From the NCBI GenBank assembly GCA_018819065.1, contig JAHJQL010000009.1, positions 1-54,631 of the forward strand: 54,631 nucleotides of DNA, given 5' to 3'. A program made the translations under genes and the position numbers. This document shows, piece after piece, positions 1 through 54,631 of this stretch. Numbering within the stretch: position 1 is the first letter of the stretch; every line of letters begins with the position of its first letter. The notes below the pieces were generated by a model. It saw nothing but the letters and a program-made list of their open reading frames with translations, was not told the origin of the DNA and did no database searches. This DNA comes from Nanobdellota archaeon. GTDB taxonomy: Archaea; Nanobdellota; Nanobdellia; Woesearchaeales; GCA-2686295.

Positions 1-1
1 A

Positions 2-121
2 GGAGGATTAGCAAATAGCACAGGATACAACACAGTAGATGTTGTTGACAATTACGTTAGAAATCAACAAGACATACATCAAACTTCCTTAGAAGCTTTC
101 ACAGGAAGCTCCACACTTTAG
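2..121 (+). CDS. C-terminal fragment, probably TnpB-like (IS605 family)
   Basis: An open frame enters from the left edge and ends with TAG at 119-121, giving the last 39 residues of a protein (ending EAFTGSSTL). The stop codon lies in the apex of a perfect hairpin (109-128) of the kind found at the right end of IS200/IS605 elements, where tnpB normally ends just before the end hairpin. The fragment has no diagnostic motif because the RuvC and zinc-finger parts would lie outside the window. TnpB is therefore inferred from position and from the matching hairpin of the IS200 element near 8.5 kb. It could be another protein. Confidence 0.5.
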   Translation, partial: GGLANSTGYNTVDVVDNYVRNQQDIHQTSLEAFTGSSTL

Positions 122-137
122 TGTGGAGAGGAGGTCA
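109..137 (+). repeat. IS200/IS605-type right-end hairpin
   Basis: A perfect 9-bp stem with a TT loop (109-128) is followed by GAGGAGGTCA. The same hairpin-plus-tail occurs in inverse orientation at 8482-8511, at the right end of the IS200-like element. The shared tail AGAGGAGGTCA is identical in both. This marks the end of the element whose protein tail is at 2-121. Confidence 0.65.
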
Positions 138-183
138 CTTTAATATGCAATCAATAAAAATAATTACGGGACGGCTTCACCTG

Positions 184-299
184 TTATGCTCTTTTGCCCT
201 ACGCAGTGGGGCAAAATTTCGTCCGAAAAGTAAATTTGGAATCCGTCTATCTAATGAGCGGAAGCGATACATCAAGACATAGAATTTAGGGGCTTTGGC
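184..299. repeat. Left arm of modular inverted repeat around the 348-1277 gene
   Basis: Three short modules occur here and again in mirror order on the far side of the next gene: TTATGCTC (184-191), AATTTGGAATCC (233-244) and AGGGGCTTTGGC (288-299). The counterparts are GCCAAAGCCCC (1279-1289), GGATTCCAAATT (1304-1315) and GAGCATAA (1320-1327). A further hairpin with an 8-bp stem (TTTTGCCC/GGGCAAAA) lies at 192-216. The arms are not continuous. They may be decayed ends of a mobile unit or a gene cassette. Confidence 0.55.
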
Positions 300-347
300 G
301 TTCATAAAAACAAATATTTATTAGTATATGGTAATCTTTTCAATCGT

Positions 348-1277
348 ATGGGACTATTAAATCATCTTTTTGGGAGTAAAAAAGGTATCGCTAAAGAATT
401 AGTTATGGATGATAAAAAACGCATGGCTTTATGGAATGAACACCTGACTAATTATGCATTAAGAGAAAAATTATCCAAACATTTCAATTTTGGAAACGTC
501 GATAAGGCATTGCAGGATTTTGAAACTACAGAAAAAGTATTGAGACAAATTGAAACTTTGATTTCTCCAGAGTTGGTTAATATTGCTAATGAGGAAAAAA
601 CAGATGAAGAGATTTTAGTAGATTTAGAACGATTAAAAAGTAATTCCGAGATTGAAAAATTATCTGATGTAGTTGTATCAGTGAAACAAAAACAATCTGC
701 ACTTCTCAAACTTTTTCACGGAATCCTTAATGTTCTCAAAGTAGAATTACATTTAATAAGACTAATCAGAAAAAAACCTTCAAATTCAAGAGATCTTTTG
801 CTTAGACTTTTTGAAATTATATTTCATCAGGAAGCTAGACTCTATAAGGTTTTTAGAGAACAATACTTTTTTGAAGAAAATAAACATATACACGGAAACA
901 TAGTGAGAATCGCAAGAGCAATCATACTAGAAGAAGAAGTAAAAGAAGAGATGGAGACTGATGAAGAGAAATTTGTTAGAGAAATGGTAAAACAAATGAT
1001 TCCAGATGAATCGAGGCGCAGATATAGAAAACTTGGAGAAGATATCTTTTTTATACTTGCTGAAATGGCAGGTGCACCAATGCCAAGAGGAGAAGATATA
1101 ACTGAAGGAATAAAACGCATGGAAGGATTTATGAAAAACGATGAAATCATGTATAAAATAGTTAAGAAATTTAGACCAAAATATGATAATCCCAAGATTA
1201 GAGGAGTTATCTTAGCCTTCCGTAAAGCCTATAATTTAGGTCACTTCGAAGAGTTAGAATCTGAATTTGCCACATAG
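348..1277 (+). CDS. Hypothetical helical protein, 309 aa
   Basis: No family was recognised. The 309-residue protein is charged (many Lys and Glu) and predicted largely alpha-helical. It has no signal peptide and no obvious membrane segment. The ATG at 348 follows an AT-rich stretch with a TATA-like run (TATTTATTAGTATATGG) and has no clear Shine-Dalgarno sequence, so it may be leaderless. It stands alone between an IS605-type end on the left and the restriction operon on the right, and it is bracketed by a modular inverted repeat. That setting suggests accessory or mobile cargo. Function cannot be assigned. Confidence 0.7.
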   Translation: MGLLNHLFGSKKGIAKELVMDDKKRMALWNEHLTNYALREKLSKHFNFGNVDKALQDFETTEKVLRQIETLISPELVNIANEEKTDEEILVDLERLKSNSEIEKLSDVVVSVKQKQSALLKLFHGILNVLKVELHLIRLIRKKPSNSRDLLLRLFEIIFHQEARLYKVFREQYFFEENKHIHGNIVRIARAIILEEEVKEEMETDEEKFVREMVKQMIPDESRRRYRKLGEDIFFILAEMAGAPMPRGEDITEGIKRMEGFMKNDEIMYKIVKKFRPKYDNPKIRGVILAFRKAYNLGHFEELESEFAT

Positions 1278-1278
1278 T

Positions 1279-1327
1279 GCCAAAGCCCCCCCTCTAGTTT
1301 TTAGGATTCCAAATTAATTGAGCATAA
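1279..1327. repeat. Right arm of modular inverted repeat around the 348-1277 gene
   Basis: This is the mirror of the modules at 184-299: GCCAAAGCCCC, GGATTCCAAATT and GAGCATAA, beginning immediately after the stop codon of the upstream gene. Two hairpins follow: GTTTTCC/GGAAAAC at about 1340-1365 and CTGCG/CGCAG at about 1369-1380. No gene is visible between 1278 and 1617. Confidence 0.55.
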
Positions 1328-1381
1328 TACCTGTTAGTTTCGTTTTCCGCTACGAAGTCCGGAAAACCTGCGTCCGCAGAG

Positions 1382-1552
1382 TTGTGTTTAAGTTCCAATC
1401 AATTCGAGGCAAAGCCGAGTCTATATGTGCGTAGCACTGGGGGAGTTCAGTTCTTTAAAAAGAGCAAAGCGTTACATCAAGAACAAGTAGTTAGGGGGAG
1501 TTCGTTTCATCAAAGCCGAAGGCTCTTTTAGTTAAAGTATTAAAGGGGAGTT
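1382..1552 (+). repeat. Mirrored repeat set, left copy (GGGGGAGTT modules)
   Basis: This stretch holds, in order, TTGTGTTTAAGTTC (1382-1395), the small palindrome TGTGCGTAGCAC (1426-1437), GGGGGAGTTC (1439-1448), GGGGGAGTTC (1494-1503) and TTAAAGGGGAGTTTT (from 1541). The same modules occur in mirrored order and orientation at 13729-13863. The last module ends about 65 nt before the ATG at 1618. On the right side the equivalent module is about 69 nt from the radC start. They may be terminal inverted repeats of the island or shared operator/promoter modules. Confidence 0.65.
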
Positions 1553-1617
1553 TTATTGTTTAGAAAGTGAATATTTATAAATATATGAATATATATGGGT
1601 TCATATAGGTGGTGATT

Positions 1618-1761
1618 ATGACTAGAAAAACCGTAGCGTTAAGTTTAGATTTAGAAATCTATGAACAATATCAAAAGTATTGTGAAGAGAATCACATGAT
1701 TTTATCTCGAAAAGTTGAAGCCTTAATGAAGAAGGAGTTAGATGAACAAAATGGGAAATAA
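1618..1761 (+). CDS. Small ribbon-helix-helix (CopG/Arc-like) protein
   Basis: This 47-residue frame starts with ATG at 1618 behind a strong ribosome binding site (AGGTGGTGATT). The N-terminal TRKTVALSLDLE looks like the DNA-binding beta strand of a ribbon-helix-helix protein. It is followed by two helices containing the typical Ser-Arg-Lys-Val-Glu-Ala-Leu turn. It overlaps the HsdR start by 20 nt, so it heads the restriction operon and probably represses or tunes it. A TATA-like run (AATATTTATAAATATATG) lies at about 1569-1588. An antitoxin role is possible but no toxin partner is seen. Confidence 0.7.
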   Translation: MTRKTVALSLDLEIYEQYQKYCEENHMILSRKVEALMKKELDEQNGK

Positions 1762-4315
1762 AGAAGCTAAAGCTCGAATTAAGATTAATAAGTTACTTGA
1801 AGAATCCGGTTGGAGGTTTTTTGATACTAAAAGTAAACCTGCAAATATTGTTTTAGAGCAAAATGTTAAAATCACTCAAGAGCATTTTAATGATTTAGGG
1901 GAAAATTTTGAAAAGACTAAAAATGGTTATACTGATTTTACTTTATTAGATGAGCATGGTTTCCCAATTGCTCTCTTAGAAGCAAAATCGGAGGATAAAC
2001 ATCCATTAGTTGGGAAGGAACAAGCAAGAACTTATGCAAAAAGTTTGAATGTTAGATATGTAATTCTTTCTAATGGTAATATACATTACTTTTGGGATTT
2101 AGATACAGGAAATCCTCAAATTATTACTAAATTTCCAACCTCTGAAAGTTTGGGAACAAGAAAGAAATATATTCCAAATAAAAATTCGTTAGTAAAAGAA
2201 AAAATTGAATCTGAGTATATGGCAATTACTCAAAAACCAGATTATCAAACTGACCCTGATTATATTGATGAAAAGAAACGGTCTTCTTTTATTGAGAAGA
2301 TAGGGTTACGATTTTTTAGACCATATCAACTAAAAGCAATTCATAGCATACAAAAAGCGGTTTCCAAGGGAGATGATAGATTCCTATTTGAAATGGCAAC
2401 TGGAACTGGAAAAACTATGATTTCAGCAGGAGTTATTAAACTTTTTTTAAGAACAAAAAATGCAAAAAGAGTTTTATTCTTAGTTGATAGATTAGAATTG
2501 GAAGATCAGGCTTATAAAAATTTCAAAAAATATCTTAGTAATGATTTTAAAACTGTTATTTTTAAAGAAAACAGAGATGATTGGAAAAAAGCAGACATTG
2601 TTGTTTCAACAATTCAAACTTTTATTCGATTTAATAAGTATAAAGACATTTTTTCTCCTACTGATTTTGATTTAGTAATATCTGATGAAGCTCATCGTTC
2701 AATAGGCGGAAATAGTAGAGCCGTATTTGAGTTCTTTTTAGGATATAAATTAGGGCTTACAGCAACACCAAAAGATTATCTGAAACATGTTAATACAGAC
2801 AAGCTTCTTCAAAATGATCCTCGAAAATTAGAAAGAAGAGAGCTTTTAGATACATACAAAACTTTTGGTTGCGAAAATAGTGAACCCACATATCGATATT
2901 CTTTAGTTGATGGTGTTACTGATGGTTATTTGATTAATCCTGTTGTTGCAGATGGAAGAACAAATATTACAACTGAATTACTCTCTGAAAAAGGATATGC
3001 TGTGTTAGTTAAAAATGAAGAGGGGGATAAAGAAGAACAAGCCTTTTTTCATAAACAATTTGAGAGAAAGTTTTTTTCAGAAAAAACTAATAAAACTTTT
3101 TGTAAAACATTTATCGAAAATGCTTTGAGAGATCCAATCTCTGGGGAAATTGGAAAATCTATAATTTTCTGTGTGAGTCAAACTCATGCTGCAAAAATTG
3201 CCAATATTCTTAATGAGTTTGCTATGAAAGCATTTCCAGATAAATATAATTCGGATTTTGCAATACAAGTCACATCTGATGCGGGTAGCAATGTTCTTAG
3301 CCCTCAACAAATGACCATCAATTTTACAGATTTAAATAACAATTTAGGGGGTCGTACTAATTTTTTAGAAGGTTATAAATCAAGTAAAGTAAGAGTTTGT
3401 GTAACTGTTGGAATGATGACAACAGGATATGATTGCCAAGATCTACTAAATATTGTATTATTAAGACCTATTTTTTCACCAACAGATTTTATTCAGATTA
3501 AAGGAAGGGGAACAAGAAAATTCACATTTACATACCAAGTTAAAGACAAGATAGAAGGTTGGATTAAAAAAACAACTAAAAAGGACAAATTCAAATTATT
3601 TGACTTCTTTGGAAATTGTGATTACTTTGAAAAGGATTTCCCTTATGATGAAAAGCTTAAACTTCCAGCAATAACTAAACTTTATGATGATGGAAAAGAA
3701 AAACCAATGATTATTTCTGAGGGTTATGAGAATTACAAAGTAGACGATATTAAAACTTATGATGAAACTGCTATTGGAAATGAAGGTATGAGAATAGATA
3801 GAGAACTTTTTGAATCATTTGCTGATACGGTAAAAGGTGATGATTTTATTAATAAGAAATTCAAAGAGGGAAGGCTTGAGGAAGCTGAAGAGTATGTAAG
3901 AAAGGAACTTTTTAATAAGCCAGAAGAATATATTAATCTTGATAAATTGAGGCGAGCAGTAAAATTAGATCGAAGATTAACTTTAAGAGAAGTTCTTGAA
4001 AAAATCTTTGGAAAATTAAAGAAATTTAAAGTTAAAGATGAACTTTTAGAAGATGAAATCGATAAGTTTATTGAATTACATGGGACTGATAGGGATAATC
4101 TTCAGGAATGTATTCATGCAATTAGATTATTTTTGAAAGAATATATTGTTAATGCAGAGTTTAGAAAGATAATTGATGAACGAGATTTTGCTTCACTCGA
4201 AACTAATCCTGTATTTTCTATGAAAGAATTGGAAGAATTAAATGGTTGGACTGATGATTTAATCAATTATGTTAAAGATTATGTTAATCTGAATGTTTTT
4301 ATGGGGGTTGCTTAA
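1742..4315 (+). CDS. hsdR: Type I restriction enzyme R subunit (HsdR)
   Basis: This is the motor and nuclease subunit of a type I restriction-modification system, which translocates DNA and cuts unmodified target DNA. The N-terminal nuclease shows the PD-(D/E)xK pattern (D65, then E80-A-K82). The superfamily 2 helicase has Walker A (ATGTGKT near residue 220), DEAH (SDEAHRS near 315) and LTATP. The C-terminal third resembles the EcoEI-type R C-terminal domain. At 857 residues it is a normal length. It overlaps the small RHH gene upstream and is followed by KilA-N and fused HsdM-HsdS genes. All motifs look intact. Confidence 0.92.
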   Translation: MNKMGNKEAKARIKINKLLEESGWRFFDTKSKPANIVLEQNVKITQEHFNDLGENFEKTKNGYTDFTLLDEHGFPIALLEAKSEDKHPLVGKEQARTYAKSLNVRYVILSNGNIHYFWDLDTGNPQIITKFPTSESLGTRKKYIPNKNSLVKEKIESEYMAITQKPDYQTDPDYIDEKKRSSFIEKIGLRFFRPYQLKAIHSIQKAVSKGDDRFLFEMATGTGKTMISAGVIKLFLRTKNAKRVLFLVDRLELEDQAYKNFKKYLSNDFKTVIFKENRDDWKKADIVVSTIQTFIRFNKYKDIFSPTDFDLVISDEAHRSIGGNSRAVFEFFLGYKLGLTATPKDYLKHVNTDKLLQNDPRKLERRELLDTYKTFGCENSEPTYRYSLVDGVTDGYLINPVVADGRTNITTELLSEKGYAVLVKNEEGDKEEQAFFHKQFERKFFSEKTNKTFCKTFIENALRDPISGEIGKSIIFCVSQTHAAKIANILNEFAMKAFPDKYNSDFAIQVTSDAGSNVLSPQQMTINFTDLNNNLGGRTNFLEGYKSSKVRVCVTVGMMTTGYDCQDLLNIVLLRPIFSPTDFIQIKGRGTRKFTFTYQVKDKIEGWIKKTTKKDKFKLFDFFGNCDYFEKDFPYDEKLKLPAITKLYDDGKEKPMIISEGYENYKVDDIKTYDETAIGNEGMRIDRELFESFADTVKGDDFINKKFKEGRLEEAEEYVRKELFNKPEEYINLDKLRRAVKLDRRLTLREVLEKIFGKLKKFKVKDELLEDEIDKFIELHGTDRDNLQECIHAIRLFLKEYIVNAEFRKIIDERDFASLETNPVFSMKELEELNGWTDDLINYVKDYVNLNVFMGVA

Positions 4316-4421
4316 TTGTGGCGAATATGCCATAATTGAAGAGTGTATAAAATGGTAAAAGAGAGTAAAATTCACTTAGTTCCATTATGGAACCTACTTG
4401 TCTTTAAAAGGTAAATTTAAA

Positions 4422-5246
4422 ATGTCAAAAATTAATGTTAAAGGAACTGAAATAAATGTTCAATTCATTGATAAAAATGAATATCTCTCTCTTACAGATA
4501 TAGCTAAGCATAAAGATGAAAAAAGAACAGATTACCTTATTTCTAACTGGCTCAGAAATCGAAATACTATTGAATTTTTAGGATTTTGGGAACTTGTAAA
4601 TAATCCTAATTTTAATCCCATCGAATTCGATGGTTTTAGAAAAAAAGCAGGTCTGAATAGTTTTGTATTAACTACTAAACACTGGGTTGAAAAAACCAAT
4701 GCTATAGGTCTATTTGCAAAATCAGGTCGTTATGGTGGAACATATGCTTGTAAAGATATTGCTTTTGAATTTGCATCTTGGATTTCTGTCGAATTTAAGC
4801 TTTATTTGATTAAAGAGTTTCAAAGACTAAAAGAACAAGAACAAAAACAGTTAGGATGGGATATTAAAAGAAATTTAGTTAAAATAAATTATAGAATTCA
4901 TACTGATGCTATTAAAATGAATCTCATTCCCGAAATATTAAGTAAGAACCAAATAAATAAAATTTATGCTAGTGAAGCTGATGTTTTAAATATGGCTTTA
5001 TTTGGTAAAATTGCTAAAGAATGGCGTGAAGAAAATAAAGATAAAAAAGGCAATATTAGGGATTATGCAAATGTATCACAATTAGTTTGCCTATCAAATT
5101 TAGAGAATTTTAATGCCCTATTTATTGAAGAAAAAATGTCTCAATCTGAACGATTAGTTAAATTGAATAAAATTGCAATTTCTCAGATGGAATTATTAAC
5201 TAAAGATCATACTGTGAAAAGATTAGAGGATAAAAAAGATGCTTGA
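4422..5246 (+). CDS. KilA-N domain protein in the restriction operon
   Basis: The N-terminal half matches the KilA-N fold of large DNA viruses and phages: LSLTDIAKHKD, then ISNWLRNRNTIEFLGFWE, then GGTYACKDIAFEFASWIS and a Phe-Lys-Leu-Tyr-Leu-Ile tail. The C-terminal half is charged and helical with no recognised domain. I place the start at ATG 4422, which has AAAGGT upstream. An in-frame TTG at 4398 would add 8 residues. The gene sits between hsdR and hsdMS and overlaps hsdMS by 8 nt, so it is translated with them. KilA-N proteins are often found in or near type I loci. Its role there is not established. Confidence 0.85.
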   Translation: MSKINVKGTEINVQFIDKNEYLSLTDIAKHKDEKRTDYLISNWLRNRNTIEFLGFWELVNNPNFNPIEFDGFRKKAGLNSFVLTTKHWVEKTNAIGLFAKSGRYGGTYACKDIAFEFASWISVEFKLYLIKEFQRLKEQEQKQLGWDIKRNLVKINYRIHTDAIKMNLIPEILSKNQINKIYASEADVLNMALFGKIAKEWREENKDKKGNIRDYANVSQLVCLSNLENFNALFIEEKMSQSERLVKLNKIAISQMELLTKDHTVKRLEDKKDA

Positions 5247-7647
5247 TTCAGAAACAAAAAGACGAATAGACACAGCAAGAGATATTCTTGTTGGTAAGAT
5301 TCCAGACCCTAAATCACAGATTGAACAAATAACTATTGCTTTAATCTATAAGTTCATGGATGATATGGATAAAAAATCAGAGGAATTGGGTGGAAAAGCT
5401 AAGTTTTTTACTTCGGCTTATTCTAAATATGCTTGGAATAAATTAATGGATGCTTCTGTTAGTGGTTTTGAGTTAGTGAATACTTATGGAGAAGCAATTC
5501 AAAGTATGAATCAAAATCCTAATTTGTCCCAATTATTCAGAGACATTTTCAAAAATGCCTATCTCCCATATAGAGACCCTGAAACATTAAAAGCATTTTT
5601 AAGAATAATTGATGATTTTAAGTATGACCATTCTGAAAGATTGGGGGATGCATTTGAATATTTACTTTCGGTTATGGGTTCTCAAGGAGATGCTGGACAG
5701 TTTAGAACTCCAAGACATATTATTGAATTTATTGTTGATGTAGTAGATCCAACTGTAAATGATACAATATTAGACCCTGCTTGCGGAACTGCTGGTTTTT
5801 TGATTTCTGCATATAAGCATATTGTAGAAAAAAACATGAAAGATGGAAAATTGCAGTTGAGTCCTGATAAGAGAAAGAAATTAGTTGAAAATGTTGTTGG
5901 TTATGATATTTCTCCTGATATGGTTCGATTATCTTTAGTAAATTTATATTTACATGGATTTAAAGATCCCCATATTTATGAGTATGATACGTTAACATCT
6001 GATGAAAAGTGGGATGAACAGTTTGATGTTTGTTTAGCAAATCCTCCATTTATGACTCCAAAAGGAGGAATTAGGCCACACAAAAGATTTTCTGTAAGTT
6101 CTAATCGTGCTGAAGTTCTTTTTGTCGATTATATGCATGAACATTTGAATAATGATGGAAAAGCAGGGATTATTGTCCCAGAAGGAATTATATTTCAATC
6201 AGGTTCTACATATAAGCAATTGCGTAAATTGTTAATTGAGAATTCTCTTTATGCTGTTGTTTCATTACCTGCTGGAGTGTTTAATCCATATTCCGGAGTT
6301 AAGACTTCAATATTGTTTTTGGATAAAAAGATTGCTAAGAAAACCAAAGAAATTCTATTTGTAAAAGTTGAAAGTGACGGTTTTAATCTTGGAGCACAGA
6401 GAAGAGAGATTAAAGATAATGATTTGCCTATGGCTTTGGAAATATTGCAAGATTATCAAGATGCGATATTGAATAATCAAGAACTTTTGAACAGACAGTA
6501 TGGGGTTGAAGGGCAATATATCGCTCATGTAGTTCCAAAAGATAAAATAAAAGAAAACGATTGGAATCTATCTGGAGACAGATATAAAGAGGAAGTTGTT
6601 TATGATGGGAGTTGGGAGCTGGTTGAGTTAGGAGAAGTTTGTGAGATTAAAAGAGGAAGTACAATAACTCAAAAAATAGCTATTAATGGAGAAATTCCTG
6701 TAATCGCTGGAGGGCAACAACCTGCTTATTACCATAATGAAGCAAATCGAGAAGGGGATATTATCACAGTAAGTGGTTCTGGAGCTTATTCAGGTTTTGT
6801 TGCCTATTTTGAAAGTCCAATATATGCTTCAGATTGTTTTACAATTAACCCAAAAAACAAAAAGAGACTACTTACAAAATATGTTTATCATTTATTAAAG
6901 GGAAAACAAGATGAAATATATAAACTTCAAACAGGAGGAGCTCAACCTCATGTTTACCCTAAAGATTTAATTTCTTATAAAATCCCTCTTCCACCTCTTG
7001 AAATCCAGGAAAGAATAGTTGAAGAGATTGAAAACTATCAGAATATTATTGAGGGGGCTAAGAAAGTTGTTGAGAGTTATAAACCAAGCTTTAAGATTGA
7101 TAAGGATTGGGAAATGGTTGAGTTGGGTACTGTGGCTGAAATAGTCTCAGGTCAATCTCCTGAGAGCAAATATTATAACAAAGAAGGAAAAGGTAGCCCA
7201 TTTTATCAAGGTAAAACTGAATTCGGAGATATGTTTATTGGATCACCTAAAAATTGGACTACAAAAATAACAAAATCTGCAGAAAAAGATGATATTCTAA
7301 TGTCTGTACGTGCACCAGTTGGACCAATTAATTATTCTACACAAAAAATTTGTATAGGAAGGGGCTTGGCAGCTATTCGTCATAATAAAAAAATTGAGAA
7401 AACATATCTTTTTTCCTATTTAACAAGTATAAAAGATAAAATAAAAGGAAATGGAGGGGCCGTTTTTGATTCAATAAGTCGTGATCAAATAGCTAAAATT
7501 AAAATCCCCCTTCCACCTATTGAAATTCAAAAAGAGATTGTTGCTAGAATTGAAGAAGAGCAGAAACTTGTTGATTCTAATAAGAAACTAATTGAACTTT
7601 TTGAGAAGAAAGTTAAAGATAAGATTGCTGAGGTTTGGGGAGAATAA
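5239..7647 (+). CDS. Type I DNA methyltransferase fused to specificity subunit (HsdM-HsdS)
   Basis: One 802-residue chain carries both modification and specificity functions. Residues 1-430 are an N6-adenine methylase with an HsdM N-terminal helical part, SAM motif DPACGTAGF (near 178) and catalytic ANPPF (near 267). Residues 455-800 are an HsdS-like unit with two target-recognition domains, each followed by a conserved helix beginning IPLPP-x-EIQ (near 581 and 755). These internal repeats are the hallmark of S subunits. Most type I systems encode M and S separately. No stop codon or frameshift is seen at the junction, so this is a real fusion. It overlaps the KilA-N gene. Confidence 0.92.
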   Translation: MLDSETKRRIDTARDILVGKIPDPKSQIEQITIALIYKFMDDMDKKSEELGGKAKFFTSAYSKYAWNKLMDASVSGFELVNTYGEAIQSMNQNPNLSQLFRDIFKNAYLPYRDPETLKAFLRIIDDFKYDHSERLGDAFEYLLSVMGSQGDAGQFRTPRHIIEFIVDVVDPTVNDTILDPACGTAGFLISAYKHIVEKNMKDGKLQLSPDKRKKLVENVVGYDISPDMVRLSLVNLYLHGFKDPHIYEYDTLTSDEKWDEQFDVCLANPPFMTPKGGIRPHKRFSVSSNRAEVLFVDYMHEHLNNDGKAGIIVPEGIIFQSGSTYKQLRKLLIENSLYAVVSLPAGVFNPYSGVKTSILFLDKKIAKKTKEILFVKVESDGFNLGAQRREIKDNDLPMALEILQDYQDAILNNQELLNRQYGVEGQYIAHVVPKDKIKENDWNLSGDRYKEEVVYDGSWELVELGEVCEIKRGSTITQKIAINGEIPVIAGGQQPAYYHNEANREGDIITVSGSGAYSGFVAYFESPIYASDCFTINPKNKKRLLTKYVYHLLKGKQDEIYKLQTGGAQPHVYPKDLISYKIPLPPLEIQERIVEEIENYQNIIEGAKKVVESYKPSFKIDKDWEMVELGTVAEIVSGQSPESKYYNKEGKGSPFYQGKTEFGDMFIGSPKNWTTKITKSAEKDDILMSVRAPVGPINYSTQKICIGRGLAAIRHNKKIEKTYLFSYLTSIKDKIKGNGGAVFDSISRDQIAKIKIPLPPIEIQKEIVARIEEEQKLVDSNKKLIELFEKKVKDKIAEVWGE

Positions 7648-7648
7648 G

Positions 7649-8485
7649 ATGAATGAAATAACATTATTTGGGGAAAAACAAGTGCGTCGTGTTAGATTTC
7701 ATGATGAATGGTGGTTTGTTATAAAAGATGTTGTTTCTATACTTACAGAATCTGTTAATCCTTCTGATTATCTGAAAAAATTAAGGAAAAGAGATGAATC
7801 ATTATCTGATGTTTTTAAAGGAGGGGGACAGATTGTCCCTCCCCTTGGTATGGAATTTGATACTGCTGGTGGAAGACAGATGTTGCAGTGTTGGAACACC
7901 ACAGGCATATTAAGACTAATTCAATCAATTCCTTCTAAAAATGCGGAACCTTTCAAGAGATGGCTTGCAAAAGTAGGAAAAGAACGAATTGACGAAATAG
8001 AAAATCCTGAACTTGCACAGGAAAGAATGAAAGAGATTTACTCTGCAAAGGGCTATCCTAAAGATTGGATTGATAAAAGACTTCGAGGAATAGCAATAAG
8101 ACAAAATTTGACAGATGAATGGGAAAAAAGAGGTATTGAAACACGAAAAGATTTTGCAATTCTCACAGCAGAAATAAGTAAAGCAACATTTGGGATGACT
8201 CCATCAGAATATAAACAACATAAAAACTTGCCAAAACAGTCGAAAGCTAATCTAAGAGACCATATGAACGATTTAGAATTAATTTTTACAATGCTTGGAG
8301 AAAGAGTAACTACTGAGCTTTCTGAAGATGAAAAACCTGATTCTTTCAAAAAAAGTGAAGAAATTGCAAAAAAAGGTGGAAAAGCAGCAGGAGATGCTAG
8401 AAAATCTACTGAAAAGCAATTAAACAGAACAATCATTTCAAAGAAAAATTATTTAGAAAATAGTAAAAATAAGAAATTAAAATGA
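7649..8485 (+). CDS. Bro-N / DinD-like antirepressor-type protein
   Basis: The N-terminal part (ITLFGEKQVRRVRF, DEWWFVIKDVV) is a Bro-N domain, found in phage and baculovirus DNA-binding proteins. The remainder (GYPKDWIDKRLRGI, FGMTPSEYK, then KGGKAAGDARK near the end) matches the damage-inducible DinD-like extension. I chose ATG 7649, one nucleotide after the hsdMS stop, with GGGGAG upstream. A longer frame from 7592 would read back into hsdMS. The TGA stop lies inside the conserved tip (GGAGGTCA) of the adjacent IS200-like element, so the insertion may have replaced the natural last few residues. Confidence 0.85.
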   Translation: MNEITLFGEKQVRRVRFHDEWWFVIKDVVSILTESVNPSDYLKKLRKRDESLSDVFKGGGQIVPPLGMEFDTAGGRQMLQCWNTTGILRLIQSIPSKNAEPFKRWLAKVGKERIDEIENPELAQERMKEIYSAKGYPKDWIDKRLRGIAIRQNLTDEWEKRGIETRKDFAILTAEISKATFGMTPSEYKQHKNLPKQSKANLRDHMNDLELIFTMLGERVTTELSEDEKPDSFKKSEEIAKKGGKAAGDARKSTEKQLNRTIISKKNYLENSKNKKLK

Positions 8486-8538
8486 CCTCCTCTGTGGACT
8501 AAAGTCTACAGTATCCTACCTGGGAAGCTAGGCTTTCC

Positions 8539-8970
8539 CTAGCAAGCAACAGCATGATGCTCTGCTTGCTTCAGAATATAAGATATGGTGTCGCTAAGTT
8601 GGTTATATCCAACAGTTACTGCACAACCACCCCTGCTCCAAAGATGTCCTTGAGGATATCGCAAACGAGCTTTTGGATGGTTTTTGAAAAAGTAATATGA
8701 CGAAGCGCCTTTAAGAAGCTGAAAAGCTTTTTCATCATTCATGCCTTTTGGTAAAGTAGCCATCATATGAATGTGTTCGGGCATAACATTCAAGATAATA
8801 ATTTTAATGTTATGTTTATGTGCGACTCTTCGTATACAAGCTTCAATAAGGCTTTTATACTTAAACTTGCCAAACATCTGATAACGATATTTGGTTGTAA
8901 ATTCCATATGCCAGAAATTTATTCCAACTTTGTGGTTGGAATGATTTAATTTTATGTTCACAAAATCCAT
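8539..8970 (-). CDS. tnpA: IS200/IS605-family transposase TnpA (Y1 HUH)
   Basis: This 143-residue protein has the small single-domain Y1 transposase layout: conserved N-terminal FWHMEFTTKYR, the metal-binding HUH motif H66-I-H68 in MPEHIHMM, then LKGASSYYFF and LWSRGG, and the catalytic tyrosine at about Y131 in ISYILKQ. It would cut and rejoin single-stranded DNA at the element's hairpin ends. A ribosome binding site GGAGG (8979-8983 on the complement) sits 8 nt before the ATG and abuts an inverted repeat. The frame is intact, so the element may still be active. Confidence 0.93.
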   Translation of the reverse strand: MDFVNIKLNHSNHKVGINFWHMEFTTKYRYQMFGKFKYKSLIEACIRRVAHKHNIKIIILNVMPEHIHMMATLPKGMNDEKAFQLLKGASSYYFFKNHPKARLRYPQGHLWSRGGCAVTVGYNQLSDTISYILKQAEHHAVAC

Positions 8971-8978
8971 TTTCGTTG

Positions 8979-9059
8979 CCTCCGCGCGACGAAAATTTTT
9001 GAGAGCTTACGCTAAATTAATCGAAAAAATGTATGCGTGCGCCGGTTTTCGTCGTGCGC
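8979..9059 (-). promoter_or_regulatory. Inverted repeat in tnpA leader next to its ribosome binding site
   Basis: On the minus strand GCGCACGACGAAAA (9046-9059) can pair with TTTTCGTCGCGC (8984-8995), directly adjoining the GGAGG at 8979-8983. Such a fold in the mRNA leader could hold the ribosome binding site in or beside a stem. In bacterial IS200 a leader stem-loop is known to repress tnpA translation. The analogy here is inference. Confidence 0.5.
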
Positions 9060-9152
9060 ATATTTTATAGTTAGAATGGTAGAAAAAACTTACGGAGGGA
9101 AGGAAGCAATTCCTATACACACTAAAGTGTGTAGTATCCTTGCTTTAGGACA

Positions 9153-9872
9153 ATGAAAATTGGAAGAAATGCATCGTGCCCTTGTGGCTCTGGAAAAAAG
9201 TATAAGAAATGCTGCTTGGGTAAAGTAAACTTTGAGGCAAATTATAAGAAAGATGATACTTTCATATCAGAGCCAATAAAGGATTATGGAACTCCTAACA
9301 TCTCAAATGATTTCTTTGAGAATAAGTTTTCTAAAATGCCTTCTGCAGCAGCATTACAGCATTTTAGGATGAGTAATGATGTTGACAATTTAATCGGAAA
9401 AATACTTGATCCGGTTTTACCTGATGAAAGAAAAAATAAAATAGAAGAAGAACGAATCAAAGAAATAAATAATCCAGATGAGTTGTTGGGTGTGCTTGAA
9501 CAAGACATTGATACAGCAAATAATGGGTTATTAATTAATAAAATGCTTGAATATGATGACTTCATAATCCCGAAATTGATAGCAAAATTAGAAAACAATA
9601 CGGACGACTTTTTTGTGGAATTTAGCATTAGATTAATTAGAGAATCTAAAAATGATTTTTATTCTGAACTTGTTCTTAATACTTTACCTTCAATAAAACA
9701 TGCATATACATTATCTACTGTTTGTTTATTACTTGGTTTTATTGGAAAGAAAGAAGCCTTAAAACCTGTATGGAATATTTACAATTTTTTTAAAGATAAA
9801 TATCCTAATAAAACTTTTGATCAGGGTCCGTTATTTGCATTGTTTGAATTTAAGGATAGGGGGTTGCTTTGA
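9153..9872 (+). CDS. SEC-C motif protein with HEAT-like C-terminal part
   Basis: Residues 4-22 (GRNASCPCGSGKKYKKCC) form a canonical SEC-C zinc-binding motif, known from the tail of SecA and from many stand-alone proteins. The remaining 200 residues are helical and look like degenerate HEAT-type repeats (DFIIPKLIAKLENN, SELVLNTLPSIKH). There is no membrane segment. The ATG at 9153 lies only about 20 nt beyond the left hairpin of the IS200-like element, and no clear ribosome binding site is present, so insertion may have removed the native leader. Next in line are a zinc-finger gene and a TPR gene. Function is unknown. Confidence 0.8.
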   Translation: MKIGRNASCPCGSGKKYKKCCLGKVNFEANYKKDDTFISEPIKDYGTPNISNDFFENKFSKMPSAAALQHFRMSNDVDNLIGKILDPVLPDERKNKIEEERIKEINNPDELLGVLEQDIDTANNGLLINKMLEYDDFIIPKLIAKLENNTDDFFVEFSIRLIRESKNDFYSELVLNTLPSIKHAYTLSTVCLLLGFIGKKEALKPVWNIYNFFKDKYPNKTFDQGPLFALFEFKDRGLL

Positions 9873-9921
9873 GAACAAGAAGTTTTAAAAGTGAGCGTTT
9901 TTCCAAAATTGGGTGATATAA

Positions 9922-10587
9922 GTGAAAGACAATGAAGATTCAATATGGCAGGATGGGTTTTTTGCTGAGAGCGTAAGTCCTAAAGAAATAAAAGAAAAAC
10001 AAAAAACTATTCATATGGGGCATGATGAAGATATAAATTATAACTGCAAGAAATGCAATAAAAAGATTTCAGCGCATAACAAGGACTGGCACGCTCATAT
10101 GTGTGATGAATGCTTTAATCAAGAGCATTTTAATGAAGAAGGCAACATACAAGAAATAGATAAAGAGATGAAACAAGAACTGGAAAGTTTCAATCCGAAA
10201 GAGCATTCAACAGCTGAATTGCTTGAGGAAAACGGCACAGGGCTAATATCAATAAATGACAACAATATGGAAGCTTTTTTACCTATATTAATGGCAGTTG
10301 AAGAAACAATATGCCAATATTTTGCAGAGAACACTTCTCTAAAGGATTCATATGTAATTGAATCACTTAAAAGAATCAGGGATACCTTCACTTCAGAATC
10401 TAAATTCGATGGGTTAAAGGGTAAAATTGTAGACAAGCTTAAATTAGTCTTATTTCTTAATAATTATGATATAAATGACGTGTCATTGTCCATCTCTAAA
10501 GTGATTAAGTCTGTCAAAACACACAGATCAATTGGAGGCAGCAGAGGCTACTTAAATTTTATTTCAGATTTTTTTAATCAAATGTGA
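9922..10587 (+). CDS. Hypothetical zinc-finger protein, 221 aa
   Basis: This gene starts with GTG at 9922 behind GGTGA. Residues 41-65 hold a Cys-His cluster (CKKCNKK, then HNKDWHAHMCDEC) that could bind one or two zinc ions. The rest is acidic and helical with no recognised fold. It lies 49 nt after the SEC-C gene and 24 nt before the TPR gene, all on one strand, so the three are probably co-transcribed. No function can be given. Its setting beside a restriction system and a helicase allows a defence role, but nothing in the sequence proves it. Confidence 0.7.
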   Translation: MKDNEDSIWQDGFFAESVSPKEIKEKQKTIHMGHDEDINYNCKKCNKKISAHNKDWHAHMCDECFNQEHFNEEGNIQEIDKEMKQELESFNPKEHSTAELLEENGTGLISINDNNMEAFLPILMAVEETICQYFAENTSLKDSYVIESLKRIRDTFTSESKFDGLKGKIVDKLKLVLFLNNYDINDVSLSISKVIKSVKTHRSIGGSRGYLNFISDFFNQM

Positions 10588-10611
10588 ATAAATCTAAGAA
10601 TGTGTTAAAAT

Positions 10612-11433
10612 ATGCAAAAGAAAACAAAAGCAGATGTGGTTTTTGATGAGGTTTATGATTTATTAACTGGAGAAAATATTGATGAAGAAAGGTCAAAAAA
10701 AGTAGCAAATGAATTAATTAAATATTTAAGAAAAGAGAAAAACAGGCTTAATTCCAACGATTTAGGTAAATTCTTTGAGGAATTATTAGCAAAAAACTCA
10801 ATTGATGATGATGAAGTGGGAGAGATAATAAAGCACTTTTCTATGATGGGCAAGATGTGCATTGATGGCTGTAATAAATGTTTTTCAGACCTAGATAGCG
10901 ATGGAACTTTAATTTCTTTGTCAAACAAAGAAATGGATGAAGACATCAAGGATGATGAAGAGGAATTTTCTGAGCAAGAAATGAAGATATTTACTTTACT
11001 AAATGAAGCAAGACACCATAGAAATGTAAGCTGCAATGACAAAAAAGCGATTAAGATTTGCGATGAAATCCTAGAGATAGATGAAAATAACAGAGATGCA
11101 ATGCTTATTAAAGCTGGGGCTTTGGGAGCTATAGGAAAGAATAAAGATTCTTTAAACTTAATCAACTACATTAAAGATAAATGGCCAAATCACTGGGAAG
11201 CGCATTATTTGCTGGGGCTGCACCTTTTTAATAAAAATGAAAGAAAAGCAATGCAGGCATTTAAGAAATCTTTAGAGATTGAGGAGCGTTTTGATAATTT
11301 AGTATCTGCAGCACAGTTAGCTTACTTCATGGGAAAGCACAACTATCAAGAATATCTTGATAAAGCAGAAAAATTAGATTCTCAAAGATTCAAGAATTTT
11401 ATGAAAACATGCTGGACTTATGATTTAAATTAA
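10612..11433 (+). CDS. TPR-repeat protein, 273 aa
   Basis: The N-terminal 125 residues are acidic and helical, with a long Asp/Glu-rich linker (DEDIKDDEEE). From about residue 130 there are tetratricopeptide-like repeats: KAIKICDEILEIDENNRDAM, then HWEAHYLLGLHLFNKNERK and AMQAFKKSLEIEERFDNL. A small cluster CIDGCNKC near residue 84 may bind a metal. The ATG at 10612 has no good ribosome binding site but follows an AT-rich stretch (GTTAAAAT). It is most likely a protein-protein adaptor. The partner may be one of the adjacent SEC-C, zinc-finger or helicase proteins, but that is inference from gene order. Confidence 0.75.
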   Translation: MQKKTKADVVFDEVYDLLTGENIDEERSKKVANELIKYLRKEKNRLNSNDLGKFFEELLAKNSIDDDEVGEIIKHFSMMGKMCIDGCNKCFSDLDSDGTLISLSNKEMDEDIKDDEEEFSEQEMKIFTLLNEARHHRNVSCNDKKAIKICDEILEIDENNRDAMLIKAGALGAIGKNKDSLNLINYIKDKWPNHWEAHYLLGLHLFNKNERKAMQAFKKSLEIEERFDNLVSAAQLAYFMGKHNYQEYLDKAEKLDSQRFKNFMKTCWTYDLN

Positions 11434-11455
11434 AAAGTTAGTCACGAATACTCCG

Positions 11456-12997
11456 ATGACACAAACTAAAATTTTCATGTTTCGAGAAGATATGCCAGAA
11501 TATGGCAAAGATGAATATATTACTCATAAGAATATCAAAGAAAAAATAATTCTTTCAAAACAGTTTCAAACAGATATTGCGAAAAGTGCAATTTCTGTAA
11601 ATACAGCAGTAATACTTCCAACAGGACTTGGAAAAACAATTATTGCGTTTTTGGTTATTGCACAAATCCTTCCAAAGAAGATTCTGTTTCTTGCACCTAC
11701 AAAACCATTAGTTATGCAGCATTATGAAAGTTGTAAGATGTTTCTAAAAATTGATGAAAATAAAATTGTAATGCTTTCAGGAAGTATTTCTCCTAAAAAA
11801 AGAAGGAAACTATTTGAAGAAGCCACAATTGTTATTTCAACACCTCAAACCATTAAGAATGACTTAGAGAATGAGCTTTATAATTTAGATAATTTTGACC
11901 TTGTAATTTTTGATGAAATGCATAAAGCTGTTGAAAAATATGCTTATGTTGAAATTGCTAAAAGGTTTAACAAGCTTATTCTTGGATTAACCGCTTCTCC
12001 AGGCTCAAGAAAGAAGAAGATCAATCAGATATTTGAAAATTTAAAGATCAAGAATGTTGAAAGCAGGATAAGGGATGATATTGATGTTAAAGATCACATT
12101 AAAGATATTAAACTTGATTGGATTAAAGTGCCAATGAATGAAGACTTAAGAAAAGTCCAAAAGCCATTACATGATCTTTTCTTGGAAAAGGTTGCAAAGC
12201 TCAATAAACTCGGTATTCTTACTTACAAAAAGCCAGATTACATTTCAATAAAAGATATTCTTGGAGCAAGAATGAGTATAAAGAAGCGGTTTGGAAGAAG
12301 TCCTTATGCTTTTGCTACCTATAATAATCAAGCTGTTTTACTACAATCGTATCACTGCCTTGAATTAATTGAAACTCAGGGAATTGAATCTTTCCTAAAA
12401 TATATAGAAAAATTCAAAGAAAAAAAGAAATTGTCAAGATCGGAGCAGATGTTTCTAAAACATGATCTTTTGAAAAAAGGCATTGAGTTAGCAAAAAAAG
12501 ACATAAGTTTATCTCATCCAAAATTGAATGTTTTAAAAAAGATTGTTGAAGATCAATTTAAAAAAGAAGAAGATTCTATTATCCTGATATTCACCCAGTA
12601 CAGAAATACGATTGATTCTATTGAAAATACAATAAAAGTAATACCTCAATCAAAAATTCATCGCTTTGTAGGTCAAGCTAAACAAGGAACTGTTAAAGGA
12701 ATGAATCAAAAAGAGCAAAAAGAAATTATTGATAAATTCAAAGAAAGAGAAATTAATATTCTAATCGCAACATCAGTTGCAGAAGAGGGTATAAATATTC
12801 CCAATGTGAATAGGGTTATTTTCTATGAGCCAGTACCTTCAGAAATAAGGGGAATACAAAGGAAAGGCAGAACTGGTAGAAGCCATATTGGAGAAGTTAC
12901 TATTCTTATTACAGAAGGAACAAGAGACGAAGCTTATTTTTATGCTTCAACTCATAAAGAAAAGAAGATGCAAAATATCGTAAAAGGAATGAGGTAA
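11456..12997 (+). CDS. Hef/FANCM-like superfamily 2 helicase, no nuclease domain
   Basis: The 513-residue protein matches the helicase half of archaeal Hef: the lead-in DEYITHKNIKEK, motif I (LPTGLGKTI), motif Ib (LAPTKPLVMQHYE), motif II as DEMH rather than DEAH, motif III (LTASPGS), then motif V (ATSVAEEGINIPN) and motif VI (IQRKGRTGR). The inserted helical region between the two RecA domains is present. Full-length Hef carries an XPF-type nuclease and HhH domain, which are absent. The gene ends with TAA/TAG-adjacent sequence exactly where the radC gene ends on the other strand. It could act in repair or as an island-borne defence helicase. ATG 11477 is an alternative start. Confidence 0.85.
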   Translation: MTQTKIFMFREDMPEYGKDEYITHKNIKEKIILSKQFQTDIAKSAISVNTAVILPTGLGKTIIAFLVIAQILPKKILFLAPTKPLVMQHYESCKMFLKIDENKIVMLSGSISPKKRRKLFEEATIVISTPQTIKNDLENELYNLDNFDLVIFDEMHKAVEKYAYVEIAKRFNKLILGLTASPGSRKKKINQIFENLKIKNVESRIRDDIDVKDHIKDIKLDWIKVPMNEDLRKVQKPLHDLFLEKVAKLNKLGILTYKKPDYISIKDILGARMSIKKRFGRSPYAFATYNNQAVLLQSYHCLELIETQGIESFLKYIEKFKEKKKLSRSEQMFLKHDLLKKGIELAKKDISLSHPKLNVLKKIVEDQFKKEEDSIILIFTQYRNTIDSIENTIKVIPQSKIHRFVGQAKQGTVKGMNQKEQKEIIDKFKEREINILIATSVAEEGINIPNVNRVIFYEPVPSEIRGIQRKGRTGRSHIGEVTILITEGTRDEAYFYASTHKEKKMQNIVKGMR

Positions 12998-13660
12998 CTA
13001 GTTTTTCTCTTTAAAACTATAATAACAATCATTACCTATAATGATATGATCCAAGACTTTAATATCTAATAATTCTCCAGCATCAAAAAGACGTTCAGTA
13101 ATTGTTTTGTCTTCTTCTGAGGGTTTGGTGTCTCCAGATGGATGATTATGAACTAAAATAATTGCATTTGCACTTTCTTTAATTGCTGACTTGAACACTT
13201 CACGAGGATGGATTACAGAACTATTCAGAGTACCAACAGATACTATTTCATCTTTTATTACTCTATTTCTTGTGTCTAGGTGTAAGATTATAAAATGTTC
13301 TTTATCTACACCGCTTAATTTTGGAGAACAATACTCAAACACATCTTTTGCTGACTTAATTGGTTTTCCATTTTGCTTAGACAAACTGTACCTTTTGTTA
13401 AATTCAAATAGTGCTTTAATTTGCATTGCTTTACCAGGGCCGATTCCATCAATTTCTTGTAATTCTTTTAATGATAACTCAGAAAGTTTGTCTATGCCAT
13501 TCTTAGATATAATTCTATTTGACATATCCACTACATTTTCTTTTTTACTTCCTTTTTGAAGTATAATTGCAAGCAATTCAGCATCACTTAACGCCATAGC
13601 CCCATTTTTTAGGAATCTTTCTCTAGGACGATTCTCTTTTGAAATATCCTTAATTCTCAT
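12998..13660 (-). CDS. radC: RadC-like JAB/MPN-domain protein
   Basis: A complete 220-residue RadC. Residues 1-75 hold the helix-hairpin-helix region (RERFLKNGAMALSDAELLAI, then EIDGIGPGKAMQIK). The C-terminal JAB domain carries the metalloprotease-like motif HNHPSGD followed by PSEED. RadC is typical of bacteria and their mobile elements, and its biochemical role is unresolved despite the name. In archaea it is sporadic, which points to transfer. The gene converges on the Hef-like helicase with no gap between the stop codons. Its upstream region carries the right-hand set of GGGGGAGTT modules. Confidence 0.9.
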   Translation of the reverse strand: MRIKDISKENRPRERFLKNGAMALSDAELLAIILQKGSKKENVVDMSNRIISKNGIDKLSELSLKELQEIDGIGPGKAMQIKALFEFNKRYSLSKQNGKPIKSAKDVFEYCSPKLSGVDKEHFIILHLDTRNRVIKDEIVSVGTLNSSVIHPREVFKSAIKESANAIILVHNHPSGDTKPSEEDKTITERLFDAGELLDIKVLDHIIIGNDCYYSFKEKN

Positions 13661-13728
13661 CTAAAATCTAGAATAGCTCGTATTTAATAAATATATTGAA
13701 AAAATTCTGAAATATTTACATCAGAAAA

Positions 13729-13863
13729 AACTCCCCCTTTAAATTTAGAACTCCCTATTTCTACAATAAATAGATTTTACAAAGTAAAATACAATATGTG
13801 CGTAGCACGAACTCCCCCCTTTTGTTTCTTTTTCTAAAAGAAAGAAGAACTTAAACACAATTG
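13729..13863 (-). repeat. Mirrored repeat set, right copy (AACTCCCCC modules)
   Basis: Reading the minus strand from 13863 down gives TTGTGTTTAAGTTC-like (13849-13862), GGGGGGAGTTC (13809-13819), the palindrome TGTGCGTAGCAC (13797-13808), GGGAGTTC (13749-13755) and TTAAAGGGGGAGTTTT (13726-13741). This is the same order and spacing logic as the left copy at 1382-1552, in inverse orientation. Confidence 0.65.
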
Positions 13864-14237
13864 AATATAATAACTGTAAGACGTCCTTTTTGATTGTCTG
13901 TTCTCGTCGATGAATTGTGTTTTCTGCGGTTCTAATTGTTTTTTTTTAAGAGTAGTTTGCAAAACACGTATTTATACACCTTACTTTTTTACTCAGAACA
14001 CTTGGAGGTAGAATTGTTTGTATATATAAAAGAGTCAACCCCCAATTAAACCCCCTAAATCTTGTTTGTGTCGTCGATAGAATTCTTTTCAACCTCCTAT
14101 TATTCTGTCCGTTAATAATGACTGATATTTACATAATATCCTCTCTTTTTGAAGGGTGCCTTTGAGGTTCCTGATATCCGAGACTGCGTTATCAACAAAC
14201 ATAAACATCATTAATATATAAGGAAGTAAAAAAATAA
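13864..14237 (+). other. Intergenic region with strong TATA box; possible untranslated RNA
   Basis: No convincing long frame is present. TATATATAAAAG at 14021-14032 is a strong TATA box on the plus strand and would start a transcript near 14048. Downstream, GATATT/AATATC (14124-14140) forms a hairpin, enclosed by AACCTC (14091-14096) pairing with GAGGTT (14164-14169). This could be a small RNA or a long leader of the next gene. CGTCGAT-GAATT motifs occur at about 13908 and 14072. Confidence 0.3.
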
Positions 14238-14375
14238 ATGTCACTTGAATACAAACGTGAACCTTTAGAAGAGGATGAAATTCAATTACTTAGAAAGTCT
14301 TGTCGTAGTTTTGATAAAGAATTCATTATCAACTTGCTTCTCGACACAAACTATTTAAACGAATTAAACCTTTGA
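14238..14375 (+). CDS. Small hypothetical protein, 45 aa
   Basis: A 45-codon frame starts with ATG at 14238, 18 nt after the TATA-like TTAATATATA, and ends 6 nt before the DNA ligase ATG. The product begins MSLEYKREPLEEDEIQ and looks acidic and helical. AAGGAAG lies about 13 nt upstream of the ATG, rather far for a ribosome binding site. Its tight packing against the ligase gene suggests a short co-transcribed gene. No family was recognised. Confidence 0.45.
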   Translation: MSLEYKREPLEEDEIQLLRKSCRSFDKEFIINLLLDTNYLNELNL

Positions 14376-14381
14376 AAAAAT

Positions 14382-16127
14382 ATGAAATACTCCTCACTTG
14401 TAGAGGTATATGAAAAGATTGAGTCAACTTCTAAAAGGCTTGAAAAGACTTATCACATCTCTAATCTTTTAAAAAAAACTCCTGATGAAGACTTACAAAC
14501 AATAATATTGCTTATTCGGGGGCGATTGTATCCTGACTGGGATAAACGAAAGATAGGGGTTGCAAGCAAGCTGGTTTTAAAGGCAATAAACGCTTCTTCG
14601 GGTGCTGGAATAAATAAGATTGAGCAACTGTGGAGAGAGATAGGCGACCTTGGTCTTGTGGCTGACAGAGTCATTAAGACAAAGTCGCAGTCAACATTAT
14701 TCTCAGCAAAATTAACTGTTGCAAAGGTCTTTTCAAACCTCAGAAGGCTAAACGATATGGAAGGAGCAGGCAGTGTTGATAGAAAAGTTCAGCTAATATC
14801 AGAATTACTCTCTAGTGCTGATGAAAAAGAGGCGAAGTACATAGTGAGAACTGTTCTTGAAGACTTGCGAGTGGGAATTGGTGATGGAACATTACGAGAT
14901 GCTATTGTCTGGGCATATCTACCAATAGATGTGAAGTATAACCCTGAAAATGTGTCTATAGATGTTGATAGAGAGAAATACAACGAGATAGTCAACATTG
15001 TACAGTCTGCTTATGATAAAAGCAACGATTTCTCAACAGTTGCTATTGCTGCAAGAAAAGGCGTATCTGAGCTAAAAAAAGTGGGCTTGATACCAGGAAA
15101 GCCTGTAAAAGTCATGTTAGCCCAAAAAGTCTTAAGTGTGGATGGTGGCTTTGAAAAAGTTGGTGTTCCAGCGGAGCTTGAATACAAGTATGATGGCTTT
15201 AGAATGCAGATACACAAGTCAGAAGGCAAAATAACTATATTTACCAGGAGGCTTGAAGAGGTAACTAAGCAGTTCCCTGAAGTCGTCAAATGCATAAATG
15301 AACATGTTAAGGGTGAAAGCTTCATAATAGACTGTGAGGCAGTTGGGTATGATTCAAAAACAGGCAAGTACTTAGTGTTTCAACACGTATCCCAGCGTAT
15401 AAAGAGAAAACACAACATCCAAGAACTAGCTGCAAAGCTGCCAGTGGAACTAAACATATTTGATATATTATACTATAATGGTGAAGTCTTGCTAGATGTT
15501 CCTTTTGAAGAACGAAGAAAACTGCTTGAAAAAATAGTTTCTGAAAAACAGTCTGAAATTATCCTTGCCAAAAAGCTGGTAACCTCAGATAAGAAGGTTG
15601 CTTTAAAGTTTTATGAAGAATCAGTTGAGAAGGGTAATGAGGGAATAATGCTCAAAAGCCTCAAAAGCGTTTATAAACCAGGCTCAAGAGTTGGCTTTAT
15701 GGTGAAGCTAAAATCACAAATGGACACTCTTGACTTGGTTATCGTTGGCGCTGAGTGGGGTGAAGGCAAGAGAAGCGGCTGGCTTACATCCTTTAGCCTT
15801 GCATGCATTGATGAAGATGGAAACTATCTTGAAACCGGCAAAGTTGGAACTGGTGTTAAGGAAAAAGAAGAAGAAGGACTCTCTTTTGGAGAGCTAACCA
15901 AGATGCTTGAGCCGCACATAAAGCAGGAATCTGGAAGAGCAGTTGTAATAAAGCCAGAAATAGTTCTTGAAATAAAATTTGAGGAAATCCAAAAGAGCCC
16001 AACCTATTCAAGTGGTTACGCCTTGAGGTTTCCAAGGGTTATACAGGTAAGGGAAGATAGGGCTCCTGAAGAGTGCTCAACCATTGAAATGGTAAAGGAA
16101 GCCTTTAACAATCAAAAGAAAACATAG
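14382..16127 (+). CDS. lig: ATP-dependent DNA ligase
   Basis: Replicative archaeal DNA ligase that seals nicks between Okazaki fragments using ATP. The order is the N-terminal helical DNA-binding domain (residues 1-235), the adenylation domain with motif I K269-YDG followed by FTRRLEE (motif III region), the downstream motifs FIIDCEAVGYD and EGIMLKSL, and the OB-fold domain with MVKLKSQMDTLDLVIVGAEWGEGKR. At 581 residues it is a normal full-length archaeal ligase. The start at ATG 14382 follows a 45-codon frame by 6 nt. Nothing appears missing. Confidence 0.96.
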   Translation: MKYSSLVEVYEKIESTSKRLEKTYHISNLLKKTPDEDLQTIILLIRGRLYPDWDKRKIGVASKLVLKAINASSGAGINKIEQLWREIGDLGLVADRVIKTKSQSTLFSAKLTVAKVFSNLRRLNDMEGAGSVDRKVQLISELLSSADEKEAKYIVRTVLEDLRVGIGDGTLRDAIVWAYLPIDVKYNPENVSIDVDREKYNEIVNIVQSAYDKSNDFSTVAIAARKGVSELKKVGLIPGKPVKVMLAQKVLSVDGGFEKVGVPAELEYKYDGFRMQIHKSEGKITIFTRRLEEVTKQFPEVVKCINEHVKGESFIIDCEAVGYDSKTGKYLVFQHVSQRIKRKHNIQELAAKLPVELNIFDILYYNGEVLLDVPFEERRKLLEKIVSEKQSEIILAKKLVTSDKKVALKFYEESVEKGNEGIMLKSLKSVYKPGSRVGFMVKLKSQMDTLDLVIVGAEWGEGKRSGWLTSFSLACIDEDGNYLETGKVGTGVKEKEEEGLSFGELTKMLEPHIKQESGRAVVIKPEIVLEIKFEEIQKSPTYSSGYALRFPRVIQVREDRAPEECSTIEMVKEAFNNQKKT

Positions 16128-16255
16128 GTGTTTGTTGGTCGTTTCTCGTTTTGTTTTTAATTAATATTTCTATATTCAAAAAAGTGTTTTCATTTTTGGA
16201 ACAATGTTTCATAAATGGAAAACTTTAAATATTCGTTGTTAAATAATAGAGGCTG

Positions 16256-16789
16256 ATGGAGATAAAGGAGTTACTTGAGAATTTGTTCGATGAGAAGAAA
16301 CTACGTGTCATGAACTTTTTCTTTAACAACCCTGAAGAGGAGTTTTATCTGCGAGAAATTACCAAAAGAACCAAGGTTCCACTTGCAACAACCTTTAGAA
16401 TTATAAACAAACTTAAGAGCCTTGAGATAATAAAGGAAAACAAGCTAAAGAAGTTCAAACTCTATAGTTTAAACAAAACCAAGAATACTGAATTCTTGCA
16501 TGATATAATGGCTCATAAGAAGTCTGCACTAAATGAGTTTGTTGAACAAGTCCATTCTATCGTCGAGATAGAGAGTATAATCTTACATGGAAAAGAAGAG
16601 CAAAAGAAAGCAAATATTCTGTTGATAGGAAAGGGAATACCATTTGAGCGGATAAAAAGCCTCGTTGTTGATATAAAAGAAAAATATGATTTTACTATAA
16701 TAGATCTAACTTTAGAGCCGGATCAATTCTTTAAAATGTCTGAAATGGGATTGTTTCCAGGAAAAAGAACAGTGTTATTTCAAAAGTGA
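16256..16789 (+). CDS. Winged-helix transcriptional regulator
   Basis: Residues 1-75 form a winged helix: EKKLRVMNFFFNNPEEEFYL, REITKRTKVPLATTFRIINKL, then a wing with IIKENKLKKFKLYSLN. The C-terminal half (IESIILHGKEEQKKANILLIGKG) resembles the nucleotidyltransferase-like sensor domain fused to similar archaeal regulators. It lacks the Gly-Ser and Asp-x-Asp catalytic residues, so it is probably non-enzymatic. The ATG at 16256 follows GAGG, and a TATA-like TTTAAATATTC lies at about 16224-16234. Target genes are unknown. ftsZ is the nearest downstream gene. Confidence 0.8.
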   Translation: MEIKELLENLFDEKKLRVMNFFFNNPEEEFYLREITKRTKVPLATTFRIINKLKSLEIIKENKLKKFKLYSLNKTKNTEFLHDIMAHKKSALNEFVEQVHSIVEIESIILHGKEEQKKANILLIGKGIPFERIKSLVVDIKEKYDFTIIDLTLEPDQFFKMSEMGLFPGKRTVLFQK

Positions 16790-16856
16790 TAATTACAAAA
16801 TATATTCTAGACAACAGAAGTATTTAAATATTAGTGTAGAGATTAATATATTAAAT

Positions 16857-16938
16857 GGGATTTGTGGTGAGACGAAATCTCAACAACGTGTTTGGCGACG
16901 CGTTTTGAAATCCGAAACGAATTTTTGGCGAAAAAATT
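16857..16938 (+). ncRNA. Candidate structured RNA upstream of ftsZ
   Basis: Starting about 30 nt after a TATA-like TTTAAATA (16823-16830), the sequence can fold into a closed three-way element. The outer stem is GGATTT (16858-16863) with AAATCC (16908-16913). The first inner hairpin is TGAGA/TCTCA around the loop CGAAA (16868-16882). The second is CGTGT/ACGCG (16887-16902). A separate hairpin follows, AATTTTT-GGCG-AAAAATT (16920-16937), with a T-containing tail. No open frame fits. It is either a small RNA or part of the ftsZ leader. No known family was matched. Confidence 0.4.
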
Positions 16939-16954
16939 GTTTGCTTCTAGGAAT

Positions 16955-16992
16955 GAGTATAGTATAACTTAATTATAAATATTATTATACTC
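16955..16992 (+). promoter_or_regulatory. ftsZ promoter region with inverted repeat
   Basis: GAGTATAGT (16955-16963) and ATTATACTC (16984-16992) form an imperfect inverted repeat around the AT-rich run TTAATTATAAATA, which contains a good TATA-like box. A protein dimer bound here would cover the promoter. The ftsZ ATG is 75 nt further on, behind the ribosome binding site GAGGGGG (17051-17057), so the ftsZ mRNA has a leader rather than being leaderless. Confidence 0.45.
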
Positions 16993-17066
16993 TGAAGTGT
17001 AGTTTATAGAATATATTTGGAGAAAAAAACAAAATAAAAAAGCAAAAAAATGAGGGGGCACCTAAA

Positions 17067-18128
17067 ATGGATTTTGTCGTGAAACGAAATAACGAAACAA
17101 ACGAAGAAACCTACGAAGTAGGGCAGGCAACAATAAAGGTTATCGGAGTAGGCGGAGCCGGTAATAACATGGTCAATTGGCTATACAAGAAAGGAATCAA
17201 AGGCGCAGAGATTTACGCTTGTAACACAGACCAGCAGCACTTAAACATAATTGAAGCTGACAGAAAATTCTTGATTGGAAAAGATGTAACTAAAGGCCTA
17301 GGATGCGGAGGATTCCCAGAAAGAGGAACAGAAGCCGCACAAGAGAGCATGCAAGAAATAAAAGAGGTTATGAGAGGAGCAGACATGGCTTTTATATGCG
17401 CAGGAATGGGCGGTGGAACAGGAACAGGAGCAGCACCAGTCATTGCAGGCGTCGCAAAAGATGCAGGCGCAATTGTAATAGGAACAGTCACAATGCCATT
17501 TAATATTGAAAGAGCAAGAGTGGACAAGGCAGAATTTGGACTACAGCAACTAAGACAACAATCAGACACAGTAATAGTAATAGATAACAACAGGCTAGTA
17601 CAAATCGCAGGAAACCTACCTGTACAACAAGCATTTGCAGTTGCAAACGAGCTAATAGCAACAATGATTAAAGGAATCGTCGAGACAATAGCAATACCAT
17701 CACTAGTAAACCTAGACTATGCAGACGTAAAAACGATTATGACAGATGGAGGAGTCGCAGCAATCGGAGTAGGTGCAAGCGACACCAACAACAGAGTCGA
17801 AGAAGCAGTCAAAGGAGCACTAAGCAACCCACTACTAGACATCAGCTATGAAGGAGCTACAGGAGCAATCATACATGTTTCAGGTGGGCCTGACATGACC
17901 TTAGATGAAATCAGCCGAGTAGGAGAATTAGTAACTGAGAGCATGGACGACGACGCAAACGTCATCTGGGGAGCAAGAGTCCTTGAAAACATGAAAGGAA
18001 AGCTCACAGTAATGACCATCATTACAGGCGTCAAAAGCCCATGGATCCTAGGAAAGATAAGTGCTAAAGAAGCAGCATCAAGGCAAAGAGCGATTTCACA
18101 AGAGCTAGGAATAGAGATAGTAAGATAG
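17067..18128 (+). CDS. ftsZ: Cell division GTPase FtsZ
   Basis: The protein forms the cytokinetic ring. The GTPase domain shows IGVGGAGNN near residue 26, the tubulin signature GGGTGTGAAP near 114-123, and the T6/T7 regions (NLDYADVKTIM). The C-terminal domain ends ISQELGIEIVR without a long disordered tail. At 353 residues it is typical of archaeal FtsZ, and sequence identity to FtsZ rather than CetZ is clear. It is monocistronic, with a strong GAGGGGG ribosome binding site upstream and a hairpin terminator downstream. Codon choice (many AGA and CTA) and higher GC than neighbours suggest high expression. Confidence 0.97.
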   Translation: MDFVVKRNNETNEETYEVGQATIKVIGVGGAGNNMVNWLYKKGIKGAEIYACNTDQQHLNIIEADRKFLIGKDVTKGLGCGGFPERGTEAAQESMQEIKEVMRGADMAFICAGMGGGTGTGAAPVIAGVAKDAGAIVIGTVTMPFNIERARVDKAEFGLQQLRQQSDTVIVIDNNRLVQIAGNLPVQQAFAVANELIATMIKGIVETIAIPSLVNLDYADVKTIMTDGGVAAIGVGASDTNNRVEEAVKGALSNPLLDISYEGATGAIIHVSGGPDMTLDEISRVGELVTESMDDDANVIWGARVLENMKGKLTVMTIITGVKSPWILGKISAKEAASRQRAISQELGIEIVR

Positions 18129-18172
18129 GCTAAGACTTACTATTTTTTAATTTTTATTTTCACTTCTTTCTT

Positions 18173-18233
18173 GGCCTTCACCATTAGCATCACCCCCGAA
18201 TCCCCAAAGATGTGCGTGAAGGCCTTTTTTCTT
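18173..18233. terminator. Hairpin and T-tract between convergent ftsZ and Lrp-type gene
   Basis: GGCCTTCAC (18173-18181) pairs perfectly with GTGAAGGCC (18216-18224), followed by a T-rich run. A stretch of T also precedes the stem. It lies between converging genes and could stop transcription from either side. Confidence 0.6.
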
Positions 18234-18238
18234 TTTTT

Positions 18239-18703
18239 TTAATCAGCGTTAATGTTTATTAGCTCAGGCTCTCCAAGGAATGATTCTCTCTTTAAGTCTT
18301 CAATTACATAGTAAACGTTCTTGTTTAACACCTTGAATTTTCTCTCAAACAACTCTAAGAAATCTTCCATCTCTTTGATGTGCTTGAATACTCCTTCAAC
18401 CATGAAGTCGTAGCCATTGTTTATCTTGAACAATGAGTTGACGTTCTCGTTGCAAAGCAAGTAGTTTTTTGCAAGGTCTCTGTCTTCAATCTCAACTTTT
18501 AAGATTATGTTGGCTCTGCAAAGGTATCCTAGCTTTGAAAAGTCTATTATTGTTGTGTGCTTTGTTATGATATCTTTTTCTAGAGATCTCAGCTTGTCGT
18601 ATAATGTTGATATTGGAACACTGGTCTTCCTGCTGATGGTTGTTAGGGTTTCTCTTGCATCCTTTCTTAGGTACGCCAAAAATAGTATGTCTTTTTTCTT
18701 CAT
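18239..18703 (-). CDS. Lrp/AsnC-like transcriptional regulator
   Basis: The 154-residue protein has an N-terminal helix-turn-helix (ILFLAYLRKDARETLTTISR, VPISTLYDKLRSLEKD) and the linker IIDFSKLGYLCRANIILKV typical of Lrp-family proteins. A degenerate RAM-like effector half follows. The ribosome binding site GAGGTG stands directly before the ATG. Upstream at about 18800-18830 is a very AT-rich run with TATATATAT. It converges on ftsZ. The regulated genes are unknown. The fold assignment is good, the family within Lrp-like proteins less so. Confidence 0.8.
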   Translation of the reverse strand: MKKKDILFLAYLRKDARETLTTISRKTSVPISTLYDKLRSLEKDIITKHTTIIDFSKLGYLCRANIILKVEIEDRDLAKNYLLCNENVNSLFKINNGYDFMVEGVFKHIKEMEDFLELFERKFKVLNKNVYYVIEDLKRESFLGEPELININAD

Positions 18704-18827
18704 TTTTTTACACCTCGCTCGTTTTTCCGTGTGTTTTTCGATGATTCCGGAAAAACAAAGTATATATTTGAAGAAAAAGATATATAATTTGTTCTTATAA
18801 TATATATATCAGTATATAATTATATAA

Positions 18828-19835
18828 TTATTTTAGATGATGATAATCAATAAGCTTTTCTATAAGCGCAATCTTCTTTTTAGAATCTGAAATGCTCAAA
18901 CCAACAAACTCCTTCACCTGCCTTAAATAACGCTTTCTAGGACTAACAAAAATATTTGGTGCTCTAAGTCTCTTTAACTCAAACAAGAAATATCGAATGT
19001 TATACTTAAAAGCAAAAAAATTCCTCAAATGATTGTCTATTGGATTAATATGCAATAAAATTAGATTTCTTAAACGTTCAACATCATCTGTTTGAACCTC
19101 TATATGTTTATCAGTCAAGGAACGCTGCAAGATTCTTATTATCCAAGCATTGTTATCCTTGGAAAAAGAACAGTTCTCTTGGAGAAACTTAATGTTATTT
19201 CTCGTGCTATACTGATATAAATCTCTAGTTTTTGGCAAAATCAAGTATCTCACAAGGCTCTTTACAGCTTTGATATAGTGTGTTTGCTTTTTATACTCGT
19301 TTTTTTCTCTTAAAATCCGAAGATAATAATGAATAGCATCTTGGAAGTATCTCTCAGAAGAATCTTTATAATTAAATCTTCTCTTTAATAAACTCCTTAT
19401 ATCTTCATCTCCTTTTAAGATGACTGGTGCAAAAAAGTTCTTGAGCCTCAACTTTATCGCTGGAAGCCATATTATTTGCAAGTCAACATTCTCAAGCGCG
19501 TTTTCTGGAACACATAGCCCTCTAACGATATCCATCTTTTTATTCTTCATAGCAACAAGTTTTTTATTCTTCAAAGCCTTAACATATTCAAAGAATGAAT
19601 CAATGAAAACAATGATATCATAGTCGCTGACATAGATTATTTTGTCCTTCTTTTTCTTTATTAGTCCTTCTCCATAAGAAAAACCACCCCAAAGACCAAT
19701 AGTTGGGTCTGACACCTCTACTGACAAGAATTGTGTTATCTCTTCTAAGTCATCTCTTACTCTCTTATTGAGCTCTTCATCATTTGAGATGCAAAACTGC
19801 TGTCTTTTAATTCTAGGAAAAAATGTTTTATCCAT
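18828..19835 (-). CDS. Nucleotidyltransferase-fold protein, 335 aa
   Basis: Residues 45-130 carry the nucleotidyltransferase signature: GLWGGFSYGEG, then SDYDIIVFID, then a third acidic strand VDLQIIW. The Asp-x-Asp and later Asp needed for metal-dependent nucleotide transfer are all present. The remaining 200 residues are helical and basic. The start lies 1 nt from the stop of a second protein with the same signature (19837-20949), so the two are co-transcribed paralogues. They adjoin a cluster of radical SAM and glycosyltransferase genes. The substrate is unknown: sugar phosphate, RNA and protein are all possible. Confidence 0.7.
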   Translation of the reverse strand: MDKTFFPRIKRQQFCISNDEELNKRVRDDLEEITQFLSVEVSDPTIGLWGGFSYGEGLIKKKKDKIIYVSDYDIIVFIDSFFEYVKALKNKKLVAMKNKKMDIVRGLCVPENALENVDLQIIWLPAIKLRLKNFFAPVILKGDEDIRSLLKRRFNYKDSSERYFQDAIHYYLRILREKNEYKKQTHYIKAVKSLVRYLILPKTRDLYQYSTRNNIKFLQENCSFSKDNNAWIIRILQRSLTDKHIEVQTDDVERLRNLILLHINPIDNHLRNFFAFKYNIRYFLFELKRLRAPNIFVSPRKRYLRQVKEFVGLSISDSKKKIALIEKLIDYHHLK

Positions 19836-19836
19836 C

Positions 19837-20949
19837 TTATAATTTTATAACTAGAGGATTCTTCCTCTTATAAAATGCTGTCTGCTCCAAACACCACAAA
19901 AATCTCTCCTTTGGATTTGAAAGTTTGCTTTTTTGCCTGTTAATATTGAAAATGTTGCTTTCCACGTTTTTTAACAGTCCTTCATCTATCTTTAAATCTT
20001 TTTTTATACAGTTGACAAGATTTATCTTATTTAGTAAGTTGAGGCTGCATATGTTAAATATTCTAACCCAATTAATATTTACTTTTTGTTCTTTTAAGGA
20101 TAGTATCAACATCAAGCTGTTCTTTATTTTTAGAAAAAATGATGTTTTTTTTAAAATCCTGCTGTGAATATCATTCCTTTTATCAGTCAGATACGTTCTT
20201 GAAAGGGCTTTATCAACAAGACTTTTTGCTTTGAACCACAATTCTTTATTTTTAATTCTTATATTGTGATTAGGATTAAGCTTTTTGTCTAAACAGCGTT
20301 TGTAAAACATCTTTTCTTCCAAGCTTAAAAATCTTTTTTTAACCAGTTCTTCATATATTTGTTTGTTGCTGAATGTTTTATATCCTTTAGTATTTGTCAG
20401 ATAGTATATCTGCAATGATTCAATAACAGCCAGGATGATTTTTCTAACATCTTCCTGACTTTGTTCTTTTAAGGGGTGACTTAACAAAAGACTTGTGTAA
20501 ACTTGTTCAGTCTTATATATTAAATCACAATCTCTAAATCTTTCATACTTCTTTTTTTTATAAAAATCATCATCATTAAACAGAGCCACACCTTCTTTTA
20601 TATCTCTTTGAATTCCAACAATCTCAAATGGTTTCCACGTGAAACTCAAGTCAGCCCTCTTGTTAGTCAAAATATATTTTTTTCTATCCAAGTCTTGTTT
20701 TAATTGTTTTATCTTTGATAAATCTCTAAAAAACCTCAAAGGGTTATAGTAATCTAATATTATGAACAAGTCGTAATCACTAAAGAATGCTGTTTTTTTG
20801 TTTTGAAAAGAAACACTTCCTTCATCATAGTAAAAACTTCCCCGAAGAATAATTGTTGACTTTGGAAAATATTTTAATATCTCACATTTTATAATGCTTA
20901 TATCTTTATTAATTATCCTTGCAACCCGCTTATTTCTTAGATTAATCAC
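19837..20949 (-). CDS. Nucleotidyltransferase-fold protein, 370 aa
   Basis: This is a distant paralogue of the next gene downstream. Residues 30-110 show ILRGSFYYDEGS, FFSDYDLFIILDY and a third acidic residue in RADLSFTW, so the catalytic triad of the nucleotidyltransferase fold appears intact. The remainder is helical, Lys-rich and unrecognised. A pair of such proteins with different C-terminal parts suggests a heteromeric enzyme or sequential steps. It is transcribed in the same direction as the radical SAM gene at 21029-22492, with a 79-nt gap. The promoter is not clear. Confidence 0.7.
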   Translation of the reverse strand: MINLRNKRVARIINKDISIIKCEILKYFPKSTIILRGSFYYDEGSVSFQNKKTAFFSDYDLFIILDYYNPLRFFRDLSKIKQLKQDLDRKKYILTNKRADLSFTWKPFEIVGIQRDIKEGVALFNDDDFYKKKKYERFRDCDLIYKTEQVYTSLLLSHPLKEQSQEDVRKIILAVIESLQIYYLTNTKGYKTFSNKQIYEELVKKRFLSLEEKMFYKRCLDKKLNPNHNIRIKNKELWFKAKSLVDKALSRTYLTDKRNDIHSRILKKTSFFLKIKNSLMLILSLKEQKVNINWVRIFNICSLNLLNKINLVNCIKKDLKIDEGLLKNVESNIFNINRQKSKLSNPKERFLWCLEQTAFYKRKNPLVIKL

Positions 20950-21028
20950 TTTTTTAACCTTTTAAAGTGAATGTTTTTCCTGTTTTTTTAATTCTTCCGA
21001 CATTTTTTTATATTATGCGTTAGGATAA

Positions 21029-22492
21029 TTATTCTTTTTGCATTGATTTTATCTGTTTGAAAAGAGCTATTTCCGGTGCAAAATAATATATGTGGTGTCT
21101 ACATCTAAAATCTGCAACAAATCTATATTTTTCAACTAAAAATTTTACAAATCTGTTTTTTAAATGTTTTTGTATCCCCTCATTTAAAAAGTATGTGATA
21201 AGACAAATTCTTTGAAGTTTTTTCTTATCTTTTCCTGTTAACCACGGATTATGTGGCTCCATGTAATCAAAATAAATCCAATCTTCAAGTTTTTTTGGTA
21301 CTTCATATCCTGTTTTTTTTAATTCTTCAAAAAGAGTCGTTCCAGGATACAATGATAATATTTTCAAACCTAAAATGGTTGCTTGCGGATTTTCATCTTT
21401 TAATCTTATCATTAAAGATATAGTTTTTTTTACATCATCAAAAGTTTCTGTTGGAAAACCAACCATGAAACTGTACGATGGTTTTATTTTTGCTTTTTTT
21501 AATTTTCTATTACCTTGAAGTATTTGATTTATCGTGATTCCTTTTCCAACACTATCTAATATTCTTTGAGAGCCAGATTCAATACCCACATATATTCTTT
21601 TAAAACCTGTTTTTTTAATTTTTTTTAAAGTTTGAATTTCGCTTTTCGCTATGAAATCCATTCTACTGTTTGCAAAAAATTCTGTTTTTATACCTTCTTT
21701 TTCAACTTCGTCACAAAATTTTATTATTTCTTTTTCATCATAAAAAAATAAATCATCTAAAATACTTATTTTCATTTTGAATTCTAAACCCTTCTTTATA
21801 TTCTCTATTATTATATTAAGTGGTACTTTCCTAAAATTATTTTTTTTAAATGCGGTGTTTGTGCAGAAAGCGCAGTTGTATACGCATCCTCTTCCAGTCA
21901 CAACTGGAAATTCATCTTTTTCTTCAATCGCACCTGTATATTGATTTACATCAATGAGTTCGTAAGGCACTTTTAATGTTTTGTTTAGATCAAAAGGGTT
22001 TCTTCTTTCATTAATGATTATCTCATTATCTTTTTTATATCCTATGCCTTTGACTTTTGACAAATCTCCATCTACATCTAGTGTTTCTGTAAGTTCAACT
22101 AATGTTTCTTCTCCATCTCCTATCACTACAAAATCTATGTTTTTATTTTTCAGCGTTTCATATGGTAGGACTGATGGATGAATGCCTCCAAATATTATTG
22201 TTATTCTTTTATTTGTCTTCTTAACAAAACGAGCTATTTCTAAAGCGAACTTTATTTGAAGACCAGTCATAGTGGTTATTAATATTCTTGGTTGATGAGC
22301 ATCTTTAATAGCTTTCTTTAAGCTTTCTTTCCAGAATTTGTCAATCCTCTGATCTATAATCTTTACTTTATAACCTTTATTATAGGCTAGACTTACAGCG
22401 TACAGTAATCCGACAGGAACTCCTAAAAAAATTTTTTGTAAAAGAGTTTTTGGATACACTGCTATTAGTGTTGTTAATTCTTTTTTTGGCAT
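21029..22492 (-). CDS. B12-binding / radical SAM enzyme
   Basis: The N-terminal 140 residues are a cobalamin-binding-type Rossmann domain (LLYAVSLAYNKGYKVKIID, FGGIHPSVLP, IGDGEETLVEL) without the DxHxxG lower-ligand motif. The radical SAM domain carries C-VYN-C-AF-C near residues 202-209, then the conserved IYVGIESGSQRIL and SYSFMVGFPTET. Enzymes of this layout methylate unreactive carbons or rearrange lipids, sugars and cofactors. It is one of three such genes within 5.4 kb, alternating with glycosyltransferases. The ATG has no strong ribosome binding site. The substrate cannot be predicted from sequence alone. Confidence 0.88.
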   Translation of the reverse strand: MPKKELTTLIAVYPKTLLQKIFLGVPVGLLYAVSLAYNKGYKVKIIDQRIDKFWKESLKKAIKDAHQPRILITTMTGLQIKFALEIARFVKKTNKRITIIFGGIHPSVLPYETLKNKNIDFVVIGDGEETLVELTETLDVDGDLSKVKGIGYKKDNEIIINERRNPFDLNKTLKVPYELIDVNQYTGAIEEKDEFPVVTGRGCVYNCAFCTNTAFKKNNFRKVPLNIIIENIKKGLEFKMKISILDDLFFYDEKEIIKFCDEVEKEGIKTEFFANSRMDFIAKSEIQTLKKIKKTGFKRIYVGIESGSQRILDSVGKGITINQILQGNRKLKKAKIKPSYSFMVGFPTETFDDVKKTISLMIRLKDENPQATILGLKILSLYPGTTLFEELKKTGYEVPKKLEDWIYFDYMEPHNPWLTGKDKKKLQRICLITYFLNEGIQKHLKNRFVKFLVEKYRFVADFRCRHHIYYFAPEIALFKQIKSMQKE

Positions 22493-22660
22493 TTATTGCT
22501 AAAGTTTCTCTTTGTTTTTTAAATATTTTATGTAAACAATTTTTTGTTTTGCATAACTACCACAAATCATATTAAAAGAAGAAATTTATTGCTGTTGGTA
22601 TAAACTTTTACTGTTGAATCAAAATATTTTAAAGCAATTACACAATTATAATAATTCTTA

Positions 22661-24109
22661 ATGAAAAAAGAGGATAAATTCAATATCTTGTTCGTTTCGA
22701 CTACAAATATTCAGCCTTCTCTCTCTTTTGGCTACTTAATATCATATTTCAAGAAATATTCAGAATTGAGAGATGATTTTTGCTTTGAGATATTTGAATG
22801 TGAAAGATTGCTAGACATAATCATAACCTCTCCAAACGAGATAGTTAGAAAGGCAAAAAAATTTGATGTTGTCTGCTTTAGCACGATAACTGAGGATTAT
22901 AATTTTATACTTAAAACATCCAAAGAGATACATGACGCTGCTTCATGCAAAATATTCTTTGGAGGACATCACATATCTGCTCTTCCAGAAAAACTGCCTT
23001 CATATGTAGATGTAGGTCTTATTGGCGAAGCCGAAGAAACATTCAAAGAACTGCTAGAACTTTTAGCGAGAGGAGAGTTCAAAACTAAGAATCTTAAGAA
23101 TATTGACGGAATAGTCTATCATAACGCTAGGAAGACTATTATTACAAAGAAGAGGAAGATGATTTGGCCGCTGGACAATATTCCTCCTCCAGCAAGAGAA
23201 TATTTTAGTCGACATCATCGGGGAAAAAAGTATTGGTATAGCATGGATGAGCTGGCAGGAAAGAGAGTTGGTGTTCTAAGCGCTTCAAGGGGTTGTCCAT
23301 TCAGCTGCATCTTTTGCGACGCTAGTTTATTCTGGAACAACTCAATAAGATGGTTTAGCGAGGAGAGAATCGTTGATGAGATAAAAGAACTAATTGAGAA
23401 GTATGAAGTTGACCTGATAAAATTTAATGACAACCTAGGAATTTACAATAAAGAAAAGCTGAGAAAAGTTATAGAGTTGTTGAGAAAACAAGGGCTATTA
23501 AACAGATTTAAAGTGATAAAATACCAGTTGAGAGTTGACTTAATCGATGATGAACTGATAGAATTGCTAAAAGTTTTTGGAGTTAGAGAAATCGCTTTAG
23601 GAATTGAAACGCAGAACAAGACGCTGTTGAAAGAATTAAAAGGAGGAAAAGTGACTCCGAATATGAATAAAAAAGTGATTCTAAAACTTCTAAAAAACGG
23701 TTTTTTTGTCTGGCCAGAAATAATCGTTGGAATACCTGGAGAAGACGAGCATTCATTAAGAGAGACTCTCAAAATAACCAACATTAAAGGCGTTTTAGAT
23801 TATCACATAAGCCTATTAATACCCTACCCTGGAACTCCAATTTGGTCTTATGCAAAAGAAAAAGGATTGGTCAGCGATAATATGGACTGGGAAGAACTCA
23901 GATTGGAATTAAACGAGAAAACCATCAATATAAATGTTTTCCTTTCAACAATGGACAAACAGAAGTTTAAAGATATAATTAAGCCTTATCTTTCCAAGAA
24001 TAAGAGAGTATTAACGGTCTCAAACGTAAAGAGCCGCTTTGTGAACGGACTTAAGCTTCTAGTAACTAACCCGCGAACTTTTTATAAAGTCATGAAAGAA
24101 ATTTTATAA
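22661..24109 (+). CDS. B12-binding / radical SAM enzyme
   Basis: The N-terminal domain has FGYLISYFKKYSELRDDF, FGGHHISALPEKL and GLIGEAEETFKELL, the B12-binding domain pattern. The iron-sulfur motif CPFSCIFC lies near residues 211-218, followed by LIKFNDNLGIYN, LGIETQNKTLLKEL and PEIIVGIPGEDEHSL. The C-terminal 90 residues are helical. A TATA-like AAAATATTTTAAAG lies about 40 nt upstream of ATG 22661. A family-2 glycosyltransferase follows after 8 nt, so both are expressed together. A role in modifying a lipid or glycan is plausible. Confidence 0.88.
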   Translation: MKKEDKFNILFVSTTNIQPSLSFGYLISYFKKYSELRDDFCFEIFECERLLDIIITSPNEIVRKAKKFDVVCFSTITEDYNFILKTSKEIHDAASCKIFFGGHHISALPEKLPSYVDVGLIGEAEETFKELLELLARGEFKTKNLKNIDGIVYHNARKTIITKKRKMIWPLDNIPPPAREYFSRHHRGKKYWYSMDELAGKRVGVLSASRGCPFSCIFCDASLFWNNSIRWFSEERIVDEIKELIEKYEVDLIKFNDNLGIYNKEKLRKVIELLRKQGLLNRFKVIKYQLRVDLIDDELIELLKVFGVREIALGIETQNKTLLKELKGGKVTPNMNKKVILKLLKNGFFVWPEIIVGIPGEDEHSLRETLKITNIKGVLDYHISLLIPYPGTPIWSYAKEKGLVSDNMDWEELRLELNEKTININVFLSTMDKQKFKDIIKPYLSKNKRVLTVSNVKSRFVNGLKLLVTNPRTFYKVMKEIL

Positions 24110-24117
24110 GAATAAAT

Positions 24118-25014
24118 ATGAAAATGAGCAAAAAAATACTTGTTAGCGTTGTCATACCAACATATAATAGGCAGCACTATCTAAAAAACTGTTTAGAAAG
24201 ACTCGCAAACCAGACAATCTCGCAAAACTCATTCGAAGTAATTGTTGTTGATGATGGTTCAACGTGTGATATTTCTAGAGTCACAAATCAATTCTCAAAC
24301 AGGATAAAAAACCTTTCTTTAATAAGAATAGAGGATAATACGGGAAAGCCTGGGTTTGTTCGAAATACAGGAGTAAAAAGAGCAAAAGGTGACGTGGTGG
24401 CATTTATTGATGATGACTGCATCGCAGCAATTGATTGGATTGAAAAAATAGTGTTTTACCACAAAAGATTTAGAAATATAAATGTTATTCAAGGATTGTT
24501 AGACAATGCTAATAAGAAGAATGTTTATGGTGTTTTGTGGAAATTCATTCTTGACCTAAACATCAATCAAAAGACGAGGCATTCGAAGTTAAAATATGAT
24601 TACATCGATTTGCTTGGCACTGACAATCTATCTGTCAAAAAAAGAATATTTAATAAATTTGCTTTCAGCAACGATTTAAATGCTCGGGAAGACGAACTTT
24701 TCAGGTTGCAGTTAAAAAAATCATCTATTGATATATTATACATTCCAGGAATTGCAGTTAAACATGACTGCAGGAAAACCTTGTTCTCTTTTTTAAAACA
24801 GAATTTTATATACGGATCAGCAGATTTTTCAATGAAAAAATCATTCTCGAATGATAAGACTACGTCGCCTTCGCTGATGAACTTTGCCATCTTTAAATTG
24901 TTGTTTCAAAAACACGGATTTTCTAAGTGCATCAAGATGTTTGTTCTAATAATTCTTAAAAACGTGGCTTATTTAACGGGTTTTTTGCATCAGAAACTAT
25001 TTGTAAGAGCTTAA
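24118..25014 (+). CDS. Family 2 glycosyltransferase
   Basis: A GT-A fold enzyme: VVIPTYNRQHYLKNCLERL at the N-terminus, the nucleotide-binding VVDDGST near residue 42, GFVRNTGVKRAKGDVV, and the metal-binding FIDDDC near 98. The acceptor-side acidic motif NAREDELFRLQ is also present. The C-terminus has a hydrophobic stretch (FVLIILKNVAYLTGF) that may attach it to the membrane. It lies 8 nt behind the upstream radical SAM gene, and its last 18 nt overlap the end of the convergent radical SAM gene. It would transfer a sugar from a nucleotide donor to an unknown acceptor. Confidence 0.9.
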   Translation: MKMSKKILVSVVIPTYNRQHYLKNCLERLANQTISQNSFEVIVVDDGSTCDISRVTNQFSNRIKNLSLIRIEDNTGKPGFVRNTGVKRAKGDVVAFIDDDCIAAIDWIEKIVFYHKRFRNINVIQGLLDNANKKNVYGVLWKFILDLNINQKTRHSKLKYDYIDLLGTDNLSVKKRIFNKFAFSNDLNAREDELFRLQLKKSSIDILYIPGIAVKHDCRKTLFSFLKQNFIYGSADFSMKKSFSNDKTTSPSLMNFAIFKLLFQKHGFSKCIKMFVLIILKNVAYLTGFLHQKLFVRA

Positions 25015-26436
25015 AAAGAGGTTTCTTACCATGCTCATAAACTTTTTAAAAATGTACTTGTAAAAAGTAAAGCTTATATAACCATTTTTTAATGCATAGT
25101 GGGCCTGAAGAATCATGCCTTTGTTCTTCATTGCAAGCATTTCAGACCTCTTTATATTAGGAAGCGAAATTGTTAAATCATCGCCTAAAGCGCTAGGTGT
25201 AGTTGTTTCTTTTATTAAGTTATATTTCTGGCAAGTACTAAACATTGCAGAGCCAGGTATTGGAACAGCGAAATTCCAAGATATATAATCCAACAGGTTG
25301 TTTTTCAGAAGTTTTTTAGCGAATCTGTAAGTGTTGTTGCACATATCCAAGTCTTCATAACATAACCCATTCTCATCTTCCCACACGTTAAATATTATGA
25401 AGAACCCACCTATTTTAAGACCGTTTCTCTTGAGTATCTCACATGCTTTGACGACTTGTTTTAAATCTATATTCTTTCTTATGCCATCCAATGTTTTCTG
25501 GTTTGCACTCTCTATTCCCAGATGAACAAACCAAAAACCTGCCTTTCTGAGGTTTTTTCCAAGTTCTTCTGTGACGTTGCTGGCGTGTAGTTGACATTTC
25601 ATGCTCAAGCCATTCAGATTGAGTTTTTGTATCTCTTCACATAAAGAATTCGCGTATTTCAATGAAACGTTTAACTCATCAGAGTAGTCATATATCTCTT
25701 TTATGCCGTGTTTTGTTACTAAAGTTCTTATTTCAGCAGCAACATTCTTCGGACTCCTGTTTCTAAACCATGGTTTTTTTGACTTCCAAACAGGACTAGA
25801 GCAAAAGTTGCAATCAAACGGGCAACCCCTAGATGAGATTATACACACATCAAGTGTTTGCTTCTTATAAAAATAGCCTTTATATCTTTTGAGATTAACC
25901 AAGTCCCAAGATGGAAACGGCAATTTGTTAATATTAGCCTGCAGTAACCTTTCATGATTCTTAAGTATTTTTTTTTCTTTTTTAAATGCAATACCTTTAA
26001 CATTTTTCAAATCTTTAATCTGCCCTTTGAAGTAATGCACTAATTCGCTAAAAGTCTCTTCACCTTCACCAATTATGCATATATCGGCTCCTGCGAGTAA
26101 CATATCGTCCGGATTTGAGGTAGGATAAACTCCTCCGCATACAATAATCATATCATGATATCTTTTTTTTAGCTCTTTTATCAACTGTATACTTATGTTT
26201 GAAGTGATATATGCTACAGATAAAGCTAAAATGTTTGGTTTTTCCTTTTCAATAACCTTAAGATATTTCTTGAGATAATAATCCCCTTCAAAGTAACTTA
26301 CAAAAACGTCACTGTGATATTTTCTAACATAAGACATTAAGTATAACAAACCTAAATTTGGATAAAACCTGTGATCCTTGGTGCTGTTTTTTGTCAGCGG
26401 AGGATTTGCAAAAAGAATTTTCATCTTTGTATTCAT
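24997..26436 (-). CDS. B12-binding / radical SAM enzyme
   Basis: This is the third enzyme of this type in the cluster. The B12-binding-like domain (LGLLYLMSYVRKYHSDVFVS, VCGGVYPTSNPDDML, ICIIGEGEETFSEL) is followed by the iron-sulfur motif CPFDCNFC near residue 205, then EIYDYSDELNVS, FVHLGIESANQKTL and IGGFFIIFNVWEDE. The C-terminal part ends in a helical tail. It is divergent from the glycosyltransferase at 26491, with about 54 nt between their starts, so they share a promoter region. The order of acidic and glycine motifs is intact. The substrate is unknown. Confidence 0.88.
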   Translation of the reverse strand: MNTKMKILFANPPLTKNSTKDHRFYPNLGLLYLMSYVRKYHSDVFVSYFEGDYYLKKYLKVIEKEKPNILALSVAYITSNISIQLIKELKKRYHDMIIVCGGVYPTSNPDDMLLAGADICIIGEGEETFSELVHYFKGQIKDLKNVKGIAFKKEKKILKNHERLLQANINKLPFPSWDLVNLKRYKGYFYKKQTLDVCIISSRGCPFDCNFCSSPVWKSKKPWFRNRSPKNVAAEIRTLVTKHGIKEIYDYSDELNVSLKYANSLCEEIQKLNLNGLSMKCQLHASNVTEELGKNLRKAGFWFVHLGIESANQKTLDGIRKNIDLKQVVKACEILKRNGLKIGGFFIIFNVWEDENGLCYEDLDMCNNTYRFAKKLLKNNLLDYISWNFAVPIPGSAMFSTCQKYNLIKETTTPSALGDDLTISLPNIKRSEMLAMKNKGMILQAHYALKNGYISFTFYKYIFKKFMSMVRNLFLSSYK

Positions 26437-26490
26437 ATACTGTTTAAATAAGCATTTAATTTATAAATATTCTTTGTATTAACAATAGTC

Positions 26491-27450
26491 ATGAAGCAAA
26501 TTAGAGTGTCAGTTGTTGTATTGACAAGAAACAGGCCTCAATACTTGAGAACTTGTTTGGAAAGCATAAAAAAACAAGATTATCCTGAACAATCTTTTGA
26601 AGTCATTGTTGTTGATAATAATTCTTCAGAAGAAAACGCTGTTTTGAACAAAGAGATAGTCTCAAGAAATGGCTTTGCAAGATATATTTGTGAAAGCAAG
26701 ATTGGTGTTTCATTTGCGAGAAATACAGGGGTTAAGCTGGCAAGATATGAATACGTAGCATTCATAGCGGATGATTATGAACTATCTGTTGATTATTTGG
26801 CTAGTGTGAATTCTTTGTTCCAAAAAAATAAGCACATCAATGTTTTGTGTTTTAACATAGTATCTGATGATAAAAAATCAATACAAAAAGTAAACCAGTA
26901 TTATTATGAGACAAAGAGATTATTAGCAATCAAAGAAGAACAATCAATCACCAAGAAAATATTTTCTGCAAAACAAATCTCATTTGATGATAAACCTCAT
27001 AAAGTACCTCATTATCCCGTTTCAGGAGCTGCAGTCATTAAAAAAACTGTGTTTGATAAAGCAGGTTTATTTGACGAAACATTCTTTTTGTGTGAAGACG
27101 TTGATTTTGGAATTAGACTTAACAAGAAAGGTATTTGTGCTTATTACTCCTCTGCTGTTAAGATAAAACAAAAAAACGAGGCAAATCTGTTCTTGAGCCT
27201 TAAGCGACAGTTCGTCTATGGAAAATTCTATGTTGTTCTAAAGAATCGCTGGTCGGACTATTCAAGAATTGTTCCAAGAAGCACTTTTGGATACATCTTT
27301 TTTCTGCTCTTGTCACCATTTATATCTTTGTGGAGGTGTAGTCTTAGCCGGAATCTAATGAAATTTCTTTTTTACTTTCTTTTCATTCTGTTGTTTGACA
27401 TCACTTTTTTTTTAGGAGCGATTTTTCAATCATGTCGCGGGAAACTATAG
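26491..27450 (+). CDS. Membrane-anchored family 2 glycosyltransferase
   Basis: The GT-A motifs are VVVLTRNRPQYLRTCLESI, VVDNNSSEE near residue 41, GVSFARNTGVKLAR, FIADDYELS as the Asp-x-Asp region, and FLCEDVDFGIRLNKKG as the acceptor-site acidic motif. The last 70 residues contain two hydrophobic segments (FGYIFFLLLSPFISLW and FLFYFLFILLFDITFFLGAI), so the enzyme probably acts at the inner face of the membrane on a lipid-linked acceptor. It is followed after 36 nt by a large polytopic protein and is likely co-transcribed with it. Confidence 0.9.
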   Translation: MKQIRVSVVVLTRNRPQYLRTCLESIKKQDYPEQSFEVIVVDNNSSEENAVLNKEIVSRNGFARYICESKIGVSFARNTGVKLARYEYVAFIADDYELSVDYLASVNSLFQKNKHINVLCFNIVSDDKKSIQKVNQYYYETKRLLAIKEEQSITKKIFSAKQISFDDKPHKVPHYPVSGAAVIKKTVFDKAGLFDETFFLCEDVDFGIRLNKKGICAYYSSAVKIKQKNEANLFLSLKRQFVYGKFYVVLKNRWSDYSRIVPRSTFGYIFFLLLSPFISLWRCSLSRNLMKFLFYFLFILLFDITFFLGAIFQSCRGKL

Positions 27451-27486
27451 ATAATTTTTTATATCTAAATCAAAACAGTTTAATGC

Positions 27487-29175
27487 ATGGGGGTTTTTAA
27501 TGGTAAGGAGTGGAAGATTTTCTTCACTTTCTGGATTGTCTACTCAGCGTTTTCTATGTACATTACTTGGAATGAGAATACGCGGCTTGATTTGACTTTG
27601 GCTGTTGTTGAAGAGGGAAGGTTTTCCATAGATTCTTATTATAAGAATACTGGTGATAGGTCTTTTTTTAAAGGTCATTATTATACTGATAAGATGCCTG
27701 GGATGAGTTTTATAGACATTCCAGTCTATGTCGCTTTTAAATTCTTTTTTGGAACGCCTGAATTGCATTATCATCTGTACAATGTGGGTGTTACTGACTC
27801 GTGGCTGTTGTTTGTACTATTGAGCATAATATTTACTTCTGCATTATTTGGCTCTTTGTCAGTTGTGCTGGTCTATAAGATATCTGATTATTTCACGAAT
27901 AAAGAATTGCACAGGAATCTCATAGTTATAGTTTATGGATTTGGCACACTGATATTTGTCTATTCAAGGTTCTTTTACGACCATGTTACGAGTGCATTCT
28001 TTGCTTTTTTATGTTTCTACCTGATATTTAAGATGAAATATGATAAGAACAGCAGGGATTATAGTTTTCTTGCAGGTCTGGCTGGTGGACTGGCGGTCTT
28101 AGTCTCGATTCCAAGCATATTTTTAGTGTTTGGTTGTTTTATCATGCTGATTCTCTTTAAATCTATTAGAAGAACTGCTTTATTCTTACTGGGCTTTGTT
28201 CTTGTAATGCTAATCCTTATGTTTTACAATAATTCTGCTTTTGGACACCCTCTGCATATGGGGTATGATTATCCTGATCCACAAGTAGTTAGCATGTACC
28301 CTGATGAGTGCAGAAGCCCAAAAACTTTTGAAGATAAAATTCATTGTGAAGCATTGGAGAAAAAGAATGGTGATATTTGCAACCAGTTAAGTGGTGTTGG
28401 GATTGATAAGTGCTTGTTTTTCATTGCCGAATATACAAAAAATAACTCTTTTTGTCAATCCATTAATGATTCTGACTGGAAAGCTTATTGTGATTCAATA
28501 ATAGTTTTTGATCCTGATATTTGTGATGATATAAAAAATGAATCTATGAGAACCAGATGTGTTGGTTCAAGTCAGAAGTCTTCATCATACTTTTTAGGTG
28601 CTAGAATTAAGAATTTGCTTTATTTCTTCAAGCCTGATCGTTTAAATGTTATGATGAGATTGTTAGTTTTTCCTTACAGAGGCTTGTTCTTCTATTATCC
28701 AATTCTCATATTCTCAATAATAGGTTTATTTTTCATGTATAAATCATACAAGGTAGAAACTCTCTTGATTGTGCTATTCTTTTTGTCATTCCTGCTGTTA
28801 AACGCTCGGATATTTGCTTGGTGGGGTGGATTCTGCTTTGGTCCAAGACACTTGACTGCTTTGATGCCTTTTTTAATGATTCCTCTGCTTTTTTCCTTCA
28901 AGAAGATAAAGATGAATTACATTATACCTTTTATAGTTATATCATTATTCTTCAACCTTTTAAGCGTTCAATACCCTGAAGAAGCAGGTCTTGGGAAATC
29001 TGTTGATAATTTTATTCCATTCGGCAATCCTTTGTTTGAGCATTATTTACCTTCACTCTTAAAATATGGACCTAGGAGTACACTACTAGAGCAAGCGCTG
29101 AACTTTCAGTTTAAGCCGTTTGTTAATGTGGCTTTGTTATTGTTGATTATTTATTTTATCTGGAGAAAGAAATAA
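27487..29175 (+). CDS. Polytopic GT-C-like glycosyltransferase with Cys-rich insert
   Basis: The 562-residue protein has about ten or more membrane segments. The first outer loop contains acidic residues (RLDLTLAVVEEGRFSID, GHYYTDKMPGMSF), as in lipid-phosphosugar-dependent GT-C enzymes where such residues form the active site. The late motif WWGGFCFGPRHL is common to uncharacterised archaeal members. Between residues about 270 and 365 is an outer domain with nine cysteines in a loose repeat (C, ten to fifteen residues, C), which would be disulfide-bonded or metal-bound. It follows a membrane glycosyltransferase. It would transfer a sugar outside the cell. Assignment to GT-C is by fold pattern only. 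Confidence 0.7.
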   Translation: MGVFNGKEWKIFFTFWIVYSAFSMYITWNENTRLDLTLAVVEEGRFSIDSYYKNTGDRSFFKGHYYTDKMPGMSFIDIPVYVAFKFFFGTPELHYHLYNVGVTDSWLLFVLLSIIFTSALFGSLSVVLVYKISDYFTNKELHRNLIVIVYGFGTLIFVYSRFFYDHVTSAFFAFLCFYLIFKMKYDKNSRDYSFLAGLAGGLAVLVSIPSIFLVFGCFIMLILFKSIRRTALFLLGFVLVMLILMFYNNSAFGHPLHMGYDYPDPQVVSMYPDECRSPKTFEDKIHCEALEKKNGDICNQLSGVGIDKCLFFIAEYTKNNSFCQSINDSDWKAYCDSIIVFDPDICDDIKNESMRTRCVGSSQKSSSYFLGARIKNLLYFFKPDRLNVMMRLLVFPYRGLFFYYPILIFSIIGLFFMYKSYKVETLLIVLFFLSFLLLNARIFAWWGGFCFGPRHLTALMPFLMIPLLFSFKKIKMNYIIPFIVISLFFNLLSVQYPEEAGLGKSVDNFIPFGNPLFEHYLPSLLKYGPRSTLLEQALNFQFKPFVNVALLLLIIYFIWRKK

Positions 29176-29967
29176 CTAATATTTGAAGCATTTCTCATAG
29201 TAATCACACTGTCCACTACTCCACTTACACAGCGGGCCGGGCTTTTTTGAGTAGTCATCTATGTTTTTAGTCTTTGTTTTGCTGTGGATGTATTTGACTT
29301 CGCCGAGTGCTTCGTTTTCAAGCTTATCATCAACCATTATCAGCTGCTCTGCATGATTTAAGAAGTCTATTCCTACAAAGTTTGGTCTTTTTCCAGTTGC
29401 TTCTTTGTACATCAAAACGTACATGCCAAGCTGTAGTCTATATTCTGGAGTTATATGTGTCTTGCTTCCAGTCTTATAATCCAATATGACTACGTTGTCA
29501 TTCTTTTCAAATATTGCATCGATGAATCCGCGAAGCTGATGATTATCTGACAAAAACTCTTTTTCTCTAATAGGTGTTAAGTGCTTGAATGCGTCTGAAA
29601 AGCTTCTTCCACTCTTTATTTGTTGGTGAAGCTTCTTTCTAAATCTACCAAACCATTTTTGAAGCGTGCTCTTCGTTTCAGAGTAGTAGGATTTTATCTT
29701 GCTTTCTTCCATGTCAAGCTCTAAGAATTCAGAATAGTTCTCTGCCCAAGTCTTGTCTAAGAGCCAAAACAAATGAACTCTCAAGTCATCTTCAGTTTGA
29801 ATGGTTTTGTCAATGTCAAAGAATTTTTCAAGCACAGAATGAACAATTTTTCCCCTAATTAAATAAATGCTTGGCTTTGAGGGAAGCTCTTCAATATATC
29901 TGTAGTAATACTTCCTTGGACACTGCTTGTAAGTGTTTATGCTGCTTGGACTCTGTACTCTACTCAT
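29176..29967 (-). CDS. RecB-like PD-(D/E)xK nuclease with Cys cluster
   Basis: The 263-residue protein belongs to the Cas4/RecB-type nuclease superfamily. It shows the SSINTYKQCPRKYYYRYI start, RGKIVHSVLEKF, the catalytic LRGFIDAIFEKN and VVILDYKTGSK, and a downstream YRLQLGMYVLMYKE. Cysteine 17 and the three C-terminal cysteines (CKWSSGQCDYYEKC) match the pattern that holds an iron-sulfur cluster in Cas4 and AddB. No CRISPR array or other cas gene lies in the window, so it is more likely a stand-alone repair nuclease. Its start overlaps the end of ileS by 8 nt. Confidence 0.88.
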   Translation of the reverse strand: MSRVQSPSSINTYKQCPRKYYYRYIEELPSKPSIYLIRGKIVHSVLEKFFDIDKTIQTEDDLRVHLFWLLDKTWAENYSEFLELDMEESKIKSYYSETKSTLQKWFGRFRKKLHQQIKSGRSFSDAFKHLTPIREKEFLSDNHQLRGFIDAIFEKNDNVVILDYKTGSKTHITPEYRLQLGMYVLMYKEATGKRPNFVGIDFLNHAEQLIMVDDKLENEALGEVKYIHSKTKTKNIDDYSKKPGPLCKWSSGQCDYYEKCFKY

Positions 29968-32900
29968 TTTCTATGTAAATCACTACTTTGCGATTCTTTA
30001 TATTTGCTTCGCTTTTAAACTTTAGACTCTTGACATTAGAGCCCATCTCCATTGACTTTGCACCAACTTTGTTCTTTATATCATCAACAAAGGCTTCTAA
30101 ATTCATGTCTGTCTTTAATCCAAGCTTTATCCTCTGCTCTTTTTTAAAGCCTGAATCCTTCCTCAACTGCTGTATTCTTCTGATTATCTCTCGCACAAAA
30201 CCTTCCTTTTCAAGCTCTGGATTTGTAGTGATGTCAAGCAGAACTATTCCTCCTTTAAAATCAGCTATCTTTGTATCTTTTGGTTCAACCTTCTCAATCT
30301 CAAAATGATCTTTTCTTAGTTCAAAGGTCTTAATCTTTATCTTGTCTTGTGTCTTTAACAAGTCTTTTATCTTATCTTTTTCTTGGTTTATAAGCTCTGC
30401 AACGCTGCCTGTTTCTGTTCCAAAGTCTTTTCCAAGATTTCGAAAGTTGGGCTTTACTTTTAAGTCATATTCGATTTTGCCGTATACAACTTGTTTTACG
30501 TTGACCTGTTTTTTTAACAGGTGCTCTAAATGCTTTACCTTGTCTGTGACTTCTTTGTCAGCTTCAATGATTAGTTTTTTCAAAGGCCAGCGTACTCCAA
30601 TCTCACTCTTATCCCTACATGAAAGAGCGGCTGCGATTACTTCCTGAACAACATCCATGTCTTCTTCTAACTTAAGGTTAGAGTTCTCTGCTTTTGGAAG
30701 TTCCTCTAAATGTATTGATGCTTTTAAGCCACGATTTAACTTCTTCATATTCTGATATATCTTCTCTGTTATGAAAGGAGAGATTGAGGCTATCAAGATT
30801 AGCGTTTTTGTCAAGCAATGGTTTATAATGCTTAAAGGATTCTTGTCATCAATCAACCTGTCTCTTATTAGTTGGACATAAGTTCTGCTTAAATCGTCAA
30901 CCAAGAAATTCTGAACAACCCTGCCTGCAAGGTGTAAGTTGAAAGATTCTATATTCTCACTTACCTCTTTTATGGTGGTGTTTAATCTTGAAATTATCCA
31001 CTTGTCTTCAAGTTCTTTTACGCTGAGCTTTTCAAGCTTGTCTGCTTGTGAAAGCACAAAGACGTGCAGGTTCCAAAGTGTGTTGAATACTTTTCCCATC
31101 TCATTTTTCACAGTTTCCATGTTAAACTTTTGAGTGCTTGAAGGATCAACATCCCAGCAGTAATAAAATCTTAAAGCGTCTGCACCAACCTCTTCTAATG
31201 CATCCTTTGCGCCAATAACGTTTCCAAGCGACTTGCTCATCTTCTCTGCGTTCTTGTCAAGAACCCAGCCAGGCATGGAGATTGTCTTGTAAGGCTCCTT
31301 GTTAAACACGGCAATACCACAGAACATTAAATGGTAGAACCACCCTCTAATCTGGTCTTGTGACTCATTAATCCTGCTTACAGGGTAATGTTCTTCAAAG
31401 AGTTTCTTGTTCTGAAAAGGATAGCCTAGTGATGCGAATGGTGCGCAGCCAGAGTCAAACCACACATCAAATATGTCATTTATGCGACTGACATTCTTTC
31501 CGCACTTACACTTTAGGTGTACATTGTTGACTGTGTGCAGGTCGAAGTTATCAGGAATTTTCTTAATACTTTTTTTCTTAAGTTCATCAAAAGAGCCTAT
31601 CGTTATTACTTCTCCGCATTCACACTTCCAGATAGGAATTGGGATTCCCCAGTATCTCTGCCTTGAGAAGTTCCAGTCTTCAGCATTAGTTATCCAGTTT
31701 CTCAGGCGCTCTCTTGCAAACTCTGGTTGCCAATTGATATCTTCATTGGCTTTGAGCATCTTCTTCTTCACAGATTCAATCTTTAGGAACCACTGGTTGC
31801 TAAGCCTGAAAATCAGTGGAGCCTTGCATCTCCAACACAAAGGATATGAATGTTCAATAGTGGAGTAATGAAGCAGTCTTCCGGTTTTGTGAAGAACTTC
31901 AGATATTGCGTGATCTGCTTGTTTTACAAACTCTCCTTTGAACTGGCCAACTTCATCAGTGAATTTGCATTCATCATCAAGCGGGCTTATCATAGGAATA
32001 TTATAATGAATACCAACCTCGTTGTCAGTTTTTCCATGGCCAGGGGCTGTGTGTACAAGGCCTGTTCCTTCCTCTACTGATACAAAGTGTTCATGAACAT
32101 CTTTTGTAGAAATGCCTTTCTTTGCTCCAATCTTTGATGCTACACGCTCTTTTAAGATTGGAATTGAAGCATAAACTTTCAAAGCGTTTGGATTCTTGTC
32201 AAGCTCTCTTTGGATTGGAACATCAAGTATAGACTCGTACTTTGTGCCGACGAGTTTTTTTCCTTTGAAAGTTTCTAATACTTCAAACTTCACATCCAAG
32301 TCTTTTAAGGTTTTAAGACAGTTCTTCGCTAATATAAGGTTTCCATCCTTCTCAGTTTTCACTTTAACATAATCCTCGTCATCCTTACAGGCAATAGCAA
32401 CGTTTGCAGGCAGAGTCCATGGAGTTGTTGTGTAGATTAATAGGTTGTCATCCTTTGTGCCTTTTACTTTGAACTTTATGAATATTGATGGGTCCCTAAC
32501 ATTTTTATACGAATCTGTTACTTCATAACCAGCAAGCGCTGTCTGACACTTTGGACACCAAAAAACCGGTTTTTTACCCTCATAAACCATATCCTTGTTC
32601 CAAAGAGTGTTAAAAGCCCACCAGGCAGATTCGATGTATGAATTATCATATGTCAGATATGGTTCTTTTGAAGAATAATAAGATCCAAGGTTGTCATAGA
32701 CTTCCAACCACAAATCCTTGTTTAAAGCAGCGCTTTCTCTGCATATCTTCATGAATTTATCAACGCCAAGTTTTTCAATATCTTTCTTAGACTGAAGTTT
32801 TAACTTCTTTTCAACCATGTTTTCAATAGGCAAGCCGTGAGTGTCAAAGCCCGGCTGGAAAAAAACGTTTTTTCCCTTCATGAAATTCCATTTTATGTAT

Positions 32901-33085
32901 AAATCCTTGTACACAGTATTTCTGATGTGACCAACGTGAGGAACATAGTTGGCGTAAGGAGGACCGTCAAGCAAGAAGTATTTTTCACCTTTAGAATTCT
33001 TCTTATTAAGCAGAGTTATCAAGCCTATCTTCTTCCAAAGAGCTTTAACCTCTTTTTCAACTTCGCAAAAATCAAATTTTTTCAT
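29960..33085 (-). CDS. ileS: Isoleucyl-tRNA synthetase
   Basis: Charges tRNA-Ile with isoleucine. At 1041 residues it has the class I catalytic signatures PHVGH (HIGH motif, near residue 50) and EKMSKSLGN (KMSKS motif, near 616). The editing domain has TTTPWTLPANVAIA and HTAPGHGKTD. Zinc-binding cysteines (CWRCKAP, then CECGEV and KCKCGKN) and an anticodon-binding C-terminal part are present. The gene begins 98 nt from the divergent NAD kinase gene. GGTG upstream of ATG 33085 serves as ribosome binding site. No defects were noticed. Confidence 0.97.
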   Translation of the reverse strand: MKKFDFCEVEKEVKALWKKIGLITLLNKKNSKGEKYFLLDGPPYANYVPHVGHIRNTVYKDLYIKWNFMKGKNVFFQPGFDTHGLPIENMVEKKLKLQSKKDIEKLGVDKFMKICRESAALNKDLWLEVYDNLGSYYSSKEPYLTYDNSYIESAWWAFNTLWNKDMVYEGKKPVFWCPKCQTALAGYEVTDSYKNVRDPSIFIKFKVKGTKDDNLLIYTTTPWTLPANVAIACKDDEDYVKVKTEKDGNLILAKNCLKTLKDLDVKFEVLETFKGKKLVGTKYESILDVPIQRELDKNPNALKVYASIPILKERVASKIGAKKGISTKDVHEHFVSVEEGTGLVHTAPGHGKTDNEVGIHYNIPMISPLDDECKFTDEVGQFKGEFVKQADHAISEVLHKTGRLLHYSTIEHSYPLCWRCKAPLIFRLSNQWFLKIESVKKKMLKANEDINWQPEFARERLRNWITNAEDWNFSRQRYWGIPIPIWKCECGEVITIGSFDELKKKSIKKIPDNFDLHTVNNVHLKCKCGKNVSRINDIFDVWFDSGCAPFASLGYPFQNKKLFEEHYPVSRINESQDQIRGWFYHLMFCGIAVFNKEPYKTISMPGWVLDKNAEKMSKSLGNVIGAKDALEEVGADALRFYYCWDVDPSSTQKFNMETVKNEMGKVFNTLWNLHVFVLSQADKLEKLSVKELEDKWIISRLNTTIKEVSENIESFNLHLAGRVVQNFLVDDLSRTYVQLIRDRLIDDKNPLSIINHCLTKTLILIASISPFITEKIYQNMKKLNRGLKASIHLEELPKAENSNLKLEEDMDVVQEVIAAALSCRDKSEIGVRWPLKKLIIEADKEVTDKVKHLEHLLKKQVNVKQVVYGKIEYDLKVKPNFRNLGKDFGTETGSVAELINQEKDKIKDLLKTQDKIKIKTFELRKDHFEIEKVEPKDTKIADFKGGIVLLDITTNPELEKEGFVREIIRRIQQLRKDSGFKKEQRIKLGLKTDMNLEAFVDDIKNKVGAKSMEMGSNVKSLKFKSEANIKNRKVVIYIENE

Positions 33086-33183
33086 AGTAAAACACCATTA
33101 ACCTCGAGTTCTTTATATTGTTTTTGAATTTTGTTCTATTTTGAACAGGAAACTATTTAAAAAAGGTTTCTATTCAATAAAAC

Positions 33184-33879
33184 ATGAAGAGGGTCGCACT
33201 TAATCTCAAAGACAAGTCTAAATTAGCATATATGAAAAAGATAATTAAAGATAACAAATTAAATTTTGTGGTTAAAAACCCTGATTTTGTGATATCGCTT
33301 GGTGGTGATGGAACTTTCTTGATGAGTGAGCGAAAGTATCCAGGTGTTCCTAAACTAATAATTAGGGATAGCAAGACCTGCCATAAATGCGTTGGTATGA
33401 GTGAAGAAACTGTTCTTGAATTGATAAAGATGAACGAGTTTAATATCAAGGAAGAAATGATGCTAGAATCAAGTTTTAAAGATGAAAAAATAATTGCAGT
33501 CAATGATATAATTATTCGAAACAAATCACCAAACCAAGCAATCAGGCTTGATTTGCATGTTAATGACAGACAGACTCACGAGGAAGTTATTGGAGATGGT
33601 GTTGTAGTATCAACGCCTTTTGGTTCAACAGCTTATTTTAAATCCATAACCAGGAAAACTTTTGAAAAAGGAATTGGTGTTGCTTTTAGCAACTCTGTAA
33701 AAGAACACAAACCTTTAATGTTGGATGATGACTCGGTCTTAAAAGTACAGCTTGTAAGAGGTGATGCACAGATTGCAAGTGATAACAATCCGAAAATATT
33801 TATCCTTAAAGAAGGAAGTACTATAACAATAAAAAAGTCAAAGGAAACTGCAAAGATAATTATTATTAAAGGATTATGA
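33184..33879 (+). CDS. nadK: NAD kinase
   Basis: Phosphorylates NAD to NADP. Residues 38-45 hold the diagnostic SLGGDGTF, and the second conserved block GDGVVVSTPFGSTAYF lies near residue 139. The substrate-binding Asn-Asp pair (AVNDIIIRN) replaces the more usual Asn-Glu. At 231 residues it is shorter than most family members because the N-terminal part before GGDGT is only about 37 residues. A TATA-like ACTATTTAAAAAAGG lies 25-40 nt upstream, so the mRNA may be leaderless. It is divergent from ileS. Confidence 0.9.
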   Translation: MKRVALNLKDKSKLAYMKKIIKDNKLNFVVKNPDFVISLGGDGTFLMSERKYPGVPKLIIRDSKTCHKCVGMSEETVLELIKMNEFNIKEEMMLESSFKDEKIIAVNDIIIRNKSPNQAIRLDLHVNDRQTHEEVIGDGVVVSTPFGSTAYFKSITRKTFEKGIGVAFSNSVKEHKPLMLDDDSVLKVQLVRGDAQIASDNNPKIFILKEGSTITIKKSKETAKIIIIKGL

Positions 33880-33926
33880 ATCTAAAAGAAAAAATATATA
33901 ATTGTTAATTGCTGTTATGAATTAAT

Positions 33927-34304
33927 ATGATAAGGACAATCAAGAATGGATGCCCAATCTGCGGAGGAGACGTTAAAGGAGATGATGTTCATAAGTATTA
34001 CTGTGAACACTGCAACATCCTTTTTAGCAAGTCAAGAGTTGCTAGAAAAGAAAAACAAGGGACTAAGGAAAGTCCAAAACCCCACTGCGTCGAGCGGGAG
34101 AAAGGATACTTGTACTTCATAGACAAACAAGGAGACATTTCAAGAGTTAAAATGGCTGAGAGCAGATCAGACAAGGGGTCAAAGAAGCACGAGAAAATAG
34201 TAAAAGTCGGCTTAAAAAAAGAGAAAGGATACTTATACTATTTAGACAAGGATGGCTGCATAGCAAGAAGTCCGATGAAGAGAGGAGGAAAAAATGGGAA
34301 CTAA
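33927..34304 (+). CDS. Zn-ribbon protein with two YLY(F/Y)xDKxG repeats
   Basis: Residues 8-32 contain CPICGGD and YYCEHCNILF, a Zn-ribbon. The remainder holds two copies of a short module, EKGYLYFIDKQGDISRVKM and EKGYLYYLDKDGCIARSPM, separated by a basic linker. The module may be a small beta hairpin. The gene overlaps the following NYN-domain gene by 11 nt, which includes the strong ribosome binding site GAGGAGG for that gene, so the two are translationally coupled. A role in RNA handling together with the NYN protein is likely but unproven. Confidence 0.75.
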   Translation: MIRTIKNGCPICGGDVKGDDVHKYYCEHCNILFSKSRVARKEKQGTKESPKPHCVEREKGYLYFIDKQGDISRVKMAESRSDKGSKKHEKIVKVGLKKEKGYLYYLDKDGCIARSPMKRGGKNGN

Positions 34305-34791
34305 GCATAAAGAACAAAGAGTAGCATTATTTGTAGATGTTCAGAACATGTATTACTCAGCTATGAACCTTTACAAGGCAAAAGTAAACTTTACAAACAT
34401 ACTAAAAACAGCTGTTTCTGAAAGAAAACTTATAAGAGCATTTGCATACGTCATAGAAGCAGACATGAAAGGGGAAGATAAGTTTCATGAGCGACTCGAA
34501 TTAATCGGCTTTGAAGTGAAGAGCAAGGAGCTGCAGACGTTTGTAGGAGGAGCAAAGAAAGGAGATTGGGATGTGGGAATTGCAATGGATGTCTTAAGGA
34601 TGGCTCCAAAAGTAGACACTATAATCTTAGTCTCAGGAGATGGAGACTTTGCAGACCTGCTAAAATATGTGAAATCACTTGGATGCAGGGCAGAGGTTAT
34701 ATCATTTAAAAAGACAACTTCCTCAAAACTACTCGCAGAAACAGACGACTTTATAGATATGAGTTTGGATAAAAAGAAGTTTCTGATATGA
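34294..34791 (+). CDS. NYN-domain (LabA/DUF88-like) ribonuclease
   Basis: A compact PIN-like NYN nuclease of 165 residues. Conserved acidic residues appear in ALFVDVQNMYYS, KGDWDVGIAMDV and LVSGDGDFADLL, forming the metal-binding catalytic site. The C-terminal strand includes CRAEVISF and a Thr-Ser-Ser-Lys-Leu motif. Members of this family cut structured RNA. The gene overlaps the Zn-ribbon gene and is followed within 4 nt by a small membrane protein gene. The three plus thioredoxin may form one operon. Confidence 0.9.
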   Translation: MGTKHKEQRVALFVDVQNMYYSAMNLYKAKVNFTNILKTAVSERKLIRAFAYVIEADMKGEDKFHERLELIGFEVKSKELQTFVGGAKKGDWDVGIAMDVLRMAPKVDTIILVSGDGDFADLLKYVKSLGCRAEVISFKKTTSSKLLAETDDFIDMSLDKKKFLI

Positions 34792-34795
34792 AAAC

Positions 34796-35011
34796 ATGAT
34801 TAAAAGAACGATATTCCTAATAATTGGAGTTATATTAGTACTTATAGGAATTGTGGGGCTGTTCTTGCCTTTAATCCAAGGAATACTGTTAATAATTGCA
34901 GGCCTCGTGTTTATAGGAAAATTTGAAAAAATAAAATTTATTGATGACTTGTTGGATTACTTAAAAAAACTTTTTAACAAAGTAAAAACTTATTTTCAAA
35001 AAAATTTATAA
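34796..35011 (+). CDS. Small membrane protein, 71 aa (PGPGW-like)
   Basis: Two hydrophobic segments (TIFLIIGVILVLIGIVGLFL and GILLIIAGLVFIG) joined by PLIQ form a tight hairpin, followed by an amphipathic, Lys-rich tail. The layout resembles small PGPGW-type putative transmembrane proteins, but the motif itself is only partly conserved. It starts 4 nt after the NYN gene stop and probably belongs to the same operon. Function is unknown. Confidence 0.75.
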   Translation: MIKRTIFLIIGVILVLIGIVGLFLPLIQGILLIIAGLVFIGKFEKIKFIDDLLDYLKKLFNKVKTYFQKNL

Positions 35012-35047
35012 AAAGATGACTTTTAAACCTTTTAAGATGGTGATAAA

Positions 35048-35356
35048 ATGTTGCATTTAACACAAGAAAATTTTGAAAAAGAGACGAAAAAAGGAAAAGT
35101 AGTTGTTGACTTCTGGGCAGAGTGGTGCGGACCCTGCAAGATGCTGGGACCTATATTTGAATCACTAAGTGCAGAGATGAAAGGAGTGAAGTTTGCCAAG
35201 GTCAACGTTGATGAAAACGAAGAACTATCAACAAAGTATGGTATTAGAGGAATTCCAACAATGATTCTGTTCAAAGACGGAAAAGAAGTTAGCAAACTAG
35301 TTGGAGCGCTGCCAAAAGAGAGTTTGAAGAAAAAAATAGAAGAATTGTTTAAGTAA
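35048..35356 (+). CDS. trxA: Thioredoxin
   Basis: A 102-residue single-domain thioredoxin that reduces protein disulfides in the cytosol. The active site WCGPCK (Cys27 and Cys30), the buried Asp20 region VVDFWAEW, the cis-proline motif GIPTMILF and the C-terminal VGALPKESL are all present. It starts with ATG 35048 behind GGTGATAA. An AT-rich hairpin (35367-35386, AAAAATAA/TTATTTTT) follows the stop and may terminate both this gene and the convergent one. Confidence 0.96.
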   Translation: MLHLTQENFEKETKKGKVVVDFWAEWCGPCKMLGPIFESLSAEMKGVKFAKVNVDENEELSTKYGIRGIPTMILFKDGKEVSKLVGALPKESLKKKIEELFK

Positions 35357-35396
35357 GATTCAAATCAAAAAATAAAAATTATTTTTCTTATTTTTC

Positions 35397-35918
35397 TTAT
35401 TCTCTTCTGTCAGATTCAAAAGAGTATTCTGGTCCAAAGCAACCATACGTGAATTTTGAATCGAGCTTTTTTCGTGCATCAAGTATGCTTTCTCTTGTCC
35501 ATTTTGGAAGACTGCCGTTAAACTGCATTGGTCCAAGATAAGCTCTGTTCTCCCAGCCACGATTGCTTAAGAACTCATTTCCATCACTATATTCTTGATC
35601 TGAAAGTCCGATTGTTTTTAATACTGTGTTGTGTATTTCTTTTTCTTTTTCTTCAGTCCAACCAGAACCTGCTGTTCCTATCAGGATGTATCCTTTGTTA
35701 TCAAAGTAGTTAATAAACTCAACTTTAACACGTGTTTCTTCTATTCCTGTAACATCTGAAACATATGCTTCGAGAGATGCATAGTCAAGGTTTTTGTCTA
35801 TTGTTCGTTCAAAGACTTCTTTTGCAGTGTTTTTTGGTATTTTGTTTATGTTGAATGTCATGTACGCTGTCTGCGCAAGTATGAGTCCTGCAAGTCCTAA
35901 TGTTTGCCAATTTTTCAT
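35397..35918 (-). CDS. Hypothetical membrane-anchored outer protein, 173 aa
   Basis: The N-terminus (LGLAGLILAQTAYMTFNI) is a signal anchor. The rest is hydrophilic and would lie outside the cell. No family was recognised. The ATG at 35918 follows a good AGGTG ribosome binding site. The gene converges with thioredoxin. The mature part contains a region rich in aromatic and glycine residues (IGTAGSGWTEEKEKEIH, AYLGPMQFNG), perhaps a small alpha-beta fold. Confidence 0.7.
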   Translation of the reverse strand: MKNWQTLGLAGLILAQTAYMTFNINKIPKNTAKEVFERTIDKNLDYASLEAYVSDVTGIEETRVKVEFINYFDNKGYILIGTAGSGWTEEKEKEIHNTVLKTIGLSDQEYSDGNEFLSNRGWENRAYLGPMQFNGSLPKWTRESILDARKKLDSKFTYGCFGPEYSFESDRRE

Positions 35919-36036
35919 TTTTTCACCTTTTTATTACTTTTTAGTGGTTATCATTGAAACTTGTTTATTAACTTTTCTATGTTATTTTTAATAAAAATAA
36001 GAAAATTTATAAGTATATTGTTATAATTGTTAAAAA

Positions 36037-36999
36037 ATGGTCGAGATTGATAATATTGATAAAAAAATACTCTTTGAAATAGACAAGAATTCTCGAAGAA
36101 GCATAAAAGAGATAGCCAAAAAACTTGGCTTGAAGAGAGATACTGCAGCATATAGATTAAAGCAACTGGAAAAAAATAATGTTATAACAGGATACTACAC
36201 AATAATAGACTACTCAAAATTAGGATATATGCTTGTAAGATTATACTTAAAATTTCAAAATACAACACCATCTCTTGAAGAAGAAATAATACAACATCTC
36301 ATAGCAGAAAAATCATGTCTGACAATGTTTAAAGCAGAAGGAACATGGGATTTAGCGTCTGGATTTTTAGTAACTTCATTTTTAGAATTTAAAGATATAC
36401 AAAAAAGATTACACAAAAAATATAGAAAAAACATAAATATCTACGAAGTGTCAATATTCTACGAATTTATACATTACCTAAAAAATTATCTTGTAGAAGA
36501 AAAACTTCGTGATTACAAAAAATTCTCAACAGGAAAATCAACTGGTGTGAAGTTTGACCAAACAGATATAAAACTTCTGCGAATGATTGCTCATAACTCC
36601 AGAATATCACTTCTTGAACTTGCATCAGGACTAAAACTAAGTTCAATGGCTGCAAGATATAGACTAAAACAACTTGAAAAAGAAAGCGTAATACTTGGAT
36701 ATCGTGCACTGATAAATCTCTCTACAATAAGATATGAATATTATAAAGTTGATATTGAACTTGAAGATATTAGCTGTTTAAAAGAACTTGAAGAATACGC
36801 AAAACAACATCCACATATAACATATGAAGACAAAACAATAGGTGGATTAGACTTTGAGTTTGACGTTGAGATTAAAAATGATGATGAATTCTACAAGCTA
36901 ATAGCAACACTAAAAGAACGATTCTCTGGAATGATAAGAACATATAGATACTATAAAGCCAAAAAAATATACAAATATATTTATCTACCTGATGAGTAA
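36037..36999 (+). CDS. Double Lrp/AsnC-type transcriptional regulator
   Basis: Two Lrp-like units are joined in one 320-residue chain. The first helix-turn-helix begins IDKKILFEIDKNSRRSIKEI and has RDTAAYRLKQLEKNNVITGY. The second begins QTDIKLLRMIAHNSRISLLE and has SMAARYRLKQLEKESVILGY. The two recognition helices are strikingly alike (AxYRLKQLEK). Each is followed by a ligand-sensing-like half. The protein could bind DNA as a pseudo-dimer. A TATA-like TTTATAAGTATATTG ends about 15 nt before ATG 36037, so the transcript is probably leaderless. Targets are unknown. Confidence 0.88.
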   Translation: MVEIDNIDKKILFEIDKNSRRSIKEIAKKLGLKRDTAAYRLKQLEKNNVITGYYTIIDYSKLGYMLVRLYLKFQNTTPSLEEEIIQHLIAEKSCLTMFKAEGTWDLASGFLVTSFLEFKDIQKRLHKKYRKNINIYEVSIFYEFIHYLKNYLVEEKLRDYKKFSTGKSTGVKFDQTDIKLLRMIAHNSRISLLELASGLKLSSMAARYRLKQLEKESVILGYRALINLSTIRYEYYKVDIELEDISCLKELEEYAKQHPHITYEDKTIGGLDFEFDVEIKNDDEFYKLIATLKERFSGMIRTYRYYKAKKIYKYIYLPDE

Positions 37000-37038
37000 A
37001 ACAACAACTTTTTAAATCTGTCATCAAGACTAGTTATA

Positions 37039-37803
37039 ATGTTCATCCACAACATAAACCCTGTTCTTGTAAAACTAGGATTTTTAGAGATAAGATACTA
37101 CAGTTTAGTCTACATAATAGGATTTCTAGTCACATACTATATATTATTGAAACTAGCGAAAAAAAAGAAGATAAAAAACCTAACAAAAGAAGGAGTTGAG
37201 GACTTCATGATATATTTTATACTCGGATCAATAATTGGTGGTCGAGTACTGGATTTCTTGTTTTACAACCCTTCAGTTTTTTGGACTAATCCTTTGGAGA
37301 TACTTTACATCTGGCATGGAGGAATGTCATTTCACGGAGGGCTAATCGGAGCAATAACTGGTGCATTCTTATTCATAAAAAAGCATAAAGTAGAGTTTTA
37401 CGACTTAGCAGACATCATAGTGCTGCCATTATCATTCTTCTTATTCTTAGGTCGGATTGCAAACTTTATCAATGGAGAACTATGGGGCACAGTCACAAAC
37501 GTCTCATGGTGCGTCAAATTCCAAGGAGTAGAAGACTGCAGGCACCCATCACAGCTATACGAAGCAGCAAAGAACCTCGCAATATTTGGATTCTTAATGT
37601 TTTTTAAGAAGAGAAAACTAAAGAAAGGAGTAATCTTCTGGAATTTTGTACTATTATATGGAGCACTTCGTTTTATAACTAATATTTGGAGAGAAGACTC
37701 ACGATTCCTAGGGCTAAGTATGGGACAATATCTAAGCCTTGCAATGGTTATACTAGCAGGGATATACCTTTACAGGATAAACTCTGCTAAAACCAAAAAA
37801 TAG
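37039..37803 (+). CDS. lgt: Prolipoprotein diacylglyceryl transferase (Lgt-type)
   Basis: A 254-residue polytopic enzyme matching bacterial Lgt, which attaches diacylglycerol from phosphatidylglycerol to the lipobox cysteine of secreted proteins. Diagnostic blocks are intact: RYYSLVYIIGF near residue 19, HGGMSFHGGLIG at 93-104, GRIANFINGELWG with R139 and N142, and HPSQLYEA. About seven membrane segments are visible. Lgt is a bacterial hallmark, and archaeal membranes use ether lipids, so both origin and substrate are unusual. It follows the double Lrp gene by 39 nt. No signal peptidase II gene is in the window. Confidence 0.93.
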   Translation: MFIHNINPVLVKLGFLEIRYYSLVYIIGFLVTYYILLKLAKKKKIKNLTKEGVEDFMIYFILGSIIGGRVLDFLFYNPSVFWTNPLEILYIWHGGMSFHGGLIGAITGAFLFIKKHKVEFYDLADIIVLPLSFFLFLGRIANFINGELWGTVTNVSWCVKFQGVEDCRHPSQLYEAAKNLAIFGFLMFFKKRKLKKGVIFWNFVLLYGALRFITNIWREDSRFLGLSMGQYLSLAMVILAGIYLYRINSAKTKK

Positions 37804-37849
37804 ATAAAGAAGTAAGTCATAGTAATGTTTATACTGGGGGGATTAACCT

Positions 37850-38167
37850 ATGGAAGAGTTAAAATGCCGAGTGCATGGTCTTTCTTTTGCATCTACATGT
37901 AGTTGGTGCAGCGACCCTATATGCGAACAATGCCTTTTAGCCAACAATGGCAGGAAATACTGCGTTAGATGCTATATGAGGCTGACAAAGAACAGCGTAG
38001 CAGACTTCTTAGACAAAAAAAAGGAGCGATATGGCGAAAAGCCAACTGAGAAGATATTAAATATCGATCCATCACTTGACGAAGAAGAAGTTAAGAAAAG
38101 GCGAAAAATGCTAGACATAAGAGAAAAAGCGAAGTCAGTGCTGGGCAGAATCGAAAAACACCAATGA
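37850..38167 (+). CDS. B-box-type zinc-finger protein, 105 aa
   Basis: The first 45 residues hold a dense cysteine-histidine cluster: CRVHGLSFASTCSWC, ICEQC and YCVRC, like the B-box zinc finger of many small archaeal proteins. The C-terminal 55 residues are charged and helical. The ATG at 37850 has a strong GGGGGG-type ribosome binding site with spacing of about 7. It is followed by tpiA after about 20 nt. A nucleic-acid or protein-binding role is likely. The partner is unknown. Confidence 0.8.
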   Translation: MEELKCRVHGLSFASTCSWCSDPICEQCLLANNGRKYCVRCYMRLTKNSVADFLDKKKERYGEKPTEKILNIDPSLDEEEVKKRRKMLDIREKAKSVLGRIEKHQ

Positions 38168-38188
38168 CTTTAAAAGAGTGATAAAGTG

Positions 38189-38854
38189 ATGAAGACACCA
38201 ATAATAATAGTGAATTTCAAAGCCTACAAAGAAGGAACGGGCAGAAATGCTGTAAAGCTTGCAAAGATATGCGAAAAAGTCGCTAAAAAGACTAAGAAAA
38301 ACATTGCAATCGCAGTCGAGGAAGTGGATATTCGCAATATAAGCTCTAAAGTTAAGATACCAGTTCTAAGCGAACACCTAGACTCAATAAGAGAAGGTGC
38401 TCACACAGGCAACAACTTAGCAGAAGCAATCAAGGAGAACGGGGCGTGGGGAACATTGCTAAACCACTCAGAAAACCGCTTAAGAATAGACCAACTGGAA
38501 GAAAGCATCAAACGAGCAAGAGAAGTAGGCTTAAAAACCGTTGTCTGCGCGAATAACTCTGAAATCGCAGAAGCAGTAGCCGCGTTTGAACCAGACATGA
38601 TAGCAATTGAGCCACCAGAACTAATAGGTGGAGACATATCTGTAAGCACTGCAAAGCCACAAGTAATAACTGATACGATAAAAAAAGTCAAGAGAATAGC
38701 AAACATACCAGTGCTGTGCGGTGCAGGGATAAAAAGTGGTGCAGACGTAAAAAAAGCTATTAAACTAGGAGCAAAAGGAATACTCGTAGCCTCAGGCATA
38801 GTCAAAGCCAAAGACCCAGAAAAAGCATTAACAGAACTAGCAGACGCACTCTAG
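38189..38854 (+). CDS. tpiA: Triosephosphate isomerase, archaeal type
   Basis: Interconverts dihydroxyacetone phosphate and glyceraldehyde 3-phosphate. The catalytic residues appear in VNFKAYKEG (Lys), LLNHSENR (His) and IAIEPPELIGG (Glu), and the phosphate-binding loop is CGAGIKSGAD. The compact length of 221-222 residues is typical of the archaeal subfamily, which lacks several helices found in bacterial enzymes. ATG 38189 is preferred. A GTG lies one codon upstream. The gene ends 4 nt into the convergent pilin-like gene. Confidence 0.96.
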   Translation: MKTPIIIVNFKAYKEGTGRNAVKLAKICEKVAKKTKKNIAIAVEEVDIRNISSKVKIPVLSEHLDSIREGAHTGNNLAEAIKENGAWGTLLNHSENRLRIDQLEESIKRAREVGLKTVVCANNSEIAEAVAAFEPDMIAIEPPELIGGDISVSTAKPQVITDTIKKVKRIANIPVLCGAGIKSGADVKKAIKLGAKGILVASGIVKAKDPEKALTELADAL

Positions 38855-39345
38855 ACGACGAGGACGTAAACTCGCTGAATTGAGCCGTAAGTGTTACCAC
38901 CTTTCTTGATTTCTATGTCAAAAGCGTATTGTCCTTTAGAAGCAGTTTTTGGGACTTGTATTGATATAAGGCCGTGAACACGTTCGTTTACCTTGACAGC
39001 ATTGTAAGTTATTGGAGCTCCACTTATAACTGCACTTAATGCATTTTTATCAGTTACACTAACATCAAAAGTTGCAGCGACGTCTCCTTCGTTCCAAAAA
39101 CCGTAAGGGAACAATCCAGCTTTTTTCCTCTCAACGTTTAATCTGTTTCTTGGAACAACAACGAGGCTTCCATCATCCATGACTTGGTCAAGCTGCTCAA
39201 TTGTGCGTTCATCAAGGTCGTTTTTAAAATCATAGCTAGTCTTAATAATCTTGGTGAATATATACATCCCAGCGCCAAACAAGACTAATGAAAGGATTAT
39301 GACGACTAAGAAACTTGCTGCTAATTCAAAACCCTTCTTGTTCAT
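38851..39345 (-). CDS. Pilin-like / FlaG-like secreted protein with class III signal
   Basis: From the internal ATG at 39345 the protein begins MNKKGFELAASFLVVIILSL, matching the class III signal (basic residues, KKG, then Phe-Glu and a hydrophobic helix) cut by archaeal prepilin peptidase. The mature domain is beta-rich (VVVPRNRLNVERK, FPYGFWNEGDVAATFDVSV), like FlaG or pilin-type immunoglobulin folds. A longer frame begins at 39408, but the class III signal fits 39345. It overlaps the end of tpiA by 4 nt and follows a small membrane gene. Confidence 0.8.
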   Translation of the reverse strand: MNKKGFELAASFLVVIILSLVLFGAGMYIFTKIIKTSYDFKNDLDERTIEQLDQVMDDGSLVVVPRNRLNVERKKAGLFPYGFWNEGDVAATFDVSVTDKNALSAVISGAPITYNAVKVNERVHGLISIQVPKTASKGQYAFDIEIKKGGNTYGSIQRVYVLVV

Positions 39346-39379
39346 CTTGAAAAATATGTTAAAAAAATTAATTGTTTTT

Positions 39380-39598
39380 TTACTCCATGTAATGGTACTC
39401 TTTGACAAGCAGCCATAAGAATAAGAACATCACAATAGCGCCTGCGATTATTATTGATATTCCATACCAGAAGTCTGTTGCAGTTGTTATCATCTTGTAA
39501 AAGCCGTAGCCCATAATGAATGTTCCAACCCATAAAAACTTGTCAAACACCAATTTCATAATTTCAAATTCCTGATCCTTAGACATGTGTTTCTTCAT
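39380..39598 (-). CDS. Small two-helix membrane protein, 72 aa
   Basis: The ATG at 39598 stands 5 nt behind GAGGTGG. The product has a charged start (MKKHMSKDQEFEIMKLVFDK) and two hydrophobic segments (WVGTFIMGYGFYKMI and GISIIIAGAIVMFLFLWLLV). It lies between pilin-like genes in the same direction. No family was recognised. It may be an accessory protein for the pilus or surface system. Confidence 0.65.
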   Translation of the reverse strand: MKKHMSKDQEFEIMKLVFDKFLWVGTFIMGYGFYKMITTATDFWYGISIIIAGAIVMFLFLWLLVKEYHYME

Positions 39599-39664
39599 AT
39601 AAACCACCTCATTTTTTGTTGTTTCATTTTCTTTTACCTCTTTAAATATTATAAATTATTATTC

Positions 39665-40261
39665 TTACGAAACTACCTCTACATAAAATTGTTTTGAATT
39701 AACCGAATTATTGTATTTATTTGTATCTGTTTTTCCTCTAAGTTCTACAGTGCAGAGATATTTTTCGCCAACAGGTACTGCTAAGTTCGGAATAAACTTC
39801 TTATCATCTTTTACAATTATTTGAAATCCTTGTGATTTCCCAATTCCAACTTCAAGATCAGTAGTTGTTAGATTAAAATATTTACCGCAGTCACTTGTAG
39901 CTGTAGCAAGTATAGCTCCACTAGCATCTATTTCTCCATATAGGAATGGTCGGAACAACAATTTATTAGTTACTGCTGATGTAACGGTGTTTTGAGTTTT
40001 CACATTGAAAAAACCCATTTTCATAATCCCTGTACCGCCACTTTTAACTTGTACTGTTTTATCTAATGTTATAGGGTTTCCAGCTGTCGCAGGGTTTTCT
40101 AGCTCTGCATTATCGATTGCTGTTGTGAATTGTCCTTGTCCTTTGGTTATTAGCCCTCTGATGAATCCAAGCCCCAGTCCTAGTACTGCCATTGCCATGA
40201 CTAGAATTACTATTGCTTCAATGCTTAAATTTAAGGAACCTTTCTTATTTCTTAACCTCAT
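39665..40261 (-). CDS. Pilin/archaellin-like protein, copy 1
   Basis: The protein begins MRLRNKKGSLNLSIEAIVIL, a class III signal (NKKG, then the hydrophobic assembly helix with Glu near position 15). The 140-residue outer domain has two cysteines and a beta-rich pattern. Its first 60 residues are almost identical to the next gene, and this identity holds at DNA level from 40083 to 40279, including the ribosome binding site AGAGGTG. The rest has diverged strongly. It is probably a structural subunit of a pilus-like filament. Confidence 0.85.
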   Translation of the reverse strand: MRLRNKKGSLNLSIEAIVILVMAMAVLGLGLGFIRGLITKGQGQFTTAIDNAELENPATAGNPITLDKTVQVKSGGTGIMKMGFFNVKTQNTVTSAVTNKLLFRPFLYGEIDASGAILATATSDCGKYFNLTTTDLEVGIGKSQGFQIIVKDDKKFIPNLAVPVGEKYLCTVELRGKTDTNKYNNSVNSKQFYVEVVS

Positions 40262-40284
40262 GATTAATACACCTCTTTATTGTT

Positions 40285-40794
40285 CTAGGAGACGATGTTG
40301 ACTTGGAATTGTCTGGATGCAAAGATATTACTACCATCATTGAATTTTAAAGTGCATATGGTTGTAGAACCAACACTAGATCCAGAAGCATTATCTTTAA
40401 CTAATACTTCCCAACCCTTACCTTCTCCAATTCCTATTTTTTGAGGACCACTTTGAAATGTTATTGAGTTTGTACCATCTGGTTTACATTCTCCTGACAA
40501 TATGGGTTGGGCATTAAGAAGTTCATTAGCTCCTCCGTTGTAGAACCCTATTTTCATCCTGCCAGTGCCTTTAGTCTTTACATTAACAGTCCTATCCACA
40601 GTCATTGGGTTATCGGCTGTCGCAGGGTTTTCTAGCTCTGCATTATCGATTGCTGTTGTGAATTGTCCTTGTCCTTTGGTTATGAGTCCTCTGATGAATC
40701 CAAGCCCTAGTCCCAGTATTGCCATTGCCATGACTAGAATTACTATTGCTTCAATGCTTAAATTTAAGGAACCTTTCTTATTTCTTAGTCTCAT
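40285..40794 (-). CDS. Pilin/archaellin-like protein, copy 2
   Basis: This is a paralogue of the preceding pilin-like gene. The N-terminal signal and assembly helix are the same except for single substitutions (MAVLGL versus MAILGL). The outer domain is shorter and quite different in sequence, with two cysteines. The duplicated DNA (40616-40812) includes the upstream ribosome binding site. The two genes lie head to tail with 23 nt between them. They would form filaments with different surfaces. Confidence 0.85.
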   Translation of the reverse strand: MRLRNKKGSLNLSIEAIVILVMAMAILGLGLGFIRGLITKGQGQFTTAIDNAELENPATADNPMTVDRTVNVKTKGTGRMKIGFYNGGANELLNAQPILSGECKPDGTNSITFQSGPQKIGIGEGKGWEVLVKDNASGSSVGSTTICTLKFNDGSNIFASRQFQVNIVS

Positions 40795-40843
40795 GATGAA
40801 TACACCTCTTTAAATAATCTTATATATTCTTAGTTGTTTATAT

Positions 40844-41425
40844 TTATTTATCATTTCGCTTTATATAATTTTCTATAATTTCAAGCTTTTTCAGGCTTAA
40901 AAACTCGCAAAGATAAAAATATAGTGGTCCCATCAACAGGTATGTTGCTTGCATCCACATGGGTGCGTGTATGCAGTCACAGAGCGGAAGACCTGGATAA
41001 CTGCTGGTTGCCAGGTTCCTAAATCCAAAAACGTGGTATGCAAGCGTTTCAAGGGTTATTAGCAGCGACCAGTAAGCTATTATGTAAACAATTATCTTTT
41101 TTTCAGAGTTTGATTTATAGAACAGGTTAAACAAGACTACAGATCCAAAAAGCCCAATAGTCCATGCAAATAGCGTGAATAAGTTTATGCCCATAACTGA
41201 CCAAAAACCAAGTTCGTAACTGTACTTGTTTGCAAATGACATGTAAATTATAATTATTAAGAATGCGAGAATAAGATTTTTGAATAGTTTTGCTCTTTTG
41301 GTAAAATATAAGTATGGAAATAATAGTATGAACAAAGCAAAAAGTATTATATCTGCGTGTGCTTTGAACGAGAATAGCAAGATAATTGTCAACAGTCCAA
41401 TGCTTAAATCAATCCATTTAGTCAA
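40844..41425 (-). CDS. Polytopic membrane protein, 193 aa
   Basis: About six hydrophobic segments are visible, and the last part has a conserved-looking stretch (YHVFGFRNLATSSYPGLPL, CDCIHAPMWM). The protein starts with TTG (41425). No better ATG start is visible and no strong ribosome binding site is present. No family could be assigned. It is divergent from the endonuclease IV gene and lies upstream of the pilin-like genes in the same direction. Confidence 0.65.
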   Translation of the reverse strand: MTKWIDLSIGLLTIILLFSFKAHADIILFALFILLFPYLYFTKRAKLFKNLILAFLIIIIYMSFANKYSYELGFWSVMGINLFTLFAWTIGLFGSVVLFNLFYKSNSEKKIIVYIIAYWSLLITLETLAYHVFGFRNLATSSYPGLPLCDCIHAPMWMQATYLLMGPLYFYLCEFLSLKKLEIIENYIKRNDK

Positions 41426-41483
41426 AGTAAAGCCTTATACAAATAGTTAACTTTAAAATGTTTTCTGTCTTTTAATAATATTC

Positions 41484-42311
41484 ATGGATAAACTATTATT
41501 TGGAACAGCTGGAATACCAATATCGACGCCTGACCACTCCACACTAAATGGTGTAAAGCACGTCAAGGCTTTAGGACTTGATGCTATGGAGCTGGAATTC
41601 GTCCACAGTATTAACATTTCAAGGGAAAAAGCGCCTGAGATAAGAGATGCTGCAAAAAAAGAAGGTGTTGTATTGACGTGTCATGCGCCTTACTTTATCA
41701 ACCTTAACTCCTTGGAAAAGCCTAAGATTCACGCAAGCATTAACCGTATCCTGGAATCAGCGAGGATTACTCATCTCTGTGGTGGTTACAGTGTTTGTTT
41801 TCACGCAGGCTTTTATCTAAACATGGAGTCTGAAAAAGTCTATGCTAATATTAGAGATAGAATAAAAGAGATGAGGAAAACTTTGGATGATGAAGGTGTT
41901 GACCTTTGGCTAAGACCGGAGACAACAGGAAAGCAGTCGCAGTTTGCAGGCTTAAAAGAACTATTAAAGATAAGCTCGGAGATTCAAGGAGTCATGCCTG
42001 TAGTTGACTTTGCACACCTTCACGCAAGGACTGGTGGCAAAGAAAACACGACTGAAGAATTCAGACAAACACTCTTATCAGTTGAAAAATTCCTTGGAAA
42101 AGAAGGCTTAAAGAATATGCACATACACCTCTCAGGGATAAACTACACTGAAAAAGGAGAGCGAAACCACTTGGTTTTAGAAGAAAGCGATATGAACTAT
42201 AAAGACCTCTTAAAAGTCTGGAAGGAATTTAAGATTGCAGGAGTTGTCATATGCGAGAGTCCAAATATAGAAGATGACGCGATGCTTCTAAAGAAAACTT
42301 TTTATCTTTGA
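41484..42311 (+). CDS. Endonuclease IV-like TIM-barrel protein
   Basis: The protein belongs to the AP endonuclease family 2 (Nfo) superfamily, which repairs abasic sites. Metal-binding positions are visible in HAPYFINL, CFHAGFY, LRPETTGK, VVDFAHLHAR, MHIHLSG and CESPN. At 275 residues it is a normal length. TATA-like sequence lies upstream and no ribosome binding site is evident, so it may be leaderless. A sugar isomerase-type TIM barrel is a less likely alternative. Confidence 0.87.
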   Translation: MDKLLFGTAGIPISTPDHSTLNGVKHVKALGLDAMELEFVHSINISREKAPEIRDAAKKEGVVLTCHAPYFINLNSLEKPKIHASINRILESARITHLCGGYSVCFHAGFYLNMESEKVYANIRDRIKEMRKTLDDEGVDLWLRPETTGKQSQFAGLKELLKISSEIQGVMPVVDFAHLHARTGGKENTTEEFRQTLLSVEKFLGKEGLKNMHIHLSGINYTEKGERNHLVLEESDMNYKDLLKVWKEFKIAGVVICESPNIEDDAMLLKKTFYL

Positions 42312-42354
42312 TTTTACTAATTATTATCTTACTTTTTCTTATAGAATTATATCT

Positions 42355-42996
42355 TTATTTAGGAGTGTATTTCTCTAGAACAACGTATAGAGGGTTTTCT
42401 CTTATCTGCGTTATTTTATCTGCACTGTTACTTACAGCTTCTTGCATCTTTTCTCCGATAAACGGAATGCTGTACATAATAAATTGTGCTACAAAATTAT
42501 TCATACACCAACTCTTAAACAGTTCTTTTTTATATCCTAATCCTCCAAAGAAGTTTCTTGCGTCTGTTATCTTTGTGGAGAGATATTTTTCTTCTGATAA
42601 CTCGTCTTGTTTAATCATTCTCATTTCTAGAGGGTTTTGGACAACCATATTCGTTCTTAGAGGATAATTTAGTGAATAATTATCAAGTGATGAAGTGTCT
42701 GTTAATATACTGGTTATGACTAATTCTTCTTTTTGATGAGTTGTTAATAGGTCTTTTAATTTCTCTTTTGTAAAATCGATGCTTCCAGATTTATTTTTGA
42801 TTACAGGTTTAAATTCTAGTTTTACATCGTCAGATTCATTAAAACTAGTTTTGTAGTATTCAAATCTTATTTTTTCTGCGTTAGGATTCTCTTTTTTTAG
42901 TTGTTCATACATTCCTTCGACAATTTCATTTAAGTCTTTTCCATTTATTATTGCTTCATAAGAAAGATTGAGATTAGTGTTTGAATCTAGATACAT
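42355..42996 (-). CDS. Hypothetical protein, 213 aa
   Basis: No domain was recognised. The N-terminal half is mixed alpha-beta (LNLSYEAIINGKDLNEIVEG), and the C-terminal part contains hydrophobic stretches (MNNFVAQFIMYSIPFIGEKM) that are too short for a clear membrane segment. The ATG at 42996 has no strong ribosome binding site and follows a T-rich run. It converges with the endonuclease IV gene, with about 43 nt between stops. Confidence 0.65.
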   Translation of the reverse strand: MYLDSNTNLNLSYEAIINGKDLNEIVEGMYEQLKKENPNAEKIRFEYYKTSFNESDDVKLEFKPVIKNKSGSIDFTKEKLKDLLTTHQKEELVITSILTDTSSLDNYSLNYPLRTNMVVQNPLEMRMIKQDELSEEKYLSTKITDARNFFGGLGYKKELFKSWCMNNFVAQFIMYSIPFIGEKMQEAVSNSADKITQIRENPLYVVLEKYTPK

Positions 42997-43064
42997 TTTT
43001 TTTTGTAACTAAATTGTTTATATAAACTTTTCGTTGTTATTTATTGTTGAGTGGTGAATTTTTG

Positions 43065-43346
43065 TTATATTAAATCCACTTCATCTGACCTCACAGTTAT
43101 TGTTCTTTGAGGATCTTTTTTTTGCATGTTGTTAATCTCAACAGCTTTCTTTGTTGATATTGGTCCGCAGCTTGGGCAGAGAAAGAATGCTCCGAATTTT
43201 CCTTCTTTTATGCTAAGAATTTCTTTGCACACACAAATCATCTCCGGAATATCTTCATTCTTATGAGCTGAGCAAACAGGGAATTTCTGCTTGTTCTTAA
43301 TCACTGCTTGTCTTGAACAGAATAAACAATTAGTTGAGTTGCTCAT
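43065..43346 (-). CDS. Small zinc-binding protein, 93 aa
   Basis: Cysteine pairs CLFC, VCSAH, CVCKE and CPSC indicate two zinc sites. The C-terminal 35 residues are polar. No family was recognised. Such short multi-CxxC proteins are frequent in this window (also at 33927 and 37850). It is divergent from the MscS-type gene at 43518, with about 170 nt between starts. Confidence 0.7.
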   Translation of the reverse strand: MSNSTNCLFCSRQAVIKNKQKFPVCSAHKNEDIPEMICVCKEILSIKEGKFGAFFLCPSCGPISTKKAVEINNMQKKDPQRTITVRSDEVDLI

Positions 43347-43517
43347 AAAACTCTCTTTTTAATCACCTGTTTATAATGTTTATTGTAAAGTAATATAGCT
43401 TCTAAAATATCTGTTTTAAGAGGAAACTAATAGAAAGATTTATATATTATTTATGCTGTTTGAATATAATACATTAGAATTTTTTAAAAAAGGGGTATAA
43501 AATAAGGGGTGATAAAT

Positions 43518-44177
43518 TTGGTTACATATCTAGAAATGACAGGCATGTCCTTAATGGATGTTTTAGGAACTTTGTGGTCGCAATTTTTGACGTTGCTTCC
43601 AGGATTGTTCGGTGCATTAATACTGCTGTTGATAGGTTACTTCTTAGGAGTATTATTTGAAGCAATCATTAAAGGAGCACTATTAAAAGCTGGGCTTGAT
43701 GATTGGATTGAGAAGCATGAACGACACCACGCCATAGGAAAACTAAGCGTATCTGGTATTATAGGGATTGCAGCTAAGTGGTACATTTTTGTGCTATTCT
43801 TAATACCTGCATCAGCTCTAATTAGCATGGGATCATTATCAGCTTGGGTACACTCACTTGCAATGTGGCTACCAAAACTAATCGCAGGCGTTTTGCTGTT
43901 CTACTTTGGGCTAATACTAGCAGATATGGCAGAGACTGCAATCGAGTCACACAAGTTTAAATGGGCACACTTCTGGGGTGGATTTGCAAGAATAGTAATA
44001 ATCTTGTTTGTGCTAGACATTGCTTTGAAGCAAATAGGTTTCAACATAGTAATGGCTGAAACAACCTACTTGATAATCTTAACAGGAATAGTCTTAGCAT
44101 TAGCAATTGCAGTAGGAATAGGCTTTGGAAGTGCTTTAAAAGACGAAGCGAAAGGAATCTTAAAAAAGCTGAAATAA
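43518..44177 (+). CDS. MscS-type conserved TM-helix protein
   Basis: The protein has four to five membrane segments with the pattern of the conserved TM helix found in mechanosensitive channel relatives: LLPGLFGALILLLIGYFLG, FEAIIKGALLKAGLDDWIEK, LPKLIAGVLLFYFGLILADM and IAVGIGFGSALKDEAKGIL. There is no large cytoplasmic MscS domain. I prefer the TTG start at 43518, placed 5 nt behind GGGGTGA. A GTG at 43509 overlaps that site. It probably forms a pore or anchors other proteins. Confidence 0.8.
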   Translation: MVTYLEMTGMSLMDVLGTLWSQFLTLLPGLFGALILLLIGYFLGVLFEAIIKGALLKAGLDDWIEKHERHHAIGKLSVSGIIGIAAKWYIFVLFLIPASALISMGSLSAWVHSLAMWLPKLIAGVLLFYFGLILADMAETAIESHKFKWAHFWGGFARIVIILFVLDIALKQIGFNIVMAETTYLIILTGIVLALAIAVGIGFGSALKDEAKGILKKLK

Positions 44178-44228
44178 ACTATTTTTTTATTTTTTTTTCT
44201 ATCTTTTCTCAAACTCATAAAAACTGTT

Positions 44229-44330
44229 GTTTTCATATTTTCATATATTAATTTTCATATATTGATTTTAGAATAGTATAATTGTGTGATTCTTTATCAT
44301 GATTCTTTATCCGGAAAAACAGCTGTTTTC
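44229..44330 (+). promoter_or_regulatory. Repeat-rich region upstream of orc1/cdc6
   Basis: Three direct copies of TTTCATAT (44231-44260), two of GATTCTTTATC (44288-44298 and 44300-44310) and a perfect palindrome AAAACAGCTGTTTT (44316-44329) precede the orc1 gene. These may be regulatory sites or part of a replication origin. The sequence is very AT-rich, as expected for either. Confidence 0.45.
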
Positions 44331-44372
44331 TATTAAAAAAATATTTAAAGTGTCTTCTCATCTAAAGCTGTT

Positions 44373-45428
44373 ATGGGAACTTTTGACAGGATATTATCTC
44401 ACGACGAGTCGTTGATAAAGAATGAAAACGCGCTGGACTTCGACTTCATACCAAAGATAATTCCTCACAGAGAAAAAGAGCAGGAAGCAATAGCTCTCGT
44501 CATAAAGCCCTTGTTCATGAATAGGACTGGGAGAAACATATTCATCTACGGCTCTTCAGGGGTTGGAAAGACCCTGGCTGCAAAGCACGTGTTAAGAGAG
44601 CTAGAAGAAAAGACTGATGAGATAAGAGTGGTTTACGTTAATTGTTGGCAGCAAAACACTAGCTACAAAGTGTCGGTGTCAATATGTGAGCAGATAGGAT
44701 ACCGTTTTGTCCAAAACAAGAACACGACAGAGTTATTCCAGGTAATCGCGAGGATAATTAACGATTCATCAGCAGTATTCGTCTTTGACGAGGTTGACAA
44801 GGTTGAAGACACAGATTTTTTGTATCACCTCCTTGAGCAGATATACAAAAAAGCCATCCTGCTGATAACAAACTACGAGTCATGGATTTCTGACCTTGAT
44901 GAACGGGTAAAATCCAGGCTGATGCCTGAACAGATGGAATTTAAGCAATACAACGCTTCAGAGACGGCATCAATACTAAAAGACCGGCTAAGATACGCAT
45001 TCCCAGAAGATGTGTGGAGCGACGAAGCATTTGACTTGGTTGCAAAGAAAGCTGGAGAATTAAAAGATATCAGGCTAGGACTCTTTTTGCTAAAGGAATC
45101 AGCGTACGCAGCTGAGGATAAAGCCAAGAGGAAGATAGAGTTAGAAGACGTTAAAAAAGCCCTTTTAAAAGTAGATTCTTTCACCATAAAAAATAGTGCA
45201 GACCTAGAAGAAGAAACCAAGTCAATATACGACCTTGTAAAAGAGCATTCAGGCAAAAAGATAGGCGACCTCTTTGAACTATATCAGCAAAGAGGCGGAA
45301 AGTCCAGCTACAAGACATTTCAGCGAAAGATAGAGAAACTCTCAGAAAACAAGTTTGTAAAAACCACCAAGACAACTGGCAAAGGCGGAAACACGACGAT
45401 TGTAGAGAAAAAGCTAACTGAGTTCTAA
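44373..45428 (+). CDS. orc1: Orc1/Cdc6-type replication initiator
   Basis: Binds origin DNA and loads the MCM helicase. The AAA+ domain has Walker A GSSGVGKT (residues 60-67), Walker B VFVFDEVDK near 135, sensor 1 (LLITNYE) and the arginine-rich DERVKSRLMPEQ. The C-terminal winged helix that contacts origin DNA runs from about residue 280 (SIYDLVKEHSGKKIGDLF, SYKTFQRKIEKLSENKFV). At 351 residues it is slightly shorter than the usual 380-410. In archaea this gene often lies beside an origin. Candidate sites are found on both sides. Confidence 0.94.
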   Translation: MGTFDRILSHDESLIKNENALDFDFIPKIIPHREKEQEAIALVIKPLFMNRTGRNIFIYGSSGVGKTLAAKHVLRELEEKTDEIRVVYVNCWQQNTSYKVSVSICEQIGYRFVQNKNTTELFQVIARIINDSSAVFVFDEVDKVEDTDFLYHLLEQIYKKAILLITNYESWISDLDERVKSRLMPEQMEFKQYNASETASILKDRLRYAFPEDVWSDEAFDLVAKKAGELKDIRLGLFLLKESAYAAEDKAKRKIELEDVKKALLKVDSFTIKNSADLEEETKSIYDLVKEHSGKKIGDLFELYQQRGGKSSYKTFQRKIEKLSENKFVKTTKTTGKGGNTTIVEKKLTEF

Positions 45429-45575
45429 AACCAACCCACTGGACACACCCTAAAATGCCTCAAACCAACAAATTCTAAGCTTTAACACTGTTCAAGTGAT
45501 GTTTCTCTTCACAACACTGGACATATTCGCGCCACGTATTTAAACAGTCAAATCAATTTTATTAGTTAGAGGTGA
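45429..45575. other. Candidate replication origin with ORB-like motifs
   Basis: Immediately after orc1 there are two direct copies of a CACTGGACA motif (CCCACTGGACAC at 45435-45446 and AACACTGGACAT at 45513-45524), whose complement TGTCCAGTG resembles the TCCAGTG core of archaeal origin recognition boxes. GTTCAAGTGATGTTTC (45490-45505) is a weaker, inversely oriented match. AT-rich sequence follows (45537-45570). No gene fits within 45429-45582. Confidence 0.5.
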
Positions 45576-45582
45576 TTTGAAA

Positions 45583-45687
45583 ATGACAAACGAATTCATC
45601 GAAGAGTTATTTTACAAACAGATAAAAGAATTGACTAAAAGAACGGCAGACAGCTTTGATGTTCAACACAGCGACTCGTGGTTTTGA
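45583..45687 (+). CDS. Small protein, 34 aa (first of three tiny genes)
   Basis: The ATG at 45583 has the strong ribosome binding site GAGGTGA. The product is MTNEFIEELFYKQIKELTK and 15 further residues, probably one amphipathic helix. The next tiny gene begins 9 nt after the stop, again behind GAGGTGA. The repeated good ribosome binding sites argue that these are real genes. No family was recognised. Confidence 0.55.
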   Translation: MTNEFIEELFYKQIKELTKRTADSFDVQHSDSWF

Positions 45688-45696
45688 GGTGAGAAA

Positions 45697-45819
45697 ATGA
45701 TTGTAGAAGAAAAAACAGATGTATATTACCCAGAAACAATCGCGATGATAGTATTAGAACACAACCTTATAGAGCCTGAAGAACACCAAGAATTCCTAAG
45801 ATACGTGCGAGGATTTTAG
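45697..45819 (+). CDS. Small protein, 40 aa (second of three tiny genes)
   Basis: The ATG at 45697 follows GAGGTGA, which overlaps the stop of the preceding gene. The product is acidic and helical (MIVEEKTDVYYPETIAMI, then EHNLIEPEEHQEFLRYV). It lies 1 nt before the third tiny gene, so the three are almost certainly translated from one mRNA. Function is unknown. Confidence 0.55.
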   Translation: MIVEEKTDVYYPETIAMIVLEHNLIEPEEHQEFLRYVRGF

Positions 45820-45820
45820 C

Positions 45821-45940
45821 ATGTTTAGAAAAAAGAAATACCTGGACTGGAAAACCTACAAGAACAGAATTGATTTTTTAGATGTTTTTTACTGGCAGCA
45901 AGAAGTCAGAAAAGAGAATCTTAAAGGAATAATTTTTTAA
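45821..45940 (+). CDS. Small protein, 39 aa (third of three tiny genes)
   Basis: The ATG at 45821 is preceded by CGAGGA. The product is basic and aromatic (MFRKKKYLDWKTYKNRIDFL, then FYWQQEVRKEN), opposite in charge to its acidic neighbour, so the two could bind each other. The stop at 45938-45940 adjoins the TsaC reading frame, and its region also contains the likely TATA box of tsaC. Confidence 0.5.
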   Translation: MFRKKKYLDWKTYKNRIDFLDVFYWQQEVRKENLKGIIF

Positions 45941-45964
45941 ATGCATAAGCTATCCTTTTATTCT

Positions 45965-46534
45965 ATGAAAGTGTTGAATAAGGATGAGTTTATGAATAGT
46001 GAAAATCTTATGGTCAGAAGACTGCGTGATTCAATATTTATCTATCCAACAGACACAATTTATGGAATTGGATGTGACGCAACAAATGAAGAATTGGTAA
46101 ACACCATAAGAATTGCAAAGAATCGCTTTGACATGCCATTCTCAGTGATTGCGCCTTCAAAGGAATGGATAGAAAAAAACTGTGCCATTGATGAAACAGC
46201 GAAGTCGTGGATTGAAAAGCTTCCAGGACCATACACACTCATATTAAGACTAAAAAACAAAGATGCAGTTGCAGAGAATGTCAATTTTGGCTCTGACTCT
46301 TTAGGAGTTAGAATACCAAATAACTGGTTTTCAGAAGTTGTTACAAAGATGGATGTTCCTATAATTACAACCTCTGCAAATGTTGCAGGACATGACTTTA
46401 TGACTTCTCTGGATGATTTAGACCCTGTATTTAGAGAATACGTTGATTATGTCATTGAGCAAGGAGAGCTTAAAGGAAGACCATCAACACTAATATTTTT
46501 AAACAAGTCAAAAGTTGAAGTAAAAAAGAGATGA
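45965..46534 (+). CDS. Threonylcarbamoyl-AMP synthase (TsaC/Sua5/YrdC)
   Basis: Makes threonylcarbamoyl-AMP for the t6A modification of ANN-decoding tRNAs. The YrdC fold is recognised from IFIYPTDTIYGIGCDA, KNRFDMPFSVIAPSKEW, LPGPYTLILRLK, LGVRIPNNW and PIITTSANVAGHD. It lacks the C-terminal Sua5 domain. The frame opens at 45941, but ATG 45965 stands about 25 nt after TTTTTTAAATGC, fitting a leaderless start. At about 189 residues it is a normal TsaC length. Confidence 0.9.
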   Translation: MKVLNKDEFMNSENLMVRRLRDSIFIYPTDTIYGIGCDATNEELVNTIRIAKNRFDMPFSVIAPSKEWIEKNCAIDETAKSWIEKLPGPYTLILRLKNKDAVAENVNFGSDSLGVRIPNNWFSEVVTKMDVPIITTSANVAGHDFMTSLDDLDPVFREYVDYVIEQGELKGRPSTLIFLNKSKVEVKKR

Positions 46535-46549
46535 ACTAATTAGAAAAAA

Positions 46550-46780
46550 TCAAACTATTTTCTTGCCGGTATTCTTCTCAATTATGTGAATGACTTCAAC
46601 AGGGCATGACTCGGCAGCTTCTTTATTATTCTCTAGTTCTGAATCATCAAACTCAATCTTTACTTCCTTAGCTTTCTCCTCACCTTTGATGTCAACCATC
46701 TTCCAGTTATTAGATATCGCTGCGCATGCACCACATCCAATGCAACCATCAATGTCATGCTGGATTTTGTATTTTCCTAT
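46550..46780 (-). CDS. Single [4Fe-4S] ferredoxin, probable AUA start
   Basis: Small electron carrier. The cluster ligands are CIGCGAC and the later ESCPVEVIH, the pattern for one [4Fe-4S] cluster with a long insert. Related ferredoxins begin M-x-KYKI-x-HD. Here that point is an ATA codon (46780), 5 nt behind GGTGG (46786-46790). A GTG at 46789 lies within the ribosome binding site itself and would be a poor start. I therefore prefer ATA, giving 76 residues. It lies downstream of the small acidic gene at 46832. Confidence 0.85.
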   Translation of the reverse strand: MGKYKIQHDIDGCIGCGACAAISNNWKMVDIKGEEKAKEVKIEFDDSELENNKEAAESCPVEVIHIIEKNTGKKIV

Positions 46781-46831
46781 TTCAACCACCTTTTTTTTTC
46801 TGATGATTTCTATAATTCTTTAAATATTTTT

Positions 46832-47053
46832 CTAGTACTCAACAATTGAAATCCCAGAATATTTATCATCATCGTCATCTTTGTCTTCTTTCTTTTCAGG
46901 AACACTATCATCTGAAAACATGTTAAACGTTCCAGAGCTAGCATCAGGAGTGCTGCTGTTGTCTGGACTTTCAGAGACGAACTTTGAGAGAAACTCAATC
47001 ATCTTCTTAATATCCTCAACAGAATCATTTTTAGTATCGATTTCAAGTTTCAT
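46832..47053 (-). CDS. Small acidic hypothetical protein, 73 aa
   Basis: The N-terminal MKLEIDTKNDSVEDIKKMIE is a beta-alpha start. The C-terminal half is low-complexity and acidic (KKEDKDDDDDK). A TATA-like box (CAAAATATAAATACC on the complement, 47075-47089) lies about 25-35 nt before ATG 47053, so the mRNA is probably leaderless. It is followed by the ferredoxin gene in the same direction. No function is known. Confidence 0.7.
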   Translation of the reverse strand: MKLEIDTKNDSVEDIKKMIEFLSKFVSESPDNSSTPDASSGTFNMFSDDSVPEKKEDKDDDDDKYSGISIVEY

Positions 47054-47097
47054 AGTAATACTGTTACTTTATGTGGTATTTATATTTTGCTGTAATA

Positions 47098-47217
47098 CAA
47101 CCTTTATCAAGTATCAAAAACTAAAGATTAGTTTTTGGAACTTCCCAAAAATCAATGATTTTTGATAAGGTTGATCAGGATAAAGCTCCCTAACGGTCGC
47201 GACGCAAAAAAGCGTCA
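47098..47217. repeat. Duplicated structured 120-nt block, copy A
   Basis: Nearly identical to 53581-53702, with two single-base insertions and one substitution seen by eye. It can fold as a three-way junction: AACCTTTATCAA with TTGATAAGGTT, enclosing hairpins CAAAAACTA/TAGTTTTTG and AAAAATCA/TGATTTTT. A small GACGC/GCGTC hairpin follows. It lies directly 3' of tRNA-Val(CAC) on the minus strand. It could be a 3' processing or termination element, a small RNA or a miniature mobile element. Confidence 0.75.
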
Positions 47218-47282
47218 TGAAAAAACAAGAAAAATGAAAAAAATGATGGGCCTGGCCGGACTTGAACCGGCGACCTTCGCCG

Positions 47283-47361
47283 TTTTCAAAACCTTTTCGC
47301 GGTCTTGAACGAGTGTAAACGAAGTGAAAACCGCATTCCCCGTCAACGCTGAAAAGGGTTG
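47283..47361 (-). other. tRNA-Val(CAC) intron at canonical position 37/38
   Basis: The 79-nt intron begins CAACCCTTTTCAGCGTTGA on the minus strand and contains a hairpin GCGGTTTTC/GACCGC. Its first 28 nt match the T-loop intron of tRNA-Val(GAC) almost exactly. The location one base after the anticodon is the standard archaeal site. Splicing would need a bulge-helix-bulge fold cut by the tRNA splicing endonuclease. Confidence 0.75.
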
Positions 47362-47377
47362 TGTGAAGGCGACATCA

Positions 47378-47440
47378 TCTGCGGACGAGGGGCTTGAGCC
47401 GATAGGCGAAACCCCTACAGTGTCAACGAATGTGTGTCGT
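47378..47440 (-). other. tRNA-Val(CAC) intron in the D-loop
   Basis: A 63-nt insertion separates AGCGGCCA from TGATGTCGCC. It ends CGTCCGCAGA, as does the D-loop intron of the other tRNA-Val gene. It contains a hairpin GGGG/CCCC and AACGA/TCGTT near its start. The limits are inferred from the tRNA consensus. Confidence 0.7.
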
Positions 47441-47522
47441 TGGCCGCTAGACTACAGGCCCTTTGTTTTGTTGAGAAAAAGATGATTGGTTTAAATTCTT
47501 TTTGATAATACTTATAAAAATA

Positions 47523-48275
47523 TTAGAGAAATAATCGTTGGTAATTTGCATATATTATCTTGCTTAGCTCTTCTGCGTCTAGTTTTTTTATCTCCGCAAT
47601 TTTTTTAAGGCTTTCTTTGATGTGTGCTGGCTCGTTTCTCTTGATTTTCTCGTCGTGTGTTAGAAATGGAGAATCAGTTTCTGTTAATAGTTGATTTAGA
47701 GGACAAATATTTGTCATCTCTTGAAATTGTTGGCTTCTGACAACGTTTGTTGGAATTGACAAATACCATTTGTTCTTTATTATTCTTTCAACGAGTTGTT
47801 TGTTGCCTGAGAAACAATGCATCACGACTTTTCTTGCTTTTTTCTGCTCTAATAATTCTATTGTTTTAGCCTCTGCCCTTCTAGAATGTACTATTATTGG
47901 TATGTCTAACTCTTTTGCAAGGTCAATTGCTTTTGAGAAGCACTTCTTTTGTTTTTCAAAGTCGTTGTCGTGCTTCTTGTCAAGTCCAACTTCACCAATG
48001 GCAACTATGTTCCTCTTGTTTTTTCTAATGAATTCAATTTCTTCGTCAAACTTCTTCTCAGAAATCTTGTCGCACTCACAAGGGTAAAATCCCAGCGCTG
48101 CTTTTATCAGGTCGTGTTTTTTTGAAAGCTCTAGAACTTTCCTGTTTGTCTCTTTGTTTATGCCGTTGCAGATTATGGCTGTTACATTAGCTTGTTTTGC
48201 TCTTTTTAAAACTTCATCCAAGTCATCTTTGTAGTTTTCAAAATCTAGGTGAGCGTGTACGTCAACAATCATCAT
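47523..48275 (-). CDS. tatD: TatD-family metal-dependent DNase
   Basis: TIM-barrel hydrolase with the family motifs in order: VDVHAHLD, ALGFYPCE, AIGEVGLDKK, PIIVHSRRA, VMHCFSGN and LLTETDSPFL. The metal ligands (His-x-His, Glu, His, His, Asp) are all visible. At 250 residues it is a usual length. The family includes 3'-5' exonucleases acting in DNA repair. Two adjacent ATG codons can serve as the start. It lies between tRNA-Val(CAC) and the Zn-ribbon gene. Confidence 0.92.
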   Translation of the reverse strand: MMIVDVHAHLDFENYKDDLDEVLKRAKQANVTAIICNGINKETNRKVLELSKKHDLIKAALGFYPCECDKISEKKFDEEIEFIRKNKRNIVAIGEVGLDKKHDNDFEKQKKCFSKAIDLAKELDIPIIVHSRRAEAKTIELLEQKKARKVVMHCFSGNKQLVERIIKNKWYLSIPTNVVRSQQFQEMTNICPLNQLLTETDSPFLTHDEKIKRNEPAHIKESLKKIAEIKKLDAEELSKIIYANYQRLFL

Positions 48276-48313
48276 TTGTAGAAAAAAAGTTTTTGTTTAT
48301 TTAAAACTTTCAC

Positions 48314-48691
48314 TCACTTCTTTTTTATCTCCCTCTTGAAACTCTCTATTAGGTCAACAATGTATTTTCCTTCTTCTAGCCTGTATATTAATGGTTGCTT
48401 CTTAAACAGGCTTACCAAGTCTATCTCGTACTTTCCTGGTTTTAGAATGTTTATAGTCTCTATGTCAAGCACTATTGGTATTTCAGTATCTATTTGTGTT
48501 CCAAGAATGTCATAAACGTCTTGCTCTATCTGCTCTTTCTCTCTTCTTGAAAGCCTGATAATCTCTTCTTTTCGCTCTAAAGAAGACTTTTTAATGTAAA
48601 AAAACAGTTTTCCGCCGCATTTGCATCCTTGAAGAATCTCTGTAGAACCATCATCATACATTTGTCCGCATTTAACGCATTGGTGTGGAAT
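48314..48691 (-). CDS. Zn-ribbon protein (DUF2072/OapC-like), probable AUU start
   Basis: Extending the frame upstream of ATG 48661 adds PHQCVKCGQ, which completes the zinc ribbon (CVKC with CKCGGKLFFY). No ATG, GTG or TTG exists in that extension before the in-frame stop. ATT at 48689-48691 stands exactly 6 nt behind GGTGA (48698-48702), so translation probably starts with AUU. The protein is the third member of a conserved archaeal trio with DUF2073 and a GTPase. The C-terminal half contains ILKPGKYEIDLVSL and YRLEEGKYIVDLIES repeats. Confidence 0.85.
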   Translation of the reverse strand: MPHQCVKCGQMYDDGSTEILQGCKCGGKLFFYIKKSSLERKEEIIRLSRREKEQIEQDVYDILGTQIDTEIPIVLDIETINILKPGKYEIDLVSLFKKQPLIYRLEEGKYIVDLIESFKREIKKK

Positions 48692-48697
48692 TTCAAA

Positions 48698-49075
48698 TCA
48701 CCTTTTAGACTCCTGAGTTAATAACTGTATTCTTCCAGGATCCTGCTTTATCTCTTTTACTATTGATGCAGGTCCAATTATTGTAAATCCCTGTCTGCTG
48801 CCAAGAACTAGATTTAGAAATATTTGTCTTATCGCCTGCAAAACATCTTTTGTTTCTGAATTCTCAGGATTGACCACGCTAATCTCTATTCCTTTAAACT
48901 TATTATCAATCTCCTCCATTGTCCTGCTGATTAATTCAGCCTCTTCGTGGCTTTTCAATCTTCCTTCTAAAAGTATTATCTTCTCCTCTTTAACTATCTT
49001 TAATAATTTATTTATCCTCTTAACAGAGTTTAATCCTTGAATTTCTGTGTAGGGAACAAATTGTATTGTCAGCAC
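48698..49075 (-). CDS. DUF2073 (OapB-like) protein
   Basis: The 125-residue protein matches the archaeal DUF2073 family: LTIQFVPYTEIQGLNSVKRI, ILLEGRLKSHEEAELI and NLVLGSRQGFTIIGPASIV. It starts with GTG 49075 behind GAGGT. It lies between the GTPase and Zn-ribbon genes, its usual partners. Bacterial relatives (OapB) bind RNA. In haloarchaea the equivalent trio has been connected with extracellular vesicle formation. The role here is inferred from gene order. Confidence 0.88.
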   Translation of the reverse strand: MLTIQFVPYTEIQGLNSVKRINKLLKIVKEEKIILLEGRLKSHEEAELISRTMEEIDNKFKGIEISVVNPENSETKDVLQAIRQIFLNLVLGSRQGFTIIGPASIVKEIKQDPGRIQLLTQESKR

Positions 49076-49090
49076 TTTTTAACCTCTTTT

Positions 49091-49723
49091 TTATCCTGTA
49101 ATCTTGAATAGTAGTTCATAAAACGCTTCAATGTTAGTTCCGTTTTTCGCGCTTATTCCTATGACTTCATATTGTGGAAATGCAGACTGGACTTTTTTAA
49201 TGTCTGATTTCTTCAAATCAACCTTGTTTCCGACTAGAAGTACTGGTATGTTTCTTGCTTCAAGATTACCAATTATTGTGATGTTTACTTGTGTATAAGG
49301 ATCTTTGGTTGAGTCAAGCACTACTATGACTGCGTCCATGTCATCAAGCCATTTAATAGCATCTATGACTCCTTTAGTTGCTTCTTTAGCTCTAATCTTT
49401 GCTTCTTTTTCTTTCAGACCTTCTTTTAAGAAGTCTTCATAGTCAATCTTCGTGGCTATACCTGGAGTATCAACTAGGTTAAAGGTTAGTTTTTTACCTC
49501 CACTCTTTATAGTGACTTCTTCTTTTATTTGAATTTCTCTGGTTTCGTGGGGGATATTAGAAACAGTACCCATCTCTTCACCAAGCCAGTCTAGACATAT
49601 CTTGTTTGCAAGGGTTGTCTTTCCACCATTTGGAGGACCATATAAGCCTAGTTTGACTTGTTTTTTCCTTTTGAAAAAATTCTTAAAAAACTTGTTTATG
49701 AATCTTTGAAATAATCCTGTCAT
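49091..49723 (-). CDS. Small Ras-like/Era-like GTPase (OapA/ArvA-like)
   Basis: The GTPase motifs are G1 GPPNGGKTT (residues 29-37), G3 LVDTPG, G4 VGNKVDLKK and G5 GISAKNG. A short basic amphipathic N-terminus (FINKFFKNFFKRKK) could touch the membrane. The gene leads the trio with DUF2073 and the Zn-ribbon protein. Haloarchaeal homologues of this GTPase are reported to drive vesicle budding. I infer a similar trafficking role. It begins about 67 nt after the pilin-like gene stop. Confidence 0.92.
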   Translation of the reverse strand: MTGLFQRFINKFFKNFFKRKKQVKLGLYGPPNGGKTTLANKICLDWLGEEMGTVSNIPHETREIQIKEEVTIKSGGKKLTFNLVDTPGIATKIDYEDFLKEGLKEKEAKIRAKEATKGVIDAIKWLDDMDAVIVVLDSTKDPYTQVNITIIGNLEARNIPVLLVGNKVDLKKSDIKKVQSAFPQYEVIGISAKNGTNIEAFYELLFKITG

Positions 49724-49789
49724 GTTCTTAACCGAAGAATGATTAAAGGTTTTAATATATAAAATTTATGTTTTTATCCAGATTGTTAT

Positions 49790-50218
49790 TTAACGAATTT
49801 TTCCAACTCCAACAGTTATATTTCCATTCTCTTTCTTTATCACATGGTGGCCTTTTTGTTGGGATATGCTTCCAGATATGTTTACTGGCAGGAAAACTAC
49901 GTGCGTCTTGTCCCTGTATGTTATTGCTATCTCAGAATTGTCTATGAGGTAAATTGTGTAATTCTCTCCATTGATATAATCAGGGATCTGGAATTGTTTT
50001 TTATAACCGTTCAAAGCAGAGTTGGCCATGTCAACCTCGTTTTTTATAACATTAGACACTTGTGTTGTTAGCCTGTCAGTTATTGCTTCAGACACATCAA
50101 GAGTCCTTTTTTGAACAACGACAAACGTTATTGTGAACACTAGCATCATGAAAGTCATCAAAAGCACGAATTCTGTGCTGGTTTGACCTTTTTTTAAGTA
50201 GTGACTTCTGAGATTAAT
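49790..50218 (-). CDS. Pilin-like protein with class III signal, probable AUU start
   Basis: A GTG at 50167 gives a truncated product that starts inside the hydrophobic segment. Extending upstream in frame adds HYLKKGQTSTEF, a perfect class III signal. The only start consistent with it is ATT (50216-50218), standing 6 nt behind GGTGA (50225-50229). The frame has a stop just before. The mature region is a single assembly helix followed by a beta-rich domain (YTIYLIDNSEIAITYRDK). It overlaps the preceding pilin-like gene by 25 nt. Confidence 0.8.
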   Translation of the reverse strand: MNLRSHYLKKGQTSTEFVLLMTFMMLVFTITFVVVQKRTLDVSEAITDRLTTQVSNVIKNEVDMANSALNGYKKQFQIPDYINGENYTIYLIDNSEIAITYRDKTHVVFLPVNISGSISQQKGHHVIKKENGNITVGVGKIR

Positions 50219-50646
50219 ACGTAATCACCCTTTGATTCAATTCTTATACTCATAAAACCATGATGAAAATCCGGCGATATACTGCCATTAGCATACCCTC
50301 CTTGAATTGGAACATTAGAAAAAAACACTCCTTCAGTAGTTCCTCTAGGAGTGTTGTAAGTTATTACTAGTTCATCATCAACAACATACGCGTTTGTTGC
50401 TGTAGTTGGAAAATCTGTTTGAATAGTAGTCCAAGAATTCTTCCCTATAGTGTATATGTCTTCTGCTTGGTTAACAATGTTGTTGCCAATCTTATTAACC
50501 TGACTAGCAGTCAATTTTTCATTTGACTCTTTCGAATAATTAAAGAACAACATACTGCCAGGAACAATTATTGCAAGAGCCAAAGCCAGTATGAATAAGT
50601 ACTCAACAGCTATCTGACCTTTTTTACACCTCAACCTCTTATTCAT
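50194..50646 (-). CDS. Pilin-like protein with class III signal
   Basis: Starting at ATG 50646 (AGAGGT upstream), the protein begins MNKRLRCKKGQIAVEYLFIL, a class III signal with KKGQ and Glu in the +5 region, then the hydrophobic segment ALALAIIVPGSMLFF. The outer domain is Thr- and Asn-rich. A frame beginning at 50667 adds 7 residues without support. It overlaps the next pilin-like gene and probably forms a minor-pilin pair with it. Confidence 0.82.
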   Translation of the reverse strand: MNKRLRCKKGQIAVEYLFILALALAIIVPGSMLFFNYSKESNEKLTASQVNKIGNNIVNQAEDIYTIGKNSWTTIQTDFPTTATNAYVVDDELVITYNTPRGTTEGVFFSNVPIQGGYANGSISPDFHHGFMSIRIESKGDYVLISEVTT

Positions 50647-50780
50647 ATCAAAACCTCTTTTCAACACTAGATTTAACGATTATTATGATATATAAATATT
50701 CCTATCTGTTATTCCTGTCTTTATTCCTGTCTTTAAAAGCAAAACTTTTATTAATACTTGTAAAACACACTTAGCTGATA

Positions 50781-51788
50781 ATGGTTAAATCAAGAAGAGA
50801 CAGGCGCCTCGAAAGGTTACAAAAAAAATCTATGTTATCATTTTCAGAAAGCAAGAAGCCCGAATCATCCACACAATCAGATATATCGATGAAATCTAAG
50901 AAAAAAGGCAACTTCTTCTCGAGAATTTATGAGGATCATTATAAAAAACTAGTATTAATACCTATGCTGCTCTTGTTATTATCTTTCGTCGTTATAGGAT
51001 TTAACATAGCAGAAACAGGCGACTTCATGAACAAAGCAGTCTCGCTAAAAGGTGGAATTACACTAACAATACCAACAATCACCCAAGAGATAGATTTCAA
51101 AGCGCTAGAATCAAATTTAAAATCAGATTTATCAAAGGGCGACTTGTCTGTCAGAGAGCTTTCAGAGTTTGGAGTGCAAAAAGGAGTAATTATAGAAGCA
51201 TCTGGTGTGGAGGAAGATGAGCTATTGGCTTCAACAAAAAAAGCGGTTGGTGATTTTGGAGACTCATACTCGCTTGAAAACCTTGGTCCATCACTAGGGG
51301 CTAGTTTTTTTAAGCAGATGATGTTTGCAGTTATCTTAGCATTCATATTCATGGGCATAGTAGTTTTTCTATACTTCAAAACATTCGTGCCTAGCGTTGC
51401 AGTAATGCTTGCAGCGTTCTCAAACATAGTAATAGCACTTGCAGTCACAGACTTGCTTGGTATGAAGATAAGCGCTGCGGGAATCGCTGCTTTTCTAATG
51501 CTGATAGGTTATAGCGTTGATACAGATATACTATTAACAACGAGGGTTCTAAAAAGAAAAGAAGGAACACTCATGGAAAGAATTTATGGCGCTATGAAAA
51601 CTGGCCTTACGATGAATATCACAACTATAGTGGCGGTAACTATTGCTTTAATAGTCACAAATTCAGATGTCATAGCTCAGATAATGACTATAATACTAAT
51701 AGGTTTGATGGCAGACATAGTAAATACGTGGATACAAAACGTTGCAATACTAAGATACTACCTTGAAAAGAAAGGAATAAAAGAATGA
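50781..51788 (+). CDS. secF: Protein translocase subunit SecF
   Basis: SecF works with SecD to aid Sec-dependent export using the proton gradient. The first membrane segment (LVLIPMLLLLLSFVVIGF) is followed by a periplasmic-like domain and five further segments. The conserved GYSVDTDILLTTRVLK (D4-type motif) and the SLGASFFKQMMFAV start of the second block are present. The ATG at 50781 has a GATA-rich upstream. The stop overlaps the SecD start by 4 nt (ATGA), so the pair is translationally coupled. Confidence 0.94.
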   Translation: MVKSRRDRRLERLQKKSMLSFSESKKPESSTQSDISMKSKKKGNFFSRIYEDHYKKLVLIPMLLLLLSFVVIGFNIAETGDFMNKAVSLKGGITLTIPTITQEIDFKALESNLKSDLSKGDLSVRELSEFGVQKGVIIEASGVEEDELLASTKKAVGDFGDSYSLENLGPSLGASFFKQMMFAVILAFIFMGIVVFLYFKTFVPSVAVMLAAFSNIVIALAVTDLLGMKISAAGIAAFLMLIGYSVDTDILLTTRVLKRKEGTLMERIYGAMKTGLTMNITTIVAVTIALIVTNSDVIAQIMTIILIGLMADIVNTWIQNVAILRYYLEKKGIKE

Positions 51789-53485
51789 GCAAAATAAAGA
51801 ATATATTCACACATTGGAGAGTAATAATAGTGCTAGTCTTTCTTATTTTATCAGTTGCAAGTATAAGTCCAAATCCTTGGAATGAAGGAGCAACAATAAG
51901 ATTTGTGGCAAAAAACAGCTCTGCAGCAATTGCAGGCATAGAAAATCCAACTTTTGGCGGAACACCTATGAGTAAGGAAACAATATTGTCAATAAACAAT
52001 AAGCCAATAACAAATGCAAAAGATTATTTTGACTTCGTCACAGGTCTGCCGCCAAATAAAACTATAACTATAAGGTCTGATAAAGGATTTTACAAGTTAG
52101 TAACAAAGCCAGAATATAATATAACAATCCTGGACGAGACAGAACTAATAAGGGTGACTGAACAAGTCTTTAATGAAACACTAAACGAAACAGTTAACAT
52201 AACCAGAGTCGAAGAAGTTCAAAAGGTTAAAAAAGATATAATAGGAACAGAAGACTTAGGGCTCGTAGTCTACGATGCACCAACCAATAACATAAGAAAA
52301 GGACTTGACTTGTCAGGTGGAACAAGAGTCATACTAAAACCAGAAGAAGAAGTCAACCAAGAAGAATTAGACTTAGTCGTTTCAAACATAAAAGAGCGAT
52401 TAAACGTTTATGGATTAAGCGATATAATTGTTAGAACTACGAGTGATTTGGAAGGCAGCAAGTTCATACTAGTCGAAATTGCTGGTGCAAACAAAGAAGA
52501 AGTAAAAGAATTACTTGCAAAACAAGGAAAATTCGAGGCGAAAATAGGCTCAACCACCGTCTTTAAAGGCGGAGACGACATAAAATATGTTTGCAGAAGA
52601 GCAGAGTGCGCAGGAATAGACCCTAACTCTGCCTGTGGTCCTTCAGGAGACGGTTGGAACTGTAGATTCAGATTCAGCATATCACTAAGCACGGCTGCAG
52701 CGCAAAAACAAGCGGACACAACCAAGTATTTATCTGTAGTAACAGAAGGCTCTGACACCTACTTAAATGAGTCACTTGACTTATTCTTAGACGACCAAAA
52801 AGTTGATACTTTAAGAATCGGCTCAGAGCTCAAAGGAAACGCGGTGACTGAGATATCAATATCTGGAGGTGGCTTTGGCAGCAACCAACAATCAGCGATG
52901 GCTGACGCACTAAACAATATGAAAAAGCTGCAGACAGTTCTTGTGACCGGAAGCCTACCAGTCAAGCTAACAATAGTAAAAACAGACAGCATTTCTCCAA
53001 TGCTAGGATCAGAATTCATAAAAAACGCTGTGCTAATAGGACTGCTTGCAATAGTTGCAGTTGTTGTGGTAGTTTTTATTGTCTACAAAAAACTAGTTAT
53101 AGCACTGCCAATGGTAGTTACAATGATATCAGAAGCAATAATACTACTCGGATTTGCATCAATAATAGGCTGGAACCTTGACTTGGCAGCAATTGCAGGA
53201 ATAATGGTTGCCATAGGAACAGGCGTAGATGATCAAATAGTCATAGCAGACGAAGTCTTAAGAGGAGAAAAAGGAGTGTTTATATCTTGGAAAGACAGAA
53301 TAAAACATGCATTTTTCATAATCATGGCAGCATTCTTTGTAACAGTCGTTGCAATGATACCACTATGGTTTGCAGGCGTAGGAATACTCAAAGGCTTTGC
53401 ACTAACAACAATTCTTGGAGTATCAATAGGAGTATTTATCACAAGGCCAGCGTATGCCTCAGTCGTGGAGATACTAAGCAAATAA
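51785..53485 (+). CDS. secD: Protein translocase subunit SecD with PDZ-like insert
   Basis: The C-terminal half contains the SecD membrane block, including DLAAIAGIMVAIGTGVDDQI and GVSIGVFITRPAYASVVEI. The motif LDLSGGTRVIL near residue 175 is the classical SecD D1 sequence. Between the first membrane helix and this motif, about residues 35-115, lies a PDZ-like domain (SAAIAGIENPTF, ILSINNKPITNAKDYFDFV). That insert is not part of bacterial SecD. It may present substrates or bind a chaperone. Length is 566 residues. Sequence after the stop is AT-rich. Confidence 0.93.
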   Translation: MSKIKNIFTHWRVIIVLVFLILSVASISPNPWNEGATIRFVAKNSSAAIAGIENPTFGGTPMSKETILSINNKPITNAKDYFDFVTGLPPNKTITIRSDKGFYKLVTKPEYNITILDETELIRVTEQVFNETLNETVNITRVEEVQKVKKDIIGTEDLGLVVYDAPTNNIRKGLDLSGGTRVILKPEEEVNQEELDLVVSNIKERLNVYGLSDIIVRTTSDLEGSKFILVEIAGANKEEVKELLAKQGKFEAKIGSTTVFKGGDDIKYVCRRAECAGIDPNSACGPSGDGWNCRFRFSISLSTAAAQKQADTTKYLSVVTEGSDTYLNESLDLFLDDQKVDTLRIGSELKGNAVTEISISGGGFGSNQQSAMADALNNMKKLQTVLVTGSLPVKLTIVKTDSISPMLGSEFIKNAVLIGLLAIVAVVVVVFIVYKKLVIALPMVVTMISEAIILLGFASIIGWNLDLAAIAGIMVAIGTGVDDQIVIADEVLRGEKGVFISWKDRIKHAFFIIMAAFFVTVVAMIPLWFAGVGILKGFALTTILGVSIGVFITRPAYASVVEILSK

Positions 53486-53580
53486 ACAGTTTAAAATTCT
53501 TTAAATGCTTCTTTTGCAGAAACTTTTTTCATAAGATTGTTCTCTTTTTTTATTTTTTAATAAATGAGCCTGCCAAAGAA

Positions 53581-53702
53581 CAACCTTTATCAAGTATCAA
53601 AAACTAAAGATTAGTTTTTGGAACTTCCCAAAAATCAATGATTTTTGATAAGGTTGATCAGGATAAAGCTCCCTAAACGGTCACGACGCAAAAAAAGCGT
53701 CA
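53581..53702. repeat. Duplicated structured 120-nt block, copy B
   Basis: This is the second copy of the block at 47098-47217, again directly 3' of a tRNA-Val gene on the minus strand. The predicted three-way junction and trailing GACGC/GCGTC hairpin are conserved. Outside this block and the tRNA the flanks do not match, so the duplication unit appears to be tRNA plus block. Confidence 0.75.
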
Positions 53703-53733
53703 AAAAAAGAAAAAATGGTGGGCCCGCCCGGAT

Positions 53734-53806
53734 TTTCGTCTTCCCTCTTCGCAGGCTTGAGCGAAAGCGAAACCTGCTTTTCCCATCAACGCTGAAAAGG
53801 GTTGTC
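53734..53806 (-). other. tRNA-Val(GAC) intron in the T-loop
   Basis: The roughly 73-nt intron interrupts the T-loop after TTCGA (position 58/59). On the minus strand it begins GACAACCCTTTTCAGCGTTG, matching the start of the anticodon-loop intron of tRNA-Val(CAC). It also shares the hairpin plus CTCAAG and CTGCGAAGAGG elements. The end can be placed within a run of A, so the exact 3' limit is uncertain by 2-3 nt. Confidence 0.7.
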
Positions 53807-53843
53807 TCGAACCGGGGACCTTCGCCGTGTCGAGGCGACATCA

Positions 53844-53926
53844 TCTGCGGACGGTTTTTGTTTCCTTTTTCCGAGGGACTTCGACGAAGTCGAATGTCGC
53901 TCTTCGGGATTAAGGAACGAAACCCT
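53844..53926 (-). other. tRNA-Val(GAC) intron in the D-loop
   Basis: About 83 nt inserted between AGCGGCTA and TGATGTCGCC. It ends CGTCCGCAGA, identical to the D-loop intron of tRNA-Val(CAC), although the body differs. It contains hairpins such as TTCGACTTCGTCGAA. This gives a shared insertion point in both tRNA-Val genes. Confidence 0.7.
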
Positions 53927-54004
53927 TAGCCGCTAGACTACAGGCCCAAGTAATATTCGAGACAACACAATATTTTATAAATATTATTGTTTTTTATTTT
54001 CATA

Positions 54005-54481
54005 ATGACTTATTATGACTCAATTGCATCAGGATATGAGCAGTTGCACAGAAATGAACAGCTAAAAAAACTTTTACTTATAAAAAGCAACCTCGACTTA
54101 AAACCTGATGATTTAATGCTTGATGTTGGTTGCGGACAAGGTTTCTCAGCAGAGATTTTTGACTGCAAAATAATAGGACTTGATCCTTCCAGTAAACTGC
54201 TCAAAATGTGTCCTTTCAGGACGGTTGTTGGAGTTGCAGAGGAGATTCCTTTTCTAGACAACTATTTTGACATAGTCATATCTGTTACTGCAATTCACAA
54301 CTTTAAAGATTACAAAAAAGGAATTTTAGAGATGAAGAGAGTTGGCAGCAGACTTTTTGTATTCTCTGTCTTGAAAAAATCAGCTCATATTAACAATATA
54401 AAAGAGTTAATTGCTGAACAGTTTAGAATTAATAAAATACTAGAGGAAGATAAAGACTTAATATTTTTTTGTGAGAAGTAG
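54005..54481 (+). CDS. SAM-dependent methyltransferase (class I)
   Basis: The class I SAM fold is recognised from LMLDVGCGQGFSAEIF (motif I), IIGLDPSSKLLKM (acidic motif II) and FDIVISVTAIHNFKDYKK (motif IV region). ATG 54005 starts about 25-30 nt after a TATA-like TATTTTATAAATA, so the mRNA is probably leaderless. A frame from 53987 adds six hydrophobic residues and is less likely. At 158 residues it is a short methyltransferase. The substrate is unknown. Conserved TYYDSIASGYEQLH at the start suggests small-molecule or tRNA/protein targets. Confidence 0.88.
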   Translation: MTYYDSIASGYEQLHRNEQLKKLLLIKSNLDLKPDDLMLDVGCGQGFSAEIFDCKIIGLDPSSKLLKMCPFRTVVGVAEEIPFLDNYFDIVISVTAIHNFKDYKKGILEMKRVGSRLFVFSVLKKSAHINNIKELIAEQFRINKILEEDKDLIFFCEK

Positions 54482-54557
54482 TTTTTTTATCAGATATTGT
54501 CTATTTAACGTCATCTTTATATATAAGTTAGTTCTATTAACATCTTGGTGATGCGTT

Positions 54558-54631
54558 ATGTCTTTGGAATGTCCCATGTGTGGCTCATTAGATGTGTCTA
54601 AGAAAGGATTTCGTAAAAATAAATCAATGAA
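54558..54631 (+). CDS. Partial gene, Zn-ribbon start of possible transposase
   Basis: The ATG at 54558 lies 6 nt behind GGTGA (54547-54551), and the first 24 residues (MSLECPMCGSLDVSKKGFRK and on) run off the window. The CPMCGS zinc-ribbon followed by a basic KKGFRKN stretch resembles the N-terminus of several archaeal IS transposases, but many other Zn-ribbon proteins start similarly. A TATA box TTTATATATAAG (54519-54530) precedes it. Confidence 0.5.
   Translation, partial: MSLECPMCGSLDVSKKGFRKNKSM

Follow-up and report, generated by a model that had tools for sequence, protein, structure and literature searches.

What do eight adjacent genes of a Woesearchaeota-like marine archaeal genome make together, when two of them encode nucleotidyltransferase (NTase)-fold proteins, three encode B12-binding/radical SAM proteins and three encode glycosyltransferases? 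The window, which is the whole stretch of 54,631 nucleotides that was analysed, holds all eight open reading frames (ORFs) at their previously assigned coordinates, and together they form an island at positions 18828-29175. The first-pass annotation had read them as two NTase-like proteins, three B12 radical SAM enzymes, two GT2 glycosyltransferases and one GT-C glycosyltransferase of an unknown surface pathway, and all eight genes proved to be present and this description to hold, with the NTase fold and the GT-C type as probable assignments. In this regard, we favor a variable island for the assembly of a surface glycan (or glycolipid) in a Woesearchaeota-type DPANN archaeon, with a probability of about 0.6. 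This reading has a common factor, since GT2 and GT-C glycosyltransferases, a radical SAM class that C-methylates sugars, and NTases found in glycosylation loci all point to the same kind of product.

Gene content and organization of the island

The two NTase-fold genes, NTA (18828..19835, minus strand, 335 aa) and NTB (19837..20949, minus strand, 370 aa, GTG start), lie 1 bp apart, and the first radical SAM gene, RS1 (21029..22492, minus strand), follows NTB after 79 bp. RS1 forms a divergent pair with RS2 (22661..24109, plus strand), which is separated by 8 bp from the GT2 gene GTa (24118..25014, plus strand). GTa and RS3 (24997..26436, minus strand) meet tail to tail with an overlap of 18 bp, RS3 and the second GT2 gene, GTb (26491..27450, plus strand), form another divergent pair, and a gap of 36 bp leads to GTC (27487..29175, plus strand), which encodes a probable PMT/ArnT-like GT-C glycosyltransferase. 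The strand order from NTA to GTC, - - - + + - + +, implies at least four transcription units, which counts against a glycan island. A single operon for all eight genes was ruled out by this layout, in which the genes are not all co-directional and closely spaced.

Housekeeping genes border the island on both sides. The left flank is a conserved ligase-FtsZ-HTH block, whose Lrp/AsnC-like HTH regulator (18239..18703, minus strand) lies outside the island, and this flank is kept in the genomes G091 and G214, there without the island. On the right lies a PD-(D/E)XK (Cas4/RecB-like) nuclease gene (29176..29967, minus strand). The G+C content of NTA, NTB and RS1 is low at 0.28-0.32, versus 0.36-0.44 for the ligase-FtsZ-HTH flank, which supports a variable island. 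Among the island ORFs we found no gene for sugar-nucleotide synthesis, a flippase or a phosphodiesterase, which counts against a glycan island, and no AglB or AglH-like gene. Statements on the own genome rest on targeted searches; an ABC-2 type permease with its ATPase was recognised by eye on another contig (C32) of the same genome.

Glycosyltransferases and radical SAM proteins

GTa and GTb both score above the cut-off of the Pfam profile Glycos_transf_2, NCBIfam agrees with their GT2 assignment, and each carries a hydrophobic C-terminal segment (residues 271-290 in GTa). GTC has about nine hydrophobic segments; it falls slightly below the cut-off of PMT_2 (25.6 versus 26.1 bits) and below that of the NCBIfam putative glycosyltransferase family LA_3751/LA_3752 (69 bits against 200). 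Its orthologues share 59% identity in G091 and G214 and 49% in G372, and all four proteins contain eight regularly spaced cysteines over ~84 residues (Cys 275-358 of GTC; 28294..28572, plus strand), with 8-Cys-like stretches occurring in other proteins of the order as well. In G091 and G214, a relative of GTb lies near the GTC orthologue together with an SGNH hydrolase, and the same loci encode a protein of 668 and 638 aa, respectively, which in G091 joins a GT2 and a radical SAM-SPASM protein in a single fusion. GTa is related to the GT2 half of this fusion in the congeners. In G372, GTC lies ~6 kb from a nuclease-IleRS pair, the same pair that borders the island in the window. Judged by these comparisons, the GTb/GT-C pair is the conserved core of the island.

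RS1, RS2 and RS3 were compared with Pfam and NCBIfam and placed in a tree; all three have B12-binding and Radical_SAM Pfam domains above cut-off, and an intact CxxxCxxC motif could be read from each sequence. Their best NCBIfam match was BchE, with 117-151 bits versus a cut-off of 481, and they also stayed below every other equivalog cut-off. Characterised enzymes (BchE, HpnJ, HpnR, AprD4 and others in NCBIfam) were considered as identities and rejected, all scores being far below the cut-offs, so that the clustering with characterised enzymes suggested by the first-pass annotation as a check gave no assignment. Its statement that these catalytic classes rarely meet was overstated for this lineage. 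The own genome contains 25 places that match RS1 at E<=0.001 (5 and 6 in two congeners), the matches are clustered in several further loci, and B12-radical-SAM clusters with GT2 and GT-C genes are common in the genus; with so many family matches, three such genes together are not rare here.

In the tree, RS1 groups with one own-genome protein and with G372 and G069 proteins that adjoin GT-C paralogs, and this clade is supported (100/94). RS3 is the weak sister (87/87) of a clade comprising seven radical SAM proteins from the NTase-phosphodiesterase loci of other orders and one own protein. RS2 sits on a long branch, and no orthologue of it was found. Neither RS2 nor RS3 has a close orthologue in a glycan setting, which counts against a glycan island.

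Distribution and neighborhoods of the NTase family

A search of the phylum sample with NTA as the single query matched eight genomes, the own genome included, and a profile built from eleven members gave matches in 18 of 371 genomes. Within the genus the distribution is patchy: three of the six genomes (G000, G091 and G320) contain NTases, and none was found in G214, G371 and G372, which keep GT-C or its paralogs, a result that counts against a glycan island and that is to be read with the completeness of only 83-84% of G320, G371 and G372. A scan of a genome collection gave two NTase loci only, in records named DPANN archaeon NIOZ-UU113 and Candidatus Woesearchaeota ARS1441, and no NTase relative was found among viral contigs and plasmids.

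In G091 and G320, NTB or its relative sits beside a GT-C gene. The NTB relative of G091 begins 29 bp past a GT-C paralog, at another locus than in the window, and after it come genes for a methyltransferase, for radical SAM proteins and for a deaminase, and more NTA-like genes. The NTB gene of G320 overlaps with the end of a weaker, more distant GT-C relative. A further association was seen in other orders of the class, where a type I phosphodiesterase gene is on the same strand as a distant branch of the NTases at all 11 loci examined (adjacent in 7, one gene off in 4). An LPG_synthase_TM protein is present in most of the NTase loci of other orders, which frequently also carry genes of the AglB-like, AglH-like, GT2, GT83-like, epimerase and B12 radical SAM kinds, the phosphodiesterase-linked loci being mostly of AglB/AglH type. 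Neighbors were labelled from their resemblance to reference proteins, of which those for the phosphodiesterase, LPG_synthase_TM, GT2, epimerase and methyltransferase were confirmed in Pfam; the AglB-like, AglH-like, GT83-like and deacetylase labels are our own reading of the sequences, for AglB/AglH that of one reference locus. Since the eleven loci were picked for holding an NTase, these counts show association, not exclusivity.

These neighborhoods bear on a possible, though somewhat doubtful, alternative in which the eight genes are mere neighbors, that is, two or three unrelated cargo modules (NTA-NTB-RS1, RS2-GTa, RS3 and GTb-GTC) placed in one variable island with no shared product. It would explain the mixed strands, the different locus of the G091 NTases, their presence in only half of the genus genomes and the fact that the complete eight-gene set occurs in no other genome examined. 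However, the NTase-GT-C and RS1-GT-C associations are seen again at different loci and in different genomes, a pattern indicative of functional coupling. With regard to the unknown surface pathway of the first-pass annotation, the comparison of neighborhoods, which do have relatives beyond this genome, supports a surface glycan or glycolipid role well, but not a single eight-gene pathway. The sub-modules NTB-GTC, GTb-GTC and RS1-GTC recombine between loci, and the window illustrates the reshuffling of such loci inside one genus.

Sequence and fold of the NTases

NTA belongs to an unclassified family, with G50 G51, D71/D73 and a third Asp in VDL 117-119, followed by a helical C-terminal part; the corresponding residues of NTB are G37 S38, D58/D60 and D100. 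In an 11-row alignment, the NTase relatives share the motif G[GS]F..(G/D)E and a later D.D, in which G, F, E and both Asp of the DxD are invariant, and the third Asp is kept in NTA and NTB and replaced in two G091 copies. The earlier description of paired NTase-fold proteins with full acidic triads was thereby borne out, the probable fold being supported by the motifs, the strand order of weak AF2 models and Foldseek.

No Pfam, NCBIfam or PADLOC profile matched NTA or NTB above threshold. The Polbeta profile of Pfam reached four of the 11 family members (best E 0.0019), NTB scoring a sub-threshold 11.8 bits versus a cut-off of 26.9. PF14907 (NTP_transf_5) gave no Pfam match; proteins of this family are present in sister surface loci. 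A sequence search of the PDB found no relative of the NTases or of the GT-C protein.

The AF2 models of the two NTases were poor (mean pLDDT 54 and 52) because their input alignments had six rows, and, as these rows were the same, the two models are not fully independent. Their order of strands and helices fits an NTase domain and then a helical region. In Foldseek, the poor model of NTB matched ANT(4'') best (E 0.047) and that of NTA matched AadA best (E 0.0029), so that the structure prediction proposed earlier led to aminoglycoside nucleotidyltransferases through weak models. NTA and NTB may thus be built like these enzymes, which act on sugar-like small molecules; we take this as a lead, not proof, and the low model quality together with Foldseek E-values above 0.001 counts against a glycan island.

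An unlikely identity for the NTases is that of LicD/fukutin-like phospho-alditol or phosphocholine-type transferases, which would use a CDP-activated donor to make phosphodiester decorations; the phosphodiesterase of related loci would in that case transfer or remove the head group. FKRP and fukutin are NTase-fold enzymes that move ribitol phosphate onto glycans (PMC6965139, PMC4873967), and the pairing of NTase relatives with a type I phosphodiesterase at 11/11 loci would fit such a chemistry. However, none of the 11 members matches LicD in Pfam (E up to 0.5), and Foldseek ranks aminoglycoside nucleotidyltransferases first, not FKRP. Since this alternative covers the NTase step only, its probability overlaps with that of surface-glycan assembly. 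An RNA-modifying (CCA-adding, poly(A)/uridylyl) or a toxin-antitoxin/defence role of the NTases is very improbable. Proteins of these kinds belong to the same superfamily and supply weak Foldseek matches (MNT antitoxins, HEPN proteins, Cid1), but no Pfam, NCBIfam or PADLOC profile places NTA or NTB in such a family, known RNA-modifying ones considered by the first-pass annotation included, and the neighborhoods are those of surface glycans.

Proposed role and comparison with known systems

Returning to a variable surface-glycan (or glycolipid) assembly island, the gene identities, the NTase motifs and the conserved neighborhoods are shown by the comparisons above, and from them we infer the pathway order, the substrates and the transfer onto a sugar as follows. 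GTa and GTb would build a sugar chain or a polyprenyl-linked sugar at the inner membrane face, and RS1-RS3 would introduce C-methyl or similar radical modifications into the sugar or its lipid. With an NTP or NDP-compound as donor, NTA and NTB would place a nucleotidyl or phosphoryl-linked group on a hydroxyl of that glycan. The GT-C protein would add the last sugar outside the membrane with a polyprenyl-phosphate sugar as donor, and its 8-Cys module may hold the acceptor. The most likely function would be the predicted placement of a nucleotidyl or phosphoryl-linked group onto a glycan or lipid-linked sugar, alongside radical SAM C-methylation. A bolder proposal, which we hold only tentatively and consider rather unlikely, is that the NTases represent a new class of DPANN glycan-modifying nucleotidyl/phosphoryl transferases, which, together with the alkaline-phosphatase-superfamily phosphodiesterase of N-glycan loci, would decorate archaeal surface glycans with a nucleotide- or phosphodiester-linked group and trim it.

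The island consists mostly of parts that are usual in this lineage, and what stands out and is worth pursuing is the NTase family. How the small cells of DPANN archaea interact with host and surroundings probably depends centrally on their surface glycans, whose chemistry is little known, and our literature search turned up no relevant work on DPANN gene clusters that combine surface-glycan and radical SAM genes. With its repeated occurrence next to a phosphodiesterase in AglB/AglH-type loci, the unclassified NTase family offers a concrete and testable lead to glycan decoration.

Several known systems can be compared with this arrangement. NTP_transf_5 (PF14907) is unlike the window family, hhalign finding no detectable homology to its proteins (probability 0.2%). 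LicD, fukutin and FKRP are NTase-fold enzymes working on glycans (PMC6965139, PMC4873967), whereas the window NTases lack a LicD Pfam match. The pseudomycoidin cluster encodes PsmN, a protein with a nucleotidyltransferase annotation that has been tied to the attachment of a hexose to a lasso-peptide phosphoserine (PMC9266682); it gives a precedent for an NTase-annotated protein acting on a phosphorylated peptide. GenK, a B12-dependent radical SAM enzyme that C-methylates the aminoglycoside gentamicin (PMC12689558), is of the same class as RS1-RS3, which in turn differ from the B12 radical SAM C-methylases in scoring far below every NCBIfam equivalog cut-off. ANT(4''), AadA and AAD(9) appear to share the GS/DxD NTase domain followed by a helical domain and include the best Foldseek matches of NTA and NTB; unlike them, NTA and NTB have no sequence match in the PDB, have poor models and are linked to surface-glycan genes. 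Archaeal N-glycosylation (AglB/AglH) clusters differ from the island, which has no AglB or AglH and whose GT-C is probably PMT/ArnT-like, but in other orders they hold distant relatives of these NTases together with GT2, LPG_synthase_TM and B12 radical SAM genes.

In the other orders of the class, the unclassified nucleotidyltransferase-fold (NTase) family to which the two paired window proteins belong is accompanied by a type I phosphodiesterase. The two genes were co-directional, with zero or one gene between them, in all 11 loci read there (L022-L027 and L081-L085). A further NTase family, PF14907, is repeated in the sister surface loci, where its genes adjoin radical SAM genes (L068:11380-12399, L020:4034-5083 and L071:14839-15897); judged by sequence, it is apparently a second family, unrelated to that of the window.

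The PMT/ArnT-like glycosyltransferase (GT-C) contains an eight-cysteine module at 28294-28572, and stretches resembling this module are present in further proteins across the order. Close to the GT-C orthologue of the congener G091, we found MurB-like and MurA-like (EPSP-synthase family) genes, and the window's own genome carries a MurA-like gene and also an M23 peptidase domain fused onto a Mur ligase. These Mur-type genes (L066:15821-17910, L070:12202-13488 and L069:4247-5851) suggest muramic-acid-type chemistry in this archaeal genus.

At the right flank, the isoleucyl-tRNA synthetase (IleRS, 29960-33085) shared only 39-40% identity with its counterparts in two congeners and one other member of the family; FtsZ, by contrast, was 88-90% identical. 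Since a partial IleRS of the congener G372, adjoining the same PD-(D/E)XK nuclease gene, is a much closer match, the genus seems to hold two IleRS types. Elsewhere in the window, a Type I restriction-modification set occupies 1742-7647, comprising an HsdR-like protein, a KilA-N protein in the middle and an HsdM-HsdS fusion.

Follow-up and report, generated by a model that had tools for sequence, protein, structure and literature searches.

The closest described counterpart of the gene reported here is Lgt of Escherichia coli, the prolipoprotein diacylglyceryl transferase. For this enzyme the accessible part of a recent study gives Y26, H103, R143, N146, G154 and R239 as absolutely required (PMC13251419), and in the available portion of the structure paper attack of the lipobox cysteine on the C3-O bond of the phospholipid is proposed as the mechanism, and specificity for the phosphatidylglycerol head group is attributed to the enzyme (PMC4728403). 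Lgt is stated to be absent from archaea in the accessible text of the former study (May 2026; RefSeq of February 2021), and the available parts of an earlier paper (PMC2945643, 2010) and of a review (PMC12186497, 2025) say that no archaeal homologues of the bacterial lipoprotein enzymes have been identified; the structure paper, as far as its available text goes, mentions archaea alongside a supplementary figure. Our literature search, with Hong et al. 2025 (Nat Commun 16:8411) and preprints outside its scope, showed no report of an archaeal Lgt among the entries listed, and the words “lipoprotein” and “diacylglyceryl” are absent from the full text of PMC8204110, PMC7414124, PMC8421398, and PMC8407392. 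Here, we studied an lgt gene in a window of 54,631 nt, which is the whole of one contig (C49) of a draft genome from a DPANN archaeon (1.52 Mb, 93 contigs, 95.5% complete, 0.89% contamination).

A complete lgt gene on an archaeal contig

The open reading frame at 37039-37803 (+ strand) starts with ATG, contains no internal stops, and encodes 254 amino acids. It matches the LGT family PF01790 with an E-value of 6.6e-69 and 232.3 bits (cut-off 24.9) over profile positions 1-238 of 240, the NCBIfam equivalog TIGR00544 with 183.2 bits (cut-off 118.9), and the E. coli Lgt chain 5azb with an E-value of 8e-38; it is the only lgt copy in its genome. An AlphaFold2 model built from a 25-row alignment has a pLDDT of 90.5 and shows the seven-helix Lgt fold, as its best match in the PDB is 5azb (Z 25.8, rmsd 2.1, 247 aligned residues), with the runner-up at Z 6.9. 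Each of the six residues that E. coli Lgt requires is conserved, as Y21, H99, R139, N142, G150, and R211. By computation from residue numbers, the codons for H99-G100-G101, which correspond to the E. coli H103GG motif, lie at 37333-37341 (+), and those of the signature motif G138-RIANFINGELW-G150 (E. coli G142 to G154) at 37450-37488 (+), where R139 is equivalent to E. coli R143 and N142 to N146; residue alignment places the codon for R211 (E. coli R239) at 37669-37671 (+). In the 36 archaeal rows compared (35 at R239), the six positions do not vary, save one Q for H103, and equivalents of E. coli R73, G98, G99, G104, D129, G142, E151, Y235, and R246 are also present. The open reading frame is thus confirmed as a complete Lgt. 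A sequence-only reading of the window had called it a complete bacterial-type Lgt in an archaeon, and the Pfam and TIGR00544 matches, the fold, and the residues bear this out; the loss of catalytic residues on close alignment, which that reading named as grounds for giving up the claim, is not seen.

Two substitutions deserve mention. E. coli G145 is replaced by A141, an alanine that likewise occurs in 27 of the 81 bacterial rows. E. coli E243 is replaced by N215; E stands here in every one of the 81 bacterial rows and in 32 of the 35 archaeal ones. In E. coli, the E243A mutant is recorded in the accessible part of the mutational study as growing like the wild type (PMC13251419); the structure paper, in its available portion, places E243 in a conserved hydrogen-bond network whose residues it describes as intolerant of mutation (PMC4728403). 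The mutational study also records that Lgts from several monoderm bacteria do not rescue an E. coli K-12 lgt depletion strain (PMC13251419).

The gene lies between an Lrp/AsnC-type regulator (36037-36999) and a small open reading frame without a family match (37850-38167), with an archaeal-type triosephosphate isomerase (38186-38854) 0.4 kb downstream, and G+C content shows no jump at lgt. The same contig bears an ATP-dependent DNA ligase (14382-16127), an Orc1/Cdc6-type AAA protein (44373-45428), and, by family matches, archaeal-type SecF (50781-51788) and SecD (51785-53485), which together occupy 50781-53485 (+). Among the best 80 of 594 matches to the encoded protein, the closest named relative is from a Nanoarchaeota MAG (JAHJDK010000258.1, 69% identity), and the other archaeal matches are labelled Woesearchaeota or simply archaeon, names that suggest Woesearchaeales as the order.

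Other features of the window were noted in passing. Two adjoining open reading frames at 39665-40794 (- strand) have near-identical N-termini (MRLRNKKGSLNLSIEAIVILVMAMA) that by eye resemble type IV pilin-type signals, and they have no Pfam match. Type I restriction-modification genes, including an HsdR-like helicase, lie at 1742-8485 (+), with DNA methylase and specificity domains fused in one protein at 5239-7647, and at 21029-27450 three B12-binding radical SAM proteins are interleaved with two family 2 glycosyltransferases.

Lgt and LspA across the phylum

The genome also encodes a signal peptidase II, for which the sequence-only reading had suggested a search. This LspA lies on another contig (C24:3304-3681), scores 110 bits against PF01252 (cut-off 25) and 86.9 against TIGR00077 (cut-off 73.95), and carries the motifs NTGAVW, GNLIDR, and FNFAD. 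Just downstream on the opposite strand is aIF-1A, and a Dph1/Dph2-domain protein follows 4 kb further on. For comparison, this gene and the 30 best-scoring loci made a set of 31, from which 29 proteins were extracted, L049 and L062 having been dropped by a motif filter. Both motif aspartates, which we take to be the catalytic ones, are kept in 28 of the 29; the exception, L052, has GNLIGR.

In a sample of 279 genomes from the same DPANN phylum (166 from the same order and 113 from outside it), Lgt was detected in 207 (181 of the 220 of good quality) and LspA in 199. Both enzymes occur together in 189 genomes, Lgt alone in 18, LspA alone in 10, and neither in 62; this co-occurrence has a Fisher p of 9e-35 when the relatedness of the genomes is ignored. 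Within the order, 155 genomes have Lgt, 151 have LspA, 142 have both, and 2 have neither, and outside it 47 have both and 60 have neither. Among 14 control genomes, PF01790 matched in nine bacteria and PF01252 in 10, and the archaeal controls M. jannaschii, H. volcanii, S. acidocaldarius, and M. acetivorans gave no match to either profile. PF01790 also found no match in B. subtilis, which we assume carries lgt; the search therefore has false negatives, and some of the 28 one-gene genomes may owe their status to missed genes. Thus the earlier view that Lgt is not a standard archaeal enzyme needs to be divided: the complete gene in an archaeon stands, and its status as an exception does not, since in this phylum it is the rule. 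One genome, G078, stands out with six Lgt matches, compared with one or two in almost every other, representing either an expansion or fragments.

These data also bear on whether the gene could come from bacterial contamination or a chimeric contig, the other circumstance that the sequence-only reading had said would undo its claim. The contamination estimate of 0.89% and an assembly in 93 contigs leave some room for this. However, archaeal replication, ligase, Sec, and triosephosphate isomerase genes share the contig with lgt, the LspA contig bears aIF-1A, and the phylum-wide distribution of Lgt extends to the single-contig genomes G004, G044, G074, and G077. We regard contamination as extremely improbable and reject it.

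A tree was built from 37 archaeal and 48 bacterial Lgts (85 in total); the bacterial rows comprise 41 of 74 loci (drawn from the best 80 of 594 matches) and seven plasmid-borne sequences, and include no Patescibacteria. Four of the plasmid-borne rows form long branches. The archaeal sequences group together, requiring two label changes compared with about 28 in shuffles. A single archaeal clade was not rejected (p-AU 0.299), but monophyly was dropped as an established result, given the two label changes and the position of the archaeal row L002 beside Proteobacteria-type rows. The pattern is compatible with a single old acquisition followed by vertical descent and losses. Because the tree is unrooted and unevenly sampled, the direction of transfer cannot be read from it.

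The fifth transmembrane segment (TM5) of the archaeal proteins at first seemed to differ from the bacterial form. Among the 37 archaeal rows, 34 have a strict Y-E-x-x-K/Y-N, two have the short form with S for N, and one lacks the search motif; among 81 bacterial rows, 74 have a long Y-E-x-x-x-E-G, one has another form, and six lack the motif. The archaeal form is one residue shorter than the Proteobacteria-type. The short form also appears in Bacillota (L279, L280, L284), Actinomycetota (L283), and Cyanobacteriota (L285). It therefore marks lineages and does not speak for an archaeal lipid, and the idea that a pocket change peculiar to archaea points to a novel lipid was rejected.

Lipobox proteins and a widespread lipoprotein family

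Candidate substrates were sought with a signal-peptide-plus-lipobox rule, controlled by placing each of the other 19 residues in the position of the cysteine. In the genome studied, 609 open reading frames from 633 kb were scanned (contigs sampled by number, together with the lgt contig and C69), and nine matched where 1.7 were expected (p 7e-5), so lipobox proteins, another of the suggested searches, occur above chance. Two further genomes with both enzymes gave four matches against 1.05 expected (G004) and two against 0.49 (G044), and two without Lgt or LspA gave none against 0.27 (G099) and one against 0.64 (G032). Pooled, the three genomes with both enzymes have 15 matches in 1040 open reading frames versus 3.2 expected, and the two with neither have one in 378 versus 0.9. 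Of the nine matches from the genome studied, one is a serpin and one a DUF192 protein, and the remaining seven have no Pfam family. The serpin (L199:16085-17323, on contig C37; PF00079, E-value 3.6e-126) is a side observation: an archaeal member of this family whose signal peptide carries a lipobox.

Three of the nine adjoin on contig C39. One of them, 315 residues long, represents a family that 141 of 145 genomes of the order contain. The family cysteine is present in every printed N-terminus of the best homologue per locus at 30 loci, and the scripted rule finds it in 55 of 58 related open reading frames. Across 20 aligned rows, cysteine 18 never changes, although the signal peptide varies over most of its length. 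Outside the order, 46 of the 47 genomes that have both enzymes carry the family, 9 of these 46 with only a weak match (E-values 4e-9 to 1e-4), versus 6 of the 60 that have neither. Members of the family (L201:15766-19648 on C39; L249-L278) show F-I/L-G-G-T-x-G-L after the lipobox together with a number of conserved cysteines, and a second copy that has diverged frequently lies beside them. The family has no assigned function, and the three copies in the genome studied lack a Pfam match.

Lipoboxes are, however, not confined to genomes with Lgt and LspA. Six genomes outside the order in which neither enzyme was detected (G179, G193, G207, G242, G252, and G266; loci L286-L297) carry the family, and the loss of the lipobox that would be expected there was not found: the cysteine is present in 12 of 13 printed rows, or in 11 of 12 distinct proteins after allowing for one that appears twice, compared with 48 of 50 rows at the 30 best loci of genomes with both enzymes. 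These six genomes weaken a strict link between Lgt/LspA and the lipobox. Either Lgt and LspA were missed there or another enzyme carries out lipidation, and the six are candidates in which to look for such an enzyme.

Lipid donor, proposed pathway, and known systems

We searched 60 relatives, including the genome studied, with profiles PF13685, PF01884, PF01864, PF01066, and PF02660. Over cut-off, 17 genomes have PF13685, one has GGGP synthase (PF01884), 30 have CDP-archaeol synthase (PF01864), 38 have CDP-alcohol phosphotransferases (PF01066), and three have PlsY (PF02660). The first of these counts is an upper bound for G1PDH, since PF13685 also matched 13 of the 14 controls, nine of them bacterial, and is thus not specific. 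In the genome studied, the profile search gave no match for G1PDH (PF13685), GGGP synthase (PF01884), or PlsY (PF02660). Its PF01864 and PF01066 members adjoin on contig C69: the CDP-archaeol synthase scores 144.2 bits in NF003114, slightly below the cut-off of 148, and its neighbor is a PssA/archaetidylserine-synthase-like protein (TIGR00473, 144.6 bits, cut-off 107). This is the sole CDP-alcohol transferase found in the genome, and by its look it is serine-type and not glycerol-phosphate. The presence of CDP-archaeol and archaetidylserine-type synthases, with G1PDH, GGGP synthase, and PlsY undetected, suggests a scavenged and probably archaeal lipid, and the genes fit the addition of head groups to a skeleton obtained elsewhere. 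In the available portion of one study GGGP and DGGGP synthases are missing from one Woesearchaeota subgroup (PMC8421398), and the accessible part of another suggests lipids from a bacterial host (PMC11868695). At the level of gene content, what was found and what was not are in keeping with the earlier suggestion that the enzyme may draw on archaeol-type lipids or on lipids of a partner.

Taken as a whole, the results point to a probably working Lgt-LspA pathway, in which Lgt would act as it does in bacteria, on lipobox substrates and with a membrane phospholipid as donor. Precursors with a lipobox would be exported, travelling via the archaeal-type SecD/SecF; through attack by the lipobox cysteine on the C3-O bond of a phospholipid positioned close to R139 and R211, Lgt would move the diradylglyceryl group from that phospholipid to the cysteine. 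LspA, whose gene lies on another contig, would then cut before the lipidated cysteine, and the protein would stay on the outer face. Likely substrates are the order-wide lipoprotein family, the serpin, and the DUF192 protein. We infer the activity, the order of the reactions, and the outer-face anchoring, and more tentatively that the cell obtains the skeleton of the donor phospholipid from another organism, the donor being likelier an archaeal isoprenoid ether lipid to which the cell can attach a head group. The working-pathway reading is favored by the family match, fold, and residues of Lgt, by LspA and the co-occurrence of the two, by the lipobox excess, and by the conserved cysteine. Counting against it are the 28 of 279 genomes with one gene of the pair, N215 in place of E243, and the seven of nine lipobox matches without a Pfam family, as well as the phosphatidylglycerol specificity of E. 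coli Lgt set beside the serine-type CDP-alcohol transferase found here.

The donor may be archaeal or bacterial; we favor an archaeal one slightly. One could suppose that the pathway works with its chemistry unchanged on a bacterial ester phospholipid, such as phosphatidylglycerol, supplied by a bacterial partner. The essential residues are indeed those of bacterial Lgt, and G1PDH and GGGP synthase went undetected in the genome, but the head-group enzymes that it does encode are archaeal-type or compatible with archaeal lipids (CDP-archaeol synthase beside the PssA/archaetidylserine-synthase-like enzyme), and PlsY is undetected here and present in just 3 of the 60 relatives, so we consider a bacterial donor possible, if rather doubtful. 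We hold with somewhat greater, still tentative, expectation that the lineage runs Lgt-LspA on isoprenoid ether lipids of archaeal stereochemistry, with skeletons coming from another archaeon and the head group added by the symbiont. Another reading would give Lgt some other role or acceptor and leave lipoproteins to another enzyme, for example, AliA/AliB, which the available text of PMC12186497 credits with lipidation in Haloferax. The six genomes that keep lipobox proteins without a detected Lgt or LspA are in line with this idea, yet all the essential residues are kept, Lgt and LspA co-occur strongly, and the lipoprotein family tracks the two enzymes outside the order, which makes it improbable.

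The Lgt-LspA pair, found together in 142 of the 166 sampled genomes, is the rule in one archaeal order, and it extends the set of bacterial-type genes in these archaea by an envelope system. If the ether-lipid proposal is true, a conventional Lgt would be working across the lipid divide, moving an archaeol-type diglyceryl group onto surface proteins. The archaeal enzyme offers a direct test of ether-lipid acceptance by Lgt. The widespread lipoprotein family may face the host, and Lgt or LspA inhibitors are possible probes for DPANN co-cultures.

Compared with bacterial Lgt (E. coli 5azb/5azc), the archaeal protein has in common the family match, the fold, the signature motif, and all six essential residues. 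It differs in its host and in its length (254 residues versus 300 for the crystallized E. coli chain), in having N215 for E243, and in a TM5 that is shorter than the Proteobacteria-type and common to Bacillota, Actinomycetota, and Cyanobacteriota rows; in addition, the usual donor of the bacterial enzyme is apparently not made by the archaeal cell. The archaeal LspA likewise has the N-x-G, GNxIDR, and FNxAD motifs of its bacterial counterpart (PF01252/TIGR00077) and passes both family cut-offs, but its gene sits in an archaeal host beside aIF-1A, apart from lgt (C24 versus C49). AliA/AliB of Haloferax volcanii, in the available text of PMC12186497, resemble Lgt in serving the lipidation of the lipobox cysteine in archaea; they have no homology to the bacterial enzymes according to the accessible part of PMC13251419, whereas the gene described here is a true Lgt. 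It is a plain member of its family; the unusual points are the domain of life, the almost universal occurrence within the order, and an apparent lack of synthesis of the usual donor.
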